Source of the DNA: Gordonia terrae
GTDB lineage: Bacteria > Actinomycetota > Actinomycetes > Mycobacteriales > Mycobacteriaceae
DNA length: 64,000 bases
Direction of reading: 5' to 3'
Assembly (NCBI RefSeq): GCF_001698225.1
Contig: NZ_CP016594.1
Span: 62,001-126,000 of the forward strand
Positions 1-64,000 of this stretch are shown here, one piece after another. The notes beneath the pieces were generated by a model. It searched no databases. It was not told where the DNA came from and saw only the letters and a list, made by a program, of their open reading frames with translations. The translations under genes and the position numbers were made by a program. The first letter of the stretch is position 1. Every line of letters starts with the position of its first letter.

Positions 1-24
1 CGGAACCACCGAGGGGAGCGTCGG

Positions 25-1251
25 ATGAAGCCGCTCGAGGACGTCCGCATCATCGCCATCGAGCAGTACGGCGCCGGCCCGTTCGGCAGCGTCCACCTCG
101 CCGACCTCGGGGCGGACGTGTTGAAGATCGAGGAGCCGCAGTCCGGCGGCGACGTCGGAAGGTATGTCCCCCCGTACAACTCGGGCGAGGATTCGCTGTT
201 CTTCGAGGCCTTCAATCGCAACAAGCGCAGTCTCTCACTGGATCTCGCGACCCCCGGCGGTCGCAAGGTGTTCGAGGACCTCGTCCGGACCAGCGACGCG
301 GTCTACTCCAATCTGCGCGGCGACGTCCCGGCGAAGATCAAGATCACCTACGACGACCTCAAACACCTCAACCCGGCGATCGTCTGCTGCAGCCTGACCG
401 GCTTCGGCATGACCGGTCCGCGCGCCAAACAGCCCGGCTACGACTACATCCTGCAGGGCCTGGCCGGCTGGATGGACCTCACCGGCGATCCGGACGGACC
501 ACCCACGAAATCCGGTCTGTCCCTTGTGGATTTCTCCGGCGGATTCGTCGCCGCCCTGAGCCTGATGGCCGGTCTGCACGCCGCGCGCCGCGACGGTGTC
601 GGCGGCGACTGCGACGTCTCGCTGTACGACACCGCGGTCTCCATGCTCACCTACCCGGCCGCATGGCATCTCAATGCCGGTTACCGTCCGGGTCGCACCA
701 AGAACTCGGCGCATCCGTCGCTGGTGCCGTTCCAGGCCTTCGAGGCCACCGACGGTTGGTTCGTCGTCGGCTGCGCCAAGGAGAAGTTCTGGGTGCGCCT
801 CGCCGAGGCCATCGGTCTGGCCGAGCTGCTCGACGATCCGCGGTTCACCGACTTCGCCGCCCGCGGACAGCACAAGGACGAGCTGCTGCCGATCCTGGAG
901 AAGCGATTCGCCGAGTCGACCGTCGACCACTGGGTGTCGCTGCTGACCGACGCCGGGGTTCCCACCGGGCCGATCAACGACGTCGAGCAGGCGCTCGCCG
1001 AGGAGCACACGCTCGCACGCGGTCTCATCGCCACCACCGAACACGAGGTGTGGGGTGAGGTCCGGCAGGTGACCTCGCCGGTGCGTTTCGGCACGGACAA
1101 GACGGAGTATCGTCGGGCACCGCATCGCAACGAGAACTTCGACGAGGTGATGGGTCTGCTGGGCTACAGCGCCGACGACGTCCGTGGTCTCGTCGACGGC
1201 GGCGCCTTCGGCGCGGTCGCCCAGGCTCCCTCCGGTCAGGCCCCGTCGTGA
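25..1251 (+). CDS. CaiB/BaiF family (class III) CoA-transferase
   Basis: Predicted cytosolic enzyme moving CoA between carboxylic acids. The 408-residue length is normal for class III CoA-transferases. The N-terminus carries the family pattern GPLEDVRII-like start, LADLGADVLKIE and NRNKRSLSLDL (about residues 25-75), and Asp169 in SLVDFSGG falls where the catalytic aspartate of formyl-CoA transferase lies. The ATG is preceded by GAGGGGAG. It is the first gene seen of a tight operon: its stop overlaps the GTG start of the MmgE/PrpD gene in a GTGA. With an acyl-CoA dehydrogenase and a CitE-like lyase following, it probably activates a branched or dicarboxylic acid as its CoA ester. The substrate cannot be read from sequence. 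Confidence 0.9.
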   Translation: MKPLEDVRIIAIEQYGAGPFGSVHLADLGADVLKIEEPQSGGDVGRYVPPYNSGEDSLFFEAFNRNKRSLSLDLATPGGRKVFEDLVRTSDAVYSNLRGDVPAKIKITYDDLKHLNPAIVCCSLTGFGMTGPRAKQPGYDYILQGLAGWMDLTGDPDGPPTKSGLSLVDFSGGFVAALSLMAGLHAARRDGVGGDCDVSLYDTAVSMLTYPAAWHLNAGYRPGRTKNSAHPSLVPFQAFEATDGWFVVGCAKEKFWVRLAEAIGLAELLDDPRFTDFAARGQHKDELLPILEKRFAESTVDHWVSLLTDAGVPTGPINDVEQALAEEHTLARGLIATTEHEVWGEVRQVTSPVRFGTDKTEYRRAPHRNENFDEVMGLLGYSADDVRGLVDGGAFGAVAQAPSGQAPS

Positions 1252-2633
1252 CCGCCCGCCGACTCGCGAGCTGGGCCGCCGGCCTGAGCATCGACGCCAT
1301 CCCCGAGACCACCCGCCGCGCCGCACTCCGACACCTGCTCGACGGCATCGGCAACGGGATCGGGGCCCGGCGCCTCGGCCAGGGCGGACCGGGGTTGACG
1401 GTGGCTCGCGCGCTCGGCGGTCCCGCCCAGGCCCACCCGCTCGGAGATGCCGAGGCGATCTCGGCCCCCGCGGCGGCGTTCGCCAACGGCGTGCTGATGC
1501 ATGCGCTCGACTTCGACGACACGCACGCCGGCGCGCTGGTGCACCCGACGACGGTCGTGGCCCCGGCGGTGCTGGCGGTCGCCGAGGAGGTCGACGCGAC
1601 CGGCGCCGACACCGTCGTCGCGCTGGTGGCCGGGCTCGAGGTCGCGTGCCGTCTCGGCGCGGCCGCGCCCCACGGGTTCCATGCGCGCGGACTGCACGCC
1701 ACCGCCGTCGTCGGTCCGCTCGCCGGTGCCGTCGCCTCCGGATTGCTGTACGGCGCCGGGACCGATGTGCTCACCAACGCGATCGGCATCGCCGCGTCGT
1801 CGTCGGGTGGGCTCCTCGAGTTCCTCGACACCGGCGCGAACACCAAGACCCTGCACCCCGGGAACGCCGGCTTCAGCGGTGTCCTGGCCGCGCGGCTCGC
1901 GGTGGCCGGGGCGAGCGGACCCGAGTCGGTGCTCGAAGGCCGCCGCGGTCTGTACCGTGCGCTCGCCGATCGTGACATCGATCCCGACATCATCGTGGCC
2001 GACCTCGGAACCCGCTGGGAGAGTGCCAGTATCGGCATCAAGCCGTATCCGAGCTGCCAGCTGATGCATGCCGCGCTCGACGCGGTCGGCGCGGCAGTGG
2101 TCACGGCCGGTGAGCAGGGGCGCGAGATTGTGCCGGGAGAGATCGCGAGCATCGCCGTCGACGTCCACCCCGACAGCGTCGAGATCGTCTGCGGCCCGGG
2201 CACCGGTACGCGCAGCCCGCGCAGCGTCTACGACGCCAAGTTCGACTTGCCGTGGAGCGTCGCCGCCCTCGTGCACGACGGTGCCGTGACCGTGGACACC
2301 TACGCTGTGGACTCGATCGGGCGCCCCGAGGTCGCGACCACCGCGGGACTCGTCGAGGTCACCACCGTGCCCGATGACCGCCCGGCCGCCGACGCCGCCG
2401 GCCGGGCGGTCATCACCTTCGCCGACGGCTCCCGGGTCGTCGGCGAGGTGCCCTGCAGCCGTGGCACTTCGGGCCGACCGATGGACGACGCCGCCGTGGC
2501 CGCGAAGTTCCGTGGGAACAGCGGTGGCGGAGATGCCTCCGATGACCTCGTCGACGCGGTGTTCGGTCTCTCGAACGCGTCGTCGGTCGTACCGATCACC
2601 ACCCTCGCGACGACCATCGTCGCCGCCGGCTGA
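1248..2633 (+). CDS. MmgE/PrpD family protein
   Basis: 461 residues, the usual length for the family that includes 2-methylcitrate dehydratase and cis-aconitate decarboxylase. The signature HALDFDDTHAGALVHPTTVV (about residues 84-103) and the later GIKPYPSCQLMHAALDA segment are clear. The GTG start overlaps the CoA-transferase stop by four bases, so the two are translationally coupled. The family acts on tricarboxylic or related acids. Here the neighbours suggest a role in preparing or dehydrating an acid that is then handled as a CoA ester. A specific assignment such as PrpD is not justified because prpB and prpC are absent. Confidence 0.88.
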   Translation: MTARRLASWAAGLSIDAIPETTRRAALRHLLDGIGNGIGARRLGQGGPGLTVARALGGPAQAHPLGDAEAISAPAAAFANGVLMHALDFDDTHAGALVHPTTVVAPAVLAVAEEVDATGADTVVALVAGLEVACRLGAAAPHGFHARGLHATAVVGPLAGAVASGLLYGAGTDVLTNAIGIAASSSGGLLEFLDTGANTKTLHPGNAGFSGVLAARLAVAGASGPESVLEGRRGLYRALADRDIDPDIIVADLGTRWESASIGIKPYPSCQLMHAALDAVGAAVVTAGEQGREIVPGEIASIAVDVHPDSVEIVCGPGTGTRSPRSVYDAKFDLPWSVAALVHDGAVTVDTYAVDSIGRPEVATTAGLVEVTTVPDDRPAADAAGRAVITFADGSRVVGEVPCSRGTSGRPMDDAAVAAKFRGNSGGGDASDDLVDAVFGLSNASSVVPITTLATTIVAAG

Positions 2634-2707
2634 CACGCACCACGCCCATCTCGCCGTGGGTTTGCCGCCGCGAACCCGTCCGGTCACGCCTGAGAGCAAG
2701 GATCACA

Positions 2708-3871
2708 ATGGATTTCAGCTTCAACTCCGAACAGCGCGACTTCCGCGCCGCCCTACGTCAGCTCGTCGACAAGGAGATCATCCCGGTCGCCAACGAGTGG
2801 GAGCGCACCGGCCGGTATCCCACCGAGATCGTCGACCGGCTGCGGGAGATGGGTCTGTTCGGGATCACCACGCCGGAGGAATTCGGCGGACTCGAACTCG
2901 ACATGGTGTCCTTCACCCTCGTCTACGAGGAGCTCGCACGCGGTTGGATGGGCATCGCCGGAATCCTCGGCAGTCACAATCTGTCCTGCTGGATGATCGC
3001 GCGCCACGGCACCGACGAACAGAAGGCACAGTGGCTCCCGCGCCTGGCAAGTGGTGAGTGCCGCACCGGAATCGGCCTCACCGAGCCCGGGGCCGGAACT
3101 GATCTGCAGGGCATCAAGACGACCGCCACCAAGGACGGCGACGACTACGTCATCCGTGGCACCAAGACGTGGATCACCAACGCGCGTCACGCGAATGTGC
3201 TTCCGGTACTGGTGAAGACCGACCCGTCGGCCACTCCGGCACACAAGGGCATGAGCATCCTGCTGGTGGACACCACCACGCCCGGCTTCGAGGTCCAGCG
3301 GGACATGGGCAAGCTCGGCTACAAGGGCACCGAGTCGTGCGAGATCTTCCTCGATGAGGTGCGCGTCCCGCAGTCGACGCTGCTCGGCGGCGTCGAGGGC
3401 CGGGGCATGCAGCAGGCGCTGTCGGGCCTCGAGATCGGTCGGTTGAACATCGCCGGCCGTAGCGTCGGCATCGCGCAGGCGTCGTACGACGCCGCGCTCA
3501 ACTACTCACGTGAGCGGACGGCATTCGGCAAGCCGATCTCGGACTTCCAGGCCATCCAGCTCAAGCTCGCCGACATCGCCACCCAGCTGCAGGCGGCGCG
3601 TCTGATGACGTACTGGGCAGCGGCCAAGGCGGATTCGGGTGCCCGCGTCGACGGCGAGGCCGGCATGGCGAAGTACTTCGCGTCGGAGACCGCGATCACC
3701 GCGAGCCTCGAGGCGATGCGCATCCACGGCGGATACGGCTACTCGACCGAGTTCAACGTCGAGCGCTACTACCGGGACGCGCCGCTGATGTCGATCGGTG
3801 AGGGCACCAACGACATCATGCGGACGGTCATCGCCAAGGCGCTCGTCAACGGCACCGTCACGGTCGGATGA
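2708..3871 (+). CDS. Acyl-CoA dehydrogenase
   Basis: FAD flavoenzyme expected to introduce an alpha,beta double bond into an acyl-CoA. The 387 residues show the standard layout: helical N-terminal domain, beta domain with GIGLTEPGAGTD and VIRGTKTWITNA (about residues 120-155), and a C-terminal helical domain with RTAFGKPISDFQAIQ. The segment IHGGYGYSTEFNVERYYRDA followed by GEGTNDI holds the likely catalytic glutamate. The ATG has an AGAGCAAGGATCACA leader with a modest Shine-Dalgarno. Its stop overlaps the next start as ATGA. Context suggests a short or branched acyl-CoA made by the upstream CoA-transferase. Confidence 0.93.
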   Translation: MDFSFNSEQRDFRAALRQLVDKEIIPVANEWERTGRYPTEIVDRLREMGLFGITTPEEFGGLELDMVSFTLVYEELARGWMGIAGILGSHNLSCWMIARHGTDEQKAQWLPRLASGECRTGIGLTEPGAGTDLQGIKTTATKDGDDYVIRGTKTWITNARHANVLPVLVKTDPSATPAHKGMSILLVDTTTPGFEVQRDMGKLGYKGTESCEIFLDEVRVPQSTLLGGVEGRGMQQALSGLEIGRLNIAGRSVGIAQASYDAALNYSRERTAFGKPISDFQAIQLKLADIATQLQAARLMTYWAAAKADSGARVDGEAGMAKYFASETAITASLEAMRIHGGYGYSTEFNVERYYRDAPLMSIGEGTNDIMRTVIAKALVNGTVTVG

Positions 3872-4707
3872 CGCCCGCGCTGATCTTCTTGTACGTCCCG
3901 GGAGACCGGCCCGAGCGCTTCGACAAGGCGGTCGGGTCGGGGACCGATGCCGTGGTCCTCGACCTGGAGGACGCGGTGCCGTTGTCGGGCAAGGACACCG
4001 CACGCATCGCCGTCGGCGCGTGGCTGGAGAACCGCGACCGGGACGGCGTCCCCGTCTGGGTGCGGGTCAACCCCGGAGCCGAACTCCTCGACGACCTCAC
4101 CATGGCGGTGCGGGCCGGCGCCGACGGCGTCTGGCTGCCCAAGGTCGACGACGCGGCGACGCTCGAGCGGGTGGACACCATGCTGGCCGAGCTCGAGGCC
4201 GAGTGGGGACGACCCCGCACACCGGTGTCGCCGCTGATCGAGACCGGGGCCGGACTCTGCAACGCGGCGTCGATCGCCGCCGGACCGCGGGTCGAGTTCG
4301 TCCAGATCGGCGAAGTCGATCTCGCCGCCGACCTCGGGGTCACCTCGGTGGTCGGCAACGAACTGCTGTGGGGACGCTCGCAGGTGGTCGCCGCGTCGGC
4401 GGCCGCGCGGATCGGTCCACCGCTCGGCGCGGCGTCGCCGGTCATCGACGACCCGGACGGCTTCGCCGACGAGACCCGGCGGCTGACCGCCCTCGGGTTC
4501 CTCGGGCGCGCCTGCATCCACCCGCGACAGATCGCCCCTGCCCGAGCAGGGATGGCGCCGACCGACGCCGAGGTCGCCTCCGCCCGCGACGTCCTGACCG
4601 CCTTCGACGCCGCGGGAGGCGCCGCGGCCACGGACAGTGCGGGCCGTCTGATCGACGAGGCGGTCGCGCGGATCGCCCGGCGAACTCTCGCCCGGCAGTC
4701 GACGTAG
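3868..4707 (+). CDS. HpcH/HpaI aldolase / citrate lyase beta-like (CitE family) lyase
   Basis: 279-residue CitE-type TIM-barrel lyase. FLYVPGDRPERFDKA at the N-terminus, LDLEDAVP (about residues 32-39), WVRVNP, and the metal-binding glutamate region SPLIETGAG are present, and the C-terminal GFLGRACIHPRQI is typical. Free-standing CitE-like proteins cleave or form beta-hydroxyacyl-CoA bonds, for example citramalyl-CoA or malyl-CoA lyases. It overlaps the dehydrogenase by four bases and ends the operon. With the upstream genes it could cleave a 3-hydroxyacyl-CoA to acetyl-CoA plus an oxo acid. The substrate is inference. Confidence 0.88.
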   Translation: MTPALIFLYVPGDRPERFDKAVGSGTDAVVLDLEDAVPLSGKDTARIAVGAWLENRDRDGVPVWVRVNPGAELLDDLTMAVRAGADGVWLPKVDDAATLERVDTMLAELEAEWGRPRTPVSPLIETGAGLCNAASIAAGPRVEFVQIGEVDLAADLGVTSVVGNELLWGRSQVVAASAAARIGPPLGAASPVIDDPDGFADETRRLTALGFLGRACIHPRQIAPARAGMAPTDAEVASARDVLTAFDAAGGAAATDSAGRLIDEAVARIARRTLARQST

Positions 4708-4795
4708 GATCGACAGCGCCGGGGCGGGGCGACCCACGGTTTCCTGCTCGGTGCCGGACCCTACCCCTCACGCGAACATCGAAACGGAGACGAAC

Positions 4796-4882
4796 ATGGT
4801 GGACAACATCCTGTGGCAGGCGATCCAGGACAACGAGCTGGCACTCGCCGTGCTGCAGTACGTGTTCTCGGGCGTCAAGTAG
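4796..4882 (+). CDS. Possible 28-residue small protein
   Basis: A short ORF begins with ATG six bases after the start of a good GGAGA Shine-Dalgarno and ends in TAG. It encodes 28 residues beginning MVDNILWQAIQDNELALAV and ending in YVFSGVK: an amphipathic, mostly helical-looking peptide with two acidic residues near Asn. It lies 88 bases after the CitE-like gene on the same strand, before an inverted repeat. I do not recognise a family. The ribosome-binding site and absence of overlapping genes make translation plausible, but so short an ORF may be chance. Confidence 0.4.
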   Translation: MVDNILWQAIQDNELALAVLQYVFSGVK

Positions 4883-4909
4883 GGGAATCCCGAAACAACC
4901 CGCAATCAC

Positions 4910-4952
4910 GTTGCGGCAGTTCGGTCCGAATTGCGGGCCGATCTGCCGCAAC
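4910..4952. repeat. 10-bp perfect inverted repeat
   Basis: The arms GTTGCGGCAG (4910-4919) and CTGCCGCAAC (4943-4952) are perfect reverse complements separated by 23 bases, which themselves contain the small palindrome TTCGGTCCGAA. It lies between the small ORF and the secreted protein gene. It could be a terminator for the upstream operon (no long T run follows) or an operator for the downstream gene. Confidence 0.5.
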
Positions 4953-5039
4953 AAACATTTTGGGACGTATTTCAGAAATCGATCCGGGGAATTCACCGGC
5001 TACTCGGGCCCTGTCTGAATTGTCCGCTAGTGTTTAGCG

Positions 5040-6611
5040 ATGCTCACAGGCACGCGCGGTAATCGATGGCTGATGCGTCTCTCGGTGACAGCACTTGTGC
5101 TGGCGGTGGCCGCAGGTTTGTCGGTCGTCGCCTCCGGCCCGTCGCAGGCGTCGCCCGTGGTGAACCCCAACGCCGGAAAGCTCGTCGCGCAGGCTGACTT
5201 CCAGGTCAAGCGGGACGGTTTCTCCTTTGAGAACTGGGGACCGAACGACGCTCAGCACACTCGCGGACTGAGCATCGACGGCATGCGTGCGGTCTTCGGT
5301 GATGAGGTCTGCGCCCGAATCGTGTTCGGAGTCTGTTCGCCGACGACGGTTGCCGAGCTCGTCCAGCAGGAATTCAACGAGTCGATGGCGGGCGGGCATT
5401 GCTTCGGAATGGCCGCGCTCGCCGCACTGTATGCCACCAAACGTCTGAACCCGTTCCCGCTGGCGATGCCGTGGCAGTCCGTCTACAGCATCGGCCCGTC
5501 GGCGCCGCTGGACGAACTCATCGCGCGGATGTTCATCACCCAGGGCTTCCCGCCCACCGACCTCGTCGAGTCAGAGGTCACCGTCACAGAGGCGCTTTCC
5601 CGACTGCGCTCGGCGTGGGCGCGCAACGACAACTACGTCTTGGCGATCTACACCGATGAGGAGCAGAGCGCCGGGCACGCCATCAACCCGATTGCCATCC
5701 GCGATCTGGGCCAGGGCAAGCGCGGCATCGTCGTCTACGACAACAACTTCCCCGGCGTGGAGAAGATGATCGTCGCCGACCCGGCTGCCAACAGCTGGTA
5801 CTACTCGACGGCCACCAACCCGTCCGAGCCGACACTGTTGTTCCAGGGGTCGCCGGCCAACAGGATGATGCTTGTTCCGCTGGCACCGATCCTGGCACGT
5901 CATCAGGATCCGGAGCTGCGTAACGACGAGACGGTCGTGATGGTGTCGGACAACAACGGCGGTGCGCGCGGTGTCGGCGACGTCGACTGGGACGTGCGGG
6001 TCACCGATCCCGCCGGTCGTGCGATCCCGGGTGTCGACAAGAAGATCCTGTTCAACAACGACAACTCCGCGACGTTCACGGTGCCCGCCAACCGCAAGTT
6101 CCGGATCGTCGTGGACGGGGTGGAAGCGGGTCGGACCGCGGACATCGACGCCACCGTGCTCAGCGCGGGCGGCGTGGTCGCGATGGGTGATCTCGAGGTG
6201 GCCGCGGGTGCGGTCGCGGTCATCGACGCCGATCCGGCCCGGCACGGGATGCGGGTGACCTCGTCGGCACCGTCGACCGCGGAGTTCGAAGTCGCGACCG
6301 AGAATTCGCTGCGATCACTGTCGACCGAGACCACGCAGTTGGCGATCGGCCCGGGCTCGGCGGTCTCGGTGGGGGCCACCTCTCCGTCGGGAGTGACCGT
6401 CCGATCCGAAGGACGGGCACAGCGGCTCCGACTGGAGGTCGAACGCAGCGACACCTTCACCGATCGCATCGCGGTCAGCCCGACGTCGATCTCGCTGCCC
6501 GCGGGCGCGACGGTCACGGTGCCGGTGAATCTGTGGCCCGGGTTCGGACCGCTGCCGGCGACCCTGCGTAGCGGCGCGTCGATCACGCCCGTACCCCTGA
6601 GCGTGCGGTGA
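5040..6611 (+). CDS. Secreted protein with papain-like Cys-His-Asp signature
   Basis: 523 residues with a Sec signal peptide: basic start, hydrophobic run SVTALVLAVAAGLSVVA, and a likely cleavage after PSQA (about residue 38). Cys121 in GGHCFGMAA, His213 in SAGHAINP and Asp234 in VVYDNNFPG are spaced and embedded like the catalytic residues of papain-fold or C39-like peptidases. After about residue 290 the protein is rich in short beta-like Thr/Val segments, suggesting an Ig-like or jelly-roll C-terminal part. There is no Shine-Dalgarno, but a TAGTGT -10-like hexamer at 5028-5033 would put transcription at or next to the ATG, so the mRNA may be leaderless. The stop overlaps the lipoprotein gene as GTGA. 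Function is not established. Confidence 0.75.
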   Translation: MLTGTRGNRWLMRLSVTALVLAVAAGLSVVASGPSQASPVVNPNAGKLVAQADFQVKRDGFSFENWGPNDAQHTRGLSIDGMRAVFGDEVCARIVFGVCSPTTVAELVQQEFNESMAGGHCFGMAALAALYATKRLNPFPLAMPWQSVYSIGPSAPLDELIARMFITQGFPPTDLVESEVTVTEALSRLRSAWARNDNYVLAIYTDEEQSAGHAINPIAIRDLGQGKRGIVVYDNNFPGVEKMIVADPAANSWYYSTATNPSEPTLLFQGSPANRMMLVPLAPILARHQDPELRNDETVVMVSDNNGGARGVGDVDWDVRVTDPAGRAIPGVDKKILFNNDNSATFTVPANRKFRIVVDGVEAGRTADIDATVLSAGGVVAMGDLEVAAGAVAVIDADPARHGMRVTSSAPSTAEFEVATENSLRSLSTETTQLAIGPGSAVSVGATSPSGVTVRSEGRAQRLRLEVERSDTFTDRIAVSPTSISLPAGATVTVPVNLWPGFGPLPATLRSGASITPVPLSVR

Positions 6612-7564
6612 CGGCCTCGTCGCGTCGCGTCCGCGTCGCACTGGGGGTCGTCGTCGCCGGCGTGCTGGGACTGTCCGCGTGCTCCACGGGAACCACGCTG
6701 CCCCCGACCCCCAGCAGCAGTGTTACAGCCGCCCCGGTCGAGCACCTCGACGAGGTGACCGTCCACCGGTTCGACTACCCGACGCCGGACGATGGTGACT
6801 CCGAACAGAATTGGGCCGAACTGTACCTGCCCGCGGGTGAGCAACGGGTCGATACGATCCCGCTCGTGGTCCTCATCCACGGCGGTGCCTGGCAGAGCGC
6901 CCTCGGCGCCGACGTCTTCGAGCCGCTGGCACGAGACCTCGCTGACCGGGGCATGGCCGTGTACAACATCGAATACCGCCGCGTCGGATCGGGCGGTGGT
7001 TGGCCGACGACGTTCCGGGACGTCGCGAGCGCCCTGGACCACGTCGTCGTGGTGGACCGGCAGTTCCCGCAGATCGACACCGACGACGAGCTGGTCGTCG
7101 GGCACAGTGCCGGAGCGCAACTCGCGGTCTGGGGCGGCACCCGGCACAAACTCGACGACGACGAGGTCGGTGCGCGGCCGCTGTTCCGCCCGACGCGGGT
7201 CGTCTCGCTCGCCGGTCCACTCGACATGACCTATGCGGCCACGCATGGCGACGACCGGATCGTGACCGCCCTCGGCGGCACCCCGGCGCAGGTCCCGCAG
7301 CGGTACACGATGGTCGATCCGATCCAGAACATCGATCCCGACACCCCCGTGGTCGCCGTTCACGGGACCGCCGATCGGATGGTCGCGCCGGCCAATTCGC
7401 AACGCTACGTCGCCGCCGTCGTGCGCGACGGCGGCGACGCCGAGGCCGTTCTCATCCGTGGCGGCAACCACGGGTCGGTGGTCACCTCGACTGCGCCCGA
7501 GTACCCGCGGATCCTCGACATCATCTCCGGAGCGTCGGCGGCGGATGTGCAGGACGTTGCCTGA
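6608..7564 (+). CDS. Alpha/beta-hydrolase lipoprotein
   Basis: 318 residues with a lipoprotein signal (VLGLSACSTGT, lipobox Cys near residue 25), so the mature protein should be anchored outside the cytoplasmic membrane. The hydrolase domain has the oxyanion loop LIHGGAWQS (HGG), the nucleophile elbow VVGHSAGAQ, an acid in the HGTADRMV region and a likely catalytic His in GGNHGSVV. This pattern belongs to the BD-FAE / hormone-sensitive-lipase-like esterases. The GTG start overlaps the stop of the secreted Cys-His-Asp protein, so the two exported proteins are coupled and probably act together at the cell envelope. Substrate unknown. Confidence 0.85.
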   Translation: MTASSRRVRVALGVVVAGVLGLSACSTGTTLPPTPSSSVTAAPVEHLDEVTVHRFDYPTPDDGDSEQNWAELYLPAGEQRVDTIPLVVLIHGGAWQSALGADVFEPLARDLADRGMAVYNIEYRRVGSGGGWPTTFRDVASALDHVVVVDRQFPQIDTDDELVVGHSAGAQLAVWGGTRHKLDDDEVGARPLFRPTRVVSLAGPLDMTYAATHGDDRIVTALGGTPAQVPQRYTMVDPIQNIDPDTPVVAVHGTADRMVAPANSQRYVAAVVRDGGDAEAVLIRGGNHGSVVTSTAPEYPRILDIISGASAADVQDVA

Positions 7565-7605
7565 GCTGGCCGTCGGCACCGGAACAAAGGTGCCTCCGGG
7601 CCGGC

Positions 7606-8649
7606 TCAGAGGGTCACGAGACTCGCTGCGGGCGTGTACTTCTCCCGCTTGATCCGCCGGGGCGGCATGCGTCGTCGCTTGAGGGCCCGGACCCCCGCCT
7701 CGACCATCGCGGGCGGGCCGCAGAGGTATGCCGAGTGATTGCGGCAGGAGTCGAAGTCGGCCATCATCGCGTCACCGACGTAACCGGTCCGGCCGCTCCA
7801 CTCTTCGCGGCTGAGGCAGGGCGTGTACCGGACATTCGGGTGCCCGGTCTCGAGTGCGCGCCAGAAGTCGACGTCGTACAGCTCGGCCTCGGTGCGGACG
7901 CCGTGGTAGACGTGGATCTCGCGATCGGGGTCGGCGTCGAGTGCTGCTCTCGCGATCGACTTCAGCGGCGCGAGACCGGTTCCCCCGGCGAGCAGTATGA
8001 GCCCGACGTCGGGTTCGCCCGGCTGATGGCAGAAGTCGCCCCACGGTCCCGTCATGGACACCGCCGCCCCGACCGTGAGGGAATCGAAGATCCACCGATC
8101 GGTGGCGAGACCGTCTGGCTGCCTTCGGACGTGGAACTCGAGAGTGGCGGATTCGCTGGGCGGGTTGGCCATCGAGTACGGCCGGGTCTGGCCGGTGCCC
8201 GGGATCGACAACTCGACGTATTGGCCGGCCGTGAACTCGAACGGTTCGTCGAGTGACACCGTGATGGACACGGTGTCATCGGCCACCGCGGTGATCGAAC
8301 CGACCGTTCCGGCGACATCGCGCAACAGGTGATGGCGCTCGCCGCACTCGGCGGCGGGCGGTTCGACGGCGATGTCGGTGATGGGTGTCGACTGACACGA
8401 CAGCACGTATCCCTGCTGCTGCTCGGCGTCGGACAGGACACTGTCGGGGGTTGGCGGGGCGGTCACCATGCCGTCGATCACCCGCACCTTGCAGGTGCCG
8501 CAGGTGCCCTGGTTGCAGGAGTTGGGAATCCACACCCCCTGGCGCAACAGGGCATCGAGAACTCGCTGTCCGTCACCGCAGGTCACCGAGGTGTTGCCGG
8601 CGTCGATTCGGAAGGTCGTCGGGCCGGGCCGGGTCGTCGGGTCGGACAC
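7606..8649 (-). CDS. gcoB: GcoB-like P450 reductase (2Fe-2S, FAD, NADH domains)
   Basis: 347-residue single-chain electron-transfer partner of the adjacent P450. An N-terminal plant-type 2Fe-2S domain shows CNQGTCGTCK plus a later Cys in VLSCQ (about residues 44-84). A ferredoxin-reductase FAD domain follows with RPYSMANPP, then an NAD domain with LLAGGTGLAPL and LCGPPAMVEAG. The C-terminal RRRMPPRRIKREKYTPAAS matches my memory of GcoB from Amycolatopsis. The GTG start lies one base after the P450 stop. It passes electrons from NADH through FAD and 2Fe-2S to the haem of GcoA. Confidence 0.9.
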   Translation of the reverse strand: MSDPTTRPGPTTFRIDAGNTSVTCGDGQRVLDALLRQGVWIPNSCNQGTCGTCKVRVIDGMVTAPPTPDSVLSDAEQQQGYVLSCQSTPITDIAVEPPAAECGERHHLLRDVAGTVGSITAVADDTVSITVSLDEPFEFTAGQYVELSIPGTGQTRPYSMANPPSESATLEFHVRRQPDGLATDRWIFDSLTVGAAVSMTGPWGDFCHQPGEPDVGLILLAGGTGLAPLKSIARAALDADPDREIHVYHGVRTEAELYDVDFWRALETGHPNVRYTPCLSREEWSGRTGYVGDAMMADFDSCRNHSAYLCGPPAMVEAGVRALKRRRMPPRRIKREKYTPAASLVTL

Positions 8650-8650
8650 G

Positions 8651-9862
8651 TCACACCTCCCACACCGTGTGCAGTGACGTCGGACCGCGGAAACCCCAAC
8701 CCCAGAACTCGACGTCGCTGCTGTTGTCGCGCTCGAGGTTCGGGATGGACTCGAACAGCTCTTCGAGTCCGATCCGGCACACGTGATTGGCGAAGTAGAT
8801 TCCTGCGCAGGCGTGGTTGCCGGCTCCGAATGCGAGATGCGGCAACGGCGGTCGGGTGATGTCGTAGTCCGACGGTGCCTCGTAGACGGAGTGGTCGTGA
8901 TTGGCCGAACCGTACGACATCAGGACCACTGAGCCCTCCGGTAGGTCGACGCCTGCGACCTCGACGTCCTTCGTACTGATCCGGGCCGTGGCCGACCAGA
9001 TCGGTGACGTCCACCGCATGCCCTCCGAGATCGCGCGCGGGATCAGGTTCGGCTCGTCGACGACCTGCTCGAATTGGTCCGGCCGGCTGAAGAGGCCGAC
9101 CAGTGTGGAGGCCATGGCGTGGCCGGGCTCCTGCATCGCTCCGAGGAGGTACACGTACAGCGTCGGGTAGATGTAGTCGCGGTCGCGCGTCTGTCCCTCG
9201 GGCATACCGTCGTGCAACCAGTGGGAGATCGCGCTGTCGTCGGGATTCTCGATCCAGTTGTCGATCAGCGGATTGACGATCGACTGGATCTCCAGCTTCG
9301 CGGCGTCGGCCTCGGCGAAGCCGTCCGGGTTGGTGAACTCGCCGTTCTCGTCGACTCCCGCGTTGGTGAACGACGCCGACAGTTTGTGGAACCATTCGCG
9401 CAACTTGTCCGAACTCACCGACTGAAGGCCGAGAAGGTCGCCGAGCGCGCGCACGCTGACGGGTTCGCAGTACTGGGCGACGAGTTCGGCGCGCCCCACG
9501 TCCTCGAAGTCGCTCAGGTACCGGCGGGCGATCGGCCGGACGAGGTCGTCGATCCACCGGTCGACCTCCTGGGGTTGCAGGGCTGGATCGACCATCGACC
9601 GTAGGTCGTCGTGGATCGCACCGTTCACCCCGATCACTGCCGGGTGTCCGAAGGTACGGCCGCCGGCCTTGGTGATCACCGCCTCGAAGTCGGGGCTGGT
9701 GGCGATCGACCGGCAGATGTCCGCGGTCGTCGCGACGTACGACCCGAGAACCGGGACATAGGCGAGCGGCGCCTCGGCGCGAAGCCGTTCGTAGACGGGG
9801 TAGGGGTTGCGTTCGAGTTCGGTCATCGTGATGTCGTCGATCCACGACATGGTGCTGGTCAT
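8651..9862 (-). CDS. gcoA: GcoA-like cytochrome P450 (CYP255A), guaiacol O-demethylase
   Basis: 403 residues from an ATG with GGAGGA upstream; the longer frame beginning further upstream lacks this signal. The haem loop [13 protein letters not shown] places the ligand Cys at residue 352. The I-helix reads AMQEPGH instead of the common AGxDT, which is the unusual feature of GcoA. Extended matches to remembered GcoA sequence occur throughout, for example [20 protein letters not shown] and [15 protein letters not shown]. The known reaction is demethylation of guaiacol to catechol and formaldehyde, with some activity on related aryl ethers. It is paired with gcoB and faces a divergent AraC regulator. 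Confidence 0.92.
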
Positions 9863-10100
9863 GGGTTCCTCCGCTGTGTTCGTCTCGAGAGCCGGGGGCG
9901 GCGGCCGGCAGGTTGTCGGCGACCCGGTGCGAGGTGACATTAGGGACCGCCGACCGGGCGGTCGATACGCTTCGCGCGTCGGCGGCACCGATCGCGCGGC
10001 GATGTGATCGCAGTCTCCGAACCGGGTGGCGAGTGTCGTGTGTCACCGGGTTGAATCGAGATGCACGACCCTGCGCGACCGGAGTACGAGGAAGAAGTCC
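9863..10100. promoter_or_regulatory. Divergent control region between gcoA and the AraC regulator
   Basis: 238 bases separate the gcoA start codon from the AraC-type start. Both promoters and the regulator's binding sites should lie here. I could not pick out a convincing direct repeat or a clear -35/-10 pair, so the assignment rests on gene arrangement. Confidence 0.5.
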
Positions 10101-11033
10101 ATGCGGAGCACGACATCGACCAGCGACTGGGAGACGGCGCATCGTGCCGTCGAAGAGGTGTACTTCCCGCATGAGCTGACCGCGCTGTCGTCGCCGGATC
10201 AGCTGAATCTGAACCTGCAGACCGTCGAGCTGGGACCGGTCACGATCGGCAGGCTCAACTGGGGGACCGATGTCTCCATCTCCTGCGACTACCCGGGTGC
10301 CTACGAGATCAACATCCCGGTCCGCGGTGTCCTGGACTCGCGCGCCGGGTCGGTGGAGACGACGTCGGAGGAAGGCAAGGCCACGGTCTTCACCGCGGAT
10401 CGCCCGTCGACGATCACCCGGTGGTCGGCGGACTGTGTCGTGGTCGGGGTGAAGTTCGACGCCGAGTACCTCGAACGTGAGGCCGACCGGGTCCGGGCGT
10501 CGGCGCTGCGTTCACAGTTGCGGCTGCCCGATCAGCTGGATCTCGCCGGACCCGACCAGCAGGCGTGGTTCGGGCTCGTGCGCGCGTTGTCGGCCCAGGT
10601 GCGCGAACCCGCCGACCTCCTGTCGAACCCACTGGTCGGACCGCAGCTGGCGAGCGCGATCAGCAGCGCGTTCCTCCTCGCTGTCTCTCCGGAAGAGGCG
10701 GGGACCGGTCTGCGCCCGCGGATGGTCAAGCGTGTGCTCGACGCATTGCATGACGATCCGGGACGCGACTGGCGTCTGGCGGACATGGCCGAACTGGGCG
10801 GCTCGAGCCTCCGGCGGCTGCAGGAGGGCTTCGCCGAACACGTCGGTGCGAGTCCGACCCAGACGCTACGGGACATCCGACTCGACCGGGCTCACCACGA
10901 CCTCACCGAAGCGGACAACACCGACACGGTGGCCGAAGTTGCTGCGCGATGGGGCTTTTCGAGCCCCAGTCGGCTGGCGGCCGCGTACAAGAAGCGCTAC
11001 GGCATCCCGCCGTCGGAACACCGTCGGCGGTAG
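10101..11033 (+). CDS. AraC-family regulator, likely of gcoAB
   Basis: 310 residues from an ATG with GAGGAAG eight bases upstream; an in-frame extension to 10026 has no such signal. The N-terminal two thirds resembles the AraC_binding_2 (cupin-like) effector domain (YEINIPVRGVLDSRAG). The last 100 residues hold two helix-turn-helix motifs: DWRLADMAELGGSSLRRLQEGF and DTVAEVAARWGFSSPSRLAAAYKKRYG. It is divergent from gcoAB, the usual arrangement for an activator responding to the aromatic substrate or its product. The effector is inferred from position only. Confidence 0.85.
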   Translation: MRSTTSTSDWETAHRAVEEVYFPHELTALSSPDQLNLNLQTVELGPVTIGRLNWGTDVSISCDYPGAYEINIPVRGVLDSRAGSVETTSEEGKATVFTADRPSTITRWSADCVVVGVKFDAEYLEREADRVRASALRSQLRLPDQLDLAGPDQQAWFGLVRALSAQVREPADLLSNPLVGPQLASAISSAFLLAVSPEEAGTGLRPRMVKRVLDALHDDPGRDWRLADMAELGGSSLRRLQEGFAEHVGASPTQTLRDIRLDRAHHDLTEADNTDTVAEVAARWGFSSPSRLAAAYKKRYGIPPSEHRRR

Positions 11034-11152
11034 GCATTCCGGGGGTACCGCTCGAATCTGTGCCGGAACTTCGCAGTTCAGACCACGCGGCGACGCCGAT
11101 CGGTTAGTTTCCGCACTGCGTGATTCCGACGGACCCATCGAAAGGCGCGGCC

Positions 11153-11866
11153 ATGAAACGTCGCCATGCTCTGCTTGCCACCCTCATCAGTGTCACGCTG
11201 GCACTCTCCGGGGGAGGGGTGGCGGCCGCCGCGCCGAACCCTTTGGGCGCATTGGATTTCGGATCGCTGGGCGGGCCGGAGGCGGGTGGATGTTCCGCAC
11301 AGCTGTTGTACAACGACGAACTGTTCGGTCCGAAGATTCTGGCGACCGATGCCCCGGTGGGTCCGCAGTTGAGGGGTTACGACCGGCTCGCGGGTCTGAG
11401 TCCGAGCGAGTTCCTGCAGACGTATCGGAAAGGGGACAAGTGGGACTATCCGGACCACGACGGATACACGCTGAACCCCGACGGGTCCGCCAAGAAGTCG
11501 CTGACCACCCTCAACCCGAACAAGCGGATAGATCGCTATGGTCCCGCCAATGGTCGCTTCCTGGCCCCCGCGGGCACGCACTACAAGAGGCGGGCGCTTC
11601 CGCCGGAGAACCTCGTCGACAAAGACAACCCTCAGTTCTGCAACTACCACGTGTACGTGGTCATGCGCTCGGTGAAGGTGTGGACCGGACGTATCGCCAA
11701 GGGCTTCGGTCAGCCGGGCGGCGGCATTCAATATCAGATCGACCAGCAGCTCCTCGATCCCGGGTTGATCGAGGACCATCGCGGATGTTTCAACGAGACA
11801 GGCGGTTTCGTCAACACCCAGTGGTTGCTGTGTTCGGGTGTGCTCGAGAGCGTCTTCCCCGGATGA
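11153..11866 (+). CDS. Secreted stand-alone TNT-domain protein (NAD+ glycohydrolase family toxin)
   Basis: 237 residues starting at the ATG before KRRHALLATLISVTLALS, a clear Sec signal with cleavage near AAAAPN. The rest is a tuberculosis necrotizing toxin (TNT) domain, known from CpnT of Mycobacterium tuberculosis as an NAD(P)+ glycohydrolase. Family hallmarks are visible: KRIDRYGPANGRFLAPAG, RRALPPENL and KGFGQPGGGIQYQI. They supply the conserved Arg, Tyr, second Arg and Gln positions described for TNT. In most bacteria TNT is the C-terminal tip of a large polymorphic toxin, whereas here it is nearly the whole mature protein. Four cysteines may form disulfides after export. The stop overlaps the downstream gene as ATGA. 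Confidence 0.82.
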   Translation: MKRRHALLATLISVTLALSGGGVAAAAPNPLGALDFGSLGGPEAGGCSAQLLYNDELFGPKILATDAPVGPQLRGYDRLAGLSPSEFLQTYRKGDKWDYPDHDGYTLNPDGSAKKSLTTLNPNKRIDRYGPANGRFLAPAGTHYKRRALPPENLVDKDNPQFCNYHVYVVMRSVKVWTGRIAKGFGQPGGGIQYQIDQQLLDPGLIEDHRGCFNETGGFVNTQWLLCSGVLESVFPG

Positions 11867-12312
11867 CGTCGGGCGCCGACGACCAGCTCGACCCCGAGAT
11901 GCGCAGCCGGATAGCCGATCTCGCGGCGACGATGTCGGCGGAGCCGTCCGATGTGCCTCGCCTGGGTCACATCCTCGACGACGCGACGCCCTCGTGCGTG
12001 CGCGACTCGGACGGTGTGTGGCACTTGATCATTCGCGAACGCGGCACGGTGATGTTCGACCGGCAGTCCAGCGATCCAGAGGAGTTCCTGAGCTGGGTTG
12101 CGGTGGCGATCGCCGAAGCGGCGTCGTATCGGCTGCACTCGCCCGGCGCGCCCGACTATCTGCGCCGGATCTGGGCGGAGCAGTATCGGATGCTGACCGC
12201 GGCCGACCCGGGGTGGGCCCGTACGTGGCTGGAGCGGACCCGGAAGAGGTTGGTCGACCAGGGAGCCGACGATCGTGAACTGGCGCAACTGCCGGGCGGG
12301 CACCACGGCTGA
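11863..12312 (+). CDS. Presumed immunity protein for the TNT toxin
   Basis: 149 residues, no signal peptide, so cytosolic. The start ATG overlaps the toxin stop, the arrangement expected of a toxin-immunity pair. The N-terminal half has an alpha/beta character (CVRDSDGVWHLIIRERG, then FDRQSSDPEEFLSWVAVAI). The C-terminal half is helical with aromatic and basic residues (YLRRIWAEQYRMLTA, WARTWLERTRKRL). This looks like the Imm61/Imm63-type proteins next to actinobacterial TNT and similar toxins, but I cannot decide the exact family. Role as the TNT antidote is inferred mainly from overlap and context. Confidence 0.7.
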   Translation: MTSGADDQLDPEMRSRIADLAATMSAEPSDVPRLGHILDDATPSCVRDSDGVWHLIIRERGTVMFDRQSSDPEEFLSWVAVAIAEAASYRLHSPGAPDYLRRIWAEQYRMLTAADPGWARTWLERTRKRLVDQGADDRELAQLPGGHHG

Positions 12313-12462
12313 GACGAGGCCGGGAATCGGCGTCCACCGGTGTGGGCGGCGTAGCGGTGCAGGTTCGCTATCCCGGTCTCGAAGAGACGATCGTAGTCAC
12401 CACGGCTGGTCGAGCCAGACTCATACTCGTTCGACATTGCGGCACGGCCTTTTCAGTCCGGT

Positions 12463-13216
12463 CTACGCGGGGGTCCACTCGAGTCCGAGGAGCGTCAGGG
12501 CGCGGGCCAATTGTGGATCCGCGGCGTCGATGGGGCAGTGATCGACAACGTCGATGTGGGGGCTGATGTCGGGGTCGGCGGCGCGTTCATAGAGCGCCCA
12601 CATGCGCAGCTGGTCGCCGTGTCGGGAGTCGAACTCGATCCCGTCGACCGCTGCATGGCCGTGGTCGGTGAGGGCGTAAATCCAGCGGGAGATGGCCTGG
12701 GTGAGCCCGCGGGGCCGGCCGTCCCGCAACGCGGCGGTGTCGAGGTCATCGAGCCCGTAGCGGATCGCGAGCGGCCGAAACACCGTCCGGAGGGTGGCGA
12801 GGCTGTCCGGGTCGGCGGGCACCGCGAACCGTCCGGTCAGGGTGCCGTGACCGATCATCCGTAGATCGCACCACGATCGCGGAACGTGGCCGGGCGGCAG
12901 CGCGGGGTAGTCCTGCTCGTCTTCCTCGTCGACGACGATGTCGTCGAGCTCGGCGATCAGTTGTGGGCTGGGTCGGGCGAAGGCGAGGACTTCGAGGTAG
13001 CAGGCCAGGGGAGTGTCGGCGCAGTACAAGGTGCGCCACACCCCCGTCGGGGTCGTCCCAGCGGCCGGCGAAGCGGTCGTCGGTGGCGTACTCCCATGGT
13101 GTCCACTCCCACGGGCTGGGCGCGTATCCGACTCGATATATGGGCGTGGCAGTCCGGATGCTGGTGGTGATCGGGCCGTGCGGGGTGCTGATCGTCGAAG
13201 GCTGTGGTTGGTTCAT
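12463..13216 (-). pseudogene. RES-domain toxin, frameshifted
   Basis: A RES-family protein, whose members degrade NAD+ (for example MbcT). The first part reads PIYRVGYAPSPWEWTPW through FAGRWDDPDGG in one frame, and the rest, WRTLYCADTPLACYLEVLA to the C-terminal LGLEWTPA, continues in the other frame. The switch occurs in a run of five G (plus-strand C 13041-13045); removing one base restores a normal RES protein. A GTG inside the run could restart translation but would lose the N-terminal RES arginine region. The start overlaps the antitoxin stop as ATGA. It is a dead toxin, a phase-variable one, or a sequencing error in a homopolymer. Confidence 0.8.
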
Positions 13217-13551
13217 CCCACCGCGGCGAATTGGCGGGCGGCGGCGAGTACTTGCGGTCCGACGTCGGCGAGCTCGCCGTCGCGCAACAGCAATGCCGGC
13301 GCCCGGTCGTCGAGGACCGGGTTGAGGCCCTGGAACCAGGCTTGTGCGACGGCGGGGGTGTCGCGTTCGGTGATCAGGCGGGCGGCGCGGTAGGCGATCC
13401 GGAGCCGTTCGACGTCCTCGGGGTTGGCGATGGTGCGGGTGCCGTCAGCCCATTGCCGCACCGCCCGGGTCTCGCTCACCCGACCCAGGTAGGCGACCAG
13501 CCGCGCGCCGAGCAGATCTCGCAACGCAGCCACCAGTTCGGGCTGCGACAT
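13213..13551 (-). CDS. Xre/MbcA/ParS-type antitoxin of the RES toxin
   Basis: 112 residues matching the toxin-binding domain seen in antitoxins of RES toxins: AQAWFQGLNPVLDDRAPALLLRDG near residues 68-91 is the typical Xre/MbcA/ParS C-terminal motif. The N-terminus holds a short helix-turn-helix-like stretch (LVAYLGRVSETRAVRQWADG). It is followed by the RES gene with a four-base overlap. An IS630 element is inserted only 25 bases before the start codon, so the native promoter is displaced and expression may now depend on the element. Upstream of the target site the frame closes quickly, so the 13551 ATG is probably the original start. Confidence 0.83.
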   Translation of the reverse strand: MSQPELVAALRDLLGARLVAYLGRVSETRAVRQWADGTRTIANPEDVERLRIAYRAARLITERDTPAVAQAWFQGLNPVLDDRAPALLLRDGELADVGPQVLAAARQFAAVG

Positions 13552-13574
13552 ACGAGCCGCCTCGGCGTAGGCAG

Positions 13575-14666
13575 CTAGTGTTCTGAGTCATTAATTCGTG
13601 TGCAGTAGTGGGCGATGGAGTCGAGGATCTGGTCAGCGGTCTTGACCCACACGTAGGGGCGGGGGTTGTCGTTCCAGGTCTCGATCCATGCTCTGATGTC
13701 GGCGTTGAGCGCTCTCACGGTGCGGTGGGGGGAGCGTTGGAGCTTCTTGGTGGTCAGTTCGGCGAACCAGCGTTCGACGAGGTTCATCCAGGATGAGCTC
13801 GTCGGGGTGAAGTGGACAACGAATCGTGGGTGCGAGGTCAGCCATCGTTTGACCGCGGGCGTCTTGTGGGTAGAGGCGTTGTCCATGACCAGGTGGACGT
13901 CGAGCTCGTCGGGCACCTCGGCGTCGATCTTGCGGAGAAACCCGATGAATTCTGTTGCCCGATGCCGTGAGTGAAGCGAACCGATCACTTTTCCCGACGC
14001 GATGTCCAACGCCGCGTACAGACTGGAGGTGCCGTTGCGCACATAGTCGTGGCTGGCCCGTTGCGGGGTGCCCGGGAGCATGGGAAAGATCGGCTGGGTG
14101 CGATCGAGAGCTTGGATCTGGGTCTTCTCGTCAACGCAAAGCACCAGGGCACGTTCGGGTGGGTTCATATAGAGCCCGACGACATCGCGGACCTTCTCGG
14201 TGAACAAGGGATCTCTCGACAGCTTCCACGAATCCTGTTTGTGCGGAGCCAATCCGAACGCCCGCCACACACGCGACACGGTTGACTGTGACATGTCGAG
14301 ATGCTCGGCCATCGCCCGCGTCGACCAGTGTGTCGCATTCTTCGGAGTGGTCTCGAGAGTCGCGGTGATCAAGTTTTTGATCTGCTCGTCGTCGACGGTG
14401 CGAGGTCGCCCAGGCCGGGGTTCGTCGAGCAACCCCTCGCAGCGGTGCTCGACGAACCGGCCTCGCCAGCGCCGCACGGTACTGCGATTGAGGCCGAGTC
14501 GTTGTGCCACTTCAGTATTCGAACCGCCATCAGCGGCGGCGAGAACGATTCGTGAGCGCATCGCCAAACCCGAGGCCGTCGTTCGCCGACGCGCCCACCC
14601 TTCGAGCTCACGGCGCTCGTCATCAGTCAGAACAATATCCACTGCTCGCGGACCCCGGGTTGCCAT
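13575..14666 (-). CDS. IS630-family transposase
   Basis: 363 residues. An N-terminal helix-turn-helix pair (TEVAQRLGLNRSTVRRWRGRF) and a second winged HTH (MSQSTVSRVWRAFGL) bind the ends. The DDE catalytic domain shows VLCVDEKTQIQ, LVMDNASTHK and SWMNLVERWFAELTTKK. The reading frame runs through the terminal repeat and stops at TAG made of the duplicated target TA plus the next host base, so the stop codon lies outside the element. It appears intact. Confidence 0.93.
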   Translation of the reverse strand: MATRGPRAVDIVLTDDERRELEGWARRRTTASGLAMRSRIVLAAADGGSNTEVAQRLGLNRSTVRRWRGRFVEHRCEGLLDEPRPGRPRTVDDEQIKNLITATLETTPKNATHWSTRAMAEHLDMSQSTVSRVWRAFGLAPHKQDSWKLSRDPLFTEKVRDVVGLYMNPPERALVLCVDEKTQIQALDRTQPIFPMLPGTPQRASHDYVRNGTSSLYAALDIASGKVIGSLHSRHRATEFIGFLRKIDAEVPDELDVHLVMDNASTHKTPAVKRWLTSHPRFVVHFTPTSSSWMNLVERWFAELTTKKLQRSPHRTVRALNADIRAWIETWNDNPRPYVWVKTADQILDSIAHYCTRINDSEH

Positions 14667-14709
14667 TCCCTAGCCTAACAACCGAACGGAAATTAATGAC
14701 TCAGGACAC
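13578..14709 (-). mobile_element. IS630-family insertion sequence
   Basis: 1132 bp with near-perfect terminal inverted repeats: left GTGTTCTGAGTCATTAATT and right, read inward, GTGTCCTGAGTCATTAATT (one mismatch). A TA dinucleotide flanks each end (13576-13577 and 14710-14711), the expected target duplication of IS630/Tc1 elements. It sits in the leader of the antitoxin-RES operon. The element contains one transposase gene on the minus strand. Confidence 0.93.
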
Positions 14710-14801
14710 TAGGTGGGGTTCGCCGCGCTACATTCCAGTGATGACCGCACTTGAGCGCGGTCTTCCCGTTACGGCAACGTCGAACACACTCGTGAGCTGT
14801 C

Positions 14802-15065
14802 GTGGCTGAATCTATTGGCGATGGGCGGTTCGAGGCCGGGCTCGAGCACCTGCACCGCTACGTCGCGGTGTACGGCACCAGCAACGCCCGCCGGCGCGAT
14901 GTCATTGACGGATTCGCGATCGGCACCTGGGTGCAGAGCCGCAGCGCTGACTACCGCAAGGGCCGGTTGTCGGCCGAGCGGATCGAACGGCTCGAGACCG
15001 AGTTCCCGGACTGGCGGTGGACCATCCGGACTAATCAGGGATGCGTCAATGCATCGCGACCGTAA
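14802..15065 (+). pseudogene. Helicase-associated (HA) domain remnant
   Basis: 87 codons from a GTG. FEAGLEHLHRYVAVYG, then DGFAIGTWVQSRSADYRKGRL, then FPDWRWT matches one helicase-associated domain, a repeat found in tandem at the ends of large actinobacterial helicases. Only one repeat is present and there is no helicase core, so this is a fragment. It is flanked by IS630 on the left and IS3-A on the right, which explains the loss of the rest. The 103 bases up to the IS3-A end hold nothing I recognise. Confidence 0.6.
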
Positions 15066-15198
15066 GATGGCGAGCAGCCACCGCTCACGGAAGCGGAGCT
15101 TGAGAAACTGTTCCTCGCACTGGCCTAAACAGTCGGCCAACCTAGTACTACCGCGAGTCGTAGCGACTTGAATCGCCCCGGGTTTGCTGGAGGCTCGG

Positions 15199-16161
15199 TT
15201 AGTTGGTTCCAGCGTTTGCGGGGACCGGGTTCTCACGGTAGCTGGTGACGGTTTGGGTCGACCAGTAGGCGCTCTCGTACTCGACGGGTGGGACGTGTCC
15301 GATCTCGCCGTGCAGGCGGCGGTGGTTGAACCATTCGACGTACTCAGCGACGGCGATCTCGACCTCGCCCACACCTGCCCAGCCGCCTCGCGGGCGCATC
15401 ACGGGGTTACGGATGCATTCGGCTTTGAACAGCGAGTTGAACGCCTCAGCCATCGCGTTGTCGTATGAATCCCCTTTGGAGCCAACAGATGTCACCGCTT
15501 CGGCTTCGGCCAGTCGTTCGGTGTAGCGGATGGCTCGGTATTGCACTCCGCGGTCGGAGTGGTGGATCAGCCCGGCCACGTCGTGGCCGGCACGCGACCG
15601 TGCCCACAATCCCATGTTCAGGGCGTCGAGGGCGAGGTCGGTGTGCATGGTGGTCGAGACCTGCCAGCCGACGACCATCCGCGAGAACACGTCCAGGACG
15701 AACGCCGCGTACACCCAGCCCGAGTGGGTGCGGATGTAGGTCAGGTCCGCCACCCACAACGCGTTCGGTGCCGCCGCGGTGAACTGACGGTTGACCCGGT
15801 CAGCCGGCCGGGGTGTTTCAGCTCCCTCGCTGCGCGTGGTCTTGCGTGTCTTGAGTCTCGCTATCCCTTGCAGCCCATCGGCTTTCATCAATCGCTCGAC
15901 GGTGCAGCGGGCAGCACTATGGCCCTGTCTGCGCAATTGGGCATGCACCTTGCGGGCACCGTAGACGCCGAGGTTGTCGGCATGCACCGCGCGGACCTGG
16001 GTAAGGAGCTCCCGGTCACGCACCACACGAGGCGCCTCGGTCTTCTGGGGGCTCAGGTGGGCTCGTACCGTGGACGGAGCGATCTGGGCGGACGTATCGC
16101 GCAATGCCGCACAGATCGGATCGACTCCGTGTTCATCGCGGTGAGCCGCGACGAACTCCAC
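15199..16161 (-). CDS. IS3-A transposase OrfB
   Basis: 320-residue DDE catalytic subunit. The HTH_21-like region (LGVYGARKVHAQLRRQGH) precedes the integrase core with VADLTYIRTHSGW, LIHHSDRGVQY and NAMAEAFNSLFKAE, giving the D, D and E residues. It is in the -1 frame relative to orfA, so an OrfAB fusion by frameshifting is expected as in other IS3 elements. The frame is complete in this copy. Confidence 0.93.
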   Translation of the reverse strand: MEFVAAHRDEHGVDPICAALRDTSAQIAPSTVRAHLSPQKTEAPRVVRDRELLTQVRAVHADNLGVYGARKVHAQLRRQGHSAARCTVERLMKADGLQGIARLKTRKTTRSEGAETPRPADRVNRQFTAAAPNALWVADLTYIRTHSGWVYAAFVLDVFSRMVVGWQVSTTMHTDLALDALNMGLWARSRAGHDVAGLIHHSDRGVQYRAIRYTERLAEAEAVTSVGSKGDSYDNAMAEAFNSLFKAECIRNPVMRPRGGWAGVGEVEIAVAEYVEWFNHRRLHGEIGHVPPVEYESAYWSTQTVTSYRENPVPANAGTN

Positions 16162-16163
16162 GA

Positions 16164-16490
16164 TCAGCGCTGTGGGCGGTCGATCTCCGCCGCAAAGAAA
16201 GCCGAAGCCTGCTTCAAGATCGTGTTCGCTCGCCGCAGTTCACGGTTCTCCCGCTCCAACGCCGCGATGCGGTCAGCGTCCTCACTCGTGGTGCCCGGGC
16301 GGACCCCGCCGTCGATCTCGGCCTGACGAACCCAATTGCGCAACGCCTCGGGATGGACTCCGAGCTGATCGGCGATCCGCTTGATCGCACCTCTCGACGA
16401 ATCGGGATCTCGTCGCGCTTCACATGCCATCCGGGTGGCCCGGTCCTTGAGTTCCTCACTGTACTTGCGTGGTGCTGCCATGCTCTCCAT
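16164..16490 (-). CDS. IS3-A OrfA
   Basis: 108-residue DNA-binding subunit. It holds a helix-turn-helix (IKRIADQLGVHPEALRNWVRQ) and a C-terminal leucine-zipper-like helix (RIAALERENRELRRANTIL), typical of IS3 OrfA. The ATG before AAPRKYSEEL is the likely start. The same sequence recurs at 30258, 47843 and 61147. Confidence 0.92.
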   Translation of the reverse strand: MESMAAPRKYSEELKDRATRMACEARRDPDSSRGAIKRIADQLGVHPEALRNWVRQAEIDGGVRPGTTSEDADRIAALERENRELRRANTILKQASAFFAAEIDRPQR

Positions 16491-16533
16491 CCTTCACAGG
16501 TTCGAGAGCCTCCGACAGACCCGGGGCGGTTCA

Positions 16534-16886
16534 ACTGTAGCCAGGACGGAAGGAAGAGAGCTGCACATTCGAGGGAGCTCGCCGCCCTCCCCTCCAATCC
16601 TGTGAGAACAGTGCTGCCGGTGACCGTTATGGTTCAGCCGCTGTGTACGAGCCTGATGCTGCAGCGCCGCGACTGGTGGGCGGGCAATCCGCTCGGCCTG
16701 ACCCTCGCGGTCAAGCCGGTCCTTGCGGTGTTGTTTTCCTGTCGCTACTGAACCGGCAGTGGAAGGCCGAGCGTTTGCAGTTCCAGCCCTGTTGACCGTC
16801 GCAGCCTGACCGCTGGCGGTGGATCGCCGAACGTGGTCGCGTACCTCGCAGAGTTGGCGGCGCGCAGAACGGAGACGCGTGCGGCG
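16534..16886. other. 353-bp stretch without a recognised gene
   Basis: The stretch starts with the right ACT target duplication of IS3-A. A short plus-strand open frame around 16621-16751 (ending in WWAGNPLGLTLAVKPVLAV) has no family I recognise and no ribosome-binding site. It may be the edge of a gene broken by the insertion. Nothing else is evident. Confidence 0.5.
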
Positions 16887-17363
16887 TCAGTCTGACCGCG
16901 TGAAGTTGGCGAAGAAGTCATCGATTGTTGATACGTCGGCATAACGTCGAAAGTGAGCAACGTCGACCTTGACGAAAACACCGCTAGAGGTGAAGTACGT
17001 TTGCTCATCGAACGATCCGGCGGCCGCGATGTGCAGTAGGCGATCCGACTCGTGGTCAATCCAGGCAGTGAGACGTATGGGAGTGTGCAGCGGGACCGGC
17101 CGGCGGTATTCGACGGTCAGGGTGCGGGTCACCGCGGGGGTCCGCGCGATCCACAGGGTGAAACCCATGATGTCGTCGCAGGCGGCCGAGATCGCGCCAC
17201 CGTGCGCCAACCCGGGCGCGCCGAGGTGTTTCTCGTCGAAGGTGTGATCGGCGTACACCCGCTCGCCGCTCCGGTAGACCTCAAGTTGAAGTCCGTGGGG
17301 GTTGCTGCTTCCGCAGCCCATGCACTGGGACGAGTGTGCCGGCAGTCTTGCTTCGGGGGTCAT
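16887..17363 (-). CDS. PaaI-like hotdog thioesterase (first paralogue)
   Basis: 158-residue single hotdog domain expected to hydrolyse acyl-CoA. The central helix region GAPGLAHGGAISAACDDIMG contains the HGG motif of PaaI-type thioesterases. CMGCGSSNPHGLQLEVY at the N-terminus is typical of the mycobacterial group. It is divergent from the mce operon, and its promoter (-35 TGGACA at 17494-17499, -10 TATTAC at 17471-17476, both minus strand, 17-bp spacer) overlaps the operator in front of the mce genes. A close paralogue lies at 56635. It may recycle CoA from imported acyl chains. Confidence 0.87.
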   Translation of the reverse strand: MTPEARLPAHSSQCMGCGSSNPHGLQLEVYRSGERVYADHTFDEKHLGAPGLAHGGAISAACDDIMGFTLWIARTPAVTRTLTVEYRRPVPLHTPIRLTAWIDHESDRLLHIAAAGSFDEQTYFTSSGVFVKVDVAHFRRYADVSTIDDFFANFTRSD

Positions 17364-17472
17364 CTCTGATCGTTGTCCTTAACTCAGCCCGCCACCTACG
17401 CAACAGGGTGCGGGGGGATCGATGAGGTGTGGGAACCGGTCCCGAACACGGTCTGTGCTCACCACTATAGGT

Positions 17473-17487
17473 AATACTGCCAGTACC
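17473..17487. promoter_or_regulatory. Operator-like inverted repeat before the mce operon
   Basis: AATACT-GCC-AGTACC, two six-base arms with one mismatch around a three-base centre. Similar sites stand at 34318-34332 and 41715-41733, each in front of a transporter or lipid gene. It overlaps the -10 hexamer of the divergent thioesterase promoter and lies 63 bases before the yrbEA start. A TetR-type repressor binding here would control both sides. Confidence 0.6.
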
Positions 17488-17549
17488 TGATACTGTCCAT
17501 TACGCACACGCGAATGGAGTGGCGCACACCACGCGCACTAGGGGGGGAG

Positions 17550-18356
17550 ATGGCCATCACCACCGGCACAGGCGTCAACCGTCTGCTAGACGGCGCTGCC
17601 ACTTTTGGTAACACCGTCGGCTTGGCTGGTCAGGCCCTGCGGTGGGTAGCAGTAGACATTGCTACAGGACGATTTCCGTTTCGCGAAGCCGTATCGCAGA
17701 CCTGGTTCGTCATCGTCGTGACAACTCTGCCGGCGATTCTCGTAGCTGTGCCATTCGGTGTCATCGTGTCAGTACAGGTGGGTAGCCTCACTCAGCAAGT
17801 TGGGGCCACGTCAATAGCTGGCGCCGCTGGTGGCCTCGGGATTATTCAACAGGGAGCGCCCATCGTTACCGCCCTCCTACTCGGGGGCGCGGCCGGATCA
17901 GCGATTGCCTCTGATTTGGGTGCTCGAACGATTCGCGAAGAAATTGCTGCCATGGAGACACTCGGACTCAATCCGATCAGGCGAGTCGTAGCGCCCCGGT
18001 TCGTATCTGTGTTGATCACCGCGCCGCTGCTCTGCATGCTAATCGTCTTCACCGGGCTGCTGGCGGGCTACGCCATCAGCGTCGACGTCCAAGGCATCAC
18101 ACCAGGCAGCTACGTCGCCTCGTTCGCTTCGTTCGCATCGATAACAGACATCGTTGTCGCTCTATGCAAATCGCTTGTGTTCGGACTTGTAGTGGTGACG
18201 ATTGCTTGTCACCGCGGCCTGTCGACGAAAGGCGGCCCTAAAGGCGTCGCAACCTCAGTAAATGCCACCGTAGTACTGGGCGTCGTCGCATGCTTCGTGA
18301 TCAATGTCTTTATCACGCAATTAACAACCATGTTCGTCCCCCAAACTATTGGATGA
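17550..18356 (+). CDS. yrbEA: YrbE-type ABC permease A of the Mce system (MlaE family)
   Basis: About 268 residues with five or six hydrophobic segments, the inner-membrane channel subunit of the Mce lipid importer. The cytoplasmic coupling helix reads LGARTIREEIAAMETLGLNP, the MlaE signature that contacts the MceG ATPase. The ATG follows an A/G-rich run (AGGGGGGGAG); an upstream ATG at 17514 is possible. It is the first gene of an eight-gene yrbE-mce block. No ATPase (mceG/mkl) is present, which is usual because it is encoded elsewhere. Confidence 0.93.
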   Translation: MAITTGTGVNRLLDGAATFGNTVGLAGQALRWVAVDIATGRFPFREAVSQTWFVIVVTTLPAILVAVPFGVIVSVQVGSLTQQVGATSIAGAAGGLGIIQQGAPIVTALLLGGAAGSAIASDLGARTIREEIAAMETLGLNPIRRVVAPRFVSVLITAPLLCMLIVFTGLLAGYAISVDVQGITPGSYVASFASFASITDIVVALCKSLVFGLVVVTIACHRGLSTKGGPKGVATSVNATVVLGVVACFVINVFITQLTTMFVPQTIG

Positions 18357-19230
18357 GAAACGCCTCGTGACCACCGTTCCCTCCCGGAGGTTCTCCGCCG
18401 CCACCCGCCCTGTCGAAGCCGTGATCGCGCCAGTTGTACACGTACCTGAACGCTTGGGGCACGTCGCGACCTTTGTGATCGCCGCGGTCCTCGGCATCCG
18501 CCATGTGATCACCACCTACCGACGCCAAACCCTGCTCTACATACAAGAATTCGCCTGGGGTAGAGGTGCAGTCTTGGTCGGTGGTGGAACGGCCATCGTC
18601 CTCGCCATCCTCGGCATCGCCGTCGGCGCCTCAATCGGTATCCAGGGTTACGCCTCTCTGGACCTCGTAGGGATGGGTTCACTGACGGGGTTCATCTCTT
18701 CCTATGCCAACACCCGAGAGCTTGCGCCAATGATCGCGGCGATCGGGTTCGCAGCACAAGCCGGCTGCCGGTTGACAGCTGAGATCGGCTCGATGCGCAT
18801 TTCCGAGGAGATCGACGCTCTCGAGGCTATGGCGGTACGTCCTATTCCATTCGTCGTCAGCACTCGCGTAGTTGCGTCGATCACGACCGTGATTCCTTTG
18901 TACATCGTCGCGCTTATTCTCGGATTCGGGGCCGCCAAACTCGTCGTCACACAAGTTCACGGCCAATCCGGCGGCACTTACGATTTCTATTTCGACCAGT
19001 TCCTCAAACCTCAGGATCTTGCCTTCTCGCTTATCAAAGTTCTTGTATTTGTCATTTCTGTAGTGATTATCCATAGCTATCAGGGCTACTTCGCCACAGG
19101 CGGAGCTGAGGGGGTGGGTCGAGCGTCCGGTCGAGCGATCCGCACGAGCCTCATAGTCATCGTCGTGGAGGACATGATCTTGACCCTTCTGATGTGGGGA
19201 TTCGATTCCGGCGTACGGATTTCAGGGTAG
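18349..19230 (+). CDS. yrbEB: YrbE-type ABC permease B of the Mce system
   Basis: 293 residues, second MlaE-like permease, overlapping the first by eight bases. The coupling motif MRISEEIDALEAMAVRPIPF and several membrane segments (for example GGGTAIVLAILGIAVGASIG) are clear. A GTG 18 bases further in is an alternative start. It should pair with YrbEA to form the heterodimeric channel beneath the Mce hexamer. Confidence 0.93.
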   Translation: MDEKRLVTTVPSRRFSAATRPVEAVIAPVVHVPERLGHVATFVIAAVLGIRHVITTYRRQTLLYIQEFAWGRGAVLVGGGTAIVLAILGIAVGASIGIQGYASLDLVGMGSLTGFISSYANTRELAPMIAAIGFAAQAGCRLTAEIGSMRISEEIDALEAMAVRPIPFVVSTRVVASITTVIPLYIVALILGFGAAKLVVTQVHGQSGGTYDFYFDQFLKPQDLAFSLIKVLVFVISVVIIHSYQGYFATGGAEGVGRASGRAIRTSLIVIVVEDMILTLLMWGFDSGVRISG

Positions 19231-19238
19231 GGGGTTCA

Positions 19239-20276
19239 GTGGCTGTCTTTCATGATCCGTCCGGACGCGAGCCGTCGCACGGGAACCTGGCCCTTCGGGG
19301 GGTCGCCCTATTGATCCTCGGCGCGATAGCTGCCTACTTACTGATAAGTGACGCTAACGGCGACTTCAGCGATCACACGTCGTTGACCATCAACACCGAC
19401 GCGATAGGCGACGGATTGAAGGGGGGATCGGATGTGAAGTACCTTGGGTTCACCGTGGGGGAGGTCTCGAGCATCGCGGTTCGAGACCGTGGCGCGGCGG
19501 TCAAAATCAACCTCACCGGTTCCGGTAACGACCTAGTTCTCCGGCAGGGCATGACGGTGAACTACACCTCGTCAAACGCATTGGGACCAACTGCACTGGA
19601 GATCGTAGATCCTGGACAAGGACCACCCATCGGTTCCGGCGGGAGTGTCTACGTGAGCAGGTTGCAATCTGAACAGACCTCGGTGTCAACGCTTGTTCGC
19701 AAGATCTCCACGCTGGTCGAGGCACTGGACCAGCCCTCATTTGAAGCGGTAGTGAGGTTCATCGTTGAGGACTCGCAGGCAATGGCTGATAGCGGAAGAC
19801 TCGTTCTCCAGATTGCGCAACTCACGCGAGATGTCCAGAAACGGCCGGTCGGGGAGGACCTAGGAATTGCGGCTAACCTGTCCACCGGAGTCGCCGACTT
19901 CATGACGCCGTTTGTCCCTGGCGTCTTGAAGAACGTCGATATCGCTGACTTTTTCGCCACCCAACAAAACATCGACCGCACGAAGAGTAATCTCGGCGAC
20001 ACGGGAAAGGTTCTTTTCGGTGGGCTCGGCGGCCTGCTCGATAAGAATTACCCAGCCCTGAGTTCGCTGTTAGACGTCGGCCTTGACCTAGCGCGGCCCG
20101 TCGCCAGATCCGCCTCGGGGCTAGTTCGCACGGTGTACACGATCCCGCAGATCCTCGATGGCATCGACAAAGCCTTGCCGAAATTCAACGAACGGGTCCA
20201 GCTCCAGCTAGCACTGGTGGTCCAGACGTCGCCTGCCCTACAAGGCGCATTGAGAATGGGGGGTGCCACGCGATGA
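19239..20276 (+). CDS. mceA: Mce family protein A
   Basis: About 345 residues from a GTG with AGGGGG just upstream. One N-terminal membrane anchor (LRGVALLILGAIAAYLLIS) is followed by the MCE/MlaD beta-barrel domain (GLKGGSDVKYLGFTVGEVSS) and a long helical tail. Six such proteins form the periplasmic hexamer and tube that shuttle hydrophobic molecules to the permease. It ends in an ATGA overlap with mceB. Confidence 0.92.
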   Translation: MAVFHDPSGREPSHGNLALRGVALLILGAIAAYLLISDANGDFSDHTSLTINTDAIGDGLKGGSDVKYLGFTVGEVSSIAVRDRGAAVKINLTGSGNDLVLRQGMTVNYTSSNALGPTALEIVDPGQGPPIGSGGSVYVSRLQSEQTSVSTLVRKISTLVEALDQPSFEAVVRFIVEDSQAMADSGRLVLQIAQLTRDVQKRPVGEDLGIAANLSTGVADFMTPFVPGVLKNVDIADFFATQQNIDRTKSNLGDTGKVLFGGLGGLLDKNYPALSSLLDVGLDLARPVARSASGLVRTVYTIPQILDGIDKALPKFNERVQLQLALVVQTSPALQGALRMGGATR

Positions 20277-21286
20277 CTCTGAGGTCGCTAACACCCACAA
20301 TCATTAAAATCGTCGCTTTCATCGCTCTCATCGGAGTCCTTTCATATGTCATCATCGCGATTCTGCAGCCGACCAACGAAGGGTCACCCAGTTCGCAGCG
20401 TTCCGCGGTGTTTGCCGACGCTTCCGGACTCAAGCCCCGCGACGGGGTACGACTCGCTGGAGTGAAAGTGGGATATGTAACGGCTGTCGATCTCGAGGGC
20501 TCAACAGCGATCGTCCGTTTCCAACTGGATGACGGTGTCGCGATTACCCCCGCGACGACTGCCGCTGTGCGTTACCAAAATCTGCTGGGGCAGCGGTATG
20601 TGGAACTCATCAATGCCGGACAAGGCGCCGACCAGGACTCGATCACACAGGTGGCACTCGAGAAGACCGTCCCGTCCTTCGACGTATCGACACTATTCAA
20701 CAGTTTCAAACCAGTATTCGATACATTGAATACTGCGGAAATCAACGAGCTTCAGTCGAACCTTCTACGGGTTGCCCAGGGAGACGGTCGAGGTATCGCA
20801 CCAGTCATGAAGCAAGTCGCGAACATCACTGATTACGGGAACCAGCGTTCAGAGATCATCACCAATATTGTGACGAGCCTGGGGCAGGTGTCCGACCAGT
20901 TGATGGGGCGCTCCGCTGAACTGGTTGAGTTGATAGACAAATTGGGGTCAATCGTCGATGCGTTCAGCCGCGTGAGCGATCGACTGCGGGCCTCGCTGCG
21001 AGAGGTCAACCGTTCGATGGCAAAGACTGTACTCGCCGGTGAGCAGATCGAGTCGACCTACGACACCAGCTTCGCGGCTATCTTTCAGAGATTAGTGCGG
21101 GAGCCAGGGGATACAGAAGGCCTACTGAATGGTGCCGTTCTCCTGAAGCCGCTCCTGGACGCCCTGGCCGCAACATCCAACGCGACTCCCCCGCCCTCGG
21201 CGGCAGGGTGTGCCCGAGGGGTGCTCGACCTACCGAGAACAGTGCAGATCGCCCTGATGGGTCAACGACTGGTGGTGTGCCAGTGA
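20273..21286 (+). CDS. mceB: Mce family protein B
   Basis: 337 residues. N-terminal anchor (IIKIVAFIALIGVLSYVII), MCE domain with SGLKPRDGVRLAGVKVGYV, then a helical region with many Gln/Asn/Asp. It overlaps mceA by four bases and mceC by four bases (GTGA). Confidence 0.92.
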   Translation: MTLRSLTPTIIKIVAFIALIGVLSYVIIAILQPTNEGSPSSQRSAVFADASGLKPRDGVRLAGVKVGYVTAVDLEGSTAIVRFQLDDGVAITPATTAAVRYQNLLGQRYVELINAGQGADQDSITQVALEKTVPSFDVSTLFNSFKPVFDTLNTAEINELQSNLLRVAQGDGRGIAPVMKQVANITDYGNQRSEIITNIVTSLGQVSDQLMGRSAELVELIDKLGSIVDAFSRVSDRLRASLREVNRSMAKTVLAGEQIESTYDTSFAAIFQRLVREPGDTEGLLNGAVLLKPLLDALAATSNATPPPSAAGCARGVLDLPRTVQIALMGQRLVVCQ

Positions 21287-22278
21287 CCCGTTTCTTCGGC
21301 AAGCGTCCGCATCACCGCCCGCAGCGTCGGCGGGACCTCATCCTGGCGGGGGTCGTAACGATGGTCACGGTGGCCGGTCTCGTCGCCGCCGGAGCTGTGT
21401 ATATCTCGCCGCCCGGACAAACTATCTACAGCGCGGAGTTAGTCAATACCGGCGGATTGGAAGCTGGCGACCAGGTACGTATCGCCGGGATCAGGAAAGG
21501 CAAGGTAGCGTCGGTCGACCTGACCGGAACGTTCATCACCGTGCGGTTCCGGCTGGATGACTCGATTGCCGTTCGGTCGGACGCGACGGCGAACGTCCGT
21601 CTCCTCACCCCTATCGGTGGACGTGTATTGGACCTCGACCCAGGTTCAGGCCCGTCGGCCATTGACGGCGCGATCCCACTGGTGCAGACAGGCAGCACCT
21701 ATGATATTTCCAGCACCCTGGAGACATCTACACCGGTGTTCCGTGACGTGCGTGGTGTTGATCTACGGCGCACGGCGGCGTTGCTACAGGATGCCTTTTC
21801 CGACGGAAACACCAATATCCCTGATGCCCTGCAAAACGCGAGCAGCCTGATGGACTTGCTGGAGCGTCAGTACGCACAACTCGACAAGACGGTGGCTTTG
21901 TCCGACGAGTATGTCGCTGCCCTCGCAAACCGCAAGCAGGTACTCGTGGACTTCCTACGCCAGCTCAGCTTCCTTGCCCGCACCCTTGGACCAGACATCG
22001 CCAACGTCCAGAGCGGGTTCGATTATCTACGTCGTCTTTTTAAGTTGCTGACCCGGCCGCTTGTCGCGTACCGCGACGGTATAGAACCATCGGTACAGCA
22101 GTTTAAGATCCTTCTAAACAAGGTGTCGGCCCAGATGCCCGCCTACCAAGACGCGCTGGCCCAGGTCGATCAGATCACCAGAAGACTGAGCATTCTCCTC
22201 AATGCTCCGCAGGTCGGACCTGCGAGTCCTGAACCGACCGTCCGCGTCTGTATCCCGATTGGTGATAACAAATGTTGA
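21283..22278 (+). CDS. mceC: Mce family protein C
   Basis: About 331 residues from the GTG that overlaps the mceB stop; the open frame extends further upstream but this start fits the operon spacing. A basic N-terminus (KRPHHRPQRRR) and membrane anchor precede the MCE domain (GGLEAGDQVRIAGIRKGKV). The tail is helical with paired cysteines near the end. Confidence 0.9.
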   Translation: MTRFFGKRPHHRPQRRRDLILAGVVTMVTVAGLVAAGAVYISPPGQTIYSAELVNTGGLEAGDQVRIAGIRKGKVASVDLTGTFITVRFRLDDSIAVRSDATANVRLLTPIGGRVLDLDPGSGPSAIDGAIPLVQTGSTYDISSTLETSTPVFRDVRGVDLRRTAALLQDAFSDGNTNIPDALQNASSLMDLLERQYAQLDKTVALSDEYVAALANRKQVLVDFLRQLSFLARTLGPDIANVQSGFDYLRRLFKLLTRPLVAYRDGIEPSVQQFKILLNKVSAQMPAYQDALAQVDQITRRLSILLNAPQVGPASPEPTVRVCIPIGDNKC

Positions 22279-23333
22279 CGGAGCGGATGCGTCGGCATCT
22301 GATCCCGATCGCCACCATTGTCACACTGGCAGTAGTGATCGGCGGCGTCGGAATCGACTATGCGACAGCCGACGACGACACGCGATCACTATGTGCGGAG
22401 TTTTCTGACGCATCAGGTCTGTACGAAGGCAATTCCGTCGCGATGCTCGGCAAGAAGGTGGGCAGGGTCGTAGGCATTCACGAGGAGGGACAGAAAGGTG
22501 TGCGTGTCGATATGCGGATCGACAAGACCGTGCCGCTTCCCGCAGATGTGGGTGCGACCCTGGTGTCCACCTCGATTGTCACCGAAAGACAAATCGAGTT
22601 CACCCATCCCTATCGTGGCGGAGAATATTACAAGTCGGCTGAGTGTATCCCACTGGAAAAGACCAGGACTCCACTGGGGATTAGTCAAACGCTCGACGCG
22701 ATCAGCACTCTTTCAGACGAACTCGTCAAGGACGACGGACGTAACACGGATGCGATTCTTCAGGCACTTACACTCGTCTCGAAAAACATGGAAGGGACCC
22801 AGGGTGATATATCCGGCATTCTCCAGGACTCGGCCACGCTAATCAACGATCCGACCCGGCGTGATAGCCAGATACGCAGGATTGTAGCCAATCTCGCCAC
22901 CTTAACCGGTGTTGCCACCGAAAACAGTACTGAGGTGACCCAGCTATTCGACAACTTCGTAGGCGCAATTGAGGTGATTGTTGCTTTCGGTCAAACATTC
23001 GGCGCCGCAACAGAGTACGCAGGCACCTTCGTCCCTATCCTGTCGCGCCTATCGTCTGACTTCGGGCCACCTATTTTCTCACTTGGAGATGCTGCGGTTC
23101 CCCTCCTCTCGCAAGCGGGCAAGCAAGAAAACATACTTGCGTCCGTCGCCGCTCGAACAGCTGACCTCATCGTTGAGCATCCAGATGCGAAGTCGATCCT
23201 GCGGGCATTCGCAATATCTGTACCACTGCAGGCCCTCAAGAACGCGTGCGCTCCTCCTTCCGTCAAGGACGTTTGCGCGACGGGTAACGAAGCGGCGACG
23301 ATCGCCAACTTGATCGGAGGGCAACCTCGATGA
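22272..23333 (+). CDS. mceD: Mce family protein D
   Basis: 353 residues. Anchor (IPIATIVTLAVVIGGVGI) and MCE domain (SGLYEGNSVAMLGKKVGRVV), followed by a helical tail. The ATG lies seven bases inside mceC and the stop overlaps mceE. Extra cysteines at the C-terminus (NACAPPSVKDVCATG) could form a disulfide outside the membrane. Confidence 0.92.
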   Translation: MLTERMRRHLIPIATIVTLAVVIGGVGIDYATADDDTRSLCAEFSDASGLYEGNSVAMLGKKVGRVVGIHEEGQKGVRVDMRIDKTVPLPADVGATLVSTSIVTERQIEFTHPYRGGEYYKSAECIPLEKTRTPLGISQTLDAISTLSDELVKDDGRNTDAILQALTLVSKNMEGTQGDISGILQDSATLINDPTRRDSQIRRIVANLATLTGVATENSTEVTQLFDNFVGAIEVIVAFGQTFGAATEYAGTFVPILSRLSSDFGPPIFSLGDAAVPLLSQAGKQENILASVAARTADLIVEHPDAKSILRAFAISVPLQALKNACAPPSVKDVCATGNEAATIANLIGGQPR

Positions 23334-24373
23334 TGATCTACGGCTACCTTCGTCGTGTCACGGCCGCGATCGTGACGCTGTTCGTAGCGACTATCGCCCT
23401 CGCCGCCTGCAGCATCAGTGCTGACAACCCGCCGACCATCGGTGGATCATCCGCCCGAGACGGCTACGACATCGAGATCGAGTTCACGAGTGCTCTGAAC
23501 TTGCCTGCCCGTGCCAAAGTCCTCTCTCGAGGGATTGACGTCGGTGCCGTCACCAGCGTCGCTTACGACGGAGGCCACGCGCTGGTTGCTGCCCGAATTG
23601 ATAAAGACGCCCAGCTGCCGGAAGATTCGCGCGCGGAACTCCGCCAAGACACTCTCCTGGGCGAGATTTATGTGGCCATCCTTCCCCCTGCACAGCAGTC
23701 CACCCAAGGCTTGCTGCGCGCGGGATCGGTAATACCTCTCTCACGCACCGAACCGGCTGCCAACGTCGAGGACGTGATGCGGGGTATGGCTAACGTATTG
23801 GGCGGGGGTGAACTCGATAAAATCCATACCGCGATATCGACGCTGAACTCGACTTTTCCGAGTGACCCCGCCCAGTTCGATGCGCTCTACCGCACGACCT
23901 TGCGCACCGTGTCTGAGGTGTCTGCCAACACCGACAAACTCGACGTAATCCTGCAGTCAGCCGATCGCACACTCAAAGTGATCCTGGCCGACCCGTCAGG
24001 TACAGACCGAATGTTGACCAAGGGGGGAGTGAACTTTTATGGTCTGGGCTACTCGCTAATTGACGTAGCGCTACTCATCGCTAATCTGCGCGACTTCGCG
24101 GTATCCGCAGGCCGTATCGTCGACCCTGAGTATTCCCGCATCAAGGAAACGGTGGGCGCGATCGCGCCAGTGGTCGCGTCCATCGCGTACTCGGACATCT
24201 ACTCCAAGGATGTTTCCGACAAGGCGGCTCGTGTAATACGCGAAAGGCTCATCCCATTCGTCAGCTCGCCAGATATCAACGTCTCCGATGTGTCTATCGA
24301 TGGCCGAGAACTGGCGCGGCGTGATGCCGAGTCGTTCATAACCGTCTTGCGAGCGATCGGAATGATGCCATGA
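23330..24373 (+). CDS. mceE: Mce family lipoprotein E
   Basis: 347 residues. The lipobox IALAAC near residues 22-27 marks it as the lipoprotein member of the set, the usual character of the fifth Mce protein (LprK type). The MCE domain reads ALNLPARAKVLSRGIDVGAV. The start overlaps mceD and the stop overlaps mceF by four bases. Confidence 0.92.
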   Translation: MMIYGYLRRVTAAIVTLFVATIALAACSISADNPPTIGGSSARDGYDIEIEFTSALNLPARAKVLSRGIDVGAVTSVAYDGGHALVAARIDKDAQLPEDSRAELRQDTLLGEIYVAILPPAQQSTQGLLRAGSVIPLSRTEPAANVEDVMRGMANVLGGGELDKIHTAISTLNSTFPSDPAQFDALYRTTLRTVSEVSANTDKLDVILQSADRTLKVILADPSGTDRMLTKGGVNFYGLGYSLIDVALLIANLRDFAVSAGRIVDPEYSRIKETVGAIAPVVASIAYSDIYSKDVSDKAARVIRERLIPFVSSPDINVSDVSIDGRELARRDAESFITVLRAIGMMP

Positions 24374-25326
24374 TCCGCAGCACCCTCGTATCGCTGGTTG
24401 CCCTTGTCCTCGTTCTCCTCGTCGGAGCGACATACTTGATCATCGACGTGGCACGGGTAAACCCGTTCCGCACCGACTACGCGATCTCGGCCATACTCGA
24501 GAGCTCGGGCGGCCTTCTAGACACATCACCGGTAATGTTAGAGGGGGTGCCGGTGGGAAAAGTGACATCTATTCGCGTCACAGGTAATCAGCTCGCCGTC
24601 GACATGTCCATCGACTCCGACTATAAGATTCCTCGCGGCAGTGTCATGACGATTCAGAACCTCTCGGTCGCGGGAGAACAATACATCAATTTCATCCCAC
24701 CGGGCACAACCACCAGTGAGTACTTGCGTAGTGGGGACCTAGTGCCCGCCGGCGCCATCCGCGTGTCGCAATCCGTTCCCCAGGTGCTCCCGAAAATGTC
24801 GGCAGTGGCGGACGCGCTCGATCCAGCATCGATTCAGTCCATCAACGAAACGATCTCGGCGGCAGTCGACGGCCGGCAAAAGGACCTCGACACGATCGGA
24901 GACATGATGCACCGCCTCGTGGACTTCGTCGGTGACGACGGTGCCGTCCGTACCACTGCGGACAATGCCGAGTTCCTCCTGGGCCTTATGTCGAACGTGG
25001 GCGGTGTGCTCAGCACCGCGTCGGTCCGGACCCCGGATGCCGTCGACGGTTTGGCGAGGATCCAACGTGCGTTCATCGTTTTCACTTCTACGTCCTACGA
25101 CAAATGGCCACCGATCCTGAAGCTAGTGGAAAAGCTCAGCGGCTACATCCAGATACTCCAGCCCGATATTGTCGCCATTACCCGCGCGGTGAAGCCGGCG
25201 ACGGCGAAAGTCGCAGACACATACATCGACTTCGGATCGATCGGTGATCTTCTGGCTCGAACATTCCCAGCGTCACATCGGGGGCAGGCGCAGATTCCGA
25301 TCGCCGTCACGCCATCACCTCGCTGA
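24370..25326 (+). CDS. mceF: Mce family protein F
   Basis: 318 residues, sixth Mce subunit. N-terminal anchor (LVALVLVLLVGATYLIIDVA), MCE domain (SGGLLDTSPVMLEGVPVGKV), helical tail. It completes the A-F set needed for a heterohexamer, so this importer can be fully formed apart from its ATPase. Confidence 0.92.
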   Translation: MIRSTLVSLVALVLVLLVGATYLIIDVARVNPFRTDYAISAILESSGGLLDTSPVMLEGVPVGKVTSIRVTGNQLAVDMSIDSDYKIPRGSVMTIQNLSVAGEQYINFIPPGTTTSEYLRSGDLVPAGAIRVSQSVPQVLPKMSAVADALDPASIQSINETISAAVDGRQKDLDTIGDMMHRLVDFVGDDGAVRTTADNAEFLLGLMSNVGGVLSTASVRTPDAVDGLARIQRAFIVFTSTSYDKWPPILKLVEKLSGYIQILQPDIVAITRAVKPATAKVADTYIDFGSIGDLLARTFPASHRGQAQIPIAVTPSPR

Positions 25327-25371
25327 CGCCCGATGGATACCTCCTACACCAGCATTCACAGAAGGCAGCAA

Positions 25372-26061
25372 ATGACGGCACAAGACAACGGACCAGAATC
25401 CAAGGACAGCAGCGCTGAGGATAAGCTGACTGCGGCTTCCGACAAAGCAGATCGCAGCGACGCCACTGGTGCTACAGAATCTGCGACGTCCCAAGACGGT
25501 CCCGCCCCGGACGAGGCAAGCCCCCCGACGTCCGATGCCAGGCACCGATGGAGATCAGCACGCGTCCAGGCGGTGGCCGCCGGCGCTTTCGTGGTGGCAC
25601 TCGCGGTGCTGGCCGGCCTCTTTGCTTACCTCTACATTGACATGAGGGAAGCAAAGACGTCCGCGGAGAACGCTGCCACACAACGAGCGCAGGCAGCGCA
25701 GGCAGCATCGGACTACACCACAAAGTCGCTCACCTACAGCTACCAAAACACCGGCGCATTCTTTACCGAAGTGAAAGAGAATGCCAGCGATGCGTTGGTC
25801 AAGCGATACGACGATGTCGAACCCACCCTGACCCAAATCATGGAACAGGCCAAGGTCCAAGCGTCGGGACGCGTACTGGCGACCAGTGTCACCGGCAGCG
25901 CCAGCGAGAACCGGGGGGAATACACGGTGCTGGTCTTCGCCACCCAGAAGACCCAGAATGTTCAGAACCCTCAGCCGAGCGAACTCCCCACACTGTTGAA
26001 AGTAGTCGTGCTGAAGACCGAGAACGGCTGGCAGATCCAGGATTACGGACCTGCCGAATGA
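25372..26061 (+). CDS. Mce-associated membrane protein
   Basis: 229 residues from an ATG with AAGG upstream; the longer frame at 25333 has no better signal. The first 60 residues are acidic, polar and probably unstructured. One membrane segment (VAAGAFVVALAVLAGLFAYLY) is followed by an extracytoplasmic NTF2-like domain, the layout of mycobacterial Mas proteins. Its position directly after mceF fits a role in stabilising the complex. Confidence 0.85.
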   Translation: MTAQDNGPESKDSSAEDKLTAASDKADRSDATGATESATSQDGPAPDEASPPTSDARHRWRSARVQAVAAGAFVVALAVLAGLFAYLYIDMREAKTSAENAATQRAQAAQAASDYTTKSLTYSYQNTGAFFTEVKENASDALVKRYDDVEPTLTQIMEQAKVQASGRVLATSVTGSASENRGEYTVLVFATQKTQNVQNPQPSELPTLLKVVVLKTENGWQIQDYGPAE

Positions 26062-26090
26062 TCCAGCGTCCGCCGCGAAAGGAGAATTTG

Positions 26091-27731
26091 ATGAAAAACA
26101 CCATGCAGGAGGTGCCGATGACAGTGTCATCGATACTGCGTCACGTCGCAACCAATCATACTGATAGGCAGGTGATTACTTATTCCGCGAGCGACTCTGC
26201 CCGGTACGCAACCTACGGCGATCTCGAAGAGCGATGCGCACGTCTGGCGAATGCTCTGCGCCGGGTCGGCGTGGTCGGCGACGACCGCGTGGCAACCATG
26301 CTGTGGAACAACCAGGAGCACCTCGAAGCGTACGCTGCGGTACCCGCGATGGGCGCGGTGCTGCATACGCTGAACATCCGGTTGTCACCGGCTCAGCTGC
26401 AGTTCATCGCGAACCACGCCGAAGACAAGGTCATCATTGTGGACGGGTCGCTGGTGCCGTTGTTGGCGGCGGTCTTACCGGGCTTGGCGACGGTTCGGGT
26501 TGTGTTCGTTACCGGCGACGGCGACACCTCCCCGCTCGACGGCCACGGCGTGACCGTGATGCGATACCATGACGCGCTCGCAGCAGAATCACCAATGTTC
26601 TCTTGGGTCGATCCCGACGAGCGGTCGGCTGCGGGTATGTGTTACACGAGCGGCACTACAGGCGATCCCAAGGGGGTCGTCTACAGTCATCGCTCGGTGT
26701 TTCTGCACTCCATTGCAGCGTGTACTGGTAACGCTCTGGCGATCGCAGAAGCCGATCGTGTACTTCCCGTCGTGCCGATGTTTCATGCCAGCGCCTGGGG
26801 TCTGCCCTACGCGTCGCTGATGGCCGGCGCGGACTTGCTCATGCCTGATCGATACCTTCAAGCGGCGCCGCTCGCCGACTTGATCCAACAGCATCGCCCC
26901 ACGAAGGCAGGAGCAGTACCGACAATCTGGAACGATCTTCTTCAGTACGGTATCGCGAATCCGGGTGTCGACTTGTCATCAATCGACCTTGTCGCCTGTG
27001 GTGGAGCTCCTGTCCCGCAGTCGTTGATCGAAGGGTTTGCGGACCGCTTCGGCGTACAGATTATCCAGGCGTGGGGCATGACTGAGACGTCCCCGCTTGC
27101 AGCGGTAAGTCGGCCTCCCGCCGGGATCAGCCCCACAAAGGAAATGTCGTACCGCAAGCGACAGGGACGGGCAATTTGCGGGGTGGAGATGCGCCTCATC
27201 GACGAGGGCGGCCTGCCGGTTCCCCGTGACGACAAGTCCGTCGGCGAACTCGAAGTGCGGGGTCCGTGGGTCACAGGCAGCTACTACCGGCTCGAGGACG
27301 CCGAGAGGTTTCGGGATGGCTGGTTGCGGACCGGAGACGTGGGACACATCAGCCCGGACGGGTACCTGACGCTGACCGACAGGTCCAAGGACGTCATCAA
27401 GTCAGGGGGCGAATGGATCTCGTCAGTGGAGCTCGAGAACTGGATCATGTCGCACCCAGATGTCGCCGAGGCCGCGGTTGTCGCGATGCCCGACCCCCGG
27501 TGGCAGGAAACAGCTCTCGCCGTGGTGGTTCCGGTACCGGGTCGCAAGGTGTCGGCTGACACGCTTCACGAGTGGTGCCTAAGAAATTGCCCGGAGGAGA
27601 TCCCACACTGGTGGATCCCGAAGAACTGGACGTTCGTGGAGCAGGTACCGCGTACGAGCGTGGGCAAGTTCGATAAGAAGGTGTTACGCGCGAAGCATGA
27701 GCAGGGCGAGCTGCCGGTTGTATCGAATTAG
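26091..27731 (+). CDS. Fatty-acid-CoA ligase (FadD-type acyl-CoA synthetase)
   Basis: About 546 residues. The AMP-binding P-loop CYTSGTTGDPKGVVYSHRS, the GWLRTGDVG hinge region, RSKDVIKSGGEWISSVELE and the C-terminal catalytic Lys in SVGKFDKKVLR are all present. The ATG at 26091 has a strong AAAGGAG seven bases away; a frame from 26058 overlapping the previous gene is possible. Being last in the mce operon, it probably activates the imported acid to its CoA thioester. Confidence 0.92.
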   Translation: MKNTMQEVPMTVSSILRHVATNHTDRQVITYSASDSARYATYGDLEERCARLANALRRVGVVGDDRVATMLWNNQEHLEAYAAVPAMGAVLHTLNIRLSPAQLQFIANHAEDKVIIVDGSLVPLLAAVLPGLATVRVVFVTGDGDTSPLDGHGVTVMRYHDALAAESPMFSWVDPDERSAAGMCYTSGTTGDPKGVVYSHRSVFLHSIAACTGNALAIAEADRVLPVVPMFHASAWGLPYASLMAGADLLMPDRYLQAAPLADLIQQHRPTKAGAVPTIWNDLLQYGIANPGVDLSSIDLVACGGAPVPQSLIEGFADRFGVQIIQAWGMTETSPLAAVSRPPAGISPTKEMSYRKRQGRAICGVEMRLIDEGGLPVPRDDKSVGELEVRGPWVTGSYYRLEDAERFRDGWLRTGDVGHISPDGYLTLTDRSKDVIKSGGEWISSVELENWIMSHPDVAEAAVVAMPDPRWQETALAVVVPVPGRKVSADTLHEWCLRNCPEEIPHWWIPKNWTFVEQVPRTSVGKFDKKVLRAKHEQGELPVVSN

Positions 27732-27747
27732 CGCCGCTATAGGGCGC

Positions 27748-27790
27748 AAGTGTGCCCACCGAACGTCGTCAGCGTTCGGTGGGCACACTT
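27748..27790 (+). terminator. Perfect 18-bp hairpin closing the mce operon
   Basis: The arms AAGTGTGCCCACCGAACG (27748-27765) and CGTTCGGTGGGCACACTT (27773-27790) are exact reverse complements with a seven-base loop. It lies 17 bases after the fadD stop. An outer CTATAG repeat stands on each side. There is only a short T tract, but the stem strength makes it a likely terminator for the ten-gene operon. Confidence 0.85.
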
Positions 27791-27850
27791 CTATAGAAGC
27801 AATGCATTTGCCGATGGGGACTGCTGCACGGATAGGTGACAGTTTGGGTG

Positions 27851-28138
27851 TCATGCCGCGGCAGCGGCGGTGTTGATCATTGCTTCGAACTCGACAGGCG
27901 TCAACCGACCGAGGCGGGCTTGCCGGCGCCGGCGGCGGTAGGTCCGTTCGATCCAGGTGACGATCGCGATCCGAAGCTGCTCGCGGGTGTCCCAGCGTTG
28001 GCGGTCGAGCACGTTGCGTTGCAGGAGTGCGAAGAAACTCTCCATCGCTGCGTTGTCCCCGCACGCTCCGACTTTGCCCATCGACCCCGTGAGTCCATGA
28101 GTGTTCAAGGCGTGTACGAATTTTCGCGATCGGAATTG
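27851..28138 (-). pseudogene. C-terminal remnant of a different IS3-family transposase (IS3-B)
   Basis: About 95 codons matching the end of an IS3 OrfB: RSRKFVHALNTHGLTGSMGK, GDNAAMESFFALLQRNVLD and RRQARLGRLTPVEFEAMI. The conserved glutamate of the DDE triad is in NAAMESFF. The N-terminal part is missing because an IS30 element abuts at 28139. The sequence is not IS3-A. Confidence 0.85.
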
Positions 28139-29634
28139 GGCGCGTTCAATCGGTCGATGCAACACTGGGTTGTTGTAGCGAGTGTAGTTGTTCGCCAAAG
28201 ACTTCGGCGGGAGTTTTCCATCCAAGGACTTTTCTAGGACGGTTGTTGAGGGTGTAGGCGATGGCCTCGAGGTCCTCAGCTGACCACCGCGACAGATCAG
28301 TTCCCTTAGGAAAATATTGGCGCAGAACACCATTGGTGTTCTCGTTGGATGGTCGCTGCCACGGTGAGTGCGGATCGGCGAAGAACACCTGCGTTCCGGT
28401 GTCCATCGCGAACTGGGCGTGAGCGGACAGTTCCTTGCCGCGATCCCACGTCAACGTTTTGCGCAACTGCTGCGGCAGCGCGGCGATCGACGCTGTCAGT
28501 CCTGCATTCATCGCGATGGCACCGTAGCCACCGAGTGCGGGCCCGTTCTTCACAGGCGGCTGCTCACCCCAGCCCTGCTGGCGTGGCAGATGCACCAGAA
28601 GTGTTGCACGACTACGACGTTCAACGATCGTGCCGATCGCCGATCTCCCAGTTCCGATAATCAGATCACCCTCCCAGTGCCCGGGGACGGCACGGTCCTC
28701 GGCCTCGGCAGGGCGCTGACTGAACACGACATCGGAGGTGACGTGACCCTGCGGCTTGTTGCGCGAGCGGGCCCGCGGCTCCCTCAGTGCACGTCCGGTG
28801 CGCAGGCACGCGACCAGCTCACGTTTGAGCGCGCCGCGGCCCTCGATGAACAGGGACTGGTAGATCGCCTCGTGACTGATACGCATGGATTCATCATCGG
28901 GGAAGTCGACCTTCAAACGCTGGGAGATCTGCTCTGGACTCCACGCCAGCGACCACCGCCGGTTGGCCCGGTGCGGTTTGTTAAGCCCCTTCCATGGCGG
29001 TGGCGTGGGGCCCGCAGCGATCGTGCCATCGGGACGGCGGACAACGCCGGCCAGGCGGTCCTGTACGTACTCCCGCAACTCGACGTGGGCCACGAGCTTC
29101 GCTGTTTTCGGGCGCTTGGCGGCCTGCTGGGCTTTCCACTGCGCCACCAACGCCCGATACTCGAGCTTCCCGCTCCTGGTTGCGGCGTTGCGCCGTAGCT
29201 CACGCGAGATCGTGGCCGGACTCCGCCCGATCCACCGTGCGATCTCACGCACCCCACGATCCTGGGCGCGTAGCAGCGCGATCTCTTCCCGTTCGGCGAA
29301 GGATAGATAGCGGCCCGAAGGCTCATCCAGACTCAGCGGCCTCATGCCGCCAGCGTGGCGGAACCAGCGTGTACCCACCGGCACCGACACACCGACAGCG
29401 ATCGATGCCTGTGCCGTGCTCACCCCCGTCGCGACCACCCGCCAAAACTCACGTTGCACCTGCCGCGACGGCTCCGGCCGCCCCGGCGATCGCATCGCCG
29501 GCCGAAGTGCACGATCAGCACGCCACTGCCGACGAACACCTACCGCCACATCGCTGGTCCTCCGACTCCAGTCCGCCGTAGCCACCGCAAACACCTCCAT
29601 GATCATGGTGTTGCGACGACCAGTTGAATCCGCC
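28139..29634 (-). mobile_element. IS30-family element, copy 1
   Basis: 1496 bp, the same length as the copy at 59028 and apparently the same sequence. The ends GGCGCGTTCAATCGGTCG and, from the right, GGCGGATTCAACTGGTCG are imperfect inverted repeats continuing with GCAACAC. TTG stands on both sides (28136-28138 and 29635-29637), but the left flank is IS3-B and the right flank is IS3-A, so the flanks do not come from one target. Confidence 0.92.
28146..29606 (-). CDS. IS30-family transposase (copy 1)
   Basis: 486 residues. The N-terminal HTH_38 region (LSFAEREEIALLRAQDRGVREIA followed by GRSPATISRELRRN) is diagnostic for IS30. The DDE core shows GHWEGDLIIGTG, TWDRGKELSAH and SNENTNGVLRQYFPKG. 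Start choice is uncertain; an internal ATG before RSPGRPEPSR is also possible. The frame is intact. Confidence 0.92.
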   Translation of the reverse strand: MIMEVFAVATADWSRRTSDVAVGVRRQWRADRALRPAMRSPGRPEPSRQVQREFWRVVATGVSTAQASIAVGVSVPVGTRWFRHAGGMRPLSLDEPSGRYLSFAEREEIALLRAQDRGVREIARWIGRSPATISRELRRNAATRSGKLEYRALVAQWKAQQAAKRPKTAKLVAHVELREYVQDRLAGVVRRPDGTIAAGPTPPPWKGLNKPHRANRRWSLAWSPEQISQRLKVDFPDDESMRISHEAIYQSLFIEGRGALKRELVACLRTGRALREPRARSRNKPQGHVTSDVVFSQRPAEAEDRAVPGHWEGDLIIGTGRSAIGTIVERRSRATLLVHLPRQQGWGEQPPVKNGPALGGYGAIAMNAGLTASIAALPQQLRKTLTWDRGKELSAHAQFAMDTGTQVFFADPHSPWQRPSNENTNGVLRQYFPKGTDLSRWSAEDLEAIAYTLNNRPRKVLGWKTPAEVFGEQLHSLQQPSVASTD

Positions 29635-30255
29635 TTGCACTCCGCGGTCGGAGTGGTGGATCAGCCCGGCCACGTCGTGGCCGGCACGCGACCGTGCCCA
29701 CAATCCCATGTTCAGGGCGTCGAGGGCGAGGTCGGTGTGCATGGTGGTCGAGACCTGCCAGCCGACGACCATCCGCGAGAACACGTCCAGGACGAACGCC
29801 GCGTACACCCAGCCCGAGTGGGTGCGGATGTAGGTCAGGTCCGCCACCCACAACGCGTTCGGTGCCGCCGCGGTGAACTGACGGTTGACCCGGTCAGCCG
29901 GCCGGGGTGTTTCAGCTCCCTCGCTGCGCGTGGTCTTGCGTGTCTTGAGTCTCGCTATCCCTTGCAGCCCATCGGCTTTCATCAATCGCTCGACGGTGCA
30001 GCGGGCAGCACTATGGCCCTGTCTGCGCAATTGGGCATGCACCTTGCGGGCACCGTAGACGCCGAGGTTGTCGGCATGCACCGCGCGGACCTGGGTAAGG
30101 AGCTCCCGGTCACGCACCACACGAGGCGCCTCGGTCTTCTGGGGGCTCAGGTGGGCTCGTACCGTGGACGGAGCGATCTGGGCGGACGTATCGCGCAATG
30201 CCGCACAGATCGGATCGACTCCGTGTTCATCGCGGTGAGCCGCGACGAACTCCAC
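29635..30255 (-). pseudogene. IS3-A OrfB, truncated (copy 2)
   Basis: The first two thirds of OrfB, ending at HHSDRGVQ where IS30 begins; the open frame runs on into IS30 sequence and is not functional. The DDE glutamate region is missing. Confidence 0.9.
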
Positions 30256-30257
30256 GA

Positions 30258-30584
30258 TCAGCGCTGTGGGCGGTCGATCTCCGCCGCAAAGAAAGCCGAA
30301 GCCTGCTTCAAGATCGTGTTCGCTCGCCGCAGTTCACGGTTCTCCCGCTCCAACGCCGCGATGCGGTCAGCGTCCTCACTCGTGGTGCCCGGGCGGACCC
30401 CGCCGTCGATCTCGGCCTGACGAACCCAATTGCGCAACGCCTCGGGATGGACTCCGAGCTGATCGGCGATCCGCTTGATCGCACCTCTCGACGAATCGGG
30501 ATCTCGTCGCGCTTCACATGCCATCCGGGTGGCCCGGTCCTTGAGTTCCTCACTGTACTTGCGTGGTGCTGCCATGCTCTCCAT
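30258..30584 (-). CDS. IS3-A OrfA (copy 2)
   Basis: 108 residues, identical to the OrfA of copy 1 as far as I can compare. It is intact but its partner OrfB is cut. Confidence 0.9.
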   Translation of the reverse strand: MESMAAPRKYSEELKDRATRMACEARRDPDSSRGAIKRIADQLGVHPEALRNWVRQAEIDGGVRPGTTSEDADRIAALERENRELRRANTILKQASAFFAAEIDRPQR

Positions 30585-30814
30585 CCTTCACAGGTTCGAG
30601 AGCCTCCGACAGACCCGGGGCGGTTCAACCACCAGCCAGCCGCGTACCAAGGTCAGTGCAGCTAGCGTTTGAATTAGGACGCAACTCATCTATCACGGGC
30701 GACGGTGCTGCGTCATGCTTATGCCCCTCCTACCTGTTGACGGAATGGTCGGGATATTCAGCGACCGACGCTTGTCAGATCCCCATGGGTCCGTCCGCGT
30801 GACTTTTGCGATGG

Positions 30815-33800
30815 TCAAGGGGCGAGCCGGAAACGGTCGATGTCACCCGGCCACCAGCTCGCAGTGCCCAGCAGCACCGCTAGCGCCGGGACTACTAAGG
30901 TCCGCACCAGGAACGTGTCGAGCAGCAAACCGACACCGATGATGAACCCGATTTGCACCATCACATCGATGGACCCGACCATCAGCCCAAACATGCTGGC
31001 CGCGAATATCAACCCAGCCGAGGTGATGACCGACCCGGTGTAAGCGACGGTACGCATTACGCCGACCCGCACGCTCCACCTCGTTTCCTCTCTCAGCCGT
31101 GACACCAGCAGCATGTTGTAGTCGGCGCCCACCGCCACCAAGACAATGAACGACACCAGTGGCACGGGCCAGGCGATCCCGGCACCGAGGATGTGTTGAA
31201 GTACGAGCACACCAATACCGAGAGCCGCCATGTAGTTCAAGACGACGGTTGCAAGGAGATAGACAGGTGCAACGACGGCCCGCAACAGCAGCATCAGGAT
31301 CAGACCCACGATGAGAAGGGTGGCTATGCCGAGCAGTTTGAAATCGTACGACAACAGTCGCTGGACGTCGGCATTGATCGCAGGAAAGCCCGCAACAGAA
31401 GCACGTCCGCCCTCCAGAGTGGTGTTCGGCATCGCGTTCTCGGCGACGCTGGACAGCTCGTTCGCCAGCGTCATTGCATCGGCAGAGTATGGGTCGTAGG
31501 CGGTCTGTACCGCATAGCGCACGGTTTTCCCGTCGGACGAGATGAACTGTCGAGCGACCTGACTGAACTGCTGGTCCTTGAACGCATCCGCGGGGAGATA
31601 GAAGCCGGTTGCCGAGTCAGAATCGCCGACCTCCCGTGCGGGAGCCCGAAGCTGTGCGGCGACCTGTGCCAGTCCACTGAGTAGCTGAAGGTTGCTGTCC
31701 ACCAGAGCACCGACTCCGTTCGACAACTGACGCGCGCCGTCGGCAAGTGCGCCGACGCCGGATTCGAGTTGCGAGAGCCTGTTCCCGAGGTCCTGTCCGC
31801 CGATGGCTTGTAGTGCAGAATCCAGCGTTTGAAGAGAACGCTGCAGCTGTGCAATGTTGGTCGAGCCTGGCGCACTCACGCGGCCGAGCTGCGCGGCAAA
31901 GTCAGCCACCCTCCCAAGCGACTGATCATCCGCGAGTGCCCGGATGTCGGCCATTTGCGCGCGCAGTGCCGAGCACTGCGCGATCTGCTGGCACCACGGA
32001 TTGTCTAACGCGGACAACGCCGGCGCGACCGCATCTGCCGCAGACTGGGCCCGACGTGCGAGTTGAGACAGCTCGGGCGCTTGCTTGGAAAACTGTCTAA
32101 GCCTTGGGGCAGCGTTCGCCAGTTGGTTCACAAGCGGCCGATACTCGTCGAGCTGCGGGCCAAATGACGACACCTCGTCGAGCAACCCCGACAGCGGAGC
32201 GAGGTTGGAGGATATCTGGTCTTCTAACAGTGCCAGGCCTCCGGCGAGCTGCTCTGACCCCGCCTTCAGGACGGCCAGATCACCCTTGCGGGCCTGTCCA
32301 TCACCGGTCTCCTCGGTGATCTTGGTACCGATCTGATCATTCTGCCAAGATAATTGCGCCTGCTCTAGCTTCTCACCGGTCGGCCGCGTCACGCCAATGA
32401 CCCTGGTCACGCCGGGAATCTGCGCGACGCGGGAGGCTAGCTGGTCGAGGTCGGCAAGGCCTTGAGCCGTGCGCATGTCGTTCTCGGACTCCACCACCAA
32501 GAATTCTGAGATGATGATGTCTTTCGGGAAGTGGCGGTTGAGAAGCGCGTATCCTTCGTTGCTCCCTGTGTCAGGTGGCTGCCCCTCGCGATCGTCGTAG
32601 GTGATCTGAATTGTTGCGGCGACCATGGCGAGGCCGATCAACACGACCACACTGATCGCGAGCAGAGGGACCGGCCGCCGGATAACCATGACTCCGACTC
32701 TTCTCCAGTAATCCCGCGTCAGGTCACGGCGGGGAAGGCCGGCGCCTTTCTTGGCAGCGAAAGAGAGTACGAGGGGCAGCAATGTCACCGTCGCCAAGAA
32801 TGCGAAAGCTATGGCGATTGCGCAGGCCGGACCCAAAGTGTTAAACACACTGAGCTTGGCGAAGGCCATAGCCAGGAACGCTAGGGCCACAGTGCCCGCC
32901 GACGCTAGAACCACGCGGCCGATAGTTGCATTCGCGTGGGCGATAGCGACATCAGGAGAGTAACCCGCTCGAATACCTTCATGATAGCGGCTGATGAGGA
33001 ACACCGAATAGTCAACTCCGGCACCAAAGATGATGACGGTCATGAACATTGACGTGAACTGGGATACCGGCATGCCCAGCTCGCCCAGTCCAGATAGAAC
33101 TCCGCGACCCACAGCCAAGCTCATGCCCACGACAAGCAGCGGCATCAGCGCGGTGAAGACCGAACGATAGACGATCAGGAGGATCACGGCGATCAGCAGC
33201 ACGGTGGCAACAGTGATCAGGACCAGATCCGACTCGCCCACGGCGAGTTGGTCGCTAAAGGTCGCGGGCGGGCCTGTCACACGGACTGTCGTCCCACTGT
33301 CACGAAAGATACTCTCAGCGATCTCACGCACCGCTGCGACCGCCTCCGCGGTATCGGGTCCCCCGAGTGTGCCGGCCACTCCCACGGGCAGATACCAGGC
33401 TTGCTTGTCTTTGCTGAGAGCCTGACTTGCGGTGAGGGGATCGCTCAGCAGGTCCCGGACAGCGATGACGTGCCTGTCGTCCGCCCGCAGGGTGTCGACA
33501 AGCACGTGATATCGATCGCGGGTGTTGTCGGACAGGCCTGCACTGTTCTCCATCACAACGAATACTGTGGTCTTGGCGCCGCGCTCGTCGAAAGATGCAC
33601 CCATACGGTCCAAGGTCTGAAAAGACGGGACTCCGGCCGGGATCGGATCCACAGATTGTTCCCGTATCACTGACTCCAGTTGAGGAAAGAGAAGGCCTAA
33701 GCCGATGGCGGCGCCGAGCCAGACCAGCGTCACAATTCCCTTGCGGCGGAGGGTAAACCATGCAACCCGCTCAAGGGTCGGACTGTACTCGCCGAGTTTC

Positions 33801-33847
33801 TCGCCCCCTCTCGACGGGCGGGTTCGAATGGGAGACGAACTCACCAT
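30815..33847 (-). CDS. MmpL/RND-family lipid transporter (first copy)
   Basis: About 1010 residues from the ATG before VSSSPIRTRPSR, with AGAGGA upstream; the frame extends to 34051 but would overlap the upstream gene's control region without a start signal. Twelve membrane helices in two halves carry the Asp-Tyr proton-relay motifs GAGVDYSVFLISRYHE and VAVGADYNMLLVSRL. The second porter loop holds a long predicted coiled coil (about residues 540-760) with a Cys pair in NPWCQQIAQCSAL, as in mycobacterial MmpL4/5-type proteins. It follows the DUF4873 gene on the same strand and probably exports or moves a lipid across the envelope. Confidence 0.92.
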   Translation of the reverse strand: MVSSSPIRTRPSRGGEKLGEYSPTLERVAWFTLRRKGIVTLVWLGAAIGLGLLFPQLESVIREQSVDPIPAGVPSFQTLDRMGASFDERGAKTTVFVVMENSAGLSDNTRDRYHVLVDTLRADDRHVIAVRDLLSDPLTASQALSKDKQAWYLPVGVAGTLGGPDTAEAVAAVREIAESIFRDSGTTVRVTGPPATFSDQLAVGESDLVLITVATVLLIAVILLIVYRSVFTALMPLLVVGMSLAVGRGVLSGLGELGMPVSQFTSMFMTVIIFGAGVDYSVFLISRYHEGIRAGYSPDVAIAHANATIGRVVLASAGTVALAFLAMAFAKLSVFNTLGPACAIAIAFAFLATVTLLPLVLSFAAKKGAGLPRRDLTRDYWRRVGVMVIRRPVPLLAISVVVLIGLAMVAATIQITYDDREGQPPDTGSNEGYALLNRHFPKDIIISEFLVVESENDMRTAQGLADLDQLASRVAQIPGVTRVIGVTRPTGEKLEQAQLSWQNDQIGTKITEETGDGQARKGDLAVLKAGSEQLAGGLALLEDQISSNLAPLSGLLDEVSSFGPQLDEYRPLVNQLANAAPRLRQFSKQAPELSQLARRAQSAADAVAPALSALDNPWCQQIAQCSALRAQMADIRALADDQSLGRVADFAAQLGRVSAPGSTNIAQLQRSLQTLDSALQAIGGQDLGNRLSQLESGVGALADGARQLSNGVGALVDSNLQLLSGLAQVAAQLRAPAREVGDSDSATGFYLPADAFKDQQFSQVARQFISSDGKTVRYAVQTAYDPYSADAMTLANELSSVAENAMPNTTLEGGRASVAGFPAINADVQRLLSYDFKLLGIATLLIVGLILMLLLRAVVAPVYLLATVVLNYMAALGIGVLVLQHILGAGIAWPVPLVSFIVLVAVGADYNMLLVSRLREETRWSVRVGVMRTVAYTGSVITSAGLIFAASMFGLMVGSIDVMVQIGFIIGVGLLLDTFLVRTLVVPALAVLLGTASWWPGDIDRFRLAP

Positions 33848-33929
33848 GTGCAATATCCTCTCGACCTGAAGTGGGCGACCCAATCGTGCGGACCCGTTTC
33901 GCGAATGTCCGTGCGGCGGTGGATGGTTG

Positions 33930-34268
33930 TCACTTGTGGTGGTGCTCGACCATGTTCTCGACTTCCTCGAGAGTGGTGGGCAGGTGGTATGGCGGAGTGC
34001 TCTTGCCTGAGATGCGGTATCGGCCCCAGAAGTCGGGATCCCCGACGACACACTCCGCTCGGCCCTCGGGGGTCGTAAATACAGCGATCGCGCGGGCGCC
34101 TTTCAGGAGCCCGTCGAGCTCATCATTCTTCTGAATCCGGCCATACCAGGTGTACAGGCCGTTCAGCGGCTGGAAATAGCCTTTGATCTTCGCTTCGACA
34201 TGGATCTCCGCCCCGCGGCACACCAGGGTTCCTTCGCCGGAGTAGTCGAGGTCATGGTCGTCAGACAT
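33930..34268 (-). CDS. DUF4873 domain protein
   Basis: 112 residues beginning MSDDHDLDYSGEGTLVCRG. The beta-rich pattern with IKGYFQPLNGLYTWYGRI and DPDFWGRYRISGKSTPP matches the actinobacterial DUF4873 domain, often found beside or fused to flavin monooxygenases. It is the first gene of a two-gene unit with mmpL and is divergent from the diiron oxygenase operon. The function of the domain is not known to me. Confidence 0.8.
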   Translation of the reverse strand: MSDDHDLDYSGEGTLVCRGAEIHVEAKIKGYFQPLNGLYTWYGRIQKNDELDGLLKGARAIAVFTTPEGRAECVVGDPDFWGRYRISGKSTPPYHLPTTLEEVENMVEHHHK

Positions 34269-34295
34269 GCAGTCCTACCTTCTTCGCACTGAGCG

Positions 34296-34347
34296 TTGAC
34301 AAATATCGCAGTTCGTGGATACTAGCAGTACCAGATACTATGAGTAA
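34296..34347. promoter_or_regulatory. Face-to-face promoters sharing one -10 hexamer and an operator
   Basis: Plus strand: -35 TTGACA (34296-34301), 17-bp spacer, -10 ATACTA (34319-34324), leading to the diiron oxygenase gene. Minus strand: -35 TTACTC (34342-34347), 17-bp spacer, -10 TAGTAT in the same six bases, leading to DUF4873-mmpL. The shared -10 lies inside the operator GATACT-AGC-AGTACC (34318-34332). One bound repressor would close both promoters. Confidence 0.65.
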
Positions 34348-34401
34348 TGGGTACTGGGCGCCAGGCCCCGACTCCCAGCCTTGAACGACCGAGGAGAAGA
34401 C

Positions 34402-35370
34402 ATGACCGTGCAGGATGTCCAGATGAACCCCGACTTTTCGAAGGAGGGCATGGCTCGGGTGAACGGGCGTAAGCCCGTCGACATGGAACGATCTGCGGGT
34501 CGATTGCTGCGGTCTTCCGCGGAGAAGTTCTACGACGCGGAGATCGACATCGACTGGGAGTCGCCCTGGGAGGAAGGCAAGTGCTTTCTGCCAGAGCATC
34601 GAGTGTCGCTATACGGCACCAGGCTGTGGGACAAGATGACTGAGGAGCAGCGTCGCGAGTTGGGGCGCCATGAGATCGTGAGCATCCTCAGTTTCGGCAT
34701 CTACGCAGAGAATCTGTTGAGTTCAGCGCTTCTGCGCATGTCGGCGAAGGGGGCTTTAACCGATCAGAAGTCTCTATACGCGTTGACAGAGATCGGCGAT
34801 GAGTCCCGCCATTCCACTATGTTCGCGCGCCTCATCAACAAGACGGGCGTGCCCCCCTACAAGCTTCCTAAGGGCTTCTTGAGCTTCGCGAAGATCCTGC
34901 ATTTCGTCCCTCTCGGGCCGTCGGTGTCTGGAGCTACGCTGTTGATCGAGGAAATCCTGGACCGCGCCCAGCGCGAGGCGATGAACGACCCCAGTATGCA
35001 GCCTCAGCTTCGCCAGCTCATGAAGATCCACGTCCTTGAGGAAGCCCGTCACATTACCTTTGCGCGACTGGAGATGATCGAAGGCATGCAGCGTCGTCGT
35101 AAGGCGACGCGCGCTTGGCACCGAGGGGTGCTTGCCGTCATCGCGAACCTGGCGTACCCGCTGCTCATTAATCCGAAAGTGTACCCCGCAGTGGGAATTA
35201 GTCGCTGGCGTGGCGTGTGGGCGCAGCAGACCAGCCCAAACTATCGGACCAACCTGCAATTTATGTCGGAGCCCATGATTCGGTTCTTCCATGAGGCGGG
35301 AATGTTGGAAGGCAAGTTCACAATGGCCATGTGGCGTGCGACGCGGAGCCTTCCCGACGATCTTCGCTGA
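34402..35370 (+). CDS. AurF-like diiron oxygenase
   Basis: About 322 residues from an ATG with GAGGAGAAG upstream. Iron-ligand motifs of the ferritin-like AurF family are visible: EIGDESRHS (ExxxH pattern) and VLEEARHITFARLEM, with further helix glutamates in YAENLLSS and LLIEEILDRA. AurF oxidises an aryl amine to a nitro group, but most actinobacterial relatives act on unknown substrates and some work as hydroxylases. It leads an oxidative operon whose reductase (37966) could supply electrons. Directly preceded by the shared operator. Confidence 0.85.
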   Translation: MTVQDVQMNPDFSKEGMARVNGRKPVDMERSAGRLLRSSAEKFYDAEIDIDWESPWEEGKCFLPEHRVSLYGTRLWDKMTEEQRRELGRHEIVSILSFGIYAENLLSSALLRMSAKGALTDQKSLYALTEIGDESRHSTMFARLINKTGVPPYKLPKGFLSFAKILHFVPLGPSVSGATLLIEEILDRAQREAMNDPSMQPQLRQLMKIHVLEEARHITFARLEMIEGMQRRRKATRAWHRGVLAVIANLAYPLLINPKVYPAVGISRWRGVWAQQTSPNYRTNLQFMSEPMIRFFHEAGMLEGKFTMAMWRATRSLPDDLR

Positions 35371-35531
35371 TCTCCGTTCACGCGGCCGAGCCGTCGTGAT
35401 CGACATCAGTTAGACCTGTGCGGAGCATTCTCGATGGCTTCGCGATCACTTCCGCCTCAACAGATCACCTGCCGCCACTGTGCGCAGGTGATGTGTTGTG
35501 CGATCCAACCTACGAGGGAGAAAGCATAAAC

Positions 35532-37052
35532 ATGGCATCATCGACTACCCGGCGCGCCTCGCGCGCAACCGCCAAGACGGATTCAACCAACGACCCGATT
35601 TCGACCAAGATTCTGATTATTGGAAGCGGGTTCTCTGGTCTCGGGATGGCCGCGCAGCTTAGACGTCGCGGGTATAGCGATTTTCTGATTCTGGAGAAGG
35701 CAAGCTCCGTCGGTGGGACCTGGCGCGACAATACCTATCCGGGCTGTGCATGTGACGTTCCGTCGCTGATGTACTCGTACTCATTCGAGAGTCGAGGTAG
35801 CTGGTCGAAGGTGTGGTCGTCACAGCCAGAAATTGAGCGGTATCTACAGGATGTCGCGGATAAGCGTGGCGTGACACAAAAGATTCATTTCGGTCAGAAG
35901 TTGGTTTCTGGATACTGGAGCGAGTCGGAGTCGCGGTGGCACCTGCGTACTGAGTCCGGACGTGAGTACATTGCTCAGTTCGTGGTGTCAGGAGTCGGTG
36001 CGCTGCATATCCCCAATTTTCCCGAAATTTCGGGGATTGAGGACTTTAAAGGCGAAGCGTTTCACTCCGCACAGTGGGATCATTCGGTGGATCTGGAGGG
36101 CAAGCGTGTCGCCGTGATCGGCACTGGTGCCAGCGCTATCCAGTTTGTACCTTTCGTGCAGAAGGAGGCCATGTCCCTCAAGGTCTTCCAGCGAACCCCT
36201 GCCTGGGTCCTACCCCGCAAGAATTTCTCCGTTCCGCCGGCCCTGCGGACTCTTCTGAGTAAACTCCCGATTGCACGTCGTATCGCCAGGTGGTCGGTGT
36301 ACTGGGGTGCGGAGAGCCTGGCCTTCGGCCTCAACGGTCACTCTAACCTCATGCGGCCAATTGAAAAGGTCGCTCGGTGGAACATTGAACGCTCCATCTC
36401 TGATCCGGCATTGCGCAAGAAACTGACCCCGTCGTATCGTATCGGCTGTAAGCGGATTCTGGGGTCAAACGACTATTACCCGGCGCTTGCGGCACCTAAC
36501 ACCACTGTCATCAGCGATCGGATTGAGAAGGTGACCGCTGATTCCATCATTTCTTCAGACGGTGTCGAGCATCTCGTGGACGTTATAATTTATGCGACCG
36601 GTTTTCACGTGACTGATGGTTTCGATCAGCTCGCCCTGAAAGGTGCCACTGGCGAGGATCTCCCGTCCCACTGGCATCAGACGGGGATTAACACGCACCT
36701 GGGCATCACGACCGAGGGTTTTCCCAACCTGTTTTTCCTCCTCGGACCCAACACGGGCCTCGGCCACAACTCAGTGGTGTTCATGATCGAGCAACAGATC
36801 AAATACATCATGAAGGCCATCGACACAGTAGAAAGCCGAGGCGCTGAGAAGGTTGACGTACGCCCGTCCGTGCAAGAACAGTTCAACACCGACATCCAGC
36901 GGAAGCTGGCCAAGGGAGTGTGGACCAACGGCGGCTGCACGAGTTGGTATCTCGACTCGCAGGGCGTCAACCGGACCGTGTGGCCGGGCTTCACATGGCA
37001 GTACTGGCGCGCCACGAAAGATTTCGAGCCCGCCGAGTACGACATCGCCTGA
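35532..37052 (+). CDS. Flavin-containing / Baeyer-Villiger-type monooxygenase
   Basis: About 506 residues from the ATG preceded by GAGGGAGAAAG; the frame from 35418 has no such signal. FAD motif IIGSGFSGLGMAAQL, the fingerprint FKGEAFHSAQWD (FxGxxxHxxxW), the NADPH Rossmann motif VAVIGTGASAIQF and the ATGF stretch near the C-terminus mark the class B monooxygenases. It resembles the MymA/EtaA group of mycobacteria. Such enzymes insert oxygen into ketones or oxidise sulfur. Located between a diiron oxygenase and an SDR, it could oxidise a ketone to an ester that the hydrolase at 39029 then cleaves. Confidence 0.9.
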   Translation: MASSTTRRASRATAKTDSTNDPISTKILIIGSGFSGLGMAAQLRRRGYSDFLILEKASSVGGTWRDNTYPGCACDVPSLMYSYSFESRGSWSKVWSSQPEIERYLQDVADKRGVTQKIHFGQKLVSGYWSESESRWHLRTESGREYIAQFVVSGVGALHIPNFPEISGIEDFKGEAFHSAQWDHSVDLEGKRVAVIGTGASAIQFVPFVQKEAMSLKVFQRTPAWVLPRKNFSVPPALRTLLSKLPIARRIARWSVYWGAESLAFGLNGHSNLMRPIEKVARWNIERSISDPALRKKLTPSYRIGCKRILGSNDYYPALAAPNTTVISDRIEKVTADSIISSDGVEHLVDVIIYATGFHVTDGFDQLALKGATGEDLPSHWHQTGINTHLGITTEGFPNLFFLLGPNTGLGHNSVVFMIEQQIKYIMKAIDTVESRGAEKVDVRPSVQEQFNTDIQRKLAKGVWTNGGCTSWYLDSQGVNRTVWPGFTWQYWRATKDFEPAEYDIA

Positions 37053-37099
37053 GCCCGAACGCACGGAGAGACACGATTCGAAGAGATGGTGGGACGACG

Positions 37100-37969
37100 G
37101 TGAGCAGTTCTAATCGGCATGACTATACCGGCAAGGTGGCAGTGATCACCGGTGCCGCGTCAGGGATCGGTCGGTCTCTGGCACTCCAGTTGGCGGAGCG
37201 AGGTGCCGCACTGGCACTGTCCGACATTGATGAGATGCACTTGAAGGAGACTGCAGAACTTTGCCGCACCACGCATGGGGCAACGGTAACCGCCGCCGTA
37301 CTAGACGTTGCGGACCGCGCTGCTTTTCAGGACTATGCCGACGGAGTGCGGTCAGAGTCGGGCCACGTCGACATGGTGTTCAACAACGCCGGCGTGGCCT
37401 TGGGCGTCGACGTGGTCGACATGAGCTGGGAAGACTTCGACTGGCTCATGGGCATCAACTTTGGCGGAGTCGTTAACGGGTCGAAGGCGTTTCTGCCTCA
37501 CCTGATCGCGTCCGGGGACGGACATCTCATTAACACGTCGAGCGTCTTCGGCTTGATCGGAATCCCCAGCCAAAGCGCCTATAATGCCGCGAAATTCGGC
37601 GTCAGAGGCTTCACCGAGGCGCTCCGACAGGAGATGAAAATCAGTCGATACCCGGTCACAGTGACATGTGTGCACCCGGGGGGTGTAAAAACCAACATCG
37701 TCAACAATGCCCGAGGCGTTTCCGCCATGGGGGCAGACACCGCGACTGTCGCCTCGCTGTTCGACAGGATCGCACGAAGCACCCCGGATAAAGCAGCGGC
37801 GACAATCCTCAAAGGTATGGACAAGAAGAGAGCGCGAGTGCTGATCGGTGCGGACGCCCGCGGTTTCGACTTCGTGGCACGGGTGATCGGTCCCCGCTAC
37901 CAGGACATCGCGGCGCCACTGACACGAGCGGGTTACGCGGTCGCACGTAGACAGGGGATCCTCAAGTGA
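37100..37969 (+). CDS. Short-chain dehydrogenase/reductase (SadH-like)
   Basis: About 289 residues from a GTG; the open frame extends upstream into the monooxygenase gene. Classical SDR motifs: VITGAASGIGRSLA (cofactor), NNAGVALG, catalytic Ser in LINTSSVFG and Tyr/Lys in SAYNAAKFG. It likely interconverts an alcohol and a ketone made by the oxygenases. It overlaps the reductase gene as GTGA. Confidence 0.9.
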   Translation: MSSSNRHDYTGKVAVITGAASGIGRSLALQLAERGAALALSDIDEMHLKETAELCRTTHGATVTAAVLDVADRAAFQDYADGVRSESGHVDMVFNNAGVALGVDVVDMSWEDFDWLMGINFGGVVNGSKAFLPHLIASGDGHLINTSSVFGLIGIPSQSAYNAAKFGVRGFTEALRQEMKISRYPVTVTCVHPGGVKTNIVNNARGVSAMGADTATVASLFDRIARSTPDKAAATILKGMDKKRARVLIGADARGFDFVARVIGPRYQDIAAPLTRAGYAVARRQGILK

Positions 37970-39039
37970 CCGTCGAACCCGATTCACGTCCGGCTGCCGC
38001 GGCGGCCCGCTCACGCACCTTAACCGTCTCGGAAGTGATCCAGGAAACGAAAGACTCCGTTACCATTTCGTTCGAAATCCCCGACGCCATGGTCGAGGAA
38101 TTCAAGCATACCCCAGGGCAATTCATCACCGTCAAGATCCCATCTGATCGGACCGGTCATGTCGCACGGTGCTACTCATTGAGCAGCTCGCCTCACGTCG
38201 ACGACTTCCGTCTCGAGATCGGCATCAAGCGGACCGAGAACGGTTACGCATCGAACTGGCTGTGCGATAACGCGATTACGGGAATGGAATTGACCGTCCT
38301 CCCGCCGTCAGGGCATTTCACGGCGAAGAATCTCGACGTTGATTTTCTATTCTTCGCAGGAGGAAGTGGGATCACTCCGGTCTTTTCGCTGATTAAGTCG
38401 GCACTTGTGTGCGGCGGGGGCGAGGTCACACTATTCTACGCGAACCGCGATGCCGAGTCGATCATGTACGGGGGGCAACTGACGCAGATCGTCTCCGAGT
38501 TTCCTGAGCGTTTCACCGTCTTCCATTGGTTGGAGTCGGCTATGGGTATTCCGACGCCTCAGAATGTCGAGTCCGCCATACGTGAGCACCGCGGTGCACA
38601 GATCTTCACCTGTGGTCCGGCGCCGTTCATGGATCTGGTGCAGAAGTCGGCGGAGGCCTGCGGTGTCGAGCACTCCTCGGTACATCGAGAAGTCTTCCAG
38701 TCACTGACCGGGGATCCGTTCGATACAGCCACGATGCGTCAGCTTGGTGACGACGACGGTGTGGCGACCGCTACGGTCTATCTGAATGGGCAGTCCATCA
38801 CGACTGAGTGGCCGCGCAACACGCCGTTGCTCGACGTGCTACTGGCCCAAGGCCACAATGCCCCGTACTCCTGCCGAGAAGGAGCCTGCAGCGCGTGTGT
38901 ATGCAAGCTGGTCGAGGGTGATGTAGAAATGGCCCAGAACCACATCCTCGTTGAGGGTGATGTTGCCGACGGTGAACGGCTCGCATGCCAGGCACTTCCG
39001 CTGACGGATTCTGTCACGGTGAGCTTCGATGACCTCTGA
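37966..39039 (+). CDS. Ferredoxin-NAD(P) reductase with C-terminal 2Fe-2S domain
   Basis: 357 residues. FAD-binding RCYSLSSSP, a nucleotide domain with FAGGSGITPVFSLI and TCGPAPFMD, and a C-terminal plant-type ferredoxin with YSCREGACSACVC and a last Cys in RLACQ. This order matches KshB and related oxygenase reductases. It is the only electron-transfer protein in the operon, so it probably feeds the diiron oxygenase. Overlaps both neighbours. Confidence 0.9.
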   Translation: MTVEPDSRPAAAAARSRTLTVSEVIQETKDSVTISFEIPDAMVEEFKHTPGQFITVKIPSDRTGHVARCYSLSSSPHVDDFRLEIGIKRTENGYASNWLCDNAITGMELTVLPPSGHFTAKNLDVDFLFFAGGSGITPVFSLIKSALVCGGGEVTLFYANRDAESIMYGGQLTQIVSEFPERFTVFHWLESAMGIPTPQNVESAIREHRGAQIFTCGPAPFMDLVQKSAEACGVEHSSVHREVFQSLTGDPFDTATMRQLGDDDGVATATVYLNGQSITTEWPRNTPLLDVLLAQGHNAPYSCREGACSACVCKLVEGDVEMAQNHILVEGDVADGERLACQALPLTDSVTVSFDDL

Positions 39040-39934
39040 GTTTGCGAGTGCGTCGCGAGGATCGCGTGACCTCGAGGTCCTTTCCTCCGACGGGACCAAG
39101 TTGTTCGCTCAGGAATTCGGTCCGGGCCGGGATGCTCCGCTCCTAGTCTTTAGTCACGGCTGGGCTTGTCAGGGACGTTTCTGGCGTCCGCAGGTCGAGC
39201 AGTTCGCGGCGACGCATCGGGTGGTGGTCTACGACCAACGCGGACACGGGTTGAGCGACCGGGGCCGGGTACCGTTCTCGGCGAAGCTCTTGGCCGATGA
39301 TATGGAGGCCGTAGTCCGGGCAGTGGCGACTCCCGCCGACAAGGCTGTCGTGGTCGGACACAGCATGGGAGGCATGTCCATCATGAGTTGGGCGGCTGAG
39401 TACCCCGCCTCGGTTTCGGAGCTGGCCCGCGGAGTAGTACTGGCAAGCACCGGGCCATCACAGTTGGTGGATCGGTCTACATTGCTCAAGGTTCCCCGAC
39501 AGCTACGACCGAGACTTGAGCGGGCCTTCGCGGCCAGTCTTGCAGTCGCCGGACCCGAGATGCAGGGGACGCGTTTGTCTCGCCGCCTGATTCGTTACGG
39601 AACCCTGGGCCCGGGCGCGACTGCCGAGGTAGTCGACGAGTGCGCCGACATCGTGTTGCGATGCCCACCACAGGTGCGCGGGATGTGGGGTTCAGTGTTG
39701 GCGACAATCGACGTCAGTAAGGGGGTTGACTCGCTGGAGGTGCCGGCGACGGTCATCGTAGGTGATGCCGACAGACTGACCCCAGCGACCCATTCAGTGG
39801 ATCTCGCAGCGCGCCTGGGTCGGAAGGGCGTTCTATTTGAATTCACTCTTCTTGACAAAGTCGGTCACATGTCCAACCTAGAGGCCGTCGAAGACTTCAA
39901 TTCAGCCGTGGCCAGATTAGACAAATCCGCCTGA
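39029..39934 (+). CDS. Alpha/beta hydrolase
   Basis: 301 residues with FSHGWACQGRFW (oxyanion region), YDQRGHGLSDRG, nucleophile elbow VVGHSMGGMS, an acid in VGDADRLTP and a C-terminal catalytic His in VGHMSNLEA. No signal peptide, so cytosolic. It overlaps the reductase by 11 bases and ends the operon. An esterase or lactonase acting on the monooxygenase product would fit. Confidence 0.88.
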   Translation: MTSEFASASRGSRDLEVLSSDGTKLFAQEFGPGRDAPLLVFSHGWACQGRFWRPQVEQFAATHRVVVYDQRGHGLSDRGRVPFSAKLLADDMEAVVRAVATPADKAVVVGHSMGGMSIMSWAAEYPASVSELARGVVLASTGPSQLVDRSTLLKVPRQLRPRLERAFAASLAVAGPEMQGTRLSRRLIRYGTLGPGATAEVVDECADIVLRCPPQVRGMWGSVLATIDVSKGVDSLEVPATVIVGDADRLTPATHSVDLAARLGRKGVLFEFTLLDKVGHMSNLEAVEDFNSAVARLDKSA

Positions 39935-40019
39935 CGCGGGTCTCGTCGACCCAACCCATGTTCACTGGCTAGTGCGTCACTGGCGCGACAAGTCAGCCAT
40001 CCTGATAACGTAGGAGGTC

Positions 40020-40772
40020 ATGTCTGTAGTCCGTCGCATCTCCGCGGCCCCGGTGAAAGTGCAGCGACGTGTGCGCGACGCTCGAAGCACGCGCTGGGAC
40101 GACCACCGCGCCGTCGTCAAAGCTGAACTCGTCGATGCAGCGATACGCGCGATCGAAAAGTTCGGCGATGCCGTGAGCATGGACGATTTTGCGGAAGAGG
40201 CTGGTGCGTCGAAGCCTAAGCTCTACCGCCATTTCGGTGACAGGGCTGGGCTCTACTCCGCCGTGGCAGCCCGTCTGGGTTCTATGATGTGGGAGTCAGC
40301 GCAGTCAACTCTGCTCTCCGGACAGGCAGACAGCACCGTCGACGAACTTTTCCGTTCAGCGGTGTCCGCATACGTATCCTTGGTTGATGAACATCCAGCG
40401 GTCGTCCGTTTCCTCATGACGAACCACATGTTCCAGTACTCTGAGTCCGGCGAGGGTGGGGCCGCAGATCAGCTGAGATCGGCAATGGAGATTATTTCCG
40501 ACGAGTTCGCTCGTGGCCTCCGAGAGGTCGATGCCGAGGAGTCCCCCGTCGCCGTAGCAGTAGCCTCCATTCTGGGGGCTGGCCTATCAGCGACCCAGTG
40601 GTGGATCGATCACGGTCGGCAGAATGGAATGAGCAGGGACATGTTTGCCGCGCACCTGTGCCAGACCTCGTGGGGGATCATAGACGGCGCTGCAGCCACA
40701 GTAGGCGTTCGATTCCATAGGGACAGGCCCTTAGGCGACCCTGGATTCGCCACTCGCCTCGACGCCGTCTGA
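40020..40772 (+). CDS. TetR-family regulator (first)
   Basis: 250 residues. The N-terminal helix-turn-helix reads VSMDDFAEEAGASKPKLYRHF after a 30-residue basic extension. GGAGG stands two bases before the ATG, close but usable; a start slightly downstream cannot be excluded. It follows the oxidative operon on the same strand after 85 bases, so it may be co-transcribed or separate. It is one of two candidate regulators for the shared operators. Confidence 0.88.
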   Translation: MSVVRRISAAPVKVQRRVRDARSTRWDDHRAVVKAELVDAAIRAIEKFGDAVSMDDFAEEAGASKPKLYRHFGDRAGLYSAVAARLGSMMWESAQSTLLSGQADSTVDELFRSAVSAYVSLVDEHPAVVRFLMTNHMFQYSESGEGGAADQLRSAMEIISDEFARGLREVDAEESPVAVAVASILGAGLSATQWWIDHGRQNGMSRDMFAAHLCQTSWGIIDGAAATVGVRFHRDRPLGDPGFATRLDAV

Positions 40773-41063
40773 TCCCCTTCGTACGGGTGGTCCGCCCTGT
40801 GTCACGCACGCGGCAGAACTGCTCACACAAACGGAGCGCATTTCACAATCCTGACTGCTGGCTGTCATGGGGGATCATCCTTGGTCGCCGCTCATCTTAG
40901 TAGCGGAGCGCTACAGACGGTACTGTTGACGACAGTGCCACAGTCGTGGCGGCACTCATAAGGCCCCCCTCGAGCCTTCCATCGGTACCGCCACTGGCAG
41001 TTTCGTTCTGTTACCGACGGTATTGGTGTGCAGTCAGAGGTTCTTGATTTGGTTTCGTAGGGA
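40773..41063. promoter_or_regulatory. Control region before the second TetR gene
   Basis: 291 bases without a gene. Two operator-like sites are seen: GGTACTGT-TGACG-ACAGTGCC near 40919-40939 (one mismatch between arms) and TTACCGACGGTATTGGTG at 41011-41028. The second resembles the perfect palindrome at 57151-57172 in front of the truncated paralogue, suggesting autoregulation. Confidence 0.5.
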
Positions 41064-41699
41064 GTGGCCAGGGTGGAAACCATCGATTTCGACGATGTTG
41101 ACCCGAGGCGGGTTCGGTCGCGTCAGCGTTTGTTGGATGCTGCGGTGACCTTGCTGAACAGTGGCGGGGTCGAAGCCGTTACCGTGGAGGCGGTCACTCG
41201 ACTGTCTCGTGTTGCTCGCACCACCTTGTATCGTCACTTCGAGAGCTCCACAGATCTGGTGGCGGCTGCCTTCGAGCGATTGTTGCCTCAGGCCGAGACC
41301 CCCGAGACGACGACGTCGATCCGTGATGACCTGCTGAAGCTGATGCAGCGGCAGGCTGAGCTTATTGAGCATGCACCGCTGCAGTTGACGACGCTGGCAT
41401 GGTTGGCAATGCTTCCCGAGCAGCCCCGGCAATCCGGGCAATCCGACGGGGATCAGAACGCGCTCGCGCCACTGCGTCGTCGAGTCGTCGAGCAGTATCG
41501 AGAACCATTCGATCGAGTTTTGACGAGTGACGTGGCCACGGCTGAGCTCGACAACTTCGATTTGACCATGGCTGTCACCCAGCTCGCGGGCCCGCTGATC
41601 TTTGCCAAGCTCACGGGCATTCGGTCGATGACCGTTGGCGATCTCGAACAGCTTGTCGACGATTTCCTCATGGCCCACCGGCGACACCAAACCTCCTGA
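41064..41699 (+). CDS. TetR-family regulator (second), linked to mmpL
   Basis: 211 residues from a GTG. DNA-binding domain: RSRQRLLDAAVTLLNSGG, then VTVEAVTRLSRVARTTLYRHF. A shortened relative of this gene remains at 57214. The gene lies directly before the second mmpL, with operator-like sites on both sides, so it is the best candidate for the repressor recognising GGTACT-N3-AGTACC. Confidence 0.9.
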   Translation: MARVETIDFDDVDPRRVRSRQRLLDAAVTLLNSGGVEAVTVEAVTRLSRVARTTLYRHFESSTDLVAAAFERLLPQAETPETTTSIRDDLLKLMQRQAELIEHAPLQLTTLAWLAMLPEQPRQSGQSDGDQNALAPLRRRVVEQYREPFDRVLTSDVATAELDNFDLTMAVTQLAGPLIFAKLTGIRSMTVGDLEQLVDDFLMAHRRHQTS

Positions 41700-41714
41700 C
41701 CTCCTTCCCCATCT

Positions 41715-41750
41715 ACGGTACTGCTAGTACCGTAACGATACCGTCGGTTT
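41715..41750. promoter_or_regulatory. Palindromic operator before the second mmpL
   Basis: ACGGTACT-GCT-AGTACCGT (41715-41733) is a perfect palindrome with a three-base centre. Immediately next, AACGATACCGTCGGTTT (41734-41750) contains the reverse complement of the ACCGACGGTATC sequence seen before the TetR gene. The pair lies between the TetR stop and the mmpL start. Confidence 0.7.
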
Positions 41751-41785
41751 CGTAGACGGGCTGGGTCGAGGGTGAGGTGCTGCAT

Positions 41786-44700
41786 ATGGTGGTCCAACGT
41801 CCAAGTGGTGGGCGCTTGGCGGCGCGCCGGTTGGCGGAACGCAGCGAGTACAGCACGACATTGGGGCGGTTGGCACGGTTCACCTTGGCGCACAGATTCC
41901 TCGTCATCGGGGCGTGGGTGGCTGTGGGTATCGTCTTGGCGATTCTGTTTCCCCAGCTGGAGACGGTGGTGCGGCAGCAGTCTGTTGATCCGATCCCTGC
42001 TGGGGTTCCATCGTTTCAAGCACTCGATCAGATGGGTGGTGCGTTCGGTGAGAAGGGCGCCAAGACCACTGTTTTCGTGACCATGGAGAACCCGAACGGG
42101 TTCACCGACGTGGCGCGGGAACGCTACGACATGCTCGTTCTGCAGCTGCGCGAAAATTTCGACGATGTGCAGTCAGTGCGGGATTTGCTTTCCGATCCGA
42201 CGACGGCCGGCCAAGCCTTGAGTGAGGACGGGCAAGCCTGGTACCTGCCTGTCGGGGTCACCGGAACATTGGGAGGGCCAACGGCCACGCATGCTGTGGA
42301 GACCGTGCGCCAAACCGCGCAGCGCGTGTTTGACGGTACGGGCACCACTGTCCATGTCACCGGGCCGACAGCCACTTTCAGTGACCAGATCGTCAGTGCT
42401 GAAAGCGATTTAGTCGTGATCACTCTGGCGACGGTGGCGCTTATCGCGATCATTCTGTTGATCGTTTACCGATCGCTGTTCACCGCGCTGGTGCCGTTGT
42501 TGGTGATCGGTGTCAGCCTCGGCGTGGGCCGTGGCATCTTGTCCGCACTCGGCGAACTCGGTATGCCGGTATCGCAGTTCACCGTCGCGTTCATGACCGT
42601 CATCCTGCTCGGAGCCGGGGTCGACTACTCAGTCTTCTTCATCAGTCGCTATCACGAACGGCTACGCCAGGACGCCACCACCGAGGTTGCGCTCGTGGAC
42701 GCGACAGCAACTATCGGACGGGTCATCCTGGCTTCAGCTGCCACGGTGGCGCTGGCCTTTTTGGCGATGGTCTTTGGTCAGCTGAGCGTGTTCTCCACCT
42801 TGGGTCCGGCATGCGCGATCGCCATCCTCATCGGATTCCTCGCCACGGTCACCCTGCTACCACCGGTGTTGCTGTGGGCGGCACGATTCGGCTGGGGCGC
42901 ACCCAGGCGAGATCTGACCCGAAAGTACTGGAATCGCGTCGCCGTGCTCGTCGTGCGGCGTCCTGTGCCGCTGCTGGCACTAACCCTGGTCGGGCTAATC
43001 GTGCTTAGCGTCTTCGCGACGGGCATCCAGATCACCTTCGACGATCGTGAGGGGCAACCCGCGACAACCGACAGCAACGAAGGCTACGCGTTGCTCGACC
43101 GTCATTTCCCTCAAGACGTCACTATCACCGAGTTCCTCGTCGTAGATGCACCGATCGATCTCCGTACTGCCAGCGGGCTGGCCGATCTTGAGCAAATGGC
43201 CTCACGTGTATCCCAGATCCCCGGAGTGACTCGAGTCATCGGCGTTACCCGTCCCACCGGGGACAAGCTCGAGCAAGCCGAGCTGTCCTGGCAGAACGGC
43301 CAGATCGGGAACCGGCTGGCGGGTGCGGTCGACGATGGCCAGAACCGCCGCGGTGACCTCGAACAGCTCCGTACAGGCGCATTCCAACTCGCCGACGGGC
43401 TTACTCAGCTCGACACCCAGGTACGCACCAACTTGGCCCCCCTGGCCGGCATCCTCGATCAGGCAAGCACAGCCGGGCAGCAAATTCAGCAGTACCAGCC
43501 ACTACTACGCCAACTCGCCGCATCTGCACCAGCGCTCGATCGCGCTTCTCAGAATGCCCCACAGCTGGCCGCGCTCACCCGCCAAACATCTGCAGCCCTG
43601 GCAACAGTGACCTCGATCCTGCCCATCCTCGATAATGCGCCCTGGTGCACCCAAGTCCCGCAGTGCGCAGCTCTGCGCGCGCAGACCCGCAATCTCGACG
43701 CCCTACTGAGCAACGGGACCCTCGACCAGATCGCCACGCTGTCAACACAACTCGCGCAGCTGGATACACCGATCTCAACAGTCACCGACCAACTCACTTC
43801 CACCGTCAACTCACTGGGCTCCACGCTGGGAAGCATCAGCAGCCAAGACCTTCCCGGCAAGCTCACCCAACTGCAAACAGGTATCAGTCAACTCGCGGCG
43901 GGATCACGCCAACTCGCCGCCGGTGTATCCGCGCTGATCGACAGCAACCTTCAACAACTCGCCGGGATGGCCGCGCTAGCCACACAACTACAAACCTCCG
44001 CCCGCGAGACCGCCGGAACAAACTCAGCAACCGGCTTCTACCTCCCACCTCAGGCCAACGCAGACCGCCGTTTCGTCGACGTCGCTCGCCAGTTCGTCTC
44101 GCCCGACGGCCATACCGTGCGCTACGCAATACAAACCAGCTTCGACCCCTACAGCACCGAGGCCATGCAACTGGCCGACACAATCACCGATGTCGCACTC
44201 GCCGCCAGACCGAACACAACCCTGCAGGACTCCAACATCGCGACAGCCGGGTTCCCCGCCATCAACGCCGATCTGCAACGTCTACTCACCGAAGACTTCC
44301 GACTCCTAGCGTTGGCCACCCTCACCATCGTCGGCCTGATCCTGATACTCCTACTCCGAGCACTCATCGCGCCGCTATACCTTCTGGGCACCGTCATACT
44401 CAACTACACCGCGGCACTGGGTATCGGCGTCCTGATCTTTCAACACATCCTCAAAACCGACATCGCCTGGCCCGTACCACTACTGGCCTTCATAGTCCTC
44501 GTCGCGGTCGGCGCCGACTACAACATGCTTCTCATCTCTCGCCTACGCGAAGAATCCCAAAACAACATCCGCATCGGCGTCCTGAGAACCGTCACCAACA
44601 CCGGATCAGTCATCACCTCGGCCGGCCTCATCTTCGCTGCCAGCATGTTCGGACTCATGGCCGGATCCATCTCGATCATGACCCAGGTCGGACTCATCAT

Positions 44701-44827
44701 CGGCATCGGCCTGCTGCTCGACACCTTCATCGTCCGCACCATCGTCGTGCCGACCATCGCCACACTTGTCGGCAGAGCAAGCTGGTGGCCGAGTACCCGA
44801 ACCGACACGCATCCAGCGTCCCGCTAG
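41786..44827 (+). CDS. MmpL/RND-family lipid transporter (second copy)
   Basis: About 1013 residues from the ATG with GAGG upstream; a GTG nine bases earlier is possible. It parallels the first copy along its length: QQSVDPIPAGVPSFQALDQMG, GAGVDYSVFFISRYHE, the coiled-coil loop with NAPWCTQVPQCAAL, and VAVGADYNMLLISRL. Twelve membrane segments are expected. The two genes are diverged paralogues rather than a recent duplication, and a third partial one is at 57.4 kb. Probably lipid export under the neighbouring TetR regulator. Confidence 0.92.
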   Translation: MVVQRPSGGRLAARRLAERSEYSTTLGRLARFTLAHRFLVIGAWVAVGIVLAILFPQLETVVRQQSVDPIPAGVPSFQALDQMGGAFGEKGAKTTVFVTMENPNGFTDVARERYDMLVLQLRENFDDVQSVRDLLSDPTTAGQALSEDGQAWYLPVGVTGTLGGPTATHAVETVRQTAQRVFDGTGTTVHVTGPTATFSDQIVSAESDLVVITLATVALIAIILLIVYRSLFTALVPLLVIGVSLGVGRGILSALGELGMPVSQFTVAFMTVILLGAGVDYSVFFISRYHERLRQDATTEVALVDATATIGRVILASAATVALAFLAMVFGQLSVFSTLGPACAIAILIGFLATVTLLPPVLLWAARFGWGAPRRDLTRKYWNRVAVLVVRRPVPLLALTLVGLIVLSVFATGIQITFDDREGQPATTDSNEGYALLDRHFPQDVTITEFLVVDAPIDLRTASGLADLEQMASRVSQIPGVTRVIGVTRPTGDKLEQAELSWQNGQIGNRLAGAVDDGQNRRGDLEQLRTGAFQLADGLTQLDTQVRTNLAPLAGILDQASTAGQQIQQYQPLLRQLAASAPALDRASQNAPQLAALTRQTSAALATVTSILPILDNAPWCTQVPQCAALRAQTRNLDALLSNGTLDQIATLSTQLAQLDTPISTVTDQLTSTVNSLGSTLGSISSQDLPGKLTQLQTGISQLAAGSRQLAAGVSALIDSNLQQLAGMAALATQLQTSARETAGTNSATGFYLPPQANADRRFVDVARQFVSPDGHTVRYAIQTSFDPYSTEAMQLADTITDVALAARPNTTLQDSNIATAGFPAINADLQRLLTEDFRLLALATLTIVGLILILLLRALIAPLYLLGTVILNYTAALGIGVLIFQHILKTDIAWPVPLLAFIVLVAVGADYNMLLISRLREESQNNIRIGVLRTVTNTGSVITSAGLIFAASMFGLMAGSISIMTQVGLIIGIGLLLDTFIVRTIVVPTIATLVGRASWWPSTRTDTHPASR

Positions 44828-45070
44828 TACGCACGCACGTGCCGAGATCTGACCGGCCCCGCCAGTCATCCAGCCATCGCGCCCACCTCATCGACTGACA
44901 CCCGCTCGACGGTCGGCCGCGGCACCACACCCGACCCACGTGCGAGCGCCCCTCGCGTCGTTGACGCTGGTAGAACTCGCAGGAGGGCCCGTCGCGGCGT
45001 TGGGGACTGTCGCTGATTCGGTGTAAGTGGTTTTGATCGCCCCCGGCGTGGGGCAGGAGGAATCACGACG

Positions 45071-45570
45071 ATGACCGACACAATCGGGGGCGTGGATGCC
45101 CCGGTGGCAGGGCCGGTTCAGACCGGTCAGGAACACGATGTCACCACCGCGGATGCGGTGCGTGAGCTCTCGAAGGCCGAGCAGGCTTTGGTGAGCGATC
45201 TGGTACGTAGCTCACGCGCTCAGGGAGTGGCTCTGACCGGTCCTGACGGGCTGCTCAAAGCGCTGACCAAGAGCGTGCTCGAAGCCGCGCTCGATGAAGA
45301 GATGACCGAACATCTTGGCTATGACAAACATGACGTGGCCGGCCGCAACACCGGCAATTCACGCAACGGCACGCGCACGAAACGGGTCCTGACCGACGCG
45401 TGCGGGCAGGTGCCCATCGAGGTGCCCCGCGACCGCAACGCCACCTTCGACCCGGTAATTGTCGGTAAGAGCAAACGTCGCGTCACCGATGTGGATCGGG
45501 TAGTGCTGTCGCTGTATGCCAAAGGCCTCACAACCGGCGAGATCTCAGCGCATTTCGCCGATGTCTACGG
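45071..45570 (+). pseudogene. IS256-family (mutator-type) transposase, N-terminal part
   Basis: Starts at an ATG with AGGAGG upstream. LTKSVLEAALDEEMTEHLGY and RNTGNSRNGTRTKRVLTD are typical of the family. The frame is cut at FADVYG by the IS21 insertion; the few codons after it are IS21 end sequence. A 20-odd base middle piece survives at 47779-47799 and the rest at 49164-49986. Confidence 0.9.
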
Positions 45571-45633
45571 TGTCAACGGCGGCTGAAAACTGACCCCTTA
45601 TCGACGGTTGAATTTTGACCCCCTTTGGTGTGG

Positions 45634-46398
45634 TTACTGGTCGGTGTTGACGAGTTCTCGTCGGGCTTTGGTGCGGTAGGAGTCGCCGTCGATAGCGATG
45701 ACCTCGGCGTGATGGACGAGGCGGTCGATGAGTGCGGCGGCGACGACGTCGTCGGCGAAGACTTCGCCCCAACGGCCGAATGGCATGTTCGAGGTGATCA
45801 GAATCGAGCCTTGTTCGTAGCGACTGGCAATGAGTTGGAAGAACAGGTTGGCGGTGTCGGAGTCGAATGGGAGGTAGCCGATCTCGTCGATGATGATCAG
45901 TCGGTAGCGGCGGAGCCGTTTGAGTTCGGCGGCCAGGCGGCCGGTGGTGTGTGCCTCGGTCAGGCGGGTGGCCCATCCGGTGGCGGTGTCGAAGAGCACG
46001 GGGTAGGCGTTGTGTGCGGCTTTGATCCCGAGCGCGATCGCGAGGTGGGTTTTTCCCACCCCGGGTGGTCCGAGAAGGATCACGTTGTCGCTCTTGGCGA
46101 TCCAGGTGCTGGTGGCCAGGTGGGCGATCACATCACGACGCAGTCCTGGAAGGTGGTCGAAGTTGAAGTCCTCGAGTGTTTTGACCGCAGGGAAGCGCGC
46201 GCCGCTGATCCGCAGCATGGTGCCGTTGGCTTCGCGTTCGCTGACCTGGCGGTCAAGAATCGCTGCGAGGTACTGCTCGTGGGTCCAGTTGTCGGTGCGG
46301 GCCCGCTCGGCCAATTCCGCCCAGCATCGGCGGATCGCTGGCATCTTCAACGCCCGCGCCGCGAACTCGATCTGTTTACCTGTTTGATTGTCGGACAC
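45634..46398 (-). CDS. istB: IstB ATP-binding helper of IS21
   Basis: 254 residues, AAA+ ATPase. Walker A GPPGVGKTHLA and Walker B LIIIDEIGYLPF are clear, with an N-terminal LKMPAIRRCWAELAERARTD region. It assists IstA in target capture. Start ATG lies just after the istA stop. Intact. Confidence 0.95.
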   Translation of the reverse strand: MSDNQTGKQIEFAARALKMPAIRRCWAELAERARTDNWTHEQYLAAILDRQVSEREANGTMLRISGARFPAVKTLEDFNFDHLPGLRRDVIAHLATSTWIAKSDNVILLGPPGVGKTHLAIALGIKAAHNAYPVLFDTATGWATRLTEAHTTGRLAAELKRLRRYRLIIIDEIGYLPFDSDTANLFFQLIASRYEQGSILITSNMPFGRWGEVFADDVVAAALIDRLVHHAEVIAIDGDSYRTKARRELVNTDQ

Positions 46399-46404
46399 AG
46401 TCTT

Positions 46405-47694
46405 TCACCTTTCAATGCTGGTGGATGTGGTGGGCGGGTGAGCTTGGGGCGGGGTGGCAAAGTTCACCCCGAACAGCTCGTCGTAGTCCGGTAACGCCCG
46501 GATCGGCACCTCGTGGCCATCAGGGTGGGCGCGGATGCGGGCGGCGTTTCGGGCCCGGTTGGCGAGGTCTTGGCGGCGGTAATCGCGGCGCAGTTCTTTG
46601 GCTGCTCGCACGTGCTGAGGGTCGGCGATGGTGACGTGGTTGGCCCAGCTGCGCGCGTGGTCGGCGACGGTGACCTCGCCGCAGAGGATGCGCACCTGCT
46701 GCAGGTCGGCAGTGATGTCGACGAACCGACCGATCACCGACGGGTGCACCGAATAGTCATTGCCGGCTACACGTACGTAGTAGTCGCGACCGAGTCGCAC
46801 CCGGCTACTCAAGCCGATATGCGGTGCGGTCGGAGGTAGGCCGGTCATCTGCTCGAGGTCCTCGGCGAACACGTCACACGGGCGTCGATCACCGATCGCG
46901 CGCACCACTCGGGTGTTGGCATGATCGGCCAGCCACCGATCGAACTGGGCGGTGAAATCGGCCGGTGAGCTGAACTGGCGGCCCGGCAGGAACGAGCTCT
47001 CGAAGAACCGGTTGTTGCGTTCGACCATGCCCTTGTACTCGGGGTCTCGCGGTGGCGCCAGCTCCAGCCGCGTACCCAACGTGCCCACGAAGCCGGCCGC
47101 CAACGCGGTGGGTGTGCCCTTGGGGCCGATCGCGGCTTCGCGGTCCCACACCAGTTTGCGGGTCACCCCGCCCAGTTGCGACAGCAGCAGCCACATTCCC
47201 GTCAGGATGTCTCCGCCCTGGCGAGACGGGATCATCACCGCCGACCGGTACCGGGAGAACGCCAACGTCATCACCAACACCGGTAGCATGGCGAACTGAT
47301 TGTGGCTCAGAGGGATTCGGTAGTCCGGAAACCACAAATCCCACTGTGAACAGCCGCCGGGCTGATAGATCACCCGATCGGCTGGATCTACCCCACGAAA
47401 CTCTGGACGAATAGCCCGGACCCGGTCTTTGAGGACCGTCAACGACCTCGTCCACCCAACCCGCTCGGCGATCACCGTCGCCGGCATCGTCGGATACTCC
47501 CGCAGCAACGCCCGGATCTGCGGTTCGAACGCGTCGACCGCCGAGCCCGTCGCCGGCCGCGAGTACTTCGGCGCGGTATCCGAAGCCAACGCCGCACGAA
47601 CGGTGTTGCGGGCCACCCCCAACCGGCGCGCGATCTCCCTGATCGGCACACCCTCACTGCGATGCAAACGGCGGATCTCTGCCCATTGCTCCAC
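46405..47694 (-). CDS. istA: IstA transposase of IS21
   Basis: About 429 residues from the GTG that has AGGAGG nine bases upstream; the frame runs to 47736. Helix-turn-helix PIREIARRLGVARNTVRAAL, then the DDE core with WDLWFPDYRI, LVWDREAAIG and EYKGMVERNNRFFESSF. Intact. Confidence 0.93.
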   Translation of the reverse strand: MEQWAEIRRLHRSEGVPIREIARRLGVARNTVRAALASDTAPKYSRPATGSAVDAFEPQIRALLREYPTMPATVIAERVGWTRSLTVLKDRVRAIRPEFRGVDPADRVIYQPGGCSQWDLWFPDYRIPLSHNQFAMLPVLVMTLAFSRYRSAVMIPSRQGGDILTGMWLLLSQLGGVTRKLVWDREAAIGPKGTPTALAAGFVGTLGTRLELAPPRDPEYKGMVERNNRFFESSFLPGRQFSSPADFTAQFDRWLADHANTRVVRAIGDRRPCDVFAEDLEQMTGLPPTAPHIGLSSRVRLGRDYYVRVAGNDYSVHPSVIGRFVDITADLQQVRILCGEVTVADHARSWANHVTIADPQHVRAAKELRRDYRRQDLANRARNAARIRAHPDGHEVPIRALPDYDELFGVNFATPPQAHPPTTSTSIER

Positions 47695-47842
47695 TGAAAT
47701 CACCCTCCTAACAAGACGGGGGGGGTCAAAATTCACCCGTCGTCAGGGGGTCAGTTTTCAGGCGTCGTCAACATACGGTGCGTCGGTATCGAAAGACACT
47801 GAACCGCCCCGGGTCTGTCGGAGGCTCTCGAACCTGTGAAGG

Positions 47843-48169
47843 ATGGAGAGCATGGCAGCACCACGCAAGTACAGTGAGGAACTCAAGGACCGGGCCACCC
47901 GGATGGCATGTGAAGCGCGACGAGATCCCGATTCGTCGAGAGGTGCGATCAAGCGGATCGCCGATCAGCTCGGAGTCCATCCCGAGGCGTTGCGCAATTG
48001 GGTTCGTCAGGCCGAGATCGACGGCGGGGTCCGCCCGGGCACCACGAGTGAGGACGCTGACCGCATCGCGGCGTTGGAGCGGGAGAACCGTGAACTGCGG
48101 CGAGCGAACACGATCTTGAAGCAGGCTTCGGCTTTCTTTGCGGCGGAGATCGACCGCCCACAGCGCTGA
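47843..48169 (+). CDS. IS3-A OrfA (copy 4)
   Basis: 108 residues, same sequence as the other copies. Intact helix-turn-helix and leucine-zipper-like helix. Confidence 0.9.
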   Translation: MESMAAPRKYSEELKDRATRMACEARRDPDSSRGAIKRIADQLGVHPEALRNWVRQAEIDGGVRPGTTSEDADRIAALERENRELRRANTILKQASAFFAAEIDRPQR

Positions 48170-48171
48170 TC

Positions 48172-49133
48172 GTGGAGTTCGTCGCGGCTCACCGCGATGA
48201 ACACGGAGTCGATCCGATCTGTGCGGCATTGCGCGATACGTCCGCCCAGATCGCTCCGTCCACGGTACGAGCCCACCTGAGCCCCCAGAAGACCGAGGCG
48301 CCTCGTGTGGTGCGTGACCGGGAGCTCCTTACCCAGGTCCGCGCGGTGCATGCCGACAACCTCGGCGTCTACGGTGCCCGCAAGGTGCATGCCCAATTGC
48401 GCAGACAGGGCCATAGTGTTGCCCGCTGCACCGTCGAGCGATTGATGAAAGCCGATGGGCTGCAGGGGATAGCGAGACTCAAGACACGCAAGACCACGCG
48501 CAGCGAGGGAGCTGAAACACCCCGGCCGGCTGACCGGGTCAACCGTCAGTTCACCGCGGCGGCACCGAACGCGTTGTGGGTGGCGGACCTGACCTACATC
48601 CGCACCCACTCGGGCTGGGTGTACGCGGCGTTCGTCCTGGACGTGTTCTCGCGGATGGTCGTCGGCTGGCAGGTCTCGACCACCATGCACACCGACCTCG
48701 CCCTCGACGCCCTGAACATGGGATTGTGGGCACGGTCGCGTGCCGGCCACGACGTGGCCGGGCTGATCCACCACTCCGACCGCGGAGTGCAATACCGAGC
48801 CATCCGCTACACCGAACGACTGGCCGAAGCCGAAGCGGTGACATCTGTTGGCTCCAAAGGGGATTCATACGACAACGCGATGGCTGAGGCGTTCAACTCG
48901 CTGTTCAAAGCCGAATGCATCCGTAACCCGTGATGCGCCCGCGAGGCGGCTGGGCAGGTGTGGGCGAGGTCGAGATCGCCGTCGCTGAGTACGTCGAATG
49001 GTTCAACCACCGCCGCCTGCACGGCGAGATCGGACACGTCCCACCCGTCGAGTACGAGAGCGCCTACTGGTCGACCCACACCGTCACCAGCTACCGTGAG
49101 AACCCGGTCCCCGCAAACGCTGGAACCAACTAA
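48172..49133 (+). pseudogene. IS3-A OrfB, frameshifted (copy 4)
   Basis: Compared with copy 1 one C is missing in the run at about 48926-48929, so the frame ends at AECIRNP and continues in another frame as MRPRGGWAGVGEV. It also differs by a few substitutions (for example GHSVARC for GHSAARC). The DDE residues precede the break, but the C-terminal tail is lost. Confidence 0.9.
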
Positions 49134-49163
49134 CCGAGCCTCCAGCAAACCCGGGGCGATTCA

Positions 49164-49986
49164 CACCGTCTCCCGAATCACGGATCGGGTCATCGAAGAG
49201 ATGGTGTCGTGGTGGGCACGCCCGCTGGAGAAAGTGTACGCGGCGGTGTTCATCGACGCGATCATGGTCAAGATCCGGGATGGGCAGGTGCGTAACCGGC
49301 CCATCTACGCCGCGATCGGGGTGGATCTCGACGGGCACAAAGACATCCTCGGCATGTGGGCCGGCGACGGCGACGGCGAGTCGGCCAGGTTCTGGCTGGC
49401 GGTGCTCACCGACCTCAAGAACAGGGGTGTCCGCGACATCTTCTTCGTTGTGTGTGACGGATTGAAAGGGTTGCCCGACAGTGTATCTGCCGCGTTCCCG
49501 TTGGCCACGGTACAGACGTGCATCATCCATCTGATCCGCAACACCTTCAAGTACGCCTCCCGCAAGTATTGGGACACGATCAGCGCCGATCTCAAACCGA
49601 TCTACACCGCGCCGACCGCCGCTGACGCCCGGGCGCGGTGGGAGGAATTCGCCGAGAAATGGGGCACGCCGTACCCGGCGATCGTGACCCTGTGGGAGAG
49701 CGCGTGGGAGGAGTTCATCCCGTTCCTTGACTACGACGTCGAGATACGGCGAGTGTTGTGCTCCACCAACGCGATCGAAAGTCTCAACGCCCGCTACCGG
49801 CGTGCGGTGCGCGCTCGAGGACACTTCCCGAACGAGCAGTCCGCACTCAAAACGCTCTACCTGGTCACCCGGTCGCTGGACCCGAAGGGTACCGGTCAGA
49901 CGAAGTGGGCCGTACGCTGGAAGCCAGCGCTCAACGCCCCGGCCATCACGTTCGCCGATCGTATGCCCGCAGCCGAAGAACGCTGA
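49164..49986 (+). pseudogene. IS256-family transposase, C-terminal part
   Basis: The catalytic region of the interrupted transposase: VFIDAIMVKIRDGQV, VVCDGLKGLPDSVS and CSTNAIESLNARYRRA contain the D, D, E residues, and CIIHLIRNTFKYASRK is the family signature region. The stop at 49986 precedes the right inverted repeat. Confidence 0.9.
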
Positions 49987-50128
49987 CCCGCCGAGCAATC
50001 GGAAAACCGCCGCTTACACCGAATATCGGACAGACCCGTCGGGGCCCGATTCCCGCCGAGCTCGTGGTGAGCGTGCGTGAGACGCTGGGTGGGGGTCGTC
50101 CAGAACGGGGGGTGTCCCTATGGGTTTG

Positions 50129-50581
50129 TCAAGCAGCTGAAGCGATTGGGGTTCGGTAGGGCTCGCTGTGCTTGAGCATCGCGTAGAGGACGTCGCATCG
50201 TCGGCGTGCCAGGCAGATGAGGGCGGCGTTGTGTTTCTTTCCTTCGGCGCGTTTGCGGTCGTAGTAGGCGCGGCTGGTGGGGTCGTGCAGTGCGGCGAAC
50301 GCGGAGAGGAAGAAGGCTCGTTTGAGTTTGCGGTTTCCGAATCGGGCGGGGTGCTCGCCACGGATGGAGGTGCCGGATCGGTGGGTGACTGGTGCGATGC
50401 CGGCGTAGGCGGCCAGGTGGCCTGCGGTGGCGAATGCTGAACCGTCGCCGACTTCGAGGAGGATGCGGGCTGCTGTGTAGGGGTCGTAGCGGATCTGGTT
50501 TCGCACCGCGGCAAAGTGGCTCCGCGCCATGTCTCGATCGTTGTCCGCGTCGCCGGTAGCATCACGGGTGGACGCCTGCAC
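50129..50581 (-). pseudogene. IS110-family transposase remnant fused to a transglutaminase fragment
   Basis: The C-terminal part is an IS110/IS116 transposase tail: ATAGHLAAYAGIAPVTHRSG, RFGNRKLKRAFFLSAFAAL and AALICLARRRCDVLYAML. The N-terminal 39 residues (RSHFAAVRNQIRYDPYT) instead resemble the start of the transglutaminase-like gene at 51902. The two join in frame at a YTAAR junction. Neither part is complete. Confidence 0.8.
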
Positions 50582-50776
50582 GGTGGCGTGGTCGAAGGCC
50601 AGGATACGTGACGCTGCGAGAAGAACTGCAGGCTTCCCGGTTGCCTCCTGTCGATGTCACAGGACCCGGGTCAGCGGGAACCGGCGTCCTGCTGATGGTA
50701 ATGCTCCTGCGTGCGTTTGTGTGAACGCGGCGGCCCTGCTTAGCGTCCTCCTCGCGGACTTGCCGCGACAGGCCGG

Positions 50777-51835
50777 TTAGCCTGACAAGGATGCTGCGGC
50801 CTTTCGTAGTGACGCCTCCAGGGTCGTTTCCGCCTCGGGTAGAGCCGCCGCGAGGGTTGTGACGGATCGGAGCCGCTCGGATGAGGCGTGATCCTTCTGT
50901 ACTGCTGCGCGTGCGACTGCAGTCCAGGATGTCGCCGCATGGTGGGCGTTGGCTGCAAGGATGGCGGTGGCGTGATCGCCGGTGAGGCGCGCGATTTCGT
51001 CGCAGCCCTGTGCCAGCAGTCGGCGGAACAGGCCGCCGCCGGTCCCCGCTTTCTCGATGAAGGCGCCGAGGCTGAATAAATGCATCTCGAGGTCGTCGGT
51101 CGACAGGGCTCCCCAGCTGCAGACGTCGGATGCGAGCGCGCTGGCAGCGTCGAGGCCGTGTGACCCGTGTTCTGCGGGCCCGGCGATCGTCGATGCGCCT
51201 GGGGTGCTCAGGCTCGCTGCGGATTGTGCGAATGCCTGTGCGGCCACCTCGAGAATCGAAGGTGGCGTCTGTGGCCAATTGATACGAAACAGCGTGTGTC
51301 GGGTTGGCTCCGGGAAGGAGGTCGAGCGGCGCGCGCGTGCGAGTGCGTCCAGTGGGACGCGTTGAAGGTCTTCGCGATCGTTGTCGGCGATGTACGCGAC
51401 GCCTTGCGTCTCGTCGTAGCCGACTACAACGATGTCGTGGCGGCTCATGCGCAACTGGACCCGCAGGTAGGGGAGTTCTGCGATCTCCGCCCAGACCAGT
51501 GCAGGGCGTCCCTGATCGATCTCGCCACGAAGGTTCTCCCAACCCTCGGCCGGGTCGTCTGTGGCAAGCACCTCGACGGTGCCGCCCAGACGGCGGGGGA
51601 GGTCGATCTCAAAATCAGGTCCTCGTCCGACTAAGTACACGGGTGGCATCAGCGCTTTTGATCGAATGTAGGTGAGGGAGAGGGCTCCGCCGAGGGCAAA
51701 GACGAGGCCCTCGTCGGGTGGGCCGTCGTAACCGAGCCCGGTCCACTCCATGAGGTCTCGCATCGCACCGGACCCACAGTGGCCACCCATTCGGTGCGGG
51801 TAGGGGTCGATCATCGAGGGGCCGGACACTGACAC
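50777..51835 (-). CDS. BtrH-like protein (BtrH N-terminal domain plus DUF4872-like region)
   Basis: 352 residues. HRMGGHCGSGAMRDLMEWTG at the N-terminus holds the conserved His-Cys of the BtrH_N domain, a papain-like fold first described in butirosin biosynthesis, where BtrH moves an acyl group from a carrier protein to an aminoglycoside. DEGLVFALGGALSLTYI, RHDIVVVGYDETQGVAYIAD and the helical C-terminal half fit the BtrH_N/DUF4872 arrangement. It lies 66 bases after the transglutaminase-like gene on the same strand, at the end of the CYP153 operon. A role as acyl- or aminoacyl-transferring or amide-forming enzyme is possible; the substrate is unknown. Confidence 0.8.
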   Translation of the reverse strand: MSVSGPSMIDPYPHRMGGHCGSGAMRDLMEWTGLGYDGPPDEGLVFALGGALSLTYIRSKALMPPVYLVGRGPDFEIDLPRRLGGTVEVLATDDPAEGWENLRGEIDQGRPALVWAEIAELPYLRVQLRMSRHDIVVVGYDETQGVAYIADNDREDLQRVPLDALARARRSTSFPEPTRHTLFRINWPQTPPSILEVAAQAFAQSAASLSTPGASTIAGPAEHGSHGLDAASALASDVCSWGALSTDDLEMHLFSLGAFIEKAGTGGGLFRRLLAQGCDEIARLTGDHATAILAANAHHAATSWTAVARAAVQKDHASSERLRSVTTLAAALPEAETTLEASLRKAAASLSG

Positions 51836-51901
51836 GATCCTCCTGTGTTGAGGCGGTACGAAAATTGTCGATTGCCGGGCCGACGACTGAGGCAGACCGG
51901 G

Positions 51902-52573
51902 TTAGGCGTGGAATGCATCTAGTGACGTCGCACGCTGCGTGAGTATAAGAGGGCCATAGGCCTCTTTGAGAGCCACCAGGATGTTGTCGAGAGGCAGGTC
52001 GTTGTACACACCTCTTTCGCGGACGTACTCCATGTGTGTTGAGCCGTCCGCGGAGTGAGCGTGGAGCAACGCGTCGCTGTCGCCGGTGAAGTCGATCGGG
52101 GCGACTCCGAACCGCGCGCACAGTTCCGAGTTGAACGCGGGTGTCGCCTTGAGCCACCGTCCGTCTATGTAGACGTGGCTGTACCCGTGATAGACGAAGA
52201 CGTCGGTTCCCATCAGCTCACGTAGGGCGCCCGTTTGGAGGTGATTACGGACGTCGGCGAAGCCTAGCCGCGCTGGGATCCCGGCGGCGCGGAATGCGGC
52301 GGTAAGCACGACGGCCTTGGGGACGCAGTATCCACGCCCGGATTCGATTACATGGCTGGCCCGGTAGTGCTCTGGGTCGTTGGAGACGGTGTACGGGTCG
52401 TAGCGGATGGCGTCGCGCACCGCGGTGAACAGGCGGCCGGCTTTGTCTTTGTCGGTGGTCGCGTTGCCGACGGCTTCGCGTGTGAAGGTTGCGACGGTGG
52501 CGTGCTCGATGTCGAGGAAGCGTGAACCCGTCAGCGCCGCCGGGCTGACCGCATTTGTCGGTGATGTGGTCAT
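51902..52573 (-). CDS. Transglutaminase-like cysteine protein
   Basis: 223 residues. The transglutaminase core is visible: Cys in SGRGYCVPKAVVLTAAFRAA, His in YHGYSHVYIDGRW and Asp in the same segment (YIDGRW), ending WLKATPAFNSELC. No signal peptide, so cytosolic. The start overlaps the ferredoxin reductase stop as ATGA, so it is translated with the P450 system. Bacterial members often act as peptidases or amidases. Why it is coupled to an alkane hydroxylase is unclear. A fragment of a related gene is at 50485-50620. Confidence 0.83.
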   Translation of the reverse strand: MTTSPTNAVSPAALTGSRFLDIEHATVATFTREAVGNATTDKDKAGRLFTAVRDAIRYDPYTVSNDPEHYRASHVIESGRGYCVPKAVVLTAAFRAAGIPARLGFADVRNHLQTGALRELMGTDVFVYHGYSHVYIDGRWLKATPAFNSELCARFGVAPIDFTGDSDALLHAHSADGSTHMEYVRERGVYNDLPLDNILVALKEAYGPLILTQRATSLDAFHA

Positions 52574-53769
52574 GGGGCCGCTCCGATCAATTCGGACCTG
52601 ACGATCGGCGCTCGTTGTGCAATGGCGCGCTTGGCGGTCACGAAGTCAGCGGGTCTGTTGACGCAGTCAGCTGCAATCAGTTCTCCGGCGGTTAAGTAGT
52701 AGCAGGTGAAGTCGCGGCCATGGGCGGGGTTGCCGCTGACCAGCACCTCGTCGTATCCGGTGTTGAGCCCGGCGATCTGGAGTTTGAGGTCGTATTGGTC
52801 GGACCAGAACCATGGCAGTGCGGCGCGACCGGTTGTGTTGTCGCAGATTGTGGCCGCCGCGATCTTGGCGTGCTCGGTTGTTGCGGACACGCACTCGAGA
52901 CGAACACGTCGCCCGTACCGCTCGATTCGGTGGTTGGCGCAGTCGCCGGCTGCGACGATGTCAGGATCGCTGGTACGAGCGCGGTCGTCGACGAGGATGC
53001 CGTTTTCGACGTCGATGCCCGCAGCTGCTGCGAGCTCCGTGTTCGGAATGACGCCGACGCCGACGATGACCAGGTCAGCGGCCAGCGTCTCCCCCCCGGA
53101 CAGGACAACGCCGTCGACTCGTTCGTCGCCGCGGAACCCTTCGACCATTGCGTCGGTCCGTACCTCGACACCCTTCTCGCGGTGAATTCGATCGAAGAAT
53201 TCCGACACGACGGGCGCCGTGACACGTTCGAGTACGCGTCCTGCCGCCTCCAGGACGGTGACCTCGACACCCAGGGTTCGAAGCGAGGCCGCTGTCTCCA
53301 GGCCGATGTACCCGCCGCCGACAATGACGACCCGCGAACCCGGGACCGCGGCGGCGCGGATGGCCTCGACATCGGTGGCGGTGCGCAGATAGTGCACGCC
53401 CGGCAGGTCGGCGCCGGGGACCGGCAGTGCGCGAGCTCGAGCGCCGGTGCACAGGGCCAACTTCGAGTAGGACACCGCGTCGTTGTTGCCAAGAGTGACG
53501 GTTCGTTCGGCACGGTCGATCGAGGTCACGGTCCCGTCGACGAGCTCGATCCGTTGCTTGTCGTAGAACTGGCGGCTCCGAATCGCGACATCGTCGAGAT
53601 GGCAATCGCCAGCCAGGTATGCCTTGGACAGCGGCGGCCGCTGATACGGCAGGCGGCCCTCGTCGCCGATCAGCAGGATGGCCCCAGCCCACTTCTCCTT
53701 GCGCAAATTGGCCGCCAGCTGTGCGCCCGCGTGGCTTGCGCCGACGATCACGACCCGATCAGTACTCAC
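52570..53769 (-). CDS. FAD-dependent ferredoxin reductase of the CYP153 system
   Basis: 399 residues from a GTG overlapping the P450 stop. It has the rubredoxin/putidaredoxin reductase layout: FAD motif VIVGASHAGAQLAANLR, LPYQRPPLSKAYLAG, NADH motif VVIVGGGYIGLETAASLR, and the second FAD motif DIVAAGDCANH. It transfers electrons from NADH to the 2Fe-2S ferredoxin encoded at 55184. Confidence 0.92.
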   Translation of the reverse strand: MSTDRVVIVGASHAGAQLAANLRKEKWAGAILLIGDEGRLPYQRPPLSKAYLAGDCHLDDVAIRSRQFYDKQRIELVDGTVTSIDRAERTVTLGNNDAVSYSKLALCTGARARALPVPGADLPGVHYLRTATDVEAIRAAAVPGSRVVIVGGGYIGLETAASLRTLGVEVTVLEAAGRVLERVTAPVVSEFFDRIHREKGVEVRTDAMVEGFRGDERVDGVVLSGGETLAADLVIVGVGVIPNTELAAAAGIDVENGILVDDRARTSDPDIVAAGDCANHRIERYGRRVRLECVSATTEHAKIAAATICDNTTGRAALPWFWSDQYDLKLQIAGLNTGYDEVLVSGNPAHGRDFTCYYLTAGELIAADCVNRPADFVTAKRAIAQRAPIVRSELIGAAP

Positions 53770-55157
53770 GTCTCCGGCTTGGGAGTCAGACGGACCATCA
53801 TCTTGCTGATCCCACGAACGAAGTTGGACTGCACGTACTCCGGATCACCGACCACCTCGATGTCGTCGAAGCGCTCGAGAAGTTCTTCCCAGAGAATGCG
53901 CAACTGCAATTCGGCCAAACGGTTTCCCATGCAACGGTGCACACCGAAACCGAACGCGATGTGGTTGCGAGCGTTGGACCGATCGATGATGAGCTCGTCC
54001 GGGCGGTCGAACACTCGCTCGTCGCGGTTGCCGGAGGCATACCACATGACGACTTTGTCACCTGCGCGGATGAACTGACCGTTGAGCATCACGTCCTTCT
54101 TGGCGACCCGACGCATGTATGCCAGCGGGGTTTGCCACCGGATAATCTCCGACACCGCATTGGGAATCAGATCCGGATTGGCTTTGAGTTTCTCGAACTG
54201 CTCGGGAAACTCGTTGAGAGCCAGCACTCCGCCGCTCATCGAGTTGCGGGTGGTGTCGTTGCCGCCGACGATCAGCAGCACGAGGTTCCCGAGGAACTCC
54301 ATCGGGCTATTGTCGAGAAGGTTCTTGGTGTCCTCGTTGCTCTGCAGCATGGTGATGAGGTCGAATCCGGTCTCCTCGCCTGCCGCGGTCCGCGCGGCCT
54401 TGTCTCGCCACAGCGCACTCAAGCCCTGTGCCATCGCGACCATCTCGCGGAAAACTTTGTCGTTGTCCGATGGTCCGCCGTTGGCCTGCTCCATCGACGT
54501 GGCCAAATCCGACCACTGGACGAGTTTGTGGCGCTGCTCGTAGGGGTAGTCGAGCAATGTCGCGAGCATCCGCGCGGTCAGTTCGACCGACACGGTCTGG
54601 ACCCAGTCGAACGGTTCGTCGAGCGGTAGCTCCTCGACGACTTCCCGGACGCGAGACCGGATGAGGCCCTCCATCTCGCGCAGGTTCTTCGGTGCGACGA
54701 CTCCCTGGACGGCGGCGCGCTGCTTGTCGTGCCGCGGCGGGTCCATGGCGATGAACATCGCGATATCCATGAAACGCGGGGGCCGACCGATGATGATGAA
54801 CGGTTCGGCGGAGAACGCTTCATGGTTTTTGTCGACAGCGATGATGTCGGCATGTCGAGTGACCGACCAGAACGGCCCGAAGGGACTGCGGGGCTGGAAG
54901 TGAACGGGCGCCTCATTGCGCACACGCTCGAAGTAGGACCGCCACATGCCCTGTCGGTAGAGAAATGGGTTGCTCAGATCGATGTCAGTGAGTTCGACGT
55001 CCTCGACCGGCGGGATGGGGGTCTCGGTGAAGATTTTCTTGCCGTCGGTTCGGGTGACGATCCGGCGGGTCTTGTCATAGACGTGAGCGCCACGGATCTG
55101 CAGATCGATCGGGATCATGGACTGCGCCTTCTCGGCGATCGCGGTGGTAATGCTCAT
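53766..55157 (-). CDS. CYP153-family cytochrome P450 alkane hydroxylase
   Basis: 463 residues. The haem motif FGFGVHRCMGNRLAELQ gives Cys409, the I-helix shows LIVGGNDTTRNSMSGG, and EIIRWQTPLAYMRR contains the ExxR. FMDIAMFIAMDPPRHDKQR and APKNLREMEGLIRSRVRE match my memory of CYP153A enzymes from mycobacteria, which hydroxylate medium-chain alkanes at the terminal carbon. Ferredoxin lies upstream and reductase downstream, the complete three-component system. The long N-terminal extension (about 50 residues) is normal for the family. Confidence 0.92.
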   Translation of the reverse strand: MSITTAIAEKAQSMIPIDLQIRGAHVYDKTRRIVTRTDGKKIFTETPIPPVEDVELTDIDLSNPFLYRQGMWRSYFERVRNEAPVHFQPRSPFGPFWSVTRHADIIAVDKNHEAFSAEPFIIIGRPPRFMDIAMFIAMDPPRHDKQRAAVQGVVAPKNLREMEGLIRSRVREVVEELPLDEPFDWVQTVSVELTARMLATLLDYPYEQRHKLVQWSDLATSMEQANGGPSDNDKVFREMVAMAQGLSALWRDKAARTAAGEETGFDLITMLQSNEDTKNLLDNSPMEFLGNLVLLIVGGNDTTRNSMSGGVLALNEFPEQFEKLKANPDLIPNAVSEIIRWQTPLAYMRRVAKKDVMLNGQFIRAGDKVVMWYASGNRDERVFDRPDELIIDRSNARNHIAFGFGVHRCMGNRLAELQLRILWEELLERFDDIEVVGDPEYVQSNFVRGISKMMVRLTPKPET

Positions 55158-55183
55158 CTGAAAGTCGCTCTCATTCTCTCACT

Positions 55184-55504
55184 TCACAACTGGAACTCGG
55201 GGAGGTGAACGGTCAACCCGTCCCACTCTTCGCGCGCGGTCATCTGACACGACAGCCGCGAGTTGGCCTCACGCTCGGGGTGCATGCTCAACATGCCTTC
55301 TTCGACGTCTGTGCTGTGGCCGACGGTGTCGATCCACGCGCTGTCGACGACGACGTGGCAGGTTCCGCATGCCGCCTCACCGCCACAGTCGCCATCAATG
55401 CCCGGTATCGCCTGGTCGACCGCGGTCTGCATCAGTGACCTGCCGGGCATCACCGGCGCGGGGTAGTCCTCGCCGTCGTGGGTCACGTAGGTGATCGTGG
55501 CCAT
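55184..55504 (-). CDS. 2Fe-2S ferredoxin of the CYP153 system
   Basis: 106 residues from an ATG with AGGAGGTGG upstream; the open frame runs far beyond this start but without coding character. Adrenodoxin/putidaredoxin-type cluster ligands: CGGEAACGTCH and a last Cys in RLSCQM. It lies 26 bases before the P450 on the same strand and carries electrons from the reductase to it. Confidence 0.93.
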   Translation of the reverse strand: MATITYVTHDGEDYPAPVMPGRSLMQTAVDQAIPGIDGDCGGEAACGTCHVVVDSAWIDTVGHSTDVEEGMLSMHPEREANSRLSCQMTAREEWDGLTVHLPEFQL

Positions 55505-55603
55505 GGCCACCTCCTTGTTCCTGGGTCGTAGAGATGAGTGTGCGCGCGGCGAATGTGGTCGATCCAGGTTCGGACGTCGCGATGTCTTGTTAACTTGGCT
55601 CAT

Positions 55604-56629
55604 ATGAGCCTTGTCGAGTCGGGGATGCCGCCGCTGGCGTTCGCCCAGCTCCTCGACAGCGGCGCCTTGGGCGCGGCGGAGACCCGAGCGTTCGAACGCA
55701 TCATGGCCCGCGAGGGCGTCGATCTCGCGGTCGTCATTGCGCGACAGGGCCAAGTGCCTGTCCGGTGGTTTCACGAGGTGTATCCGGCGATGGATTCCCA
55801 GCAGGGATTCCGGTTGGGCGTAGCGTTCGCCGAGCACGCTCAGCTCACCTCGTTCGGCCCCATCAGTTTGCCGCTGGTCAGTGCGGGTTCCGTCGTCGAA
55901 GTTGTTCAACTGCTTCAGTTCTTGCCCCTGATATCGACCGCGCTGAGCACCGAGTTCCAGCACGGAGATTCTGGACTGACGATCGCTCTGGCCGGGCGCA
56001 CCGACAGCGCCGGCACCGATTGTTTCGCCGTCACCTACGGTGGTCTGGCTGTCCTGCGGTTGGTGGACATGCTCGCCGGTGCCGTCCCCTCCGTGGAGCT
56101 TCATCTGACATGCCAGGCGCCGGCAGACCTGATCGCCGTGGGTGAGATCGGCCATCGGATCGTTTTCAACGCGCCCGCGGCGTTCGTGCACATACCGGCT
56201 GCCGTGCTCTACGACGTGTGCCGTTTCTCCGACCCCGTGGCCTACCGGATCGGTATTGCCGAGCTTCGACGCGTCTACGAACAGCGTAGGCCCAGTTCCT
56301 ACACGCAGCTGGTCCGCGCACAGTTCGATGCCGACCCTGCCCGCGCTGACGGTGCTCGTATCGCGGCGGAGCTGTCGATATCGGTGAGCACACTCAAGCG
56401 ACGCCTGAACGCCGAGGGCACCACCCTGCGTCGCCTGCGGCAGCAGTTCGTCCAAGAACGGGCCACCGCGCGACTGCTGGATCCGGGCATCGGTGTCGGC
56501 GAGATAGCCGCAGAACTGGGGTACTCCGACGCCGCCAGCTTCTCTCATGCGTTCACACGGTGGGTCGGATGCTCCCCGACGCGGTTTCGCCGCGCACCGG
56601 CGAATCGGCAGGCAGCGCCGGGCATCTGA
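55604..56629 (+). CDS. AraC-family regulator, divergent from the CYP153 operon
   Basis: 341 residues from the ATG before SLVESGMPPLAFAQLL. The N-terminal domain is the arabinose-binding-like type of OruR/AraC regulators (PVRWFHEVYPAMDSQQGFRLG). The C-terminal HTH_18 has RIAAELSISVSTLKRRLNAEG and GEIAAELGYSDAASFSHAFTRW. The arrangement mirrors the AraC gene next to known CYP153A clusters, so activation by alkane or alcohol is likely. Only 99 bases separate the two start codons. Confidence 0.9.
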   Translation: MSLVESGMPPLAFAQLLDSGALGAAETRAFERIMAREGVDLAVVIARQGQVPVRWFHEVYPAMDSQQGFRLGVAFAEHAQLTSFGPISLPLVSAGSVVEVVQLLQFLPLISTALSTEFQHGDSGLTIALAGRTDSAGTDCFAVTYGGLAVLRLVDMLAGAVPSVELHLTCQAPADLIAVGEIGHRIVFNAPAAFVHIPAAVLYDVCRFSDPVAYRIGIAELRRVYEQRRPSSYTQLVRAQFDADPARADGARIAAELSISVSTLKRRLNAEGTTLRRLRQQFVQERATARLLDPGIGVGEIAAELGYSDAASFSHAFTRWVGCSPTRFRRAPANRQAAPGI

Positions 56630-56634
56630 GCAGG

Positions 56635-57114
56635 TCAGTCCGCGCGAAGAAGATTGACGAAAAAGCTGTCTACCGTGGAGGTGTCGGCGTAGCGCGCGAA
56701 GTGCATGAGATCGACTTTCACGAACTCGCCGGTGGCGGAAAAGTAGGTCTCGCCGTCCACAGTCCCGCTCGCCCCGATGTGCAGGATGTGATCGGCGTCC
56801 TCGTCGATGCACGCCGTAAGACGTACTGGTACGTGGAGGGGTACCGGTCGGCGGTACTTGACGGTCAACGTGCGCGTGACGGCCGGGGTGCCGGCGATCC
56901 ACAGCGTGAATCCCATGATGTCGTCGCACGCGGCCGAGATAGCGCCTCCGTGCGCCAAACCTGGTCCACCGGAATGCTTGGTGGTGAAAGAGTGATCGGC
57001 AAAAACGCGGTCGCCGTCGCGGTACACCTCGAGCTGCAGGCCGCTGGCATTCTCCGGCCCGCAGCCCATGCACGATGGGGAGTGTGCGGGCAGTTTGGTG
57101 GGTGCTGACATCAC
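56635..57114 (-). CDS. PaaI-like hotdog thioesterase (second paralogue)
   Basis: 159 residues, closely similar to the thioesterase at 16887: CMGCGPENASGLQLEVY, GGPGLAHGGAISAACDDIMG and TRTLTVKYRRPVPLHVP. The HGG motif is intact. It faces a TetR remnant across a perfect palindrome. The paralogues imply that a thioesterase-regulator-transporter module was present twice, one copy now decayed. Confidence 0.87.
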   Translation of the reverse strand: MMSAPTKLPAHSPSCMGCGPENASGLQLEVYRDGDRVFADHSFTTKHSGGPGLAHGGAISAACDDIMGFTLWIAGTPAVTRTLTVKYRRPVPLHVPVRLTACIDEDADHILHIGASGTVDGETYFSATGEFVKVDLMHFARYADTSTVDSFFVNLLRAD

Positions 57115-57150
57115 AGTCCTCGAATCGATGCTCGTGCCGGTAGCAGACCA

Positions 57151-57172
57151 CTACCAACGGTATCGTTGGTAG
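57151..57172. promoter_or_regulatory. Perfect palindromic operator
   Basis: CTACCAACG (57151-57159) and CGTTGGTAG (57164-57172) flank a GTAT centre. It lies between the divergent thioesterase and TetR-remnant starts. Related half-sites occur at 41011 and 41738 around the intact TetR gene. Confidence 0.75.
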
Positions 57173-57213
57173 AATGCCACATCCACGCTGGACCAACAGC
57201 GTGAGGAGACCTG

Positions 57214-57634
57214 GTGGCGGTGAGCATCAATGGCCTCGACGACGTCGATCCGCGGCGGGTTCGTTCCCGGAACCGTCTGCTCGACGCCACGGCGGTGTTG
57301 CTGCGCAGCGGGGGAGTGGAGGCTGTCACCGTCGAGGCGGTCACGAGCGTTCCCGCAGCTGGAGACAGTCGTGCGGCAGCAGTCGGTCGACCCGATCCCT
57401 GCGGGAGTGCCGTCGTTTCAGTCATTCGACCGGATGGGCACGGCGTTCGGGGAGAAAGGCGCCAAGACAACGGCGTTTATCGCCATGGAGAACCGTGGCG
57501 GCCTCACCCCGACGGTGCGTGCACGCTACGACGAGCTTGTCCAGGAACTTCGTGGCACCACCGCCGATGTCGCTTCCGCCCGCGACCTGGTGGGGGGATC
57601 GCCGATGTGTGTTGTCGAACTTGTCAGGATGTAA
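57214..57634 (+). pseudogene. TetR-MmpL deletion remnant
   Basis: The first about 45 codons match the TetR gene at 41064 (DDVDPRRVRSRNRLLDAT, VEAVTVEAVT). The sequence then jumps directly to the MmpL N-terminal region in another frame (FPQLETVVRQQSVDPIPAGV, FGEKGAKTTAFIAMEN) and stops soon after ARDLVGG. Compared with 41064-42200, most of tetR and the first part of mmpL have been deleted, and the rest of mmpL is gone. Confidence 0.85.
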
Positions 57635-57659
57635 AGCCTGGGACGGGATCACGGTCGTT

Positions 57660-58652
57660 CTAGAAGTACTGGCCGACGTCGGCAATCTTGTAGGCCACCG
57701 GGTCATGCAGGCTGTGCGTCCGGATGTTGCGCCAGAACCGGTCCAGCCCCAAACGCGGGTGTGTCCCACGCGCCCCGATGACCTCGAAGATCCGGCTGCC
57801 TATAGACAGACCCGCCTCGGTGGCCAAGACCTTCACCCCCGACACCTGAACCATCAGCGAGGCCCGATCGGCGGGTGCCAAAGCATCACCCTTCTCCCAG
57901 ATCCGCTGCACCGCGTGCGACGCATCGCGGGCCGCCGCGTCAGCGCCTTGTAGTTTAATCGCAAGCTCTCCAAAGGTCCGAACTACGTATGGATCCTGCG
58001 TGGCCTCAGAAACCCCCGCAGGGGTCCATGGCCGTGCGTGCTCCAGCGTGTATTCGCGAGCGGAGTCCAGCGCTTCGGCGGCAATTCCTATGTAGACGTG
58101 CGAGAAGATCAGTTGCACCAACGGGCCGAATAGGCTGGCGCGCCTATAGCCGAAAAAGTCGGTGATCACGCTGTTCGGAGCCCCCAACACCTCGTGCGGA
58201 AGCACTTGAACATCTTTGAAGTCCGTTGTACCGCTGTCGGTCCGCCGCATCCCCAGGGCTTTCCAGTCATTGTTGGGACGCACTCCCCCTCGGTCGGTGG
58301 GTATGACCGCTGTGATAATTCCCGACCGCTCGGGTGAGTCATCATCCTGCGCCACGCCAAACACCAGAAGCAGATCGGATCCGAGCGCCCCGCTACAGAA
58401 ATGCTTGGTCCCGTTCAGCACGTAACCACCGTCGTCGCGTGGGGTTGCACGCACCTTCCAGTCGAGAATGTGACTGTTGTTCTCGCTCAACGCGTTCCCC
58501 GTCCAGGAACCCTGCGCCACGCGGCGGTAAGTGGCGTCGCGCTGCTCCGGCGAGCCGAGGAGTTCGATGAAGGCTGCACACACGAGGTGGTATCCGTAGA
58601 GGTGGCCAAGCGAGCCGTCGACCTTGGCAATCTCGCGGATTACTGCGAAGAC
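57660..58652 (-). pseudogene. dszC: dszC, C-terminal part (dibenzothiophene monooxygenase)
   Basis: DszC is the FMNH2-dependent monooxygenase that oxidises dibenzothiophene to its sulfone, first in the 4S pathway. This part runs from VFAVIREIAKVDGSLGHL to HDPVAYKIADVGQYF and includes NNSHILDWKVRATP, GTKHFCSGALGSDLL and VIGARGTHPR, all matching remembered DszC. The frame is open but cut from its N-terminus by IS3-A with a GAC duplication. The end is about a dozen residues shorter than I remember for DszC of strain IGTS8. No start signal remains, so this piece is inactive. Confidence 0.93.
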
Positions 58653-58682
58653 TGAATCGCCCCGGGTTTGCTGGAGGCTCGG

Positions 58683-59027
58683 TTAGTTGGTTCCAGCGTT
58701 TGCGGGGACCGGGTTCTCACGGTAGCTGGTGACGGTGTGGGTCGACCAGTAGGCGCTCTCGTACTCGACGGGTGGGACGTGTCCGATCTCGCCGTGCAGG
58801 CGGCGGTGGTTGAACCATTCGACGTACTCAGCGACGGCGATCTCGACCTCGCCCACACCTGCCCAGCCGCCTCGCGGGCGCATCACGGGGTTACGGATGC
58901 ATTCGGCTTTGAACAGCGAGTTGAACGCCTCAGCCATCGCGTTGTCGTATGAATCCCCCTTGGAGCCAACAGATGTCACCGCTTCGGCTTCGGCCAGTCG
59001 TTCGGTGTAGCGGATGGCTCGGTATTG
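58683..59027 (-). pseudogene. IS3-A OrfB, C-terminal part (copy 3)
   Basis: From YRAIRYTERLAEAEAVTS to the end, including NAMAEAFNSLFKAE. Cut by IS30 at the codons for HHSDRGVQ. Carries the same THTVTSY variant as copy 4, so copies 3 and 4 may be closest relatives. Confidence 0.9.
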
Positions 59028-60523
59028 GGCGCGTTCAATCGGTCGATGCAACACTGGGTTGTTGTAGCGAGTGTAGTTGTTCGCCAAAGACTTCGGCGGG
59101 AGTTTTCCATCCAAGGACTTTTCTAGGACGGTTGTTGAGGGTGTAGGCGATGGCCTCGAGGTCCTCAGCTGACCACCGCGACAGATCAGTTCCCTTAGGA
59201 AAATATTGGCGCAGAACACCATTGGTGTTCTCGTTGGATGGTCGCTGCCACGGTGAGTGCGGATCGGCGAAGAACACCTGCGTTCCGGTGTCCATCGCGA
59301 ACTGGGCGTGAGCGGACAGTTCCTTGCCGCGATCCCACGTCAACGTTTTGCGCAACTGCTGCGGCAGCGCGGCGATCGACGCTGTCAGTCCTGCATTCAT
59401 CGCGATGGCACCGTAGCCACCGAGTGCGGGCCCGTTCTTCACAGGCGGCTGCTCACCCCAGCCCTGCTGGCGTGGCAGATGCACCAGAAGTGTTGCACGA
59501 CTACGACGTTCAACGATCGTGCCGATCGCCGATCTCCCAGTTCCGATAATCAGATCACCCTCCCAGTGCCCGGGGACGGCACGGTCCTCGGCCTCGGCAG
59601 GGCGCTGACTGAACACGACATCGGAGGTGACGTGACCCTGCGGCTTGTTGCGCGAGCGGGCCCGCGGCTCCCTCAGTGCACGTCCGGTGCGCAGGCACGC
59701 GACCAGCTCACGTTTGAGCGCGCCGCGGCCCTCGATGAACAGGGACTGGTAGATCGCCTCGTGACTGATACGCATGGATTCATCATCGGGGAAGTCGACC
59801 TTCAAACGCTGGGAGATCTGCTCTGGACTCCACGCCAGCGACCACCGCCGGTTGGCCCGGTGCGGTTTGTTAAGCCCCTTCCATGGCGGTGGCGTGGGGC
59901 CCGCAGCGATCGTGCCATCGGGACGGCGGACAACGCCGGCCAGGCGGTCCTGTACGTACTCCCGCAACTCGACGTGGGCCACGAGCTTCGCTGTTTTCGG
60001 GCGCTTGGCGGCCTGCTGGGCTTTCCACTGCGCCACCAACGCCCGATACTCGAGCTTCCCGCTCCTGGTTGCGGCGTTGCGCCGTAGCTCACGCGAGATC
60101 GTGGCCGGACTCCGCCCGATCCACCGTGCGATCTCACGCACCCCACGATCCTGGGCGCGTAGCAGCGCGATCTCTTCCCGTTCGGCGAAGGATAGATAGC
60201 GGCCCGAAGGCTCATCCAGACTCAGCGGCCTCATGCCGCCAGCGTGGCGGAACCAGCGTGTACCCACCGGCACCGACACACCGACAGCGATCGATGCCTG
60301 TGCCGTGCTCACCCCCGTCGCGACCACCCGCCAAAACTCACGTTGCACCTGCCGCGACGGCTCCGGCCGCCCCGGCGATCGCATCGCCGGCCGAAGTGCA
60401 CGATCAGCACGCCACTGCCGACGAACACCTACCGCCACATCGCTGGTCCTCCGACTCCAGTCCGCCGTAGCCACCGCAAACACCTCCATGATCATGGTGT
60501 TGCGACGACCAGTTGAATCCGCC
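59028..60523 (-). mobile_element. IS30-family element, copy 2
   Basis: 1496 bp, same ends as copy 1. TTG duplication at 59025-59027 and 60524-60526; both flanks are IS3-A and rejoin to an intact OrfB, so this is an original insertion. Confidence 0.95.
59035..60495 (-). CDS. IS30-family transposase (copy 2)
   Basis: 486 residues, the same protein as at 28146, intact, with the IS30 HTH and DDE motifs described there. Confidence 0.92.
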   Translation of the reverse strand: MIMEVFAVATADWSRRTSDVAVGVRRQWRADRALRPAMRSPGRPEPSRQVQREFWRVVATGVSTAQASIAVGVSVPVGTRWFRHAGGMRPLSLDEPSGRYLSFAEREEIALLRAQDRGVREIARWIGRSPATISRELRRNAATRSGKLEYRALVAQWKAQQAAKRPKTAKLVAHVELREYVQDRLAGVVRRPDGTIAAGPTPPPWKGLNKPHRANRRWSLAWSPEQISQRLKVDFPDDESMRISHEAIYQSLFIEGRGALKRELVACLRTGRALREPRARSRNKPQGHVTSDVVFSQRPAEAEDRAVPGHWEGDLIIGTGRSAIGTIVERRSRATLLVHLPRQQGWGEQPPVKNGPALGGYGAIAMNAGLTASIAALPQQLRKTLTWDRGKELSAHAQFAMDTGTQVFFADPHSPWQRPSNENTNGVLRQYFPKGTDLSRWSAEDLEAIAYTLNNRPRKVLGWKTPAEVFGEQLHSLQQPSVASTD

Positions 60524-61144
60524 TTGCACTCCGCGGTCGGAGTGGTGGATCAGCCCGGCCACGTCGTGGCCGGCACGCGACCGTGCCCACAATCCCATGT
60601 TCAGGGCGTCGAGGGCGAGGTCGGTGTGCATGGTGGTCGAGACCTGCCAGCCGACGACCATCCGCGAGAACACGTCCAGGACGAACGCCGCGTACACCCA
60701 GCCCGAGTGGGTGCGGATGTAGGTCAGGTCCGCCACCCACAACGCGTTCGGTGCCGCCGCGGTGAACTGACGGTTGACCCGGTCAGCCGGCCGGGGTGTT
60801 TCAGCTCCCTCGCTGCGCGTGGTCTTGCGTGTCTTGAGTCTCGCTATCCCTTGCAGCCCATCGGCTTTCATCAATCGCTCGACGGTGCAGCGGGCAGCAC
60901 TATGGCCCTGTCTGCGCAATTGGGCATGCACCTTGCGGGCACCGTAGACGCCGAGGTTGTCGGCATGCACCGCGCGGACCTGGGTAAGGAGCTCCCGGTC
61001 ACGCACCACACGAGGCGCCTCGGTCTTCTGGGGGCTCAGGTGGGCTCGTACCGTGGACGGAGCGATCTGGGCGGACGTATCGCGCAATGCCGCACAGATC
61101 GGATCGACTCCGTGTTCATCGCGGTGAGCCGCGACGAACTCCAC
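60524..61144 (-). pseudogene. IS3-A OrfB, N-terminal part (copy 3)
   Basis: Identical in extent to the truncated OrfB at 29635-30255. Starts at GTG after OrfA and is cut at HHSDRGVQ by IS30. Confidence 0.9.
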
Positions 61145-61146
61145 GA

Positions 61147-61473
61147 TCAGCGCTGTGGGCGGTCGATCTCCGCCGCAAAGAAAGCCGAAGCCTGCTTCAA
61201 GATCGTGTTCGCTCGCCGCAGTTCACGGTTCTCCCGCTCCAACGCCGCGATGCGGTCAGCGTCCTCACTCGTGGTGCCCGGGCGGACCCCGCCGTCGATC
61301 TCGGCCTGACGAACCCAATTGCGCAACGCCTCGGGATGGACTCCGAGCTGATCGGCGATCCGCTTGATCGCACCTCTCGACGAATCGGGATCTCGTCGCG
61401 CTTCACATGCCATCCGGGTGGCCCGGTCCTTGAGTTCCTCACTGTACTTGCGTGGTGCTGCCATGCTCTCCAT
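61147..61473 (-). CDS. IS3-A OrfA (copy 3)
   Basis: 108 residues, same as the other copies; intact although OrfB is split. Confidence 0.9.
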   Translation of the reverse strand: MESMAAPRKYSEELKDRATRMACEARRDPDSSRGAIKRIADQLGVHPEALRNWVRQAEIDGGVRPGTTSEDADRIAALERENRELRRANTILKQASAFFAAEIDRPQR

Positions 61474-61516
61474 CCTTCACAGGTTCGAGAGCCTCCGACA
61501 GACCCGGGGCGGTTCA

Positions 61517-61738
61517 GACCGTCGGCCAATCTGCGCCCCAACCACCGTGCTCCTCGGGTACCGCGAGCGCCAGCAGACCACTTAGGCGTAAGTCCTCTTT
61601 CTCACGGGTGGCTGGCCCCCCATCGCGATCCCGTTCGACGATTCCCTCCCGCCAGCTTGCAGCAAGGTCTCGAGCCACCGCGAGAGGATCGCCCGCCCGC
61701 CGGTCGGTGGCCGCCGCCGTGTCGTCGGTGACTGTCAT
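61517..61738 (-). pseudogene. dszC: dszC, N-terminal part
   Basis: Starts at an ATG overlapping the dszB stop (ATGA) and reads [12 protein letters not shown] through DPLAVARDLAASWREG and LLALAVPEEHGGWGADWPTV, matching the DszC N-terminus. It runs into the IS3-A end after about 74 codons. Removing the insertion and one GAC joins WPTV directly to FAVIREIA in frame, proving that the gene was intact before insertion. Confidence 0.93.
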
Positions 61739-62829
61739 TCGTATTCTCCAATCGCTGATGTGCCGGCCGCGCATGTACGCAGGCTCGTCTGCAGAAATTC
61801 CGGGGCCGACCAATCAGTCAGGTCGATCGCCTTATCCACCAGATCGTGGTCGACCAGGTACCGCTGTGTCGCAGCAAGGACAGTGAGCGCATCGTGGTCG
61901 AGGGTGGGTACTAAGTTGTCGGTGAAGTGCTCGCCGAAACCGCGTGTCACCGCAGTCTCGCTAACACCGAGGTTGCGGGCATGAATCGCGACTGTCTCGG
62001 TCAGATGATCGCGCGCCCAGGAGCCTGCCCGGACCACCGTATCCACCAGATGCTGCACGAGTGACGGGTTCTTATCGACGAGTTGCGCGCTGATTGTCCA
62101 AACGCTGGCGTAGTGGCTTGTCCTGTCCAAGCTCAGGTCACGCAGCGGTCTAACACCGGTGAGGTCTTCGAACTCCGCGGACCACGGAAGCCAGCTGAAT
62201 AGCGCATCGACCGTCCCCCCGGCAAAGACTTGTGCCTGATGGGCCCCGACGGCGGGAAAGAGGTCCGAACCGTTCACTGATGCCGATGCGCTGAGTCGGT
62301 CCTGCGGTAAGTCGACTCCCGCCGTCTCAATGGGTACGAGCTCGATATCGTTTACTGTTACGCCGGAGTGACGAAGGGTGTGCTGCAGGGCTCGCGCCTC
62401 CCAAGTGCCCAGTGCGACGAGAGTCTGGCGCCACGGGTCGAGCTGTCGGTAGTCACCAAGGTCGCCGCGCAGGATCCGGATTGCCGATGCGGATACGCCG
62501 ACACGATGCCCCGCCAGTTGCTCCGGTGCGGTCAGGGTGGGGTCGGCCGCGTAAAAGCCCAGCTTTCCCTCGAACAGGGTGACGCCCAGGAGGCGTGTGC
62601 GACCCGGTGCACGCAGGCCCTCACTCACCAACGGCGGGATCTCTCCGCCGAATCGGGTGTAAGCGGGATGATCGTAGGTGAAGTGCAAGGAGCCCAGCGG
62701 CCCTCCCAGCACGTCCAGATTGATGCCAGCCTCGGCGAGCAACTGCGACTCGCGGCCAACCAGCAGGGCGTTGGGAACAGGGCAGTTGCTGTACGCGAGG
62801 GTGTGGACCGCTGAGCTGGTGTCGGTCAC
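61735..62829 (-). CDS. dszB: DszB, 2'-hydroxybiphenyl-2-sulfinate desulfinase
   Basis: 364 residues, the last enzyme of the 4S pathway, releasing sulfite from hydroxybiphenyl sulfinate. The catalytic residues known from DszB (Cys27, His60, Arg70) correspond here to Cys16 ([11 protein letters not shown]), His49 (LHFTYD) and Arg59 (YTRFGGE), all shifted by 11 because the N-terminus is shorter. Other matches are [26 protein letters not shown] and [12 protein letters not shown]. The GTG start overlaps the dszA stop, and the stop overlaps the dszC start. The frame is intact. Confidence 0.95.
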
Positions 62830-64000
62830 AGCGCCGCCGCCCCGCTTGGCAGTTCCAGGCCGAGGTGGTCGCGCAGCGTTGATCCCTCATACTCGTCGCG
62901 GAATACCCCACGTTCTTGCAACAGCGGCACCACCTGGTCGACAAAGTCCTCGTAAACGCCGGGCAGATAGGCGGCGGAGATGATGAACCCATCAGCCGCT
63001 CTCGCATCGAAGTACTCGACCAGTCTGTCGGCGATCTGGGTGGGCGTTCCTCCCCACTGCGGGACAAAACCCACGTTCGTGCCATAACGCTTTCCAAGGT
63101 CGGCCAGTGTCAGATCCTCGCCGTCGCTCGCAACCGTGGAGAACATGTGGAGCATGGTGGGGATGTGCGCGTCCCCCAAGCTCGCGACGATGTCGGAGTA
63201 CTTCGCGTCTAGGGGGAAGGCGGACAAGTCGATTCCACTATGACTCGACAACGTCGACAGACCGACCTCGGGGTGGACGAGACCGTTGATGTATTCGAGG
63301 CGATCGCGTGCGATCGCCTCGGTCTCCCCAAGTATGGGCATGACAGCTGTGAAAACCTTCGTGGCGTCGGGGTTGCGACCCGCGGCACTCACTTGCCCCT
63401 TGATGTCCTGGTACGTGCGCTGCATCATCTCCAGCGTCGGCGAGATGCTGAACACGGCGTCGGCCCACTGGCCCGCGAAACGTCTACCGCGAGGCGACAA
63501 TCCGGCCTGGAGGAGTACTGGCTCGCGCTGACTTGAAGGGGGGATTTGCAGGGGGCCGCGCACGTCGAACCAGTCACCACGGTGATCGACGTAATGAACT
63601 TTCTTAGGATCAGCGAACCGGCCGCAGATCTTGTCCAACAGCAGCGCATCATCGTCCCACGAGTTCCACAGCTTACGTACGACCTCGACGAACTCGTCCG
63701 CGCGGTCGTAACGGGTGTCGTGTTCAAGATGAGCATCGATTCCGAAGTTCTTTGCCTCTGAATCGTTCAGCGATGTCACGATGTTCCACGACACCCGCCC
63801 GTCGGACAGGTTATCCAGCGTTGCCAGGATACGGGCGACGTGAAACGGCGGGTAATACGTGGTGGAGATGGTGGCTCCAAGTCCCAACCGGTCGGTCACG
63901 GCGGCCATCGTCGCCACCACCGTGGCGGGCTCGAGTGCGATCGCGCCCTGGCCGCCCAGTCCGACGCCTGTTTGCAGATCATGGCCGTAGCTGTCCTCGA
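62826..64000 (-). CDS. dszA: DszA, dibenzothiophene sulfone monooxygenase (N-terminus beyond window)
   Basis: About 390 residues are visible; roughly 60 N-terminal residues lie past the window end. DszA is a flavin-dependent (bacterial luciferase-like, NtaA/SnaA group) monooxygenase opening the sulfone ring. Matches to remembered DszA include [75 protein letters not shown] and [15 protein letters not shown]. The frame stays open to the edge. It is first of the dszABC operon, overlapping dszB by GTGA; promoter not in view. Confidence 0.95.

Follow-up and report, generated by a model that had tools for sequence, protein, structure and literature searches.

In the Gordonia terrae genome analyzed here, the desulfurization gene dszC is split by an IS3-family element, and that element is split in turn by an IS30-family element. 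The IS30 belongs to a lineage whose copies lie mostly at one conserved codon of the IS3 transposase gene (49 of 66 verified copies), which quite probably is recognized as a DNA target. The window, meaning the whole stretch of 64,000 nucleotides, corresponds to positions 62,001–126,000 of the genome, a single contig of 5,701,501 bases. Among the dsz genes, only dszB looks whole (Table 1). Taken alone, the dsz finding is ordinary decay by insertion sequences; it is the targeting pattern that merits a second look.

Table 1. Coordinates of the dsz genes and associated insertion sequences in the window.
Feature	Position	Strand	Description
dszC C-terminal piece	57660–58652	−	Premature stop at end; NF043015 positions 98–403 of 415 (listed open reading frame); Williamsia DszC 74–403
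IS3-A with IS30 inside	58653–61516	−	IS3-A itself 1365 bp, ends TGAATCGCCC / GGGCGGTTCA; NF033516 halves meet at profile positions 285/286
IS30-family element	59028–60523	−	1496 bp; TTG at 59025–59027 and 60524–60526; transposase reading frame 59035–60495
dszC N-terminal piece	61517–61738	−	74 codons, GAC duplication at end; NF043015 positions 1–74; Williamsia DszC 1–74
dszB	61735–62829	−	Open, 364 aa; PDB 2de2/2de3 DszB, E 2e-134
dszA, partial in window	62826–64000	−	TIGR03860 from position 20; BdsA 5tlc from residue 29
Unsplit IS3-A	15169–16533	−	ACT duplication; single TTG (empty IS30 site)
Second unsplit IS3-A	47800–49163	+	CAC duplication; shorter by one base, with a broken frame
IS3-C/IS3-A chimera	27851–30627	−	IS3-C half (to 28138), identical IS30 (28139–29634, TTG on both sides), IS3-A half (29635–30627); where Williamsia has dszABC

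The nested insertion described in a sequence-only reading of this DNA agreed with a base-by-base check. IS3-A sits in dszC between two copies of GAC (58650–58652 and 61517–61519), and IS30 sits in IS3-A between two copies of TTG. The gene runs on the minus strand, and its two pieces, aligned separately with the intact DszC of Williamsia serinedens, covered residues 1–74 and 74–403; the frame is thus continuous over the duplicated codon. Both reading frames had been proposed to rejoin once the insertions are removed; the dszC frame does so in these alignments, the two IS3 profile halves meet, and the unsplit IS3-A has a single TTG. No single protein reached the NF043015 cut-off of 850, the pieces scoring 581.8 and 109 separately. 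Their nature as DszC (dibenzothiophene monooxygenase) is clear and the gene is broken. The disruption goes further than had been noticed: an in-frame stop at 57660–57662 removes the last 12 residues of the C-terminus, which all four relatives read possess, and the same stop occurs in another Gordonia species (G015) and in plasmid pGKT3 of Gordonia sp. KTR9. The suggested check for an intact dszC elsewhere was run on the strain's own genome and found no second copy, since the 31 matches comprised the dsz locus and 30 others, all at ≤35% identity. Loss of DszC in the strain is predicted.

Both dszA and dszB had been read as intact-looking, which holds for dszB. The dszA gene looks whole only inside the window, and its 5′ end is cut within the next ~130 contig bases. 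The frame runs on to contig position 126127 (64127 on the window scale), where its start lies in the end, or terminal repeat, of an IS630-family element, and the first ~30 codons are gone. The N-terminal 31 residues of Williamsia DszA were not found in contig 42–144 kb (best match E 0.08, 45%), with Williamsia itself as a positive control (E 9e-19). The IS630 assignment was supported by two transposase halves matching NF033545 (121.9 and 130.4 bits) and by TA on both sides. This element is split by IS3-B, which in turn is interrupted by a further copy of the IS30 described above. No dszA start was seen on the far side of IS630, and a deletion or recombination with or after the IS630 insertion is therefore suggested. 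DszA is predicted to be inactive, and the earlier proposal that it could still process externally supplied sulfone is unsupported because of the missing ~30 residues. Use of dszA from a start inside the IS630 end was also considered; the frame is open there, but the N-terminal stretch is missing and function is unlikely.

Short target duplications of 2–3 bp are characteristic of the IS30 family. The inner element was placed in this family by its transposase (NF033563, 235 bits against a cut-off of 80), its imperfect terminal inverted repeats (GGCGGATTCAACTGGTCG / GGCGCGTTCAATCGGTCG) and its TTG duplication, whereas IS3-A was placed in the IS3 family by an IS3 transposase profile, TG...CA ends, a 3-bp duplication and an Asp-35-Glu arrangement. 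The genome contained three identical copies of the IS30, hosted by IS3-A in dszC, by IS3-B upstream of dszA and by the IS3-A/IS3-C chimera. All three lay in frame in IS3 orfB, directly after the Gln codon of the motif HHSD-x-G-x-Q^Y/F. The inner insertion reported earlier is real; what had escaped notice is that two more in this genome share its IS3 codon. Read in the direction of the gene, the triplet duplicated at IS30 was CAA or CAG. Usually the Gln codon itself was duplicated. Counted in IS3-A, the second catalytic Asp precedes the site by four residues and the Glu follows it, with 35 residues between Asp and Glu; because of this placement, each IS30 hit separates two catalytic residues of IS3. 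For scale, all IS3 profile matches in the genome total ~9 kb of 5.70 Mb (sum of rows). The NCBIfam IS3 profile, which is independent of our comparison panel, breaks at 285/286 in this genome, and does so many times in G185, G239, G423 and G483, four genomes picked for having several IS30 copies. The chimera is also the IS30 copy of pGKT3, and an IS30 at 119513–121008 of a contig from the same genus (G039) occupies the same place as in pGKT3. A further IS30-family element of the G. terrae genome (contig 3,937,645–3,938,439) is of another type, and an end-like stretch near it (L095) is off the motif.

A survey of IS30 junctions was carried out using the 5′ end of the IS30 alone as the query, which is blind to the flank and limits the scope to this IS30 lineage. 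The 5′ end was present in 38 of 401 genomes of the family and 21 of 394 of the class, and the pattern read backwards gave no match in the same genome tables. All listed family and class matches plus the genus loci yielded 86 distinct junctions, 85 of them with flank. A strict in-frame motif test was positive for 38 of the 85. Comparison of the flanks with IS3 proteins (a panel made up of IS3-A and the strict sites, with self hits left out) placed 51 forward and 7 reverse junctions at IS3 orfB, and two more reverse junctions (L101, L165) were assigned by eye, for 60 of 85. Within these, the forward calls L141 and L147 rest on the motif, as the alignment stops short of the junction, and the reverse calls L103, L137 and L177 have weak protein similarity. 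At 80% nucleotide identity, the 51 forward sites resolved into 43 different IS3 elements.

Copies were counted as verified when a transposase match lay in the retrieved stretch. In the sampled actinobacterial genomes, 49 of 66 such copies were at the IS3 orfB site, 42 forward and 7 reverse, two of them being the assignments by eye (L101, L165). The at-site fraction by identity to the G. terrae IS30 was 27/32 (≥75%), 18/27 (60–75%) and 4/7 (<60%). Identical 3-bp duplications were found in 19 of the 21 copies with both ends resolved. Seventeen verified copies were not at the IS3 motif; scored with a matrix built from IS3 sites and applied to these non-IS3 sites, six resembled the target at the DNA level and 11 did not. 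The six similar sites are at most suggestive that DNA rather than protein is the recognized thing. Among copies of G056, whose 5′ end was missed by the pattern, two of four were at the motif. Genomes G185 and G483 each held one IS3 in three copies with IS30 in all three, and no unsplit copy of that IS3 was found in either. Such complete occupancy may mean that composites travel as units or that every copy was hit, and both fit strong targeting.

Plasmid records were sampled as well (14 of 24 retrieved, plus pGKT3), and 10 of the 14 named records had the IS30 at the motif. These were Gordonia sp. SMJS1, G. hongkongensis and G. polyisoprenivorans VH2 p174 (one end); Streptomyces NBC_01136, NBC_01384, NBC_01724 and NBC_01497 (one end); and, in reverse, Rhodococcus koreensis unnamed1, Embleya NBC_00896 and Paraburkholderia aromaticivorans pBN2 (one end, 46 bases). 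Streptomyces NBC_01462 was doubtful, while Mycolicibacterium rufum, R. koreensis unnamed4 and Cupriavidus oxalaticus were not at the motif.

These data are best read as a lineage of IS30 elements that likely targets a sequence and thereby inactivates IS3 transposases. The IS30 transposase would read the DNA encoding the conserved IS3 motif, the constancy of which, on this reading, comes from its coding for a catalytic motif. Many different IS3 elements would so offer IS30 landing sites that are dispensable, abundant and mobile. The simplest alternative is that IS30 inserts anywhere and that copies within IS3 survive because IS3 is dispensable. IS3 is indeed dispensable, and 17 of the 66 copies lie elsewhere; however, survival alone would spread hits along the whole IS3, whereas the hits fell on one codon in 43 different IS3 elements and nearly always in one orientation, and we regard insertion without targeting as very improbable. 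We lean slightly towards a broader view, in which this lineage, ranging from Actinomycetes to Burkholderiales, would be a dedicated hyperparasite of IS3: it would read the DNA of the second-Asp motif, land at a single Gln codon of nearly every IS3, silence that transposase and ride in IS3::IS30 composites moved by related transposases.

The sequence-only reading had taken the two insertions in dszC as dated relative to each other. In pGKT3, the dszC C-terminal piece meets IS3-A at the same junction as here, the IS3-A there being unsplit and bordered by other DNA on its far side, and because of this the order IS3-A first and IS30 second appears likelier. That part of the claim is favored, although recombination with another IS3-A copy could produce the picture seen in pGKT3. 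Variable sites among the IS3-A copies were also tried as a source of event order and gave none, as most variants were common to the copies within a replicon. A different history, in which an IS3-A::IS30 composite formed elsewhere and was then moved into dszC by the transposase of an intact IS3-A, is possible and yet doubtful. The genome does have an intact IS3-A, and the three identical copies of one IS3 in each of G185 and G483, all with IS30, fit composites moving as units; the pGKT3 junction with its unsplit IS3-A speaks against it, as does the finding of only a half, and no complete second IS3-A::IS30 unit, in the genome. An assembly error joining repeated elements might be suspected where IS3-A and IS30 each occur in several almost identical copies, but the same junctions in G015, the dszC/IS3-A junction in the public pGKT3 record and the clean target duplications make it scarcely conceivable.

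In the favored order, IS3-A would have entered dszC and IS30 would then have entered IS3-A. A nonsense change, the IS630 with its nested IS3-B and IS30, and deletions would, in whatever order, have damaged the rest of the operon, and the dead dsz operon would have been exchanged between Gordonia species. The last step is suggested by G015, which matched window positions 50,218–70,221 at 99.885% (20,004 bases aligned, 19 of them mismatched) and was 100% identical in the dszC C-terminal piece and in the stretch from dszB to the dszC N-terminal piece. Its chromosomal background was at 88% (one locus compared), and because of this difference the segment was likely exchanged after breakage. The pGKT3 plasmid matched window 19.1–59.0 kb at ≥99.87%, with further matches down to 12.3 kb.

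The original place of the operon was compared with Williamsia serinedens DSM 45037 (L022), with which window 36.2–30.8 and 27.7–22.0 kb are collinear at 72–75% and 76% nucleotide identity, respectively (main pieces). The two share the order of the dsz genes and the neighbors mmpL and ligase, and their proteins are 91% (dszA) and 72% (dszB) identical. In Williamsia dszABC is complete and in place, whereas the G. terrae operon is truncated, split and displaced: dszABC is absent between mmpL and the ligase gene, the chimera lies there instead, and the operon is ~27 kb away. A crossover between two copies of IS30, with which the chimera agrees, may have been the exit route of the operon; no reciprocal product of such a crossover was seen among the three IS30 copies of the genome. 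The earlier view, which amounts to a private loss, took desulfurization to have been lost recently and to be decaying in place, with dszA and dszB still of use. An open dszB and dszC pieces with a single point lesion agree with it, but dszA lacks its N-terminus, the same lesions occur in G015 and the operon has left the mmpL/ligase site. A recent, private decay in place is not supported by this comparison, and that view as a whole is improbable.

Among mobile elements that choose their sites, the usual targets are tRNA genes, repeats and the ends of the element itself. The site described here is a conserved codon block in the catalytic gene of a rival element, and therefore one preference covers very many different IS3 elements and disables each element that is hit. 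Should an assay confirm the targeting, IS3 elements would be under a natural brake, and parasite-on-parasite dynamics among insertion sequences would have a clean model. The pattern also brings a caution for genome reading, as in these bacteria an IS3 that contains such an IS30 is to be expected and is not a rare event. For desulfurization, the locus is an example of a dead dsz operon shared by different species.

No report of IS30 elements targeting IS3 orfB was found in the open-access literature, ISfinder and most subscription papers lying outside that search. Target preference in the family is itself known already. According to one account, IS30 of E. coli, which shares the transposase family and a marked target preference with our element, favors nearly palindromic hot spots and its own inverted repeats (PMC9333248), whereas the target here is a codon block of IS3 orfB. 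That trait of E. coli IS30 is not required of the family, and it does not appear to be the pattern here, where 49 of 66 verified copies were at IS3 orfB. Closer in structure is ISLxc3 of Leifsonia xyli, an IS30-family element with a similar inverted repeat (GGCGGATTC...GTCGTTGCAACA), a size of 1511 bp and NTG duplicated at two copies, like our IS30 on the plus strand (PMC2516522). Its authors report having failed to detect a conserved target site. The same paper describes a parallel in IS1237 inside ISLxc2, where three copies of one insertion sequence occupy the same position of another (PMC2516522). IS1237 differs in being of the IS5 family and in having a single host element, in which it lies upstream of the transposase gene, whereas the present IS30 lineage falls within the transposase gene of many.

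At its truncated 5′ end, dszA is accompanied by three nested transposable elements, in which the same IS30 element (1496 bp) found in IS3-A, the IS3 element splitting dszC, sits within a second IS3 element (IS3-B), itself within an IS630.

Position of the nested elements beside dszA
Feature	Contig NZ_CP016594.1	Fetched locus L031	Location
Triple nesting	126,111–130,015	2112–6016	Immediately right of the window, at the truncated dszA 5′ end

IS3 elements carrying IS30 inside were also found as three identical copies each in two other surveyed genomes, G185 (L161–L163) and G483 (L133, L156, and L187), and a search of each genome for an unsplit copy of the composite's IS3 found none. In genome G239, five IS3 matches on contig C3 stopped at position 237 of the NCBIfam IS3 transposase profile. 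Besides 285/286, where the IS30-split halves meet, IS3 orfB was thus seen to be interrupted repeatedly at another place, around profile positions 232–237. Genome G050 holds a more distant element with an IS30-like end in three copies (L088, L089, and L090), all within repetitive-looking sequence; this element perhaps has a different target preference. In G008 (L092/L094), the match at the IS3 motif site covered no more than the outermost 27 bases of the IS30 end; this stretch may be left over from a former copy, or it may belong to a more distantly related element.

Adjoining the dszC 3′ end, a TetR-like start continues into an mmpL fragment (window 57,214–57,634). The mmpL of Williamsia serinedens, which neighbors an intact dszABC, was 75% identical to window 57,349–57,540.

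Sequence comparison showed that plasmid pGKT3 of Gordonia sp. KTR9 is nearly identical to window 19,147–59,027, with further matches starting at 12,345. In contrast to this plasmid location, the contig that contains the window is of chromosome size, and plasmid DNA may have integrated into it.
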